IMG/VR virus record: IMGVR_UViG_3300032331_000879
Span: 1 to 27,709 of that record
DNA: 27,709 bases
Source: a virus
Strand: one strand, 5' to 3'
A program made the translations under genes and the position numbers. The notes under the pieces are model-generated. The model saw only the letters and a list, made by a program, of their open reading frames with translations. It did no database searches and was not told the origin of the DNA. Below, one piece after another: positions 1-27,709 of this stretch (the stretch's first letter is position 1; the number at the start of each line of letters is the position of its first letter).

Positions 1-1062
1 GGTGGGCCACCACCAAAAGAACCGAAATTCCATGCGGCTATCTATGTTGCAGGAAATAATAATATTTCTGCTATTGCTACTATATTAGAAACAACAGACT
101 ATCATGCTGTGCCTGATGTATATAAAACAGTTGCGTATGGATTATTAAAAGTTGCATTCAATGCAACAAAGACTTCTGAAGCAGTTTCTAAAACGGCTCC
201 ACCATATGATTGGGTGTACGTAAAAGTTCAATTCGATAGAGTTTCACTGCTTTGGGGTAAAGGCGCACCAAATGCGAGTTCAATTATAGATGATAGTGCA
301 ACTGAAGTCAAACGCTGGCCAGCATTAGAAGAAAGTACGAATTTAAATGCATATGCGTCAGATATTCTTGCTTTGGTTAGAGATGAATTTAAGAAGAGTG
401 CAAAGGCCGATCAAATGGATAGACTAGATAAAACCGCAAGCGCATTAGGTGATTATTCGTTACATACATTGAGTTCTGGACTTGTACAAGATTTAAAATC
501 TGGAAACTATGCATTAGACACATCAATTGAAAAAGGTGTATTTGCAGATAACGTTGCTGAATCTGCTCGTATTTCAGAGTTAATTCGTGCGTCTAATGCA
601 AATGCCGCTTATATAACACAGGCAACAGAAGACACATATGAATTTGATCCTAATGACACCGACTATCGCAACGGTGCTGATCGAAAATTAGTTAAAGGTT
701 CTCCTGGTGGTGTGAATATGGTGTATAGTATGAAACAAAAAAAGTTTGTTGTGAATCCATATGGACTTGATGTAATACTTCTTGATGACCAAGATCGCCC
801 TGTTTACAATATTGAAGGAACATCAGCAGGTTTGAGCGTTGAAGATTTTGTTAGTGCTTCTGTTGCTGGCACTAATAGATCGGCAAACATACTACAACCA
901 CCTCCAGCGACAACGGGTGCAGGTGGTGCAGGAGGAACAAACAATACTGTTGTTAAAGGTCCAACAATAGATAACTCACAAGTGACTACTTTCGTTAATT
1001 CATTGACTACTGTAACTGACGTTGTTAGATCATCGACAACTCAAGTTGGTCTAATTGGTTAA
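1..1062 (+). CDS. Probable phage structural protein, 3' part only
   Basis: Frame 1 is open from the first base of the window to the TAA at 1060-1062, so the gene starts upstream and at least 353 residues of its C-terminal part are seen. The first in-window residues are GGPPPKEP followed by a beta-rich stretch (AIYVAGNNNIS). The middle is mixed helix and strand without cysteine. The last 70 residues are low-complexity (proline triplet, Gly/Ala-rich GAGGAGG, Asn/Thr/Val-rich end), as is common in tail-fibre or capsid-associated proteins. It is the only + strand gene in the window and faces the replication cluster tail to tail. I recognise no family. A virion role is inferred only from composition and from being transcribed opposite to the early/replication genes. 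An internal GTG at 109 is not needed as a start, because the frame continues upstream of it. Confidence 0.8.
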   Translation, partial: GGPPPKEPKFHAAIYVAGNNNISAIATILETTDYHAVPDVYKTVAYGLLKVAFNATKTSEAVSKTAPPYDWVYVKVQFDRVSLLWGKGAPNASSIIDDSATEVKRWPALEESTNLNAYASDILALVRDEFKKSAKADQMDRLDKTASALGDYSLHTLSSGLVQDLKSGNYALDTSIEKGVFADNVAESARISELIRASNANAAYITQATEDTYEFDPNDTDYRNGADRKLVKGSPGGVNMVYSMKQKKFVVNPYGLDVILLDDQDRPVYNIEGTSAGLSVEDFVSASVAGTNRSANILQPPPATTGAGGAGGTNNTVVKGPTIDNSQVTTFVNSLTTVTDVVRSSTTQVGLIG

Positions 1063-1069
1063 TAAAAAA

Positions 1070-1093
1070 GGGGAAGCATTTTATTGCTTCCCC
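1070..1093 (-). terminator. Rho-independent terminator after gene 32
   Basis: GGGGAAGCA at 1070-1078 pairs with TGCTTCCCC at 1085-1093 around a 6-nt loop. Read on the - strand the 9-bp stem is followed by CTTTTTTATT, so it ends the leftward transcript of gene 32. On the + strand the following sequence is AAAGTCTC, a poor U-tract, so termination of the convergent + strand gene would be weaker. Confidence 0.85.
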
Positions 1094-1121
1094 AAAGTCT
1101 CACAGGAGAGATTACAAAAGA

Positions 1122-2039
1122 TTAATCTTCAGCCAACTTCTCAAAGTAACTCAAGTCTTCATCGTCATCAACAACTGAGTCTGCAACTGTAGTTTTCTTA
1201 GCAGGTGCTGGCGTAGGTTTTGCTGTTGAAGCAGTAACTGGCACATTAGGTTTAGTAGAGTAATAATTATCTCCAGCAGAACCATCTTCAAGCCCAAGCA
1301 CTTTGTTCAAACGTGCTTTCAATTCATCATAAGACTTAAAGTTTTTCTCACTCAAGAATTCAGACAAACTGTGTTCTTGTTTCCAAATACGCTCTAAGTC
1401 ATCTTCATCGCCAGACAAAGGTGCTGACGATTCAAACTCAGACTTATCATAGTTCTGATAACCTTCTACTTTACGAATCTTCAACTTGAAGTTCGCACCT
1501 TCCCAAAGGTCGAATGGGTTGACAGGAGTTTCATCTTCAAACTCAGGATTCATCAAGTCATTCAACTTGTCGAAAATCTTCTTACCGAATTTGAACAACT
1601 TAACTGTTCCGTCATTGTCAGGATTTGCAGGATCCTTGATAACGTAAATGTTTGCGATATACTGCAACTTACGCTTTTGCTTACGTGCAATATCTTTGTT
1701 AGCATCAGAACCAGAGTTCCAAAGGATGCTATTGTGTTCAGACACAGGGTCTTTCTTGTTGAGTGTAGTCAACGAATTTTCAATGTACCATCCACCAGGA
1801 CCTTGGAATGAATGATTGAAAACTTGAACCCAAGGCACATCTTCGCCTGCGGGTGAGGGAAGAAAACGAATCGTTGCGAATCCATTACCTGCTTTGTCTA
1901 CTGTGGGTTTCCAGAATCGGAGGTCTTCATAAGACTTCTTACCTTCTTCTTTATTTGTGAGTTTGGAAACTGCGTCTGTGAGTTTTTCCAAATCTTTGGT
2001 GCGTGACTTTTTCATGTCTGCAAATGATGTTGATGCCAT
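1122..2039 (-). CDS. 32: Single-stranded DNA-binding protein, T4 gp32 family, lacking the zinc ligands
   Basis: 305 aa against 301 in T4. The order matches gp32: basic N-terminal region (DMKKSRTKDLEKL), core OB-fold with VFNHSFQGPGGWYIE (about residues 74-87), IANIYVIKDPANP, KFGKKIFDKLNDLMNP and LWEGANFKLKIRKV, then a linker and an acidic C-terminus (DDDEDLSYFEKLAED) of the type that recruits replication partners. It coats ssDNA during replication, recombination and repair. The start is ATG 2039, preceded by AAGGA 6 nt upstream; the frame extends further upstream but without a better start. The T4 zinc site (one His, three Cys) is not conserved. The His in NHSF is present, but the region that holds the three Cys reads DPVSEHN, and the whole protein has no cysteine. 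It sits last in the 33-59-32 cluster, with its own promoter and a terminator. Confidence 0.95.
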   Translation of the reverse strand: MASTSFADMKKSRTKDLEKLTDAVSKLTNKEEGKKSYEDLRFWKPTVDKAGNGFATIRFLPSPAGEDVPWVQVFNHSFQGPGGWYIENSLTTLNKKDPVSEHNSILWNSGSDANKDIARKQKRKLQYIANIYVIKDPANPDNDGTVKLFKFGKKIFDKLNDLMNPEFEDETPVNPFDLWEGANFKLKIRKVEGYQNYDKSEFESSAPLSGDEDDLERIWKQEHSLSEFLSEKNFKSYDELKARLNKVLGLEDGSAGDNYYSTKPNVPVTASTAKPTPAPAKKTTVADSVVDDDEDLSYFEKLAED

Positions 2040-2058
2040 ATTAGTATTTCCTTGTATG

Positions 2059-2175
2059 TTAAGTATTAAATGTATGTTTTGCTTGTCCACTTTTATCATA
2101 ATCTACTATAGTATATAGTCTATCACAATTCTCTTTTTGTGTCAATAGACGGCAAACCTTCTTGGGTTTACTCAT
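2059..2175 (-). CDS. Small hypothetical protein between genes 59 and 32
   Basis: A 38-codon frame (MSKPKKVCRLLTQ... to HTFNT) starts 8 nt after the gene 59 stop and ends 19 nt before gene 32. It is basic at the N-terminus and has two Cys. No convincing Shine-Dalgarno sequence precedes it (GGCGTAGTGGCAGTA), and the sigma70-like promoter for gene 32 lies inside it. It may be a real mini-gene or just leader sequence. No family is recognised. Confidence 0.35.
   Translation of the reverse strand: MSKPKKVCRLLTQKENCDRLYTIVDYDKSGQAKHTFNT
2117..2145 (-). promoter_or_regulatory. Sigma70-type promoter for gene 32
   Basis: On the - strand TTGACA (2145-2140) is followed after 17 nt by TAGACT (2122-2117), and a second AT-rich TATACTATAG lies just downstream. 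The start of transcription would be about 70 nt upstream of the gene 32 ATG, leaving a leader that could carry gp32 autoregulation as in T4. That role is inference; the hexamers and spacing are seen. Confidence 0.6.
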
Positions 2176-2183
2176 TACTGCCA

Positions 2184-2780
2184 CTACGCCACTACTAACT
2201 CTCTGAGTGACTTTTTCATCCGTGCCGTATCGTAATTTAAAAAGGGCTGGTACTTTTTGCATAACTTGCTTACCTCTTTGTAGATTGGATCATGTATCAT
2301 TGTATCATACCTTTTGACAAATTGCAATAGTGAATTCAATATTGCTAAAGTCTCCAGACTGATTTCTTTTCTTAAATATTTCTTTATGATTGGTGGATGG
2401 TCTCCACCTTTCGCATTAAAAAATTCATTCAGTTCGGTTGCTGTCCAACCAGAGATAAAATCCATCTCATTTTTAAATACATACGTCAACGATTCTTGTC
2501 TGCGTTTCCATTCTTTGTAGCGTTCTTCACACTCTTCAGATAGAAGTTCGCCGACCCACATTTTGGTATCATGCATAAAGTTAGAAACTAAAAACTCTTC
2601 TAAGTAAGCATCTTTACGATTGCCAAGTTTAGCAAAAAAGATTTTGTCTTTACGTTTCAAAAAAGAATCGTATGTGACATTAACTTTCTTGTTATACTTG
2701 AACCAATCGTAACTGTCTAACGTAAAATGATTTTTAACTCCTAAGTAAACCTTGTATGCGTCTATAGCATCCATCTTCAT
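2184..2780 (-). CDS. 59: DNA helicase loader, T4 gp59 family
   Basis: 198 aa (T4 gp59 is 217). Features shared with gp59 include the N-terminal DAYKVYLGVKNHF...YDWFKYN block (T4: VYKLYLMIKQH...IKYN), KRKDKIFFAKL (T4: KRRDKYFFQKL), the mid-protein FISG/F-rich helices, SLETLAILNSLLQFV (T4: SFETFILLDSFLNII) and the C-terminal YQPFLNYDTARMKK (T4: YRKILNIDSQKAK). gp59 loads the replicative helicase onto gp32-coated forked DNA. The start ATG shares TAATG with the gene 33 stop, so translation is probably coupled. The neighbours gp33 and gp32 are the canonical T4 partners, which supports the call despite low identity. Confidence 0.88.
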   Translation of the reverse strand: MKMDAIDAYKVYLGVKNHFTLDSYDWFKYNKKVNVTYDSFLKRKDKIFFAKLGNRKDAYLEEFLVSNFMHDTKMWVGELLSEECEERYKEWKRRQESLTYVFKNEMDFISGWTATELNEFFNAKGGDHPPIIKKYLRKEISLETLAILNSLLQFVKRYDTMIHDPIYKEVSKLCKKYQPFLNYDTARMKKSLRELVVA

Positions 2781-3019
2781 TACTCATCCACCTCAATAGG
2801 CAATCTTGCTTTCGGTGCAATCATCTTTAACTTCATCGCTTCACCCTCAATAGCAGACTTCATGCGAGGCGTAATTAAAGATGCCGCAGTTTCAACTTCA
2901 ATATTTTTCTGAGTGCAGTATTCTAGAATAGCATCAATCATTGTGATAGGATGCTTATCCCGTTGTACTTGTTTAATCTCAGACTCAAATTCTTTTTGAG
3001 TTAAGATTTTAAGACTCAT
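2780..3019 (-). CDS. 33: Late-promoter transcription accessory protein, T4 gp33 family
   Basis: 79 aa from the ATG at 3019. The frame is open back to 3067 and two further upstream ATGs exist, but 3019 gives only an 11-nt overlap with the preceding small gene and fits the length of short cyanophage-type gp33 proteins. The sequence has an N-terminal KILTQKEFESEIK helix, a central MIDAILEYCTQKNIEVETAA block typical of this family, and a short basic end (APKARLPIEVDE). gp33 bridges sigma gp55-RNA polymerase to the sliding clamp and activates late transcription. The position directly before gene 59 matches T4. No strong ribosome site is visible, so translational coupling is likely. Confidence 0.8.
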   Translation of the reverse strand: MSLKILTQKEFESEIKQVQRDKHPITMIDAILEYCTQKNIEVETAASLITPRMKSAIEGEAMKLKMIAPKARLPIEVDE

Positions 3020-3200
3020 ATGATCGTACCGATGTGATTCTACCATTTCGGTAGTGCCCAAATTCATTTAGTTTGACAGCAGGTTTAGCAGAACGAAAGT
3101 TCGGATTAGAAACTTCTTTCTCTGTTGCATAGTAACTAGAGGGATATCCAGTTCTACGCTGATTTGTTTTCATTTCAATTTTAGTACGCATAATATTCAT
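3009..3200 (-). CDS. Small hypothetical protein upstream of gene 33
   Basis: 63 aa, ATG at 3200 preceded by AAGGACTTGAA, a good ribosome site. It is basic and polar, rich in Arg, Ser and Tyr (RRTGYPSSYYATEKE, FGHYRNGRITSVRSYES), with no Cys or hydrophobic segment, so probably a small soluble nucleic-acid- or protein-binding peptide. Its end overlaps the start of gene 33 by 11 nt. Family not recognised. Confidence 0.65.
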   Translation of the reverse strand: MNIMRTKIEMKTNQRRTGYPSSYYATEKEVSNPNFRSAKPAVKLNEFGHYRNGRITSVRSYES

Positions 3201-3209
3201 TTCAAGTCC

Positions 3210-3719
3210 TTATTTCATTCTATAAAAAACGTGCCCCTCAATAGTCGCAACTTTTGTTACTTTTCCAACCCATGATGGTTTAATATCAATAGCATGAAAG
3301 TGTGTTGCGCCCTCTAAGAGTTTAATTATATCAGTTCCAACAGTTTTTGTCAAGAGCATCTTTGCAACTTCATAAGACTCCTTCCAACGCTTGTTGTTTG
3401 TTGGTGGAGTATTTGCAATCTTAGTATTGTACCAAGAAAATTGTTGTGGTTCTGTTACAACATCACGAATGTTTTTTGGAAATCTAATATCGTGCAATCT
3501 GTTAAGAGTGACTGCACCTACTGCTATTTTACCGATTAGAGGTTCACTGCCTGCTTCATAGTAAATGTTCATTGCCATCCAATATAGGTCTGATTTGCTA
3601 GAGTTTTTTGGAGAGGCTGCCGCATTTGAAATTTCTACTAATGATGGAAGGTCTGCCGCCATTGTGTGTGTAGAGCATAAAGTTAATAGAAATACTACAG
3701 CCGCTAAAAGTGCTTTCAT
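3210..3719 (-). CDS. Cell-wall hydrolase, SleB/CwlJ family, with signal peptide (candidate endolysin)
   Basis: 169 aa from ATG 3719, chosen because AAAGGAAAAAGAT precedes it and because this start makes the signal peptide begin MKALLAAVVFLLTL. The signal peptide would be cut near HTMA-AD (residues 20-22). The mature part has the Hydrolase_2 pattern: MAMNIYYEAGSEP with the probable catalytic Glu at about residue 55, GKIAVGAVTLNRL, RFPKNIRDVVTEPQQFSW, ATHFHA, and the C-terminal VATIEGHVFY. The family cleaves the glycan strand of peptidoglycan. With a Sec signal it would be exported without a holin. It has its own strong sigma70-type promoter (3782-3810) and a hairpin in the leader. A virion or entry role is possible but no evidence for it is seen. 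Confidence 0.85.
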   Translation of the reverse strand: MKALLAAVVFLLTLCSTHTMAADLPSLVEISNAAASPKNSSKSDLYWMAMNIYYEAGSEPLIGKIAVGAVTLNRLHDIRFPKNIRDVVTEPQQFSWYNTKIANTPPTNNKRWKESYEVAKMLLTKTVGTDIIKLLEGATHFHAIDIKPSWVGKVTKVATIEGHVFYRMK

Positions 3720-3740
3720 ATCTTTTTCCTTTCTTTGAGA

Positions 3741-3761
3741 ACCCACAAGTGTTTAGTGGGT
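3741..3761 (-). other. Hairpin in the leader of the SleB-type gene
   Basis: ACCCAC (3741-3746) and GTGGGT (3756-3761) form a 6-bp stem with a 9-nt loop. The T-rich tract (CTTTTATTT) lies on the + strand side, where no + strand gene would need a terminator. On the transcribed - strand it falls in the 5' leader, 22 nt upstream of the start, and could stabilise or regulate the message. Confidence 0.45.
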
Positions 3762-3781
3762 CTTTTATTTAGTATACGTAG

Positions 3782-3810
3782 ATTATACTATCTTTTTCTG
3801 AAATAGTCAA
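3782..3810 (-). promoter_or_regulatory. Sigma70-type promoter for the SleB-type gene
   Basis: On the - strand TTGACT (3810-3805), a 17-nt spacer and a perfect TATAAT (3787-3782). It overlaps the last codons and stop of the GDPD-like gene and would give a leader of about 55 nt. It lets the hydrolase gene be transcribed apart from the glycan operon. Confidence 0.7.
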
Positions 3811-4243
3811 TAGCACCTACATAATCAGAGCATATGCCATAGATCGGTAGATTAAATGCGTATTCTAAACTAATTCCTTGATTCTCTGGCATAAGACAAA
3901 CACTCTTTGGCATGAGTGGTTGATTGGGATATGCCCATACTATACCATGACTGGTTAGTGTATATGAATCTTCTTGGTGCCAGAAGTAATTCAATTGTGT
4001 GTCTGATAGCCACTCTAATGCTTCCCAGTTCTTAGCGTGAATCCATAGTCCTTTTTTGTGTAGAAACTCTGGATCAATTTCATATGTGGGATCATCGTGC
4101 CCTAAAAAGAATTTGTCATTGACAATTCTCAAATCAATCTCAGCATCAAAGCCTTTATCTAACGCAGATTCAATTTGATATGGTGCATTTTCGTTTGTCT
4201 TGTCAGAACCAAACATCAATCCTCTATGTGCAATCAACTTCAT
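3788..4243 (-). CDS. Short GDPD-like (glycerophosphodiester phosphodiesterase fold) protein
   Basis: 151 aa from ATG 4243; a GTG at 4252 is an alternative. GDPD-type motifs are visible: KLIAHRG at the N-terminus (catalytic His-Arg), GFDAEIDLR (metal-binding Glu and Asp), FFLGHDDP (second catalytic His), then LWIHAKN and GIVWAYPNQ. It is much shorter than typical 240-aa GDPDs but keeps the TIM-barrel order. Similar short proteins occur in polysaccharide clusters, where the true substrate is unknown. It is the last gene of the glycan operon and overlaps the cupin gene by about 20 nt. Confidence 0.75.
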   Translation of the reverse strand: MKLIAHRGLMFGSDKTNENAPYQIESALDKGFDAEIDLRIVNDKFFLGHDDPTYEIDPEFLHKKGLWIHAKNWEALEWLSDTQLNYFWHQEDSYTLTSHGIVWAYPNQPLMPKSVCLMPENQGISLEYAFNLPIYGICSDYVGAIDYFRKR

Positions 4244-4553
4244 ATTTGTCACTCGGTATGCTAGGCCATCGAATCACTATCAATTCAACGTCAGTTAAAA
4301 ATTCTACAGCAGAAACTTCGTTCTTCTCATACGTCCACATATCACCTTCTTTGAGATGTTTACCTGACGCAATAAGTTCTCCTCGGACGATGTAATTCAG
4401 TTCTGTTGTAACCTTATGAAAGTGTGGGAATGTCTCCTCACCCTTTTTATGTTTATGATGCCCAATCTCAAAGAATGGATTCTTAAACAAAGATGGATTG
4501 AAGTCACCAACAAACCATCCTTTTACATATTCATTTATGTTCGATACATTCAT
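4224..4553 (-). CDS. Cupin-fold protein of the glycan operon
   Basis: 109 aa. Cupin motif 1 is represented by KKGEETFPHFHKVTTELNYIVRGEL (His pair plus Glu), and motif 2 by the weaker EGDMWTYEKNEVSAVEFL, where the usual second-motif His is missing. It could be a sugar epimerase/isomerase-type cupin or a binding protein. The start ATG overlaps the stop of the upstream nucleotidyltransferase-RpiB gene (ATGA), so it is translationally coupled to sugar-nucleotide enzymes. Confidence 0.75.
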   Translation of the reverse strand: MNVSNINEYVKGWFVGDFNPSLFKNPFFEIGHHKHKKGEETFPHFHKVTTELNYIVRGELIASGKHLKEGDMWTYEKNEVSAVEFLTDVELIVIRWPSIPSDKYEVDCT

Positions 4554-5704
4554 TCAAGTTCCTGAATTCGTAACTGGTGTCTACCACCATCGAATGTATG
4601 TTGAAATCCTAATCTAAGATACTCATGTAGATTTTCAGAATTTGCATTCATTGCAGGTATAGCAAAGAAGTTAGCACAGTTATGACGCATAGCCATTTCC
4701 ATTGCATTGTAATCATAGATTAGCGCAGAGCGAATGCCTTTGTATTTGTTAGCACACATGTTAACGCCTTGTCCTGTTCTACAGAAACTAAACGCATAGT
4801 CACAGTCGCCATCTTCAATACCTTTAACTGCTTGGCTGATAAAGTCTTTGTAATTACAGTCACGATTGACAACTGTACCATAGTCAATATACTTTTTACC
4901 AAGTCCTTTTAGTACAGACTTAAACAATTCTTTTGCTTCATATCCAGAATGGTCACAGCACAGCGCAAATGGTTTATCACCAAAACGTTTGACAACATTC
5001 TTTTTGTAGAAGTTAAACTCATCTGGCGTACCAAACACATGCATCTTATCTACTGGATGCGTAATGATTTTAAGCCCATCTTCAATCAACAGATTGTACA
5101 GAGGTGCAATATAGAATTCATTGTTTGTGCGAATGTCATCGGCAATCATTTTCTTTGCATACTTGCAGAAATCAGAACCACGTTTGAATCCATAGATGCC
5201 AACACACGCATCGGAACTAATTGCTTTCTTCTCAGCAGTTTCAGATACATAGTTATCATCGTCACACTTAGCATAACTGTAGTTTGCGCTATTTGATTTG
5301 AATGTCAATAAAACACCATCGGCTAAAAGACTACCAACAATCTTAGGATCAAACACTGGTCTAAACTCAATGTCTAATGTATGAATAACAAGCGGTGCAT
5401 CATTATCGATGTACTCAGATGCATACAAACAACTTTCAACTGAACCTCTAGTCAAGTGATCTAGCACAACAACTTTAATGTCATCACCAAACTTCATGCG
5501 TAGAATTTCATCCATTCTGAAATTGTATACGTGTTCGTCACGAATGATAAAAATCAAATTACAGTCTGTCGTATCTAAGCAGTCAAGTGAGATATCAATC
5601 AACTGTTTGTCTTTAATGTTAATTAATTGCTTGGGTACAGTAAAGCCTTCTTTCAAAAAGCGACTACCTAAACCTGCCATTGGTATCAATACGTTTGTCT
5701 TCAT
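4550..5704 (-). CDS. Fusion of a sugar-phosphate nucleotidyltransferase and an RpiB-like isomerase
   Basis: 384 aa with two domains. Residues about 1-240 are a GT-A type nucleotidyltransferase: LIPMAGLGSRF (P-loop-like GxGxRF), VPKQLINI (the usual PK motif), VIHTLDIEF in the metal-binding region, and GTPDEF near the domain end. Residues about 245-384 are RpiB/LacA-like: ALCCDHSGYEAKE (Asp-His), FSFCRTGQGVNMCANK (Cys308 at the place of the RpiB catalytic Cys), GIRSALIYD, HNCANFFAIPA (His341), and FDGGRH near the end. So both halves keep their key residues. The predicted reactions are aldose-ketose isomerisation of a sugar phosphate and NTP-dependent activation of a sugar phosphate. It is coupled by ATGA to the PfkB-like kinase gene before it. 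The exact sugar is unknown. Confidence 0.88.
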   Translation of the reverse strand: MKTNVLIPMAGLGSRFLKEGFTVPKQLINIKDKQLIDISLDCLDTTDCNLIFIIRDEHVYNFRMDEILRMKFGDDIKVVVLDHLTRGSVESCLYASEYIDNDAPLVIHTLDIEFRPVFDPKIVGSLLADGVLLTFKSNSANYSYAKCDDDNYVSETAEKKAISSDACVGIYGFKRGSDFCKYAKKMIADDIRTNNEFYIAPLYNLLIEDGLKIITHPVDKMHVFGTPDEFNFYKKNVVKRFGDKPFALCCDHSGYEAKELFKSVLKGLGKKYIDYGTVVNRDCNYKDFISQAVKGIEDGDCDYAFSFCRTGQGVNMCANKYKGIRSALIYDYNAMEMAMRHNCANFFAIPAMNANSENLHEYLRLGFQHTFDGGRHQLRIQELE

Positions 5705-6354
5705 ACTTTACTTTTCAAATGATGTGTAGTTAGATTGTGCGAAAGAACCATACATTCGTGATCTAATCTTGTATTTAATTTTCCGTACATAAAGCAAGCG
5801 GCATAATAATCGCCTGCACCTAATACGTTCGCACCTTTTATATATTTGTCATCGGATAGAGTAAAGGTATCGCCTTTGCTGTTATAACTTTTCATTGGAG
5901 AATGCGTAACAACAACTCCAGTAAATTCTTCAACATCTCTTAACAAATGCATGTCTTCTTCAGAGACAAAAATGTAATCTAGATACTTATATGCTTCTTT
6001 GTCGATTTCTCTTCCAGAACAAATATCACCAAATACCAAACCAGAAATGTTCTTTAAGAAACTCATATCGGTAATGTAGTTAACATATGCAACATGACTG
6101 ATTAGTGCTGGTTCTGTTTTAACGTCAACTGTAATCGAATTTAAATTAGATTCGCTAGTGCGTTGACTGTTCTCTTTATCTATTGTGATTGTAGAGGTTC
6201 CAATATTAGTTGGACAGACATATACGCTTAACGTTGAGTCTATGTTTTTCAAAGCACGCCACACGTTTACCACACCACCAATTTCGTTTACCGTTTTAGT
6301 ATTGTCTTTTATCGTATCAAATACTAAGTGTCCATACAATGCTATATCATACAT
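5701..6354 (-). CDS. PfkB-family carbohydrate kinase, short form
   Basis: 217 aa from ATG 6354 (TGATG overlap with the KdsC-like gene; AAGGA lies within the end of that gene). The PfkB pattern is present: IALYGHLVFDTI, EIGGVVNVWRAL (substrate-binding GG), IFVSEEDMHLL (an N/S-x-x-E motif region), VVTHSPMKSYN, and the signature GANVLGAGDYYAACFMYG with the catalytic Asp in GAGD. The protein is about 80-100 residues shorter than usual kinases, so the lid or middle strands are reduced. In the operon it follows a phosphatase and precedes the isomerase-nucleotidyltransferase, which fits phosphorylation of a sugar phosphate before activation. Confidence 0.8.
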   Translation of the reverse strand: MYDIALYGHLVFDTIKDNTKTVNEIGGVVNVWRALKNIDSTLSVYVCPTNIGTSTITIDKENSQRTSESNLNSITVDVKTEPALISHVAYVNYITDMSFLKNISGLVFGDICSGREIDKEAYKYLDYIFVSEEDMHLLRDVEEFTGVVVTHSPMKSYNSKGDTFTLSDDKYIKGANVLGAGDYYAACFMYGKLNTRLDHECMVLSHNLTTHHLKSKV

Positions 6355-6890
6355 CAAAATTTTTCCTTTTCATCTAACGTATATACGTCATCTAAGTGTT
6401 CATCAAAATAATAATTAGGAAGCAATTCTCTTGATTGCAGTTCTTCAAATAGAGCCATAACGACATTCTCGCCAGCACGTTGTGTTAACACCGAACAAAC
6501 GTTTATCATTTCAACTGTTGCATCGCTAGGACAAAATGCATGACCAACGGCGCTTGCAATTCGCACATCAAAGATATCATCACCAACATAAACAACTTCG
6601 TCAGGAATTACACTAAAGTCGCTACATATTTCATCTAAGAAATCTACTTTGTCTGTGTGTGTACCATTGCTTCTGTTTAGATAGAATGGTAAGTTTCGAT
6701 TGTTTGCAATGTTTGCGTTAAAGCCATCACCAGAAAGAAAAGCAACTTCGATGCCTAACGCACGAAATCGCTTGATTGCAGTCCAGTCTTTATCGCAAAA
6801 TGTTTTAAGTCTAACGGTGCCTTCTTTGTCATAGTATTTTCTACCATCTGTCATCACACCATCAATGTCAAGAAGAATAAGTTTAATCAT
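6354..6890 (-). CDS. KdsC-like HAD phosphatase
   Basis: 178 aa, the usual length for KdsC. The HAD motifs are LILLDIDGVMTDGR (motif I with both Asp), AFLSGDG (motif II), TDKVDFLDEI (Lys region) and EVVYVGDDIFDVRIASAVG (motif III). GVMTDG and GDDIFD are hallmarks of the KdsC/YrbI C0 subfamily, which removes phosphate from Kdo-8-phosphate or related sugar acids. The start is ATG 6890, 1 nt after the WavE-like stop, so that the protein begins directly with the HAD strand. The operon has no KdsA or KdsB, so a Kdo substrate is not implied. It may be the phosphatase of a heptose-like pathway. Confidence 0.9.
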   Translation of the reverse strand: MIKLILLDIDGVMTDGRKYYDKEGTVRLKTFCDKDWTAIKRFRALGIEVAFLSGDGFNANIANNRNLPFYLNRSNGTHTDKVDFLDEICSDFSVIPDEVVYVGDDIFDVRIASAVGHAFCPSDATVEMINVCSVLTQRAGENVVMALFEELQSRELLPNYYFDEHLDDVYTLDEKEKF

Positions 6891-6891
6891 T

Positions 6892-7611
6892 TCAATTTGC
6901 CCAATACTCAGTATATGCTGTACCAACATGATAGTGATATTCGTCTAATCCGTGCTTAGGCCATGACATGCTTACTCTAGGAAAAGGAACAAAAACTCTA
7001 TCTCTAATTTTATAATCTTTTTCAAGTGCTTCATGTCTTCTTTCGCCACGATCAACTAAAAACGTGAGTGGATCATTTATATGTTCCCATATCGATGGAT
7101 CAAATCTCGCATAGTAATACTGACCAATGTAAGTTTCTGCTCTTGTGTTATATGTATAATTCTGATTTGAGCCTCTTTCGATATCAAACGGAATATCGAA
7201 CACATTCACCACATCTTCTGTTCTGCCCCAAAATACATGATCTCTTGGATGATATGGAAACGCTTTGTACATTCCCATAACAAATACCTTACCATCTTCT
7301 CGCTTATCGTTCTTCCAATACTCGTACATCAACGGCATGTCTCTAATGAGTTGGTCTGTTCTCATCTTAATGCAATACTTACTTTGCACTAATGACAGTC
7401 CGTTCTTTGATGTATTGATTTGAAGATTACGATTGCCTAATCCTCTAGGTGAAATTAATTCGTTGAAGATAACATTTACGTCATCTGGTATGTGCGAGTT
7501 TTCGTATGTAGAAAGTATAATGTTTTCTACGAATGGAAGTTTTCTATATTCTTCAATGAGTGTTTTGGTGAACGGAGTACATTCACCTTGCAATACAATG
7601 TCAAGTTTCAT
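6892..7611 (-). CDS. WavE-like LPS synthesis protein / glycosyltransferase
   Basis: 239 aa from ATG 7611, which begins MKLDIVLQGE, the usual first strand of the family. Upstream in-frame ATGs at 7626 and 7671 would overlap the preceding gene further and lack ribosome sites. Features: IDIV/LQGE start, FVENIILSTYENS, NLQINTSKNGL, YCIKMRTDQLIRDM (the Arg-Thr-Asp motif acting like DxD in this GT-A group), and DHVFWGRTEDVVNVFDIPFD. WavE is required for core LPS synthesis in Vibrio. The activity here is presumably transfer of a sugar to a glycan. Confidence 0.8.
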   Translation of the reverse strand: MKLDIVLQGECTPFTKTLIEEYRKLPFVENIILSTYENSHIPDDVNVIFNELISPRGLGNRNLQINTSKNGLSLVQSKYCIKMRTDQLIRDMPLMYEYWKNDKREDGKVFVMGMYKAFPYHPRDHVFWGRTEDVVNVFDIPFDIERGSNQNYTYNTRAETYIGQYYYARFDPSIWEHINDPLTFLVDRGERRHEALEKDYKIRDRVFVPFPRVSMSWPKHGLDEYHYHVGTAYTEYWAN

Positions 7612-8530
7612 CCACGATTCGTTCATAGAATGACAATACAGTTTCTGCGTTCCACTTGTCGTAGAATTCATTTAGTGGTTCAGCGCCAGCGGCAATGATA
7701 TCTTTGATTGACGTTTTGGTCAAGTCGTTGAAATCTCTACGCATGTGCTTTAGAAAACTAGAATCATTCACACCAAATGGTTTGCGTGATGCTAATGCTC
7801 TGTCGAGTGAACTACTCACACCATAAACGCTTGATGTTGAATACCAATAGAGATTGATATCATTACCATTCAACCAACGAATCAAATCTTCTTTATCTAA
7901 GAATTCTTGATTGACATTGATTTGTACATTTGGATTTGCAAGACTACGACATTCTTCAATTAATTTTGAAGAGAGTTTGCCTGTAGGGTCTACGAATGCA
8001 CCATTAGATACGTGCAGATTTAAAATAACGTCTTCAGTAAATTGCTCATTGATTAGTTTAATAATCGCAGACAAATTCTTTGTGATGTTACCAATTCCAC
8101 TAGTGCCAATTTTGATTGTGCCACTTGGCTTGCTATATTGAATGTCATCGTAGTACATGACTGGAGGCAATCCAGCATACTCATGTTCTTCAACTTTCAT
8201 AGTTGGATCAGTATACACATATGAATCAACATTGGTAAACTTGTCTACGTGTTCGTGCCCAAACAAAACAACTTGTCTAATGTTTCTCATATTTTTAATT
8301 GGTCGAGTGATACCATTGTTCAACCAACGTAGCGTTACTGGATGATGATTGTATATGATTGTGCATGGATCATTTTCATGTACCCAAGTACTAAACTCAT
8401 GTTCATCATTAGTGGGTAGAAATTCGAATTGATATTTCTTAGATGTTTTCAGAATGTCATACAATGATTCTGCATATTGATAGATGCCACATTCTTTTGT
8501 TGCACCTGTAACTAGAAGTACTTTTTTCAT
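7601..8530 (-). CDS. GT-B glycosyltransferase-like protein
   Basis: 309 aa. The N-terminus MKKVLLVTGATKECGIYQYAESL is the typical first strand and Gly-rich loop of group 1 glycosyltransferases. The C-terminal half contains IKIGTSGIGNITKNLSAIIKL, INVNQEFLDKEDLIRWL and YWYSTSSVYGVSSSLDRALASRKPFGVND, which matches the donor-binding helix (S-S-S-x-D-x-A-L-A). The usual E-x7-E motif is weak. The start overlaps the stop of the next upstream gene (ATGA). A sugar transfer role is inferred from fold and operon; donor and acceptor are unknown. Confidence 0.75.
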   Translation of the reverse strand: MKKVLLVTGATKECGIYQYAESLYDILKTSKKYQFEFLPTNDEHEFSTWVHENDPCTIIYNHHPVTLRWLNNGITRPIKNMRNIRQVVLFGHEHVDKFTNVDSYVYTDPTMKVEEHEYAGLPPVMYYDDIQYSKPSGTIKIGTSGIGNITKNLSAIIKLINEQFTEDVILNLHVSNGAFVDPTGKLSSKLIEECRSLANPNVQINVNQEFLDKEDLIRWLNGNDINLYWYSTSSVYGVSSSLDRALASRKPFGVNDSSFLKHMRRDFNDLTKTSIKDIIAAGAEPLNEFYDKWNAETVLSFYERIVDET

Positions 8531-9483
8531 GTCAATTGTCTTGTTGGGTTTTTACTGTTTGATGCCAGTTCATTATTAATCAATTCATTCACAATACGAA
8601 TTGCAACATCATTATCTAGTGTATCACTAAAATATGAATCAGCAAAGTATTCGCCTTCACCCATCAAACAATCTTTTAGTTTATGGCTGAAACACATGAA
8701 TGTTTTATTTGGATCGTTCATATTAGACTTGATGTGTGCATACGTGAATGGACCACTATTCTTACCGACAATCAATTCTGCATGTTGACTGATATATGAA
8801 ATCTTGTTTAGACTACCAACAATCATAGGACCAAAGATAACATTACTTGCGTTCATGTCTCTAGTCTTTGTGCCGCAGTATGTCACGTTAGGCAAATCAA
8901 AATCTAATTCATCAGTAACTAAGAATTCACAATCGTTATGCTCTGTTGCAAGTCGATAGATGATATCTCGCATGTCACCCATGCTACTTTGTTCGCTTTG
9001 TTGTTGACTATTGCAGAACAAGAATAGACGTTTGTTATCTACACGCTTCAAGTATTCATCACACTCAGATAAGTCATAGTGTTCCCACTTAACTTGAGGT
9101 AAGTAATCCTCGAACGATGGATTGATATCAACGTTCAATGCTTTGTAAATTTCACGCCAAAGATTGTGCAACAACTTAAAGTTTGCATGATCCTTGTCGC
9201 CCATGTATTTTGGAATTAAGCAACCAGCCCACGTATTCACATAGACTGTTCTGCCACCATCAACTTCTGGTACTGAATTGACTAGATTAAACATTCCCAT
9301 TTTAGGAATCTCATCTAACTTCAAATGTTTGATGCCCAAGTCACCAACGATATCAGGATAGTTATTGTGTGCATAAGCAAATTCAATGTCAGGAAACATA
9401 CTAATGATTTCTCTGACATATTCTTTGCCTATGAAGCAATCACCATTTCTCCATTGATTGAAGAAAATTACTTTAGTTTTCAT
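8527..9483 (-). CDS. Putative glycosyltransferase-like protein (heptosyltransferase-type fold)
   Basis: 318 aa, no transmembrane segment. The N-terminus KVIFFNQWRNGDCFIGKEYVREI resembles the first strand and loop of GT9-type enzymes. Near residue 235-260 the segment YISQHAELIVGKNSGPFTYAHI resembles the donor-site GxxSGP/T loop of heptosyltransferases. RLFLFCNSQQQSEQSS starts the second Rossmann-like domain. It is coupled by ATGA to the methyltransferase gene upstream. The assignment rests on fold-like motifs and context rather than a clear family match. Confidence 0.65.
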   Translation of the reverse strand: MKTKVIFFNQWRNGDCFIGKEYVREIISMFPDIEFAYAHNNYPDIVGDLGIKHLKLDEIPKMGMFNLVNSVPEVDGGRTVYVNTWAGCLIPKYMGDKDHANFKLLHNLWREIYKALNVDINPSFEDYLPQVKWEHYDLSECDEYLKRVDNKRLFLFCNSQQQSEQSSMGDMRDIIYRLATEHNDCEFLVTDELDFDLPNVTYCGTKTRDMNASNVIFGPMIVGSLNKISYISQHAELIVGKNSGPFTYAHIKSNMNDPNKTFMCFSHKLKDCLMGEGEYFADSYFSDTLDNDVAIRIVNELINNELASNSKNPTRQLT

Positions 9484-10697
9484 TTAGAGATGATCTTAAA
9501 TTCTGGACAAGGAACGATGAATGCACCACCATTATTCAAAAAGTCTTGCTCACGCTTTTCGAATTCATCAATGAAGTGCCAAGGAAGAACCAAAAGATAA
9601 TCTGGCTTTGCTTTACGCATTTCGTCTTCGCTGATAATTGGAATATTTGTACCAATAGTCTTCAAGCCAAACTTGTATGGGCTACGTTCTGCAATCGCAG
9701 TAATGTCTTTGCTATCTAATCCAAAGAATTGCAATAGCGTATTACCTTTAGTGCTTGCACCATAACCATAAACTGTCTTGCCTTTTGCAACTGCATCTCT
9801 AACAAAAGAAACAACTTTAACTTTTAGCGCATGTAGTTCTGCACCAAATTCTGCCCATGTTGCTGGATCAGAAATATCATTCTCTACTTTCTCATAGTAC
9901 AAAATGCTATTGATTCTGAAGTCGCACACATCACGCAAAGGTGCTGTAGCAAAACTAGAAACTTCTGCAATGTCTTTCTGCAAATAGATTCTGAAACTTC
10001 CACCATTCGTATCATTCAAACTGCAATCAACAATTCTAAAACCATGTTGTGAGAACAAAGTCTGAATGCTATTTAAGTCGTAGTAGTAAACGTGTTCGTG
10101 GCAAATGTTATCAAACGCCATCTGTTTAATCATCAACGGAGTGTAACTCATCTGCAATACGAGAGTGCCGTTGTCATGCAATACGTTATATAAGTCTTTG
10201 ACAAATGGATGTGGATCATCTAAGTCATAGAACATCGCAATGCAACTAATTACTTTTGCTTTCTTGTCGCCGTATCCAGTTTTCTTCCAAGCATCATAAC
10301 TGAAATAGTCTTGAACAACTTTTGTCGCAACTTTGGAACTTTCTGCAAGATATGTATCGTCCGCTGGATCAATACCAATCTTAATTAGATTGTCCGGAAC
10401 GTTACGCAATAGAGTTCCATCATTACATGCAATGTCAAGCCAAATGTCATCGTCTTTCAATTTAACTCTTGAAGTCACTTCAGCAACAATACCTTGCAAC
10501 TCTTTAGTCATACTTGCGTTGATGCCACTACGATACCAATACTGTCCCCACATTGTATCTGCTGGCGCTAGTCCATGAAGTCTAACTGCACCAAGTTTAT
10601 TGTCTAAGTGTAAGTCTAAACTATATTTCTTTCGGGCTTCGCTTTCATCTTTAATGAAGTCGCTTACGTAGTGGTCACCAATTTCAAGTACTCTCAT
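9480..10697 (-). CDS. SAM-dependent sugar C-methyltransferase (TylC3/NovU-like)
   Basis: 405 aa. The central SAM-binding domain has DDIWLDIACNDGTLLRNVP (motif I) and VISCIAMFYDLDDPHPFV. The NDP-sugar C-methyltransferase layout is clear: GQYWYRSGINASM before the SAM domain, NICHEHVYYYDLNSIQTLF, DTNGGSFRIYL, and the C-terminal Rossmann-like part with GKTVYGYGASTKGNTLLQFFG and KFGLKTIGTNIPI. The N-terminal zinc-binding domain of the family is nearly absent: the protein starts VLEIGDHYVSDF, where longer relatives first have a Cys-rich segment. Some family members act on dTDP-keto-sugars; here the product of Gmd (GDP-4-keto-6-deoxymannose) is a plausible substrate. Confidence 0.88.
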   Translation of the reverse strand: MRVLEIGDHYVSDFIKDESEARKKYSLDLHLDNKLGAVRLHGLAPADTMWGQYWYRSGINASMTKELQGIVAEVTSRVKLKDDDIWLDIACNDGTLLRNVPDNLIKIGIDPADDTYLAESSKVATKVVQDYFSYDAWKKTGYGDKKAKVISCIAMFYDLDDPHPFVKDLYNVLHDNGTLVLQMSYTPLMIKQMAFDNICHEHVYYYDLNSIQTLFSQHGFRIVDCSLNDTNGGSFRIYLQKDIAEVSSFATAPLRDVCDFRINSILYYEKVENDISDPATWAEFGAELHALKVKVVSFVRDAVAKGKTVYGYGASTKGNTLLQFFGLDSKDITAIAERSPYKFGLKTIGTNIPIISEDEMRKAKPDYLLVLPWHFIDEFEKREQDFLNNGGAFIVPCPEFKIISK

Positions 10698-10699
10698 AT

Positions 10700-11077
10700 T
10701 TAATCCTCATGTGATTTTTCTTCAACTAGTGCAGAATTGCAAAGAATGTTTATTTCTTTTTTGATTCTGCTTCTTTCATCATTCGTTTTATATATCTTTC
10801 TTGCAACATCAATAAATGCTGATTCAAAAAAGTTAGTCTTTTCGTAATGTCTAATGTCTTCCTCAAGAAACCACAAACGCAAATTGACTTCCATCAATTG
10901 CTGTTGTTGTTCTAGTACATCTTTTTGTATTCTAACATATTCTATCAAAGAAGTCAACGCATCATGTTCTTTTTGAACATTAACTAGTTTTTCTTTGTCT
11001 TTAATCTGAGTGAGTTTGATTTTGAGAATGGTAATCTTATCTACAAGTTCACCGACACTAACTGGTATATTAATCAT
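10700..11077 (-). CDS. DUF6165-like protein of polysaccharide clusters
   Basis: 125 aa from ATG 11077, whose ATGA overlaps the upstream stop. The N-terminus INIPVSVGELVDKITILKIKL is the family signature. The rest is a long, charged, predicted helical/coiled-coil region (KDKEKLVNVQKEHDALTSLIEY, VLEQQQQLMEVNLRLWFLEEDIRHYE). No catalytic motif is known to me. Homologs sit beside glycosyltransferases and sugar-nucleotide genes, as here, so a structural or assembly role in glycan synthesis is likely. Confidence 0.75.
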   Translation of the reverse strand: MINIPVSVGELVDKITILKIKLTQIKDKEKLVNVQKEHDALTSLIEYVRIQKDVLEQQQQLMEVNLRLWFLEEDIRHYEKTNFFESAFIDVARKIYKTNDERSRIKKEINILCNSALVEEKSHED

Positions 11078-11841
11078 CGTCTTAGTATGTCCATCTCTGA
11101 ACATTCCTCTCCATATTGAAGTTCAATCAATTTCAGCATCTCATTCGTATTGTTAGAGAGTCTGTGCCATTTCTCTTTTGGAATCCAAATGTCTTCGTGT
11201 TCACCAAAGACACCAACGAGTTTTTCAATTCCATCGTTAGAAGTATGTAGTGTCGCATAACCTTCAGCAACAAACCAAAACTCAGAACGTTTCTCATGCT
11301 TTTGCATACTCAACGATTTGCCAGGTTCAACGTTTAACTCTTTTACTTTTAGAGTCTTACCTGTCTCATGTAGCACACGATAGTTGCCCCATTGTCTGTC
11401 TGTCTTTGGTGCTTTCCATTCTTCAAGAATCCATCGGCTACTGTTTTGCTTATCTTGTCCACCAACACCAAATACAAACTTCACTCTCGAATCGTTTGCA
11501 TATGCATCTTGTTCAGGTACATTCGTGTGATCTCTATCTCCACCATTCGCAAAAATGATTTCTGCATCAGGATATTTTTCTAATAGAATGCGAATGCAAT
11601 CGATGCTGTTATTCGTGTCATCGTTGAATGCCATGACCTCATCGACCATAGATAGATTACCGATGATTGCAAGTCGTTCGTGAATAGGCATGAATGCTCG
11701 ACCTTTTTTTCTAGTCAGCCAATCATCACTATTCAATCCGATTACTAACATGTCGCCTAGGGTTGCGGAATGTTTGAAGTAAGATATGTGACCAGAATGT
11801 AGTGGATCAAAACCACCTGTCGCTAAAACAATTTTTGTCAT
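11074..11841 (-). CDS. Cytidylyltransferase-cupin fusion
   Basis: 255 aa. Residues 1-140 are a cytidylyltransferase/RfaE C-terminal type domain: LATGGFDPLHSGHISYF with the HSGH nucleotide motif at 15-18, LVIGLNSDDWLTRKKGR, FMPIHERLAII, IIFANGGDRD. Residues about 149-255 are a ManC C-terminal type cupin: RQWGNYRVLHETGKTLKVKEL, LSMQKHEKRSEFWFVAEG (metal-binding His/Glu), EDIWIPKEKWHRLSN. In mannose metabolism such cupins are type II phosphomannose isomerases, but there they are fused to a GT-A guanylyltransferase, not to an HxGH domain. The gene is 2 nt downstream of gmd. It could supply an NDP-sugar or activate a heptose-like sugar. Confidence 0.87.
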   Translation of the reverse strand: MTKIVLATGGFDPLHSGHISYFKHSATLGDMLVIGLNSDDWLTRKKGRAFMPIHERLAIIGNLSMVDEVMAFNDDTNNSIDCIRILLEKYPDAEIIFANGGDRDHTNVPEQDAYANDSRVKFVFGVGGQDKQNSSRWILEEWKAPKTDRQWGNYRVLHETGKTLKVKELNVEPGKSLSMQKHEKRSEFWFVAEGYATLHTSNDGIEKLVGVFGEHEDIWIPKEKWHRLSNNTNEMLKLIELQYGEECSEMDILRR

Positions 11842-11843
11842 AA

Positions 11844-12860
11844 TTAATAATAATTTTTGTTGAATTCATCACTACACATTTCGTGTACTAAGTCTTTGAA
11901 AGAATATTTAGGCACCCAATTTAATGTCTGTTTCGCTTTTGTGCAATCGCCTAGTAATGTGTTCACTTCAGCGGGACGATAGAATTCTTCAGATACCTCA
12001 ATAAGTGTTTCACCAGTCTTCATATTGATGCCAACTTCATCCAAGCCTTCGCCTAGCCATTCGATTTGAACACCAAGATAATCTGCAACCATATCGCAGA
12101 AGTCTCTGACTGAATGTTGTTCACCGCTAGAGATAACATAATCATCTGATACATCTTTTTGCACTAGAAGATACATTGCTTCTACGTAATCTTTAGCATG
12201 ACCCCAATCTCTGAGTGCTTCTAAGTTACCCAAACGTAATGGCTTTTTATCTCCCATCCATGCGTTCATAAGTCCTTGCACAATTTTGCGTGTAACAAAT
12301 TCAGGACCTCTACGTGGACTTTCGTGATTGAATAGAATACCATTAGATGCGTGAATGCCATAACTCTCACGATAGTTAACAGTAATCCAATATGCATATA
12401 ATTTTGCGACTGCATATGGGCTACGTGGATAGAAAGGAGTTTTTTCTGTTTGTGGTACTTGCTGAACCATGCCATACAATTCACTTGTTGATGCTTGATA
12501 AAATTTACATCTCTTATCTAAACCTCGAATTGTTTCTAACATAGTGAGTACGCTGATGCCATTTACTTGTCCAGTAAATTCGGGCATCTGAAAACTTACG
12601 CCAACGTGTGACTGTGCGGCTAAGTTATATACTTCGTCTGGTTGTGTTTTTACGATGATGTTTCGAACATTTGCAGTATCAGTCAAATCGCTGACATGTA
12701 GTTGAATATCATTTTTGATGTGTTCAATGTTTGTGGTATTGAAACCTGTGCTGAGTCTACGTGCAAGTCCATGCACTTCGTAGCCTTTACTTAATAGAAG
12801 TTCTGCTAAGTAACTTCCATCCTGTCCTGTGATTCCTGTAATCAATGCAACTTTGCTCAT
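11844..12860 (-). CDS. gmd: GDP-mannose 4,6-dehydratase
   Basis: 338 aa, a full-length short-chain dehydratase. It has the NAD(P) loop ITGITGQDGSYLAELLLSKG, HVSDLTD, YNLAAQSHVGVSF, the Ser/Thr triad region YQASTSELYG, the catalytic YAVAK (with RSPYA), FNHESPRRG, and the C-terminal EEFYRPAEVNTLLGD typical of Gmd. It converts GDP-D-mannose to GDP-4-keto-6-deoxy-D-mannose, the branch point for GDP-fucose, rhamnose, perosamine and others. No fucose synthase, reductase or aminotransferase is seen here, but the C-methyltransferase two genes on could act on the keto-sugar. The start is ATG 12860 with GGAGATTAC before it. It is the first gene of the glycan operon, 19 nt downstream of the tmRNA 3' hairpin. 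Confidence 0.95.
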   Translation of the reverse strand: MSKVALITGITGQDGSYLAELLLSKGYEVHGLARRLSTGFNTTNIEHIKNDIQLHVSDLTDTANVRNIIVKTQPDEVYNLAAQSHVGVSFQMPEFTGQVNGISVLTMLETIRGLDKRCKFYQASTSELYGMVQQVPQTEKTPFYPRSPYAVAKLYAYWITVNYRESYGIHASNGILFNHESPRRGPEFVTRKIVQGLMNAWMGDKKPLRLGNLEALRDWGHAKDYVEAMYLLVQKDVSDDYVISSGEQHSVRDFCDMVADYLGVQIEWLGEGLDEVGINMKTGETLIEVSEEFYRPAEVNTLLGDCTKAKQTLNWVPKYSFKDLVHEMCSDEFNKNYY

Positions 12861-12879
12861 GTAATCTCCATAAAATAGT

Positions 12880-12910
12880 GACAGGTTATTCTGTTACGAG
12901 GAAACCTGTC
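12880..12910 (-). other. Hairpin at the 3' side of the tmRNA coding piece
   Basis: GACAGGTT (12910-12903) pairs with AACCTGTC (12887-12880) around a 15-nt loop, followed by ACTATTTTA. It may be the terminal stem of the coding piece (in place of a pseudoknot), a weak terminator or a processing signal before gmd. Confidence 0.55.
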
Positions 12911-12927
12911 GAAACCCTAGTCAGCGT

Positions 12928-12960
12928 TTAGGCTGCCAATGCGAAACGTGAGTCGTTTGC
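12928..12960 (-). other. tmRNA proteolysis-tag reading frame (ANDSRFALAA)
   Basis: Following AATAAAGTAAAC, the frame GCA AAC GAC TCA CGT TTC GCA TTG GCA GCC TAA encodes ANDSRFALAA. With the Ala from the charged tmRNA the tag would be AANDSRFALAA. The ANDxxxALAA frame matches E. coli (ANDENYALAA). I recall ANDERFALAA as the common betaproteobacterial tag, one residue different. The ALAA end is the ClpXP degradation signal. Confidence 0.9.
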
Positions 12961-13045
12961 GTTTACTTTATTTTCTTCTTTTTACATCGTTGCTGATGTG
13001 CTGTCCACTCTGTTACTCTTTGCCCTGTCGAAACTATGCACCCCC

Positions 13046-13103
13046 ATCAAAAACACACTTCATGGATGAACCCACTTGTCACCTTGCGGTTAGAGTGTGC
13101 TTT
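13046..13103 (-). other. Intervening segment of the permuted tmRNA precursor
   Basis: 58 nt lie between the encoded CCA and the mature 5' end of the coding piece. Its two ends are complementary: AAAGCACACT (13103-13094) pairs with AGTGTGTTTT (13059-13050) with one G-U, so the acceptor helix is extended by about 10 bp before a loop. This is what a pre-tRNA-like processing intermediate of a permuted tmRNA requires. It would be removed by host nucleases (RNase P at the 5' side). Confidence 0.85.
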
Positions 13104-13168
13104 TGGTGGAGGTGGGGGGATTCGCACCCCCGTCCAGAACCTGTTTCTCTTTGCTTCATACAGCAATA

Positions 13169-13306
13169 TCAATCGTAAGATGGCCAACCATTGTCCGCCT
13201 TACTATCTTCTTCAAAATTATTCCAATCGTAAGTTGCAAGTTTGTAAATCCAAAATACATGTAGTCCTACAATCAGAAGAAATAATATTGTATCACTATT
13301 TATCAT
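13169..13306 (-). CDS. 45-aa membrane protein upstream of tmRNA
   Basis: The frame begins ATG 13306, 1 nt after the nuclease stop (TAGCATG), and ends TGA 13169. The sequence starts MINSDTILFLLIVGLHVFWI: one transmembrane helix at about residues 6-21, then a short acidic and aromatic tail (YDWNNFEEDSK...GWPSYD). No ribosome site is obvious, so coupling to the upstream gene is likely. The stop falls directly before the tmRNA acceptor piece, which supports both boundaries. Function unknown. Confidence 0.65.
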   Translation of the reverse strand: MINSDTILFLLIVGLHVFWIYKLATYDWNNFEEDSKADNGWPSYD

Positions 13307-13315
13307 GCTAGTCAA
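13287..13315 (-). promoter_or_regulatory. Sigma70-type promoter for tmRNA
   Basis: On the - strand TTGACT (13315-13310), a 17-nt spacer and TACAAT (13292-13287). Transcription would begin near 13280, inside the 45-aa frame and about 110 nt before the tmRNA acceptor piece. A T4-late-like GATAAATA (13304-13297) lies in the spacer. The tmRNA can thus be made independently of the genes upstream, and gmd may be read from the same transcript. Confidence 0.6.
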
Positions 13316-13976
13316 TCAATACAGCATCATATGCTTCACGGTAAGATATAAAATCTTTGATGTAGTCGTTGCGTTTCTTAATGAACACTTGTGGATGTTC
13401 AGAGTCAACGGCAATCATAATTACAATTTGTGATACTGGTATGCCAGTTCGTTCTTCATACATGACTGCATACGCAGAGCATTGCATAAAGTATCCTTTA
13501 ATCCAACTCTCTTCTTTTAACTTGCTTGAAGTTTTAAAATCAATGATAGATAATTTGCCATCATACTCTGCAATACAGTCAACTCTACCTGCAACTTTTA
13601 AATGGTGTGAATACAAAGGAATCTCTAGTGCATGAATGTTGTTTACATGTTCATCCAATAGAGGTTGTAAAGACTTAAACATAGCAACAGAATCTGGCAT
13701 CGTCTTACGTGCAAAGTCTTCTTCGTTGTTCAAGTAGTTTTCGCAAATCTTGTGTACTCTAGTGCCACGGCTAGATGCTTTAGTTGAAATACGATTGGCT
13801 TCTTCTTCGCCTACACGCTTTCGCCACTCTATGATTTTATCTTTACCATGTTGTGATGTGATAGTAGTCACAGAAGGATATAGATCGCCTTCAGGCGTCT
13901 TATAAAAACGCTTGCCGTTTATTGTTTCGGTTTCTAGGTCATAATCAATATCACAACCAACATGTTTAAAGTTCAT
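13308..13976 (-). CDS. RecB/Cas4-type PD-(D/E)XK exonuclease
   Basis: 222 aa. The nuclease motifs are in order: SRGTRVHKICENYL (motif with the N-terminal catalytic His), VAGRVDCIAEYDGKLSIIDFKTSSK (GRVD Asp, then IIDFKT with Asp and Lys), and GYFMQCSAYAVMYEER (the Q-x-x-x-Y motif of RecB-like nucleases). The N-terminal part RFYKTPEGDLYPSVTTI is typical of phage members. It probably trims or degrades DNA ends in phage recombination or host DNA breakdown. No iron-sulfur Cys cluster is seen, unlike Cas4. It precedes the tmRNA locus and follows an unknown gene by 2 nt. Confidence 0.88.
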   Translation of the reverse strand: MNFKHVGCDIDYDLETETINGKRFYKTPEGDLYPSVTTITSQHGKDKIIEWRKRVGEEEANRISTKASSRGTRVHKICENYLNNEEDFARKTMPDSVAMFKSLQPLLDEHVNNIHALEIPLYSHHLKVAGRVDCIAEYDGKLSIIDFKTSSKLKEESWIKGYFMQCSAYAVMYEERTGIPVSQIVIMIAVDSEHPQVFIKKRNDYIKDFISYREAYDAVLID

Positions 13977-13978
13977 TT

Positions 13979-14755
13979 TTATCGTACCACAAAATATAGA
14001 TTAAAGTATTTATCTCCGTTACTTTCGAGACCTCCACTAAAGTGGATTATAGGAAGATTGGCTAAGTCTTTTAGTTTATCATAAATGTTAACAAATGTCA
14101 AGTTCGACACATCTCTTGATATGTCTTTCAAGTACAGAGAGTTAAACTCAAGTTCAAATCCACGTTTACTGGTGTTCTCATCTTTTACTGATGCCGCTCT
14201 AGTAATTTTAGTCTTCTCTAAAAATTGTGGATATAAATTAAAACCACTTGCATCAATCAATGCTTTGTATTCACTTGCAGGTTTCAAATCATATCTAGTC
14301 ACTACAGAGTTAGACTTAACCCATTTGAATCCAAATCCAAAATTCTGTAGAGGAATTTCACAATAAACTTTATACTTCGCTACATCACCATCTGCTTCAA
14401 TAGCAAACATGATACAACTACAGTTCTTATATTCCGCCATTAATCTAAGAACATATTTTTCTGGAAAATTATATTTGCGAACAAGTTTAAGAACATCATT
14501 GATAGATGTAAAATTTTGTTTTTTATAGATGAAAACAATAACACGATCACGTACAAGACGTTCTTTGGTAACTTTAACAGAATGATGAATTTTGATTTTA
14601 TGCGCCTGCCAAAATTCACTCTGAAACTGATTCACAAACTCTTTAACGTGTGCGTTATCAGTCCTAACAGAGTCTATTGCTAGGTATTTTGGATTCAATG
14701 TGCTTAAGTCTATGTCGCCCAAGCCAGAATTAGTTATTAGAGGTTCCGTCTTCAT
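13979..14755 (-). CDS. Hypothetical protein between PhoH and the RecB-like nuclease
   Basis: 258 aa, overlapping the end of the phoH-like gene by 26 nt. There is no clear ribosome site before ATG 14755, so the exact start is uncertain. The sequence is soluble and mixed alpha/beta: a basic region near residues 50-80 (KIKIHHSVKVTKERLVRDRVIVFIYKK in the sequence), then CSCIMFAIEADGDVAKYKVY, and a C-terminal strand-rich part (IIHFSGGLESNGDKYFNLYFVVR). I recognise no family. Its position between two DNA/RNA metabolism genes suggests a nucleic-acid role, but this is only context. Confidence 0.75.
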   Translation of the reverse strand: MKTEPLITNSGLGDIDLSTLNPKYLAIDSVRTDNAHVKEFVNQFQSEFWQAHKIKIHHSVKVTKERLVRDRVIVFIYKKQNFTSINDVLKLVRKYNFPEKYVLRLMAEYKNCSCIMFAIEADGDVAKYKVYCEIPLQNFGFGFKWVKSNSVVTRYDLKPASEYKALIDASGFNLYPQFLEKTKITRAASVKDENTSKRGFELEFNSLYLKDISRDVSNLTFVNIYDKLKDLANLPIIHFSGGLESNGDKYFNLYFVVR

Positions 14756-15503
14756 GTTGTAGTTTCGCTAAAATATAATCTTTTACCAATGAAGAGCGAA
14801 CGATATCATCTACAGTAAATTCAATCTTTGTAAATGCTTTCATGTGATATGCAATATCAAAGAATTTGAGAATACCTGATACGTCATTCTTCTTCTTATT
14901 CAAGTCAGTTTGGCGATAGTCACCGCACCAAATAATCTTAGAGCGATAACCAACCCTTGTCATAACTGTATCTATCTCTTCGAATGTCATGTTTTGCATT
15001 TCATCTACAATGATGATAGCGTCATCAAATGACATACCACGAATGAATGATGTTGAAATGAATTCAATATGACCTTGTTCTTCTAATCTATCCCATGCAT
15101 CTTTGCGACCGAAAAGAGTGTCGCAGATTTGACGATATGGTTGTTGATAGATTTCCATCTTCTCATTCACATCACCAGGCAAATGTCCAATCTCTCTTGA
15201 TTGAACAGCAGAGCGTACTACAATAATTTTATCAAATGGATTTGATTTGTCCATCACTTCTTCGATTGCTTTGTATAGCGCACAAAATGTTTTACCTGTA
15301 CCTGCTACACCATGAAGTGCCACAAAATAGTCTCCACGTTTGTATGCATCGAAAAAGAGTTTTTGATTTTCTGTTAGAGGGTCAAATGTTTTTAAATCAT
15401 CTAGTCTGAGTCTGAGTGTGTTATTTACTGTTTTTGTTCTAGGGGTTTGTTGAAGTTCTGGTTCGGTGTTTGCCGCTTTAGATACAGCAGGTTTTCTTGC
15501 CAT
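14730..15503 (-). CDS. phoH: PhoH-family ATPase
   Basis: 257 aa from ATG 15503, preceded by AGAGGGCACC. An in-frame ATG at 15545 would add 14 low-complexity residues and has no ribosome site. The N-terminus is a disordered Pro/Thr/Lys region. The ATPase domain has Walker A VALHGVAGTGKTFCALYKAI, PFDKIIVVRSAVQSREIGHLPGD, Walker B DDAIIIVDEMQNMTFEEI and IIWCGDYRQTDL, the full PhoH layout. PhoH-like genes are common in aquatic T4-like phages. The function is still debated (RNA helicase/RNase partner), and regulation by phosphate starvation is not shown by sequence here. Confidence 0.93.
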   Translation of the reverse strand: MARKPAVSKAANTEPELQQTPRTKTVNNTLRLRLDDLKTFDPLTENQKLFFDAYKRGDYFVALHGVAGTGKTFCALYKAIEEVMDKSNPFDKIIVVRSAVQSREIGHLPGDVNEKMEIYQQPYRQICDTLFGRKDAWDRLEEQGHIEFISTSFIRGMSFDDAIIIVDEMQNMTFEEIDTVMTRVGYRSKIIWCGDYRQTDLNKKKNDVSGILKFFDIAYHMKAFTKIEFTVDDIVRSSLVKDYILAKLQHEDGTSNN

Positions 15504-15547
15504 GGGTGCCCTCTTTGTGGTTGTAGTATTTTTATGTGTACCCATTA

Positions 15548-15784
15548 TTAGAACGTGTTAACATCGCCTCTTGGATGTGCTTCTTTAGCCTTGGCAAGGA
15601 CTTCTCTAAATCCATTGTCTGGCTTTCGAATACCCAATCGGACTGGATCACCTAATGATGGGGCGCCTAGCATAACAGATTCATAGTGAGGATTTTGTTC
15701 TAAGAATTCCTCTCTATCAGCAATTTTAAAAAGTTTCTCAATTATTTCGCCGGTTTCACGATGGCGAAAGTTGTATGTTGGCAT
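15548..15784 (-). CDS. Conserved phage protein, FmdB-like N-terminus without cysteines
   Basis: 78 aa, ATG 15784 with GGAGTAAAGA before it. It begins MPTYNFRHRETGEIIEKLFKI, the fold start of FmdB-type zinc ribbons, but has no cysteine. The C-terminus GIRKPDNGFREVLAKAKEAHPRG is a conserved block that I recall from small proteins of T4-like aquatic phages. Function unknown. It overlaps the upstream gene by 29 nt. Confidence 0.75.
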   Translation of the reverse strand: MPTYNFRHRETGEIIEKLFKIADREEFLEQNPHYESVMLGAPSLGDPVRLGIRKPDNGFREVLAKAKEAHPRGDVNTF

Positions 15785-16331
15785 TCTTTACTCCGTATGA
15801 GAACCACTCTGGTGTTTCTCTGTTTTTCCATTTTGCAAAACTACTCTTATCATGTATATAGTAGTTTTGATACGAACGAATAGAATCATTCGTCACTTTG
15901 TATATATCTGGCATCGCAGGCGTAGGTTCAGTAAATGGAATGTCAGCAATGTTCTTTGGTGGCATATAAAGATACTTTGCATATTTTTCACACGCATGAT
16001 GTTTGCCGTATCGATGTGTATACTCAGCCATCAAGTGAGTCCACATCTGATACAACCACATGTAGTTTTGTTTGCTTGCACGAACCCATATGTTTGACGG
16101 ATGATTAACGTGTGATGCTTTCATCAAGCCGTATTCAATGATTTCGTTTTTCATGCGCCAACGCTGAATGTTACGATTGTTTGAAGTCTTGTCTATGTAT
16201 TTGTCACCATCAAGAACACGGTGTGCGGTAGACATGAGTTGTGCATACTCAATAATCATTTTAACAACATGTTTGTCTAAGTGCATTTCAGCACAGACTT
16301 TTGGTTCGTGATTCAAATAGAAGATGTTCAT
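15756..16331 (-). CDS. Conserved T4-like phage protein of unknown function
   Basis: 191 aa. It begins MNIFYLNHEPKVCAEMHLDK followed by HVVKMIIEYAQLMSTAHRVLDG, a strongly conserved block in aquatic T4-like phages. Later come HVNHPSNIWVRASKQNY, WTHLMAEYTHRYGKHHACE and a C-terminal FAKWKNRETPEWF. It is rich in His, Tyr and Trp, with several conserved-looking His residues, so metal- or nucleic-acid binding is conceivable. It is not convincingly related to DenV, although LMAEY occurs in both. It starts with an ATGA overlap on the upstream gene. Confidence 0.8.
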   Translation of the reverse strand: MNIFYLNHEPKVCAEMHLDKHVVKMIIEYAQLMSTAHRVLDGDKYIDKTSNNRNIQRWRMKNEIIEYGLMKASHVNHPSNIWVRASKQNYMWLYQMWTHLMAEYTHRYGKHHACEKYAKYLYMPPKNIADIPFTEPTPAMPDIYKVTNDSIRSYQNYYIHDKSSFAKWKNRETPEWFSYGVKNANIQLSPS

Positions 16332-16750
16332 AGTCTCTCAACAAGTATTTTTTCGCCTTGGTCTGTACCAAACGACATGTTATCATAGTATACACGAACT
16401 AGACCCTTTCGTGCAAGTGAAACACAGGTAACACATGCACCAAAGTAATTTACATTTTCGGTAATGTCTTCAATGGATTGGCTTGGTACACCTTCAGCCC
16501 GTGATAACATTTCTGTCATCAATACAATATCTTCCATGCCATCATTGAATTCACTATCACCTTCTTCAATGATTTCCGAAAGTACCTGTAAATTTTCATC
16601 AGATAATTTTTTAAAGAATTTACCCAATGATGTGTATGGATTACGCATCAACATCTTTGCTACTGATTTCGTGACTGGCAAAAGTTTATCTGATTCAATA
16701 ATTTTTTCCATACACGGATGTGAGTTTTCAAAGTCGATAGGGTCTTGCAT
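16328..16750 (-). CDS. Hypothetical protein
   Basis: 140 aa, soluble, mostly helical, acidic. The middle (LGKFFKKLSDENLQVLSEII, DGMEDIVLMTEMLSRAEG) is a predicted helical bundle. The C-terminal part has FGACVTCVSLARKGLVRVYYDN with a Cys pair. No family is recognised. The start codon shares TAATG with the phosphoesterase stop upstream. Confidence 0.75.
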   Translation of the reverse strand: MQDPIDFENSHPCMEKIIESDKLLPVTKSVAKMLMRNPYTSLGKFFKKLSDENLQVLSEIIEEGDSEFNDGMEDIVLMTEMLSRAEGVPSQSIEDITENVNYFGACVTCVSLARKGLVRVYYDNMSFGTDQGEKILVERL

Positions 16751-17667
16751 TAAATCTCCACGTATTTTAGTTTAAAGTCATCAGCACGATTTTCATAATT
16801 AATGTAGCCACGTGGATTGCAAACAACCCTAGTGCTACCAATCATGTAGTCAAATTCTTCGTGCGTATGCCCGTGAGTCCACAATTTGATTTGTGGATTG
16901 TCAAGAATGAATTGATCCAAACGGCTACTGTATGCACCATTCATTAACACTTCTTCTTTGTATCGAGGATGCGTAGATGCTTTGCTAGGCGCATGATGCC
17001 CAACAACAACATACTTGTTTGTATTCTTACCAAGCATATCAGTAGTCACTTGAATGTATTGTAACATTTTCTTGTGATCTTGTACAGTATCTTCTGGTGT
17101 GAATCTAGCAGGACGCTTATGAAATTCTGCCTGTTGAATTGGTTGTCCATTCTCATCTAACTTTACATTGCCATCAGCATCGTATGCATTGACCATTGTC
17201 TTGTATGATACCATTTCGGTGCTGTTTTGAATAATACGAAAATCATTCATCACGCCACGAATGTGTGCAAGTGTAACAGGGTCTTGTGCATTCATGTCAG
17301 TCCATAATGTACCACCAATGAATGTCACGCCATCAATCGTCACGTTCTCTTTGTCAAGAATGTGCAAATTTGGAATGTGTCCAAGAAAGTTTCGTAGAAT
17401 CGTAAACGTTTCTGCATAGTCACCGTGATAGTGTTCATGGTTACCAGCAACGTAAAGTACTTTTGGAAATTCAAAAGCGCAACGAGAAAAGAAATCAATG
17501 TAGCGTTCGCTTTTACCTTTTCCTATAATTCCGTATGGATCAGATTTACGGAAGTCAGCCGCAACGCAGATATCGCCAGACAGTATTAATACGTCAGCGT
17601 TTTCTTCGTTCTTTAAAATCAAGTCACCAAATTCAAGGTGAACATCGGATGCAATAGCAATCTTCAT
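16750..17667 (-). CDS. Calcineurin-like metallophosphoesterase
   Basis: 305 aa. All metal-binding motifs are present in order: IAIASDVHLEF (D-x-H), VLILSGDICVA (GD), VLYVAGNHEHYHG (GNHE), VVVGHHAPS (GH) and LWTHGHTHEEFDY (GHTH). A roughly 40-residue insertion between GNHE and GHH (around the segment NAYDADGNVKLDENGQ) looks like a loop. The family hydrolyses phosphodiesters or phosphomonoesters; the substrate is not predictable. It lies 9 nt downstream of a HAD phosphatase gene, so the two may act in the same nucleotide or repair process. Confidence 0.9.
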   Translation of the reverse strand: MKIAIASDVHLEFGDLILKNEENADVLILSGDICVAADFRKSDPYGIIGKGKSERYIDFFSRCAFEFPKVLYVAGNHEHYHGDYAETFTILRNFLGHIPNLHILDKENVTIDGVTFIGGTLWTDMNAQDPVTLAHIRGVMNDFRIIQNSTEMVSYKTMVNAYDADGNVKLDENGQPIQQAEFHKRPARFTPEDTVQDHKKMLQYIQVTTDMLGKNTNKYVVVGHHAPSKASTHPRYKEEVLMNGAYSSRLDQFILDNPQIKLWTHGHTHEEFDYMIGSTRVVCNPRGYINYENRADDFKLKYVEI

Positions 17668-17676
17668 TTTTTACTC

Positions 17677-18195
17677 TCAATCTGTATGAGGTGGGAGAAT
17701 ATAATCTTCACAATAGAATTGTAGTTTAGCAATAGTCTCATTTACATCTTTATGCAGTATAGCAATACCGCCAGCGGCTCCAAACGAATCAATTACGTCT
17801 GGAGTATCATCCACCAATATGGTTGTGGATCTTGCGTATTCGGCTTTCAATTTACGCCCAGGTACAGTATTTATTTTATATTCAATACCACGTTCGCAAA
17901 GCCATTGTGTCTTTTGAATTGTCACTTCGCTATGATACTTCATTCCACCGCTTGAAGTCAACATTTCAATTTCTATGTTTGGAATGGTTCGCACGTAAGC
18001 AAGCAATTCTTGCCCGCCAGGATTCCAATCTAGTGTAGCAAAGTTTTCACCTTCAATGAATTCAATCCAGTTACCAGAAAAGTTTCTTCTGTCTCTAGAT
18101 GAACCAGGACTTTCGCCAAAGAGTTCAAAGTAACGTCTTTCAAAACTACAAAGAACACCATCCATGTCGAGATATAGTTTACTTATTACACCCAT
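17677..18195 (-). CDS. HAD-superfamily phosphatase (5'-nucleotidase-like)
   Basis: 172 aa. Motif I is LYLDMDGVLCSFERRYFELF (nucleophile Asp and general acid Asp), motif II EMLTSSGG, a Lys region GRKLKAEYA, and motif III TTILVDDTPDVIDSFGAAGG. The small cap between motifs I and II fits 5'(3')-deoxyribonucleotidase-like phage HADs. Phosphatase activity on nucleotides or on DNA 3' ends is likely. The gene begins inside the last codons of a 40-aa membrane peptide gene. Confidence 0.87.
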   Translation of the reverse strand: MGVISKLYLDMDGVLCSFERRYFELFGESPGSSRDRRNFSGNWIEFIEGENFATLDWNPGGQELLAYVRTIPNIEIEMLTSSGGMKYHSEVTIQKTQWLCERGIEYKINTVPGRKLKAEYARSTTILVDDTPDVIDSFGAAGGIAILHKDVNETIAKLQFYCEDYILPPHTD

Positions 18196-18308
18196 ATAAT
18201 TAATCCAATAACAACCATAATTACAAAATACTCCATGAGAGTAAAGTGTAAAATCAATTTATAGAACCAGCCGTATCGCAATAATTTTTCATATAGTGAA
18301 AGTTTCAT
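18186..18308 (-). CDS. 40-aa membrane peptide
   Basis: The frame starts ATG 18308, coupled by ATGA to the stop of the preceding gene, and ends TAA 18186. MKLSLYEKLLRYGWFYKLIL is an amphipathic basic start, and the last 14 residues (EYFVIMVVIGLIIWV region) form a transmembrane helix. It fills the only gap between its neighbours. Function unknown; a small envelope-active or membrane-anchoring peptide is possible. Confidence 0.55.
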   Translation of the reverse strand: MKLSLYEKLLRYGWFYKLILHFTLMEYFVIMVVIGLIIWV

Positions 18309-18463
18309 TCTGACATTCTCGCAATTAAATTTTCTAAAACAGGTTCTATCTCAAAAACGGGAATGCTTGACATATACTGAACGTATCTTACAACGTCAGC
18401 ACCAGTCAAGCCTTGATCCCATGCTTCAAGGATGTATCGTTCTATTACGTCACGGTCATCCAT
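18305..18463 (-). CDS. 52-aa hypothetical protein
   Basis: The frame is longer, but ATG 18463 is preferred because TTGGAGTGAT precedes it and it avoids overlap with the winged-helix gene. It is acidic and helical (DDRDVIERYILEAWDQG, GADVVRYVQYMSS, PVLENLIARMSE). Function not recognised. Confidence 0.65.
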   Translation of the reverse strand: MDDRDVIERYILEAWDQGLTGADVVRYVQYMSSIPVFEIEPVLENLIARMSE

Positions 18464-18479
18464 ATCACTCCAATCATTA

Positions 18480-18947
18480 TCAAGTTCGAATATATGCTTC
18501 AGCAAACTGGCGGTCTTCAAAGTCCTCAACGTCTGTATCGATTTCATCTAACAGGTTGACAGGTTTCTTTGCAGAAGACTTTGCCATTGCATTCATAATT
18601 CCATCAAGAGAATCGCCAGCAGGCATAGTAACAGGAGTAACTTTCTTCGCTTTCACAGGCTTAGCCGCTTTAACAACGGGAGCCTTAGCAGTCTTAACTG
18701 CCTTCACTTTAGCGGGCTTTGCAACAGGTGCAGTACCAGCGCCAACGAGTTCATAACTTACAACGGTGCGACCATCACGATTGGAACGAACAGCAAAGCC
18801 CGTATTTTTCTTGATTTCCCACAGATAAGTAGAGAGTCGAGTCGCAACGATGCCGTCAATCGCACGAATGGTGCTAACTGGAACTGGCGCATTAGCGGCT
18901 TGCAAAACTTCAAAAATCTTTGTGTATTGTTGAACAGATTTAGTCAT
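18480..18947 (-). CDS. Winged-helix protein with a histone H1-like Lys/Ala/Pro tail
   Basis: 155 aa. Residues 1-70 read as a winged-helix DNA-binding domain (YTKIFEVLQAANAPVPVSTI, ATRLSTYLWEIKKNTGFAV, then the wing RSNRDGRTVVSYELVG). Residues 75-105 are a Lys-Ala-Pro-Val repeat tract (KPAKVKAVKTAKAP, VKAAKPVKAKK) like the tails of bacterial histone H1 homologs. The C-terminus is acidic (DEIDTDVEDFEDRQF). Such a protein may bind DNA without strict sequence specificity, or regulate transcription. It has its own promoter (18985-19013) with a palindrome between the two boxes, which could be its operator. That link is inference. Confidence 0.8.
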   Translation of the reverse strand: MTKSVQQYTKIFEVLQAANAPVPVSTIRAIDGIVATRLSTYLWEIKKNTGFAVRSNRDGRTVVSYELVGAGTAPVAKPAKVKAVKTAKAPVVKAAKPVKAKKVTPVTMPAGDSLDGIMNAMAKSSAKKPVNLLDEIDTDVEDFEDRQFAEAYIRT

Positions 18948-18984
18948 AATATAATTTCCTTAAAAAGAGTTAACTAAGAGATAC

Positions 18985-19013
18985 ATGGTAACACACCATG
19001 GGGTGTTTGTCAA
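18985..19013 (-). promoter_or_regulatory. Promoter with internal palindrome for the winged-helix gene
   Basis: On the - strand TTGACA (19013-19008), a 17-nt spacer and TACCAT (18990-18985). The spacer contains the imperfect palindrome ACACCCCATGGTGTGT (14 of 16 positions symmetric), placed where a repressor would block RNA polymerase. The -35 box overlaps the stop codon of the LPD29-like gene. Confidence 0.6.
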
Positions 19014-19423
19014 GCGGTAACAACAAAAGGTTTGTCCCATTTGCCAACGTTGATATGAGCATAGTAAGCGGTATCGAAATAATCCGTCATCGCATCGCTA
19101 CGGTCATAATAATCACCAGAGTAAATCGCAGTAACGATTTTGGTCATTAGTTCTTTTGCCTTACCAGAATAATGATCCTGATAATAGTAATGATTCACTT
19201 GGTCGTAACCAGTCGTATTGGGTTGAAAACCACGTGCCACTTGATAAGAGTCACGGCCGCAAGTTTCGTTAGCATTGGCAATAAAGTCAACAGGTGCGGA
19301 CTTGATTGTGCATGTAATAGAGAGACTATCGCAACGCAAGGAATACTTAACACCAGTGCCTTTAAGTGCGGCATCCAAGTTTGCTTTGATTTTCGCTTTG
19401 CGTTCTTGATTCATATAAGCCAT
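19010..19423 (-). CDS. LPD29-domain-like phage protein
   Basis: 137 aa from ATG 19423 (a TTG at 19429 is an alternative, since GGAG lies 4 nt before it). The sequence AYMNQERKAKIKANLDAALKG, SLRCDSLSITCTIKSAPVDFI and the C-terminal DYFDTAYYAHINVGKWDKPF match the pattern of large polyvalent-protein-associated domain 29, which appears alone in many phages and plasmids. Its molecular role is unknown; such domains are linked to DNA injected early. It begins 2 nt after the 57-aa gene and shares its promoter. Confidence 0.8.
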   Translation of the reverse strand: MAYMNQERKAKIKANLDAALKGTGVKYSLRCDSLSITCTIKSAPVDFIANANETCGRDSYQVARGFQPNTTGYDQVNHYYYQDHYSGKAKELMTKIVTAIYSGDYYDRSDAMTDYFDTAYYAHINVGKWDKPFVVTA

Positions 19424-19425
19424 GT

Positions 19426-19599
19426 TCAATTCACTCCATAAAAAATAGCATCTTCATCATACGAATACGATTCATACATCATCATATCGTGGTAAGCATT
19501 CATTGTATCAAGGAAGTCCTGATAAGTCAAGTCAATTTCCTCTTGCTGTTGGGTTAAAGCAACAGTCTGTAATTCAGCATTAATCAAATCAATATTCAT
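19426..19599 (-). CDS. 57-aa acidic hypothetical protein
   Basis: ATG 19599 with AAGGACTAATT before it, stop 19426. The first part is helical (MNIDLINAELQTVALTQQQE) and the second is rich in Tyr, Met and Asp (YHDMMMYESYSYDEDAIFYG). It is the first gene after the promoter at 19632-19660. No family is recognised. The strong ribosome site and promoter support it as a real gene. Confidence 0.75.
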   Translation of the reverse strand: MNIDLINAELQTVALTQQQEEIDLTYQDFLDTMNAYHDMMMYESYSYDEDAIFYGVN

Positions 19600-19631
19600 A
19601 ATTAGTCCTTAATCTCACAACCAACACCTTA

Positions 19632-19660
19632 AGTATCGCATGAAAACCACCACCTGTCAA
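19632..19660 (-). promoter_or_regulatory. Early promoter for the 57-aa and LPD29 genes
   Basis: On the - strand TTGACA (19660-19655), 17 nt, GATACT (19637-19632). Upstream, GCAACATT...AAAAAAG precedes the -35 box at nearly the same distance as in the promoter at 24438. The rest of 19600-19735 holds no gene. A C-rich stretch (GCCGCCCAAAACCGCCC) at about 19703-19719 resembles the terminator at 24502 but lacks its inverted half. Confidence 0.7.
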
Positions 19661-19735
19661 GTCTTTTTTCGGTAATGTTGCAAAAAAGAGACAGAATTAG
19701 GGCGGTTTTGGGCGGCTTTTCGATATAAGTTGATG

Positions 19736-20053
19736 CTAGAGTACATCCGAACCCTCAAAGTCGCCCAAACGGCGGTCTAGGGCTTCAAAATCAGCATCTA
19801 ATCTACTATGGAAAGAGTCTTCCCCATCATCACCCGAAACCAGCCAGTCGATCCTTTGCACATAAATTTGTGCCAATAAAAGTGACATTCTAGCAATTTT
19901 AAATTTTGCAATTGTTTCTGAAGAATAACCATAACCTTTTGTGTCTCCGTATTCGTTCACTTCCTCGGAATCATTGTCTAGGATAAGTTGTTCGATTTCA
20001 TCGGCCATGTGTCCGAGTTCATATTGTTTGTATTGAAAATGTCCGCCACTCAT
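19736..20053 (-). CDS. Conserved small phage protein
   Basis: 105 aa from ATG 20053, preceded by AGGAAGATAATT; the frame extends upstream but with no ribosome site. It begins MSGGHFQYKQYELGHMADEI, a block I recall from small phage proteins. A helical middle follows (AKFKIARMSLLLAQIYVQRI), then an acidic end (DDGEDSF, ALDRRLGDFEG). Function unknown. It is the last gene of the unit that begins at 22865. Confidence 0.75.
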   Translation of the reverse strand: MSGGHFQYKQYELGHMADEIEQLILDNDSEEVNEYGDTKGYGYSSETIAKFKIARMSLLLAQIYVQRIDWLVSGDDGEDSFHSRLDADFEALDRRLGDFEGSDVL

Positions 20054-20055
20054 AA

Positions 20056-20181
20056 TTATCTTCCTGTAATAAATCCCACAACAAAACCAAACGTTCGAAT
20101 ACACCAAACCTTGAAACGGAATCTTTTGTTTATACCATTTCGTTTGGACTCATCGTATCGATTACGCAATATTGGATTCAC
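20056..20181 (-). CDS. 41-aa basic membrane peptide with a GTG start
   Basis: GTG at 20181 overlaps the stop of the preceding gene (GTGA) and has a near-perfect ribosome site, CGGAGGAACCGT. The frame runs to TAA 20056. It starts MNPILRNRYDESKRNGINKR, strongly basic, followed by a hydrophobic FGFVVGFITG segment. It exactly fills the gap before the 105-aa gene. Function unknown; a basic, membrane-associating peptide. Confidence 0.65.
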   Translation of the reverse strand: MNPILRNRYDESKRNGINKRFRFKVWCIRTFGFVVGFITGR

Positions 20182-20378
20182 ACGGTTCCTCCGTAGTACG
20201 GAATCAGCAACTCTAAAGCGGCAATGAGTTTGATGTTGTTTGTAACATCTTCTGGATGCAAATATTTACCTTCTTTGAAATCTTCAAGTTCTTTTCGCAA
20301 ATATTTTAATTGATCCTTCAATACCAACAGAGTGATTCTGTCAGCAGTATCAAAATCAATCATAAGTCCGTTACTCAT
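20178..20378 (-). CDS. Conserved small phage protein
   Basis: 66 aa, ATG 20378 with GGAGTTGAATT before it. DTADRITLLVLKDQLKYLRK is a helical, coiled-coil-like segment, followed by YLHPEDVTNNIKLIAALELL and IPYYGG. I recall similar small proteins in many phages; no function is known. The helices suggest an oligomer or adaptor. Confidence 0.75.
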   Translation of the reverse strand: MSNGLMIDFDTADRITLLVLKDQLKYLRKELEDFKEGKYLHPEDVTNNIKLIAALELLIPYYGGTV

Positions 20379-20703
20379 AATTCAACTCCATAAAATTTGT
20401 TTCTTCAGGAAGAATTTCCATCACTAAAGTATCTTTACTTTTCTCAATCATATTCGTCAATACGCCATGTCCGTATCCGCTTGTACCATACAAACGTTTG
20501 TTGCATTGATATACTGAACCAGACGAACCTTCAAAATAATATGAATGTTTGTCTTCAGTAATTTTGGTCACTCCAGAATTTAACTGCCAAGAGTCACTAC
20601 CGAGATAGCCGCCATACCAACACGCAAAAATCCTGTAGTGAGATTTATTTTCTTTGTTAGTCAGTTTGACCATTAGCCATTTGTCTGGTGTGTAATCGCT
20701 CAT
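20371..20703 (-). CDS. Conserved phage protein
   Basis: 110 aa, ATG 20703 with GGAGTTGAAGA before it. It is strand-rich and aromatic: WLMVKLTNKENKSHYRIFAC, WYGGYLGSDSWQLNSGVTKI, YYFEGSSGSVYQC, LYGTSGYGHGVL. It is probably a small beta-barrel or roll. I recall homologs in other phages; the role is unknown. It overlaps its downstream neighbour by 8 nt. Confidence 0.75.
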   Translation of the reverse strand: MSDYTPDKWLMVKLTNKENKSHYRIFACWYGGYLGSDSWQLNSGVTKITEDKHSYYFEGSSGSVYQCNKRLYGTSGYGHGVLTNMIEKSKDTLVMEILPEETNFMELNYE

Positions 20704-20912
20704 TCTTCAACTCCGAAATGTGCCATAATCTGATTACGAACCTCATACTCGCCACCCTCATACAGATGACCAATGTCAGCGCATTCCCGCACAATCAACT
20801 CGGCGAACTTTTTGCAGAATGCAGAATTGGGTTCAATTCGATATTGTTGATCCGCTGGATATTCTGCTGTATCAAAAGCCTGTTCAGCAAGTTGTTTTAA
20901 TCGTTCGTTCAT
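20700..20912 (-). CDS. Conserved small phage protein, paralog A
   Basis: 70 aa. MNERLKQLAEQA...FAELIVRECADI...FGVEE is shared with the gene at 21081-21293 (MNERLKELKQQA...FAELIVRECMDI...FGVEE), so the two are tandem paralogs of a widespread small phage family of unknown function. There is one Cys in the conserved VREC. The first 29 nt overlap the end of the preceding gene, and its ribosome site is poor. Confidence 0.8.
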   Translation of the reverse strand: MNERLKQLAEQAFDTAEYPADQQYRIEPNSAFCKKFAELIVRECADIGHLYEGGEYEVRNQIMAHFGVEE

Positions 20913-21084
20913 CTTTTGTTTTCTTAATGAATAGTTGCGTACCAGCAGGAAGATTCTTAAACATCATTGGCACAGTTCGTTCGTCAGATTGATTGGTATG
21001 GACTGTATGCCCGTCCCATAATTGTCTAACTTGGGGGAACTTTTCTGTTCCTATCACTCCTGCTATTTCAAATTCTTCGTTCAT
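20884..21084 (-). CDS. 66-aa hypothetical protein between the two paralogs
   Basis: ATG 21084 with GGAGTTGAAGA before it, the same junction sequence as at its neighbours. The sequence (EEFEIAGVIGTEKFPQVRQL, TVPMMFKNLPAGTQLFIKK) is beta-rich. Its end overlaps paralog A by 29 nt. Family unknown. Confidence 0.65.
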   Translation of the reverse strand: MNEEFEIAGVIGTEKFPQVRQLWDGHTVHTNQSDERTVPMMFKNLPAGTQLFIKKTKDERTIKTTC

Positions 21085-21293
21085 TCTTCAACTCCAAAAC
21101 GGTCTTGGATCCTTTGCTCAATCTCGTAGCACCTATCCAGCGCCCAGTCATCGGGTTCAGAAATGTTTCCCACATTACGTGCAATATCCATACATTCCCT
21201 AACAATCAACTCGGCGAACAAATCTAATCCTTCTTGATCCGGATTAAAATCTATGCCTGCTTGTTGTTTAAGTTCTTTAAGTCGTTCGTTCAT
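21081..21293 (-). CDS. Conserved small phage protein, paralog B
   Basis: 70 aa, paralog of 20700-20912. Conserved are the N-terminal MNERLKEL, the central LFAELIVRECMDIARN and the C-terminal FGVEE. The starts of both paralogs and of the gene between them share the string ATGAACGA, which suggests that duplication copied the junction as well. Function unknown. Confidence 0.8.
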   Translation of the reverse strand: MNERLKELKQQAGIDFNPDQEGLDLFAELIVRECMDIARNVGNISEPDDWALDRCYEIEQRIQDRFGVEE

Positions 21294-21448
21294 TCTTCTT
21301 CTCCAAACTCTTGTGTTATTTGATTCACCATATCACACATGCAACTAAAACAAGTTGGACAGAATGATACACTCAGCATACCAAAGTAGCCGTGTATACC
21401 GCCTTCGTCATCCGTGAATGAACAATTACAGATACTACATTTGTTCAT
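21290..21448 (-). CDS. 52-aa zinc-ribbon-like protein
   Basis: ATG 21448 (ATGA overlap with the upstream stop), stop 21290 overlapping the next ATG. Two Cys clusters, CSICNC near the N-terminus and CPTCFSCMC after a central GYFGMLSV segment, make a probable zinc ribbon. Small size and no other domain. Function unknown; possibly nucleic-acid or protein binding. Confidence 0.7.
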   Translation of the reverse strand: MNKCSICNCSFTDDEGGIHGYFGMLSVSFCPTCFSCMCDMVNQITQEFGEEE

Positions 21449-21678
21449 GCGAATTCTTCTATATCAAATTTAGCCATAACGATTTGACCCTTAACTTTCT
21501 TCGGATAGAATTCGGGTGTTGTCATTGTCTCAGCAACAAGAATTTTACCAATTGCAATCCACTCAACAAGTGGCATCGCAGTATCAGTATACGCTTCAAG
21601 ATATTCTTGGCACTCTGCGAATGTCTCAAATTCTTTTGCATCTAGTGTGTTTGTCAGTTTTGGTTTTGCGAGTAACAT
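21445..21678 (-). CDS. 77-aa hypothetical protein
   Basis: It begins MLLAKPKLTNTLDAKEFETF, then AECQEYLEAYTDTAMPLVEW, VAETMTTPEFYPKKVKGQIV and the C-terminal MAKFDIEEFA. Soluble, alpha/beta. No family recognised. It is embedded in a run of coupled early genes, 3 nt from its upstream neighbour. Confidence 0.7.
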   Translation of the reverse strand: MLLAKPKLTNTLDAKEFETFAECQEYLEAYTDTAMPLVEWIAIGKILVAETMTTPEFYPKKVKGQIVMAKFDIEEFA

Positions 21679-21681
21679 AAT

Positions 21682-21903
21682 TTATTCCTTATAAACAAGT
21701 GATGAGGTACCATCGTAACGTGAAATGTCTTCGTTCCATGAAGGTGGTTGTCCGCATTCAAAATGCGCCACATCCCGTCCCTCAATGTCTTCTTCAACAT
21801 TCAATATATCAACTTCATCGGTGTAGTGCCAATCGTGGCACCACTCACAATAGACTTTGAATCTGTCTTCTGCCATTTTTCGTTTGCTTTGAAAGCCAGT
21901 CAT
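21682..21903 (-). CDS. 73-aa protein with Cys-x2-Cys motif
   Basis: ATG 21903 with GCGGAGTGAA before it is chosen over the longer frame. VYCEWCHDWHYTDEVDIL carries a CxxC plus two His, and AHFECGQPP gives another Cys, so zinc binding is likely. The start is 2 nt after the stop of the upstream gene. Function unknown. Confidence 0.7.
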   Translation of the reverse strand: MTGFQSKRKMAEDRFKVYCEWCHDWHYTDEVDILNVEEDIEGRDVAHFECGQPPSWNEDISRYDGTSSLVYKE

Positions 21904-21905
21904 GT

Positions 21906-22337
21906 TCACTCCGCAGAAATTGGATCTAAACAAAATTGTCCAAACTCTTCCCATGTGCCATCAAATATAACTTGCTTGTGGCCGCTATCATATACAGTAT
22001 TGCAATTCTGCACAATCACTTTGTTGTCATACACATGGTATTCATAATCTTGCCAGTGGTCACGACCGACCATTGGTGCATAGATATAAATTCCACCAAC
22101 ACCGTGTTTCAATTGAACAACTAATTGTGCGGCAAGGCAACTCATGCCATTTGCTTCCATTGAATTCTGCTCACCATAGCCATTGACAATGGTTTTAGAA
22201 TTTAAAAATTGAGCCAGTTCATGTCCATGCCCTGAGGGATATCCATCGTATTGACGATAGATGCACATGATTGCCTCAGCCGAACCATCATCGGTACTGC
22301 TATCATCATACACAAAAGTTAAAGACCGAGTACCCAT
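21906..22337 (-). CDS. Conserved phage protein (MGTRSLT family)
   Basis: 143 aa. It begins MGTRSLTFVYDDSSTDDGSA and continues IMCIYRQYDGYPSGHGHELA, a signature I recall from many small phage and plasmid-borne proteins. Later GVGGIYIYAPMVGRDHWQDY, YEYHVYDNKVIVQ and FDGTWEEF. The family has no established function. It starts on the TAATG of the upstream stop. Confidence 0.82.
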   Translation of the reverse strand: MGTRSLTFVYDDSSTDDGSAEAIMCIYRQYDGYPSGHGHELAQFLNSKTIVNGYGEQNSMEANGMSCLAAQLVVQLKHGVGGIYIYAPMVGRDHWQDYEYHVYDNKVIVQNCNTVYDSGHKQVIFDGTWEEFGQFCLDPISAE

Positions 22338-22525
22338 TATGCATTCTCCTTTGCCATATCATAACCATTCATAAAATCATCATTGGAAAACAACAAGTCA
22401 TTCCAACGCTTCTCAACAATTTTTTCAACCCATTCAACTGGACATCCAACTTGCTCCGCAATTTCTTCGCAAAGCATAACTGTAGTGTCTAGTATCTCAT
22501 TAATTTCAATTTCAATATCGCTCAT
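22337..22525 (-). CDS. 62-aa acidic hypothetical protein
   Basis: MSDIEIEINEILDTTVMLCE is helical and acidic, followed by IAEQVGCPVEWVEKIVEKRW, which could be a small helix-turn-helix-like unit, then FMNGYDMAKENA. It is coupled at both ends by TAATG. Function unknown. Confidence 0.7.
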   Translation of the reverse strand: MSDIEIEINEILDTTVMLCEEIAEQVGCPVEWVEKIVEKRWNDLLFSNDDFMNGYDMAKENA

Positions 22526-22689
22526 TACGCATCCTCACGCATTACACTAACACCAATCAACATGCCGATTAGACCGCCAATCGCAACCATCATTAGGGTC
22601 AACAAGTCGGCATCGGGATTCACTTCAATACCACCAACGGCACCAAAGACAATTAGAAAACTAACAAGCATTATAATAGAACCACGCAT
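22525..22689 (-). CDS. 54-aa protein with two membrane helices
   Basis: ATG 22689 and stop 22525 both sit in TAATG overlaps with neighbours. Helix 1 is SIIMLVSFLIVFGAVGGI, a short loop NPDADLL follows, and helix 2 is TLMMVAIGGLIGMLIGVSVM. Similar two-helix proteins are frequent in aquatic phages. No function is known; it is too small to be assigned as a holin from sequence alone. Confidence 0.72.
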   Translation of the reverse strand: MRGSIIMLVSFLIVFGAVGGIEVNPDADLLTLMMVAIGGLIGMLIGVSVMREDA

Positions 22690-22865
22690 TAATTCCAACT
22701 CCTAACATTAAGTACTTCAATTTCAACAAATTCATCATCACTATCATCGGGTATTTGCTTTTCAACGGTATTAGCAAAATACACAGCGGCATCATTATTA
22801 TCAAATGCCTTCAAATTGACCCAACCATTCTCAGGACTAAAACTCTTAACGATATAAACTTCCAT
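22689..22865 (-). CDS. 58-aa hypothetical protein, first of a long early unit
   Basis: ATG 22865 with TTGGAGATTAAA before it (the TTG at 22877 is part of that ribosome site). The sequence EVYIVKSFSPENGWVNLKAF, NNDAAVYFANTVEKQ, FVEIEVLNVRSWN is a compact alpha/beta fold. It is the first gene after the promoter at 22895-22922, which probably drives all genes down to 19736. Confidence 0.72.
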   Translation of the reverse strand: MEVYIVKSFSPENGWVNLKAFDNNDAAVYFANTVEKQIPDDSDDEFVEIEVLNVRSWN

Positions 22866-22894
22866 TTTAATCTCCAATCAACTGAACAAATTCT

Positions 22895-22922
22895 AGTATA
22901 GCACAATGGGAAAGAATGTCAA
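22895..22922 (-). promoter_or_regulatory. Early promoter with upstream dyad (copy 3)
   Basis: On the - strand TTGACA (22922-22917), 16-nt spacer, TATACT (22900-22895). Upstream, AACAAC and GTTGTT (22945-22940 and 22926-22921) form a dyad with a 13-nt AT-rich loop that touches the -35 box. The same arrangement recurs at 23171-23198. Confidence 0.8.
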
Positions 22923-22946
22923 CAACTATTTTTGATAGTGTTGTTT

Positions 22947-23141
22947 TTATGCTACACCAGCCATTTTGCTGTATATTGCTGGATAAACTGTTGCAATGGC
23001 TTTGGAAACTGTTGATTCTTTCTTACCATAAATCATAGCCACCATTTGGATTTCAGTACTGACCGAACCATATCCACCACTCAAGTAAATTCCGGCTTTC
23101 ATCTTTGCTAATTTAACAATCATTGTTTCGTATTTTAACAT
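22947..23141 (-). CDS. 64-aa protein with a helix-turn-helix-like segment
   Basis: ATG 23141 with AAGGAGTTAAAA before it. MLKYETMIVKLAKMKAGIYL, then STEIQMVAMIYGKKESTVSK and AIATVYPAIYSKM. The segment VAMIYGKKESTVSKAI looks like a helix-turn-helix. It is a one-gene unit between two near-identical promoters, so it could be the regulator that reads their shared dyad. That idea is inference only. Confidence 0.7.
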   Translation of the reverse strand: MLKYETMIVKLAKMKAGIYLSGGYGSVSTEIQMVAMIYGKKESTVSKAIATVYPAIYSKMAGVA

Positions 23142-23170
23142 TTTTAACTCCTTTTTCAATCTATGAATCT

Positions 23171-23198
23171 ATTATACCAAAGTGCGACTATATGTCAA
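23171..23198 (-). promoter_or_regulatory. Early promoter with upstream dyad (copy 2)
   Basis: On the - strand TTGACA (23198-23193), 16-nt spacer, perfect TATAAT (23176-23171). AACAAC (23221-23216) and GTTGTT (23202-23197) form the dyad with the loop AGTCTTGAAAATA. The stop codon of the upstream gene lies inside the element (TCTTGA). Confidence 0.82.
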
Positions 23199-23207
23199 CA
23201 ACTATTT

Positions 23208-23456
23208 TCAAGACTGTTGTTTTCTTGCAACACCAGAAATTTGCCACAATTTCTCTTCACCCTCATAATCGTATGCGTGAACAAAAAGTTTTTGTCCGTA
23301 TGCTTCGATAGTACCCCAATTATCATAAATATTATTCGGGTCTGGTTCTACAGTAACGTTCCGCACAATTTCACAATAACCTTTTTGTCCCGTAAACAAT
23401 TTGCTTTTAAAATATTTGTAATTATCGGGATAAGTGATAAAGATTTTAGATTTCAT
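23208..23456 (-). CDS. 82-aa hypothetical protein
   Basis: ATG 23456 overlaps the upstream stop (ATGA). The sequence is beta-rich and aromatic: KSKIFITYPDNYKYFKSKLF, GYCEIVRNVTVEPD, NIYDNWGTIEAYGQKLFVHA, EEKLWQISGVARKQ. Probably a small beta-barrel. Not recognised. It is the last gene of the unit started at 24438. Confidence 0.7.
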   Translation of the reverse strand: MKSKIFITYPDNYKYFKSKLFTGQKGYCEIVRNVTVEPDPNNIYDNWGTIEAYGQKLFVHAYDYEGEEKLWQISGVARKQQS

Positions 23457-23653
23457 TTTAATACAGTTACAATTTGAATTTGCAAATCTTTACGTGAAGC
23501 AACTTTTAAAGTCACTCCGTATTTTTTGCAGGTACGTTTAGGTAAATCCATTCCGTAAGGAACAACAAAGTTAGTGCCGTTTGCCGCTTTCAGAAAAACA
23601 GCGGTACTACGACCAACACGATTAAGAACTGAATTTTTAAATGCTTTTTTCAT
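23453..23653 (-). CDS. 66-aa basic hypothetical protein
   Basis: ATG 23653, 1 nt after the GP88-like stop. It is highly basic (KKAFKNSVLNRVGRSTAVFL, LPKRTCKKYGVTLKVASRKD) with little acidic charge, fitting a nucleic-acid-associated peptide. No family recognised. The ribosome site is weak, so coupling is likely. Confidence 0.68.
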   Translation of the reverse strand: MKKAFKNSVLNRVGRSTAVFLKAANGTNFVVPYGMDLPKRTCKKYGVTLKVASRKDLQIQIVTVLK

Positions 23654-23654
23654 T

Positions 23655-24404
23655 TTAAGCCGCCATTAATATAAGAGTAGGATACTTTACAAAACCAGTG
23701 GTGTCTTTTTTTGCTTTGCCTTTTGCATACAAACCAACAACAACACCTTTAGGGTCAAGGAAACGCAAGTCGGATTCGTCACCGTTGAAAACTGGCATAC
23801 CGAGATAAGTCTCAGGCATCGGCAAAGTTTTCTTAATACCGAATACTGTAGCAACATTATAACCTTGTTGAATTGCTTTTGCAACATCGGAATCATTGCC
23901 GTCAGCCGCAGAAAATGTCAAATGGTAGTTAGCGATATCAACAACTTTACGACCAAGAACCTTGGTGTAGTAATAGAATTGGACTTCAGGAAAAGCGGTG
24001 AACATGTTACGGAACAATTGACCGTTACGGACAACTTCATACTTTTCAAACGCAAGGTCGGAAGTGCCATTCAAACGGAAAACAGGAACAAGGTTCATCC
24101 GTTTGCTTTGCTTAATTGCTAATTCAATATCGGCAACCAGCAGGTTCATAAATTGAATACGGTCTTCGAAAAACATTTTGGTTTTACGAATACGTGCCTT
24201 TTGAATAACGTTGGTGAATTCACCACGCTTAAACATACCACCACGACCAGCGGTATTCAAACAAGCGGAAGTGCAACCAGCGGTACGTTTAGGACAAGTT
24301 TCATAACCGCTCAAGTCAGCAGGCGCAAGGTGCAGAATGTAGGTATTGTAACCTTGTGACATTCCTTTGAGAACCTTAGGGTTTCCGGTAGACAGCAGTT
24401 TCAT
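23655..24404 (-). CDS. Gene-product-88-like phage protein with a C-x5-C-x3-C motif
   Basis: 249 aa from ATG 24404, preceded by AAAGGAAATTT. It opens MKLLSTGNPKVLKGMSQGYN, then YILHLAPADLSGYETCPKRT with CPKRTAGCTSAC (C-x5-C-x3-C), LNTAGRGGMF, VIQKARIRKTKMFF, PVFRLNGTSDLAFE, FPEVQFYYYTK, HLTFSAADGND. This is the layout of the phage GP88 family. The three spaced Cys suggest an iron-sulfur or zinc site, but that is not established to my knowledge. It is the first gene after the promoter at 24438 and so probably an early protein. Confidence 0.85.
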   Translation of the reverse strand: MKLLSTGNPKVLKGMSQGYNTYILHLAPADLSGYETCPKRTAGCTSACLNTAGRGGMFKRGEFTNVIQKARIRKTKMFFEDRIQFMNLLVADIELAIKQSKRMNLVPVFRLNGTSDLAFEKYEVVRNGQLFRNMFTAFPEVQFYYYTKVLGRKVVDIANYHLTFSAADGNDSDVAKAIQQGYNVATVFGIKKTLPMPETYLGMPVFNGDESDLRFLDPKGVVVGLYAKGKAKKDTTGFVKYPTLILMAA

Positions 24405-24437
24405 AAATTTCCTTTGTTTTCTCAATCTCTAGACTCT

Positions 24438-24465
24438 AGTATAACAGGATCGGAACACATGTCAA
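24438..24465 (-). promoter_or_regulatory. Early promoter (copy 1) after a terminator
   Basis: On the - strand TTGACA (24465-24460), 16-nt spacer, TATACT (24443-24438). Upstream it shares CATTCTTGAAAATAGTTGTT with copy 2 apart from one base, preceded by GCAACA instead of AACAACA, so the dyad is shorter. A terminator lies 37 nt further upstream, so a new transcription unit starts here. Confidence 0.82.
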
Positions 24466-24501
24466 CAACTATTTTCAAGAATGTTGCAGAAAAACAACGC
24501 A

Positions 24502-24526
24502 AAAAACCGCCTTTTGGGCGGTTTTT
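24502..24526 (-). terminator. Strong hairpin terminator
   Basis: AAAAACCGCC (24502-24511) pairs perfectly with GGCGGTTTTT (24517-24526) around TTTTG. On the - strand the stem is followed by a T-run. It closes the transcript of the 24583-24999 gene. A second hairpin, GCCTAC/GTAGGC at 24581-24598, overlaps that gene's stop and is followed on the - strand by a GGGCTTTTGGGCGG stretch. Confidence 0.87.
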
Positions 24527-24582
24527 CTAGTCTCGGAGGGGTAGGAATACAGTCTAAAGCGGAAAACCGCCCAAAAGCCCGC

Positions 24583-24999
24583 CTACGGTGCTGTAGGCTT
24601 CCAATTTTTGATTGCTTTTTCTAAGTCTTTGAATGCTTCATCTTCGTAGAAATCACTGTTGTTTTGTACAGTACTACCTTGGTATTCAGAATCAGGAACC
24701 GTAATTGTACTATATGCATTTACATTATTGTCATTCATTGTTGAAAAATTGAATTCAAATTCTTCCTCGCCACCTTCGGTTTCATCATCACGAACCGCAT
24801 CAAATACAGTTTGAAATTTTTCGTACAATGTAGAATCAATATCGTCAAGCATACCTTCCATTGTATAGATTGCAGATTGCAATACTTTAATGTCAACGTA
24901 GTTTTCTGTGCCTGCGACAAGAAGTTTAAATAGATTTTTAAATTCTGAAACTCGAATGATTTCAGTTTCTAGTTCGTTTAATTCGCCCCAATGTTTCAT
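24583..24999 (-). CDS. Acidic hypothetical protein
   Basis: 138 aa, start ATG 24999 in an ATGA overlap. The N-terminal half is helical (ELETEIIRVSEFKNLFKLL, AIYTMEGMLDDIDSTLYEKF), and the C-terminal half is acidic, low-complexity and probably disordered (DETEGGEEEFEFNF, NDNNVNAYSTITVPD). A short end KAIKNWKPTAP follows. No family recognised. The stop codon lies within a hairpin that is part of the terminator region. Confidence 0.72.
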   Translation of the reverse strand: MKHWGELNELETEIIRVSEFKNLFKLLVAGTENYVDIKVLQSAIYTMEGMLDDIDSTLYEKFQTVFDAVRDDETEGGEEEFEFNFSTMNDNNVNAYSTITVPDSEYQGSTVQNNSDFYEDEAFKDLEKAIKNWKPTAP

Positions 25000-25172
25000 A
25001 TCGACTCCATTTTCATTTGTTGATTGTTTTGTCGTGGTTGTTGTTCACGAACAGATTCTTTGATAGTGTTTTGAAATTTGCTAACACTACTATCTATAAG
25101 CATTGCAATTCCAGAAGTTCCTGCTGTTGCTAGAAAAATACCAACAGCACATCCACATAAAAATTTCATCAT
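24996..25172 (-). CDS. 58-aa membrane protein
   Basis: ATG 25172, ATGA overlap with the upstream stop; a second ATG directly follows. One transmembrane segment: MMKFLCGCAVGIFLATAGTS then GIAMLID, with a Gln/Arg-rich tail (VREQQPRQNNQQMK). The Cys at CGC could be lipidated, but a clear lipobox is absent. Function unknown. Confidence 0.7.
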   Translation of the reverse strand: MMKFLCGCAVGIFLATAGTSGIAMLIDSSVSKFQNTIKESVREQQPRQNNQQMKMESI

Positions 25173-25495
25173 GCTATTGTCCATTGAATGTCATCACGAA
25201 TCTCTACAGATTCAGAACCATCATATTCGTGAATGCGAAAAGCAGTGCCGACAGGCAACCATTGAATTGTCAGATCATCTGCGCCGCCACAGTATGTGTT
25301 TGGATATTTAGCAGTAACATATGATTCAATTTCTTCAACCGATGCACCACGTTCGACCATATCAACTAGTGTTGGATTGAACATCATAAAACCAGGATCA
25401 TCTTCTTCGACACTATATGCCCATGTTGACCAACCAGCACCGTATCCTGGAGATACAAGCACTGCAACTTTTCCGTCACGAATAACTTTGTTCAT
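25169..25495 (-). CDS. Conserved small phage protein (MNKVIRDGKVAVL type)
   Basis: 108 aa. It begins MNKVIRDGKVAVLVSPGYGA then GWSTWAYSVEEDDPGFMMFN, PTLVDMVERG, NTYCGGADDLTIQWLPVGTA, FRIHEYDGSESVEI. I recall homologs in many tailed phages, without known function. It begins 3 nt after the LPP20-like lipoprotein gene and is coupled to the membrane protein downstream. Confidence 0.8.
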   Translation of the reverse strand: MNKVIRDGKVAVLVSPGYGAGWSTWAYSVEEDDPGFMMFNPTLVDMVERGASVEEIESYVTAKYPNTYCGGADDLTIQWLPVGTAFRIHEYDGSESVEIRDDIQWTIA

Positions 25496-25498
25496 TTT

Positions 25499-26110
25499 TT
25501 AGTCCACCTTGATTGCATTCAATTCATTAATTTTCTGCGCTTCAATTTTACTAGTTTCTCTATCTAACTCACGGAAAGATTTAGACGCACGTAGTTGTGC
25601 ATAGAGTGCGGCATTACGCTGTACTTCAGCAAGCATAATCTTGTTTGATTCGTCAGCAGAGAAACGCAAACGAACGAATGTGCGAAAGCCAGAACCTTCT
25701 TTCACTACCATAAAGTTTTGACGCTGTACACCAACTAGATTTACTTTAGAAACAATTAATCGTGTAGTACGTTCAATGTCAGCATTGGCAACACCTTTAC
25801 CAAGCACACCAGATTCAACTGCAAAGTCTTTCATCATAGCACTAGTGTATGATGAATAGTTAGATGCAAGTTCACGTTTAGCAGACAACATTGCTTTGTC
25901 TACAGAGAATTGAAAATCGTTTGAGTATTCAGTACCAACACCATAGATAGCAGAATCATCTTTCTTTGGTGCATCAGCATACCACTTAGGGTAGTCTACT
26001 TCATTACTAAAGTATTTTGTTTCACTGACACTCGGACCATCTTTAATGGTGCTACATGCGCTTAGTGAAATTACAAATGGTACTATGATATAACAGAGTA
26101 ATTTTTCCAT
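25499..26110 (-). CDS. LPP20-like lipoprotein
   Basis: 203 aa. Signal peptide MEKLLCYIIVPFVISLSAC with lipobox LSAC; lipidation on the second Cys (residue 19) is expected, so it would be an outer-membrane or inner-membrane lipoprotein. The mature part has PKWYADAPKKDDSAIYGVGT and VDKAMLSAKRELASNY, the layout of the LPP20/FlgT-like domain (P-W...YGVG...A...A...L). The function of this family in phages is unknown; in bacteria members relate to cell surface and flagella. It is encoded beside an entericidin-like gene and another exported protein. Confidence 0.82.
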   Translation of the reverse strand: MEKLLCYIIVPFVISLSACSTIKDGPSVSETKYFSNEVDYPKWYADAPKKDDSAIYGVGTEYSNDFQFSVDKAMLSAKRELASNYSSYTSAMMKDFAVESGVLGKGVANADIERTTRLIVSKVNLVGVQRQNFMVVKEGSGFRTFVRLRFSADESNKIMLAEVQRNAALYAQLRASKSFRELDRETSKIEAQKINELNAIKVD

Positions 26111-26113
26111 GAT

Positions 26114-26242
26114 TTATTTTCCTACATTCTTAATGTATTGACCTGCTTGATTCAAGTCTTGTCCAGCACCTTGCAGAGTGCCACCCACAGTACCACAGCC
26201 AGTTAAGACTACCAGTACACTCATAATAAAAATAGACTTCAT
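26114..26242 (-). CDS. Entericidin-like small lipoprotein
   Basis: 42 aa, ATG 26242 with AAAGGTAGTGAA before it. MKSIFIMSVLVVLTGCGTVG has a signal peptide with lipobox LTGC. The mature peptide of about 27 residues, GTVGGTLQGAGQDLNQAGQY then IKNVGK, follows the entericidin pattern (small Gly/Ala-rich amphipathic helix with GxGxDxxxAGxxI). EcnA/EcnB are envelope lipoproteins of an antidote-toxin pair; which role a phage copy would play is unknown. It sits exactly between two exported-protein genes. Confidence 0.78.
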   Translation of the reverse strand: MKSIFIMSVLVVLTGCGTVGGTLQGAGQDLNQAGQYIKNVGK

Positions 26243-26246
26243 TTCA

Positions 26247-26969
26247 CTACCTTTCAATGCTCACATGATGATTAATAACTTTTCTGCTAGAGAACGGAAT
26301 GTCCTTTATCAGCGATTCAAACTCCATTGTACTATACCGACTCTTAAAAGTCAAATTCTTATCGGTAAACAAGAACACAAGCAACTCATTAGAATGACTT
26401 TTGCCATTCGGCAATTCAGCCTGCATCTTGTATCGCTCAGATGGAATTTGAACCTCTTTATTAATCTCTAGCACTTTGTCAGTATAGACTAGTTGATACT
26501 GTTTGTCAACTAAGTTAAAAACTCCAACGGTACCGGTAATCCCAGAGACTGCACGAAAAACAAATCGTTCACCTTGCTTGAAATTATTCTTACCTTCAAC
26601 ATGAAATTTGATTGTACTGGTGATCTTCTCTACATCTGCCACAATGTCAACTTCACACACTTGCCGATTTCTATCGGGATAAACTTGTTTGTCTTTCTTG
26701 ATGATAGTTTTAATCTCACCACTCACTTCAGTGTAAAGAGTAGAAAGCACAGTACACTTTTCATCTTTACAATTTTCGTTTTGTGCGGCTTCAATCAATT
26801 CACCAACAAAGTTTGCAATTGCATTTTGCTTTGCCTTTTCTTCAGCAAGTCTACATGCAACATTCTCAGCAGTATCAGGACCGAATGAATATTCACCAGT
26901 GCCTTTTACACGTTCAGCATGTGCAAGACTACTCACACAAAGCAAAGTCATAACAAATAGTTTACGCAA
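26247..26969 (-). CDS. Secreted protein with FlgT/LPP20-like N-terminal pattern
   Basis: 240 aa from a TTG at 26969 with AAAGGATTGAAAG before it. This start gives the signal peptide a basic n-region: MRKLFVMTLLCVSSLAHA, cut before ERV. ATG 26951 is the alternative but would lose the RK pair. The mature part starts VKGTGEYSFGPDTAENVACR, then AEEKAKQNAIANFVGELI (an A-R/K-A pattern as in FlgT/LPP20). Two Cys in NCKDEKC may form a disulfide. The second half is beta-rich (VFRAVSGITGTVGVFNLVDK). Role unknown. It forms a cassette with the two lipoprotein genes that follow. Confidence 0.75.
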   Translation of the reverse strand: MRKLFVMTLLCVSSLAHAERVKGTGEYSFGPDTAENVACRLAEEKAKQNAIANFVGELIEAAQNENCKDEKCTVLSTLYTEVSGEIKTIIKKDKQVYPDRNRQVCEVDIVADVEKITSTIKFHVEGKNNFKQGERFVFRAVSGITGTVGVFNLVDKQYQLVYTDKVLEINKEVQIPSERYKMQAELPNGKSHSNELLVFLFTDKNLTFKSRYSTMEFESLIKDIPFSSRKVINHHVSIER

Positions 26970-27432
26970 CTTTCAATCCTTTCAATCTGTCTGCCGCATA
27001 TGATGCGGCAAACGCATTTGGTTTAACCATCGGAACAACATTACATGTTCCTTTGATGTATCCCATTGCTTCATTAATAACACAAGAACTACCATGCAAT
27101 TCATTCGGATTAATATCCAAATGCACTTCCACATCACGACCTTCAAGTACATCTGCAAGTTTGATATACAACTCAGAAAGTTTATACACTTCGTTCATCA
27201 GACGATATCTTGGACGATTTACTTTCTGGTCATAGTCACGCTCACGCTGTACTTCTCCAAACAATTTGCATCCATTATTTCCGTTGATGTGAACTACGAT
27301 AGCAAGAACATAATCTGCGTACCACAATCCACCTATGTTAAATCTTTCAGAATCACAACCAATATAGATTTTAGTCTGCGGTGTTTGTTCTTCTATGAAT
27401 TGCCTCACCTCATCTAAATCTAATTTTCGCAC
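26962..27432 (-). CDS. RNase H-like protein, DUF458/YkuK family
   Basis: 156 aa, GTG start at 27432 with AAGGAGTACGTT before it. KIYIGCDSERFNIGGLWYAD supplies the first acidic residue and strand of an RNase H-like fold. YVLAIVVHINGNNGCKLFGE, VEVHLDINPNELHGSS (second Asp region) and MGYIKGTCNVVPMVKPNAFA follow the DUF458 layout. Nuclease activity is possible but unproven. It lies directly downstream of two tRNA genes and may be read from the same transcript. Confidence 0.82.
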   Translation of the reverse strand: MRKLDLDEVRQFIEEQTPQTKIYIGCDSERFNIGGLWYADYVLAIVVHINGNNGCKLFGEVQRERDYDQKVNRPRYRLMNEVYKLSELYIKLADVLEGRDVEVHLDINPNELHGSSCVINEAMGYIKGTCNVVPMVKPNAFAASYAADRLKGLKVA

Positions 27433-27455
27433 AACGTACTCCTTAATAAAAAACT

Positions 27456-27531
27456 TGGTGGGCTGAGAGAGAATTGAACTCCCAATCGACCGATTATGAG
27501 TCGGCTGCTTTAACCATTAAGCCATCAGCCC
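27456..27531 (-). tRNA. tRNA with CAT anticodon (Met, or Ile2 if the C is modified)
   Basis: Acceptor GGGCTGA (27531-27525) pairs fully with TCAGCCC (27466-27460), and CCA is encoded. The anticodon arm GCCGA CTCATAA TCGGT gives CAT. The T-arm GGGAG TTCAATT CTCTC closes with G-U/A-U allowed. The elongator Met and Ile2 types share the loop CTCATAA, so the isotype is not decided by eye. Confidence 0.93.
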
Positions 27532-27538
27532 TAAAACT

Positions 27539-27622
27539 TGGTACGAGTAACCGGAGTCGAACCGGTACGCACAAGGCGGCGGATTTTAAGTCCGCTGGGT
27601 CTACCAATTCCCCCATACTCGC
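27539..27622 (-). tRNA. tRNA-Leu (TAA)
   Basis: Acceptor GCGAGTA (27622-27616) pairs with TACTCGT (27549-27543) with one G-U, and CCA is encoded. The D-arm region is GGGGGAATTGGTAGACCCA. The anticodon stem GCGGA/TCCGC holds CTTAAAA (anticodon TAA). A long variable arm (about 12 nt) marks a class II tRNA. T-arm ACCGG TTCGACT CCGGT. It reads UUA codons, frequent in this AT-rich genome. Confidence 0.95.
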
Positions 27623-27709
27623 AAAAAATTAAGTATCAATATTAGACCATTTTTTCAACTTAATGAATTTGTCTAATTTACATTGTAAAAGAATGTTACT
27701 ATCAACTAC

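Follow-up and report, generated by a model that had tools for sequence, protein, structure and literature searches.

The DNA analyzed here, referred to as the window, is a viral contig of 27,709 bases (IMG/VR record IMGVR_UViG_3300032331_000879, positions 1 to 27,709) that represents an incomplete genome. Predicted homologues of gp32, gp59 and gp33, together with PhoH, a PDDEXK exonuclease and a cell-wall hydrolase/endolysin, place it among the T4-like phages, as an earlier note made from the bare sequence had proposed. The closest relatives of its gp32 and PhoH are cyanophage proteins (about 48-56% identity), and none of the cultured phages is close. A circularly permuted tmRNA gene of the beta type (13167-12880, - strand) lies where the earlier note had put it, with a nuclease gene on one side and a nucleotide-sugar gene on the other. 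The features of the locus, all on the - strand and in descending order, are as follows.

14730..15545, - strand: PhoH-like ATPase gene, a conserved member of the ssrA locus
13308..13976, - strand: PDDEXK-type exonuclease gene (phrog_298), syntenic upstream neighbor of the tmRNA
13287..13315, - strand: candidate sigma-70-like promoter upstream of the tmRNA, TTGACT-17-TACAAT, with TG ahead of the second hexamer
13169..13306, - strand: membrane-protein-like ORF of 45 aa, MINSDTILFLLIVGLHVFWIYKLATYDWNNFEEDSKADNGWPSYD, ending 1 nt ahead of the conserved tmRNA leader
13104..13167, - strand: 3' (acceptor) piece and conserved leader strand, ATTGCTGTATGAAGC..., ending in an encoded CCA (ARAGORN, RF04321/RF01850)
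13115..13131, - strand: T-arm, stem GGGGG/CCCCC, loop UGCGAAU (U54 G55 ... A58) (sequence)
13108..13114, - strand: 3' strand of the acceptor stem, CACCTCC, U70 pairing with G3 (sequence)
13107 and 13106-13104, - strand: discriminator A and encoded CCA (sequence)
13046..13103, - strand: intervening segment (IVS) of 58 nt, predicted to be excised, with a 10-bp closing helix AAAGCACACT / AGTGTGTTTT and then TGAT stacking on CCA (fold, covariation)
12880..13045, - strand: 5' (coding) piece with acceptor strand, D-loop, tag ORF and 3' hairpin (RF04321, RF01850)
13045-13039, - strand: 5' strand of the acceptor stem, GGGGGTG (sequence)
13035 and 13034, - strand: A18 and G19 of the D-loop, CATAG then TTTCGAC (sequence)
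12999..13004, - strand: ACAGCA, pairing with TGCTGT at 13165-13160 (helix in the RF01850 alignment and complementarity)
12928..12960, - strand: tag frame GCA AAC GAC TCA CGT TTC GCA TTG GCA GCC TAA, ANDSRFALAA* (ARAGORN)
12880..12910, - strand: hairpin GACAGGTT...AACCTGTC, 3' end of the coding piece and part of the PK2 region (sequence; stem kept despite base changes in the alignment)
11844..12860, - strand: nucleotide-sugar epimerase/GDP-mannose dehydratase-like gene, first of a glycan cassette
1122..3067, - strand: gp32, gp59 and gp33 homologues, T4-like core genes

Two Rfam models scored above threshold on the - strand, and the earlier note thus passes the refuting test it had named, that of no permuted-tmRNA model doing so. 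The permuted-tmRNA model RF04321 gave 119.1 bits (cut-off 47; E 5e-23), with its full length of 1-213 aligned to 13165-12928, and the beta_tmRNA model RF01850 gave 98.8 bits (cut-off 84; E 3.7e-29) over 13229-12862 and topped its clan, the remaining members of which scored lower. ARAGORN likewise called a permuted tmRNA, with the tag ANDSRFALAA (coding part 237-269). The elements follow each other as leader, T-arm, CACCTCC with A and CCA, 58-nt segment, GGGGGTG, D-loop and TTTCGAC, tag frame and 3' hairpin. The reading of the earlier note, in which the CCA-bearing 3' piece comes first, therefore holds, as do its encoded CCA, its TTTCGAC element and its 10-codon tag with an ALAA end. The piece ends that it gave, 13104 and 13045, are exact and leave 13103-13046 as the IVS. 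Its pairing of GGGGGTG with CACCTCC was seen in all seven pairs of the acceptor stem, including G3.U70, which is the alanyl identity pair. Its intact T-arm needs refinement: stem and loop are present at 13131-13115, but the loop carries G55 instead of U. The TGCTGT/ACAGCA helix and the acceptor stem would together join both mature pieces.

The refined T-loop concerns the elbow of the molecule. In the window, G55 (13125) faces A18 (13035), and the D-loop reads AG where beta-type tmRNAs have GG, a paired change that is common among phage tmRNAs; the U55 and G18 found in the RF01850 consensus and in the cellular beta-type locus L385 are thus absent, and we accordingly classed the window gene as a beta-type phage tmRNA and not as a cellular beta tmRNA. 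Positions 18 and 55 covary across phage and cellular tmRNAs as either U55/G18 or G55/A18, a covariation that is real and for which we claim no newness, as G for U at T-loop position 55 was already noted in Caulobacter (PMC1168896). Among representatives of viral clusters, U54 G55 A58 occurred with a D-loop AG in 86 and with GG or GA in 11, while U55 occurred with GG in 43, with GA in 10 and with others in 3, the GA cases and exceptions coming mostly from loops with one base more or less, whose register is ambiguous; a further 10 carried G54 G55 G58 with AG. Cellular alphaproteobacteria showed G54 G55 G58 with AG (51 among those parsed), and cellular beta and gamma types showed U55 with GG. A scan of ~85,000 species genomes for U54-G55-A58 returned 99 stretches, mainly from Elusimicrobia, Uhrbacteria and other Patescibacteria, Fermentithermobacillaceae and Acidobacteria; a few came from alphaproteobacteria. 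We had considered the G55/A18 elbow as a phage-specific trait; this was ruled out, since it also occurs in cellular alphaproteobacteria and in the one-piece tmRNAs of several bacterial phyla. The window thus combines a beta-type body with an elbow absent from L385, the sole permuted cellular beta-type tmRNA parsed and hence a poor sample of that group; a search of 249 Pseudomonadota with RF01850 gave none above the cut-off, probably because just 6 candidates per genome are scored in searches of large sets.

The IVS and the acceptor stem form a precursor hairpin whose pairing is maintained in related viruses. The acceptor strands and excised loop of the window folded at -33.3 kcal/mol, compared with -19.4 +/- 3.1 in shuffled sequences (z -4.4), and 0 of 200 shuffles were as stable. 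In 122 viral representatives, for which dereplication relied on IVS 8-mers only, bases 1-10 of the IVS pair in a constant register with those that precede the terminal TGAT. All ten pairs of this closing helix covaried above every one of 500 shuffles, with changes on both sides, and double changes at acceptor pairs 5 and 6 also each exceeded all 500, in a control that preserved column make-up and not relatedness. The acceptor stem was paired in 122 of 122 representatives, its pairs 1-4 being fixed by the search patterns and therefore uninformative; in some of the loci the patterns fixed the GAT end as well. Within one IVS the two ends paired over 8.7 bp on average, compared with 5.0 when ends were swapped. 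Beyond the helix, A73 pairs with T at -1 and C75/A76 with G/T, around a constant C74.A mismatch.

Near relatives, taken as loci with a nuclease 87-99.6% identical to that of the window, differ mainly in the IVS. Among them the 3' piece and leader are 91-100% identical (identical in L514, about 93% in others), and the 5' piece is 92-99% identical in 11 of 12, the exception being L524 at 69%. Their IVSs, by comparison, show 29-55% identity to that of the window, which measures 58 nt; those of L002, L039, L048 and L062 have 88 nt, and those of L514, L526, L058 and others 175 nt. L043 shows the reverse pattern, with an IVS 90% identical to that of the window and a 5' piece only 75% identical, so segments of the tmRNA recombine. 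What the comparison newly shows is an IVS that is swapped between relatives while the mature pieces and the covarying 10-bp closing helix stay.

The gene also occupies a conserved place in T4-like genomes. From PhoH through the nuclease and ssrA to gp33, gp59 and gp32, the window has the order of Methylophilales phage Melnitz EXVC044M (Kyanoviridae, MZ577097) on one strand, with a glycan/nucleotide-sugar cassette (about 3788-12860) between the tmRNA and gp33-gp59-gp32 and a cell-wall hydrolase gene also intervening before gp33. Two apparent fusions lie in the cassette, one of a nucleotidyltransferase-like N-terminal part with an RpiB domain (4550-5704) and one of a cytidylyltransferase with a mannose-6-phosphate isomerase cupin (11074-11841). 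A permuted tmRNA was parsed in 295 viral loci, 64 of which had enough flanking sequence for synteny testing. As T-arm and acceptor patterns served to select the loci, the counts describe that sample only: a same-strand nuclease gene lay no more than 3 kb upstream in 43/64, gp59 or gp32 within 6 kb downstream in 46/64, either marker in 49/64 and both in 40/64. The nucleases of the synteny loci range from 33 to 99.6% identity to that of the window, and retention of the locus over this range marks the tmRNA gene as an old resident of it.

An implication of novelty in the earlier note was too strong, as permuted tmRNAs of T4-like aquatic phages were reported in 2022, when a two-piece tmRNA was described in the OM43 phage Melnitz, 53 of the unique phage tmRNA structures were called two-piece by ARAGORN, 50 of them from marine or aquatic phages, and phage ssrA was located upstream of the late transcription coactivator (PMC9004378). 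The window gene is one more case of this published class. It and the Melnitz gene are both permuted two-piece tmRNAs of T4-like phages and share their locus; the Melnitz record reads PhoH, PDDEXK nuclease, two small genes, ssrA, gp33, gp59, thyX and gp32. However, the Melnitz tmRNA (locus L731, 5985-6437) is of the alpha type (alpha_tmRNA 106.7 bits, tag ANDNYVPVDYALAA), gp33 follows ssrA directly, a glutamine riboswitch lies after ssrA whereas the window gave no riboswitch hit, and the IVS is 142 nt long with a 54-codon ORF starting inside it, whereas that of the window is ORF-free. This ORF is unannotated; it starts in the IVS behind GGAG (MFKWLSKTRLVV...; MFKWLSKTRLVVITRDYFRERNRKADAKIPKYLSG...) and ends inside the 5' piece.

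With permuted tmRNAs of betaproteobacteria (RF01850) the window gene shares body, leader, tag type and 3' hairpin, but these have the G18/U55 elbow and a shorter closing helix, the cellular example L385 has ACCC in place of the encoded CCA, and DNA similarity to the sampled relatives of beta-type hosts is weak. With those of alphaproteobacteria (RF01849) it shares A18 with G55, but the cellular alpha T-loops examined read GGCGGTA (G54, G58), whereas the window has U54/A58 and is of the beta type elsewhere. ARAGORN also calls permuted tmRNAs in Xanthomonas phage Rb1 and Stenotrophomonas phage DLP6, which differ from the window in their G18/U55 elbow and belong to different phage groups or loci; both genes (Rb1, 2474-2902 of L322; DLP6, 1463-1806 of L323) are missing from the record annotation. 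Caulobacter phage CcrRogue (L324, around 1500) has a further unannotated candidate, in which T-arm and acceptor strands were recognized by eye only and ARAGORN made no call. The alphaproteobacterial genome G005 has two permuted-tmRNA matches 6.4 kb apart on one contig (L287 and L291; 145.9 and 83.7 bits), the weaker of which may be a remnant or a phage copy. A DNA search with the window tmRNA matched one isolate phage, Rb1, over 70 nt only. Naming a host by tmRNA similarity failed, the best match among 300 genomes from the order of a beta-type host being 83% over 46 nt, and we claim no host.

IVS length had a median of 61.5 and a maximum of 229 nt in viruses (n=140, T-arm-selected sample) and a median of 30 and a maximum of 58 nt in cellular genomes (n=56, nearly all alphaproteobacteria). 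When 240 alphaproteobacteria were searched by pattern, four IVSs of 90-120 nt came to light, one with a 25-codon ORF and the others with none of note. Targeted scans gave 82 viral clusters with an IVS of at least 100 nt, and 35 of them contain an ORF of 25 codons or more that takes up 60% or more of the IVS (mean in shuffles 10.4, maximum 19); a Shine-Dalgarno-like sequence precedes the nested ORF in 20 clusters (mean in shuffles 1.5, maximum 6). Part of the 35 is expected to be due to chance, chiefly those that have no ribosome-binding site. The strongest nested ORFs fill 87-97% of the IVS, have AAGGA within its first seven bases, which belong to the closing helix, and take their stop TGA from the terminal TGAT. 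In homologous pairs 63 of 139 changed codons were synonymous, compared with about 20% expected for random changes (binomial P 2e-11 over eight hand-picked contrasts, a value that assumes independent changes, which they are not entirely), and one family has five near-identical members that differ only at third positions. Together with Melnitz, the carriers (L058, L081, L090, L238, L266, L443, L494, L508, L541, L545 and L553) represent about a dozen unrelated families, one of which, YxxWSIxADixxxxGIxYLxFF, is common to tmRNAs with different acceptor stems. A recognizable tag was kept in 33 of the 35 nested-ORF loci. Family searches returned no convincing match for the small ORFs, and tblastn against a phage collection left two of them without a match.

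Coding signatures of this kind are the ground on which we infer that nested ORFs may be translated, and their predicted products appear to include membrane proteins, basic CxxC-containing proteins and others. With its ribosome-binding site paired in a predicted helix, expression of a nested ORF may, speculatively, be low or dependent on processing. In L094, L029, L028, L234, L236 and L249 a single reading frame stays open across the entire IVS and extends into both tmRNA pieces, possibly as a protein gene overlapping the tmRNA; the through-frame peptide of L029 and L028 is YYTENEWSRLGxxGPLPPERNKQLL, and their DNA differs mainly at third positions. The frames of L094, L029, L028, L234 and L236 look coding in the IVS and were omitted from the nested-ORF counts.

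The 58-nt IVS of the window contains no ORF, whereas in the near relatives L514, L526 and L058 an ORF fills most of the IVS. The nuclease of L514 is 99.6% identical to that of the window and the counterpart of the upstream ORF 84% identical, and L514 has an extra 50-aa ORF within its IVS; nearly the same phage thus occurs in one form that has a protein gene in the IVS slot and in one that has none. Moreover, the ORF directly upstream of the window tmRNA (13306-13169) is homologous to the ORF nested in the IVS of L081, L443, L448, L458 and L460 (50-55% identity, 38-40 aa). We therefore consider it likely that phage permuted tmRNAs are composite genes in which the IVS serves as an exchangeable slot for unrelated small protein genes, often with the ribosome-binding site in a strand of the closing helix and the stop abutting the 5' piece, and that this slot is empty or differently filled in the strain group of the window. 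A tRNA gene and a repeat have been reported in such excised segments (PMC11915505). Our literature search found no report of ORFs in the IVS of permuted tmRNAs; it left most subscription journals outside its reach, and novelty is hence unproven.

On the basis of known tmRNA biology, the gene would act as follows. The transcript would carry the 3' piece, the IVS and the 5' piece in that order, the acceptor strands would pair, and the IVS would form a hairpin atop the acceptor stem. Host tRNA-processing enzymes would then free the IVS, with RNase P acting at G1 (13045) and 3' trimming or cutting after CCA (13104), and the two pieces would remain joined by the acceptor stem and the inter-piece helix. 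Host AlaRS would charge the molecule, in which G3.U70 is present, and host SmpB and EF-Tu would deliver it to stalled ribosomes, where ANDSRFALAA would be appended and the truncated protein sent to host proteases. The two-piece tmRNA of Caulobacter works in trans-translation, according to work cited in PMC3985003. For the phage, in line with the plausible role that the earlier note had put forward, ribosomes would stay usable while mRNA is cut and degraded in infection, and the most likely benefit would be the freeing of ribosomes stalled on cut messages during takeover.

We put the probability at roughly 80% that the phage gene is functional and encodes a two-piece tmRNA that rescues stalled ribosomes via host factors. 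Counted against this reading are the G55/A18 elbow, unlike that of cellular beta-type tmRNAs, and the promoter at 13287..13315, a weak candidate with 10 of 12 matches, given that the 1.3 kb scanned would contain 3.9 such sites by chance.

It is unlikely that the RNA mainly competes for or titrates host SmpB and tmRNA and so alters host protein quality control without serving rescue. A search for SmpB genes came up empty in 18 large viral contigs of relatives, which may be incomplete, while it recovered the gene in 10 of 14 control bacteria; host SmpB must then be shared, and the altered elbow could shift affinity for it. A tag-less tmRNA of mycobacteriophage DS6A does inhibit E. coli tmRNA (PMC11915505), but the tag frame of the window, unlike DS6A, is intact with its ALAA end, nearly all relatives with a long IVS and nested ORF have kept theirs too, and a pure titrator would not need one. 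We give very little credence to the small protein cargo being the main selected product and the tmRNA its scaffold: nested ORFs with Shine-Dalgarno sites do occur in many relatives, but the window and many others keep both tmRNA pieces with no ORF in the IVS. Decay of a host fragment gained by recombination is still less probable and largely refuted by the covariation, the conserved synteny and the purifying conservation of both pieces beside a freely changing IVS, even though T4-like phages acquire host genes and the mature pieces are mosaic between phages. That bacterial DNA or a prophage attachment site was misfiled as viral can be dismissed almost entirely, for although tmRNA genes are common integration targets, the window holds gp32, gp59, gp33 and PhoH in the gene order of the isolate Melnitz, its tmRNA sits within a phage operon, and the 300 sampled genomes gave no better match than the short one above.

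The window gene adds a beta-type case to the widespread but little studied ribosome-rescue RNAs of phages, and shows that these occupy a conserved T4-like locus and are not sporadic captures. What may surprise specialists is the cargo-slot pattern seen in its relatives. Annotation pipelines overlook such nested proteins; in the Melnitz record, for instance, the tmRNA encloses no annotated feature. Should the nested ORFs be translated, a single transcript would give rise to both a rescue RNA and a small phage protein, the latter from a part that is normally discarded, an arrangement absent from the tmRNA literature that we found.
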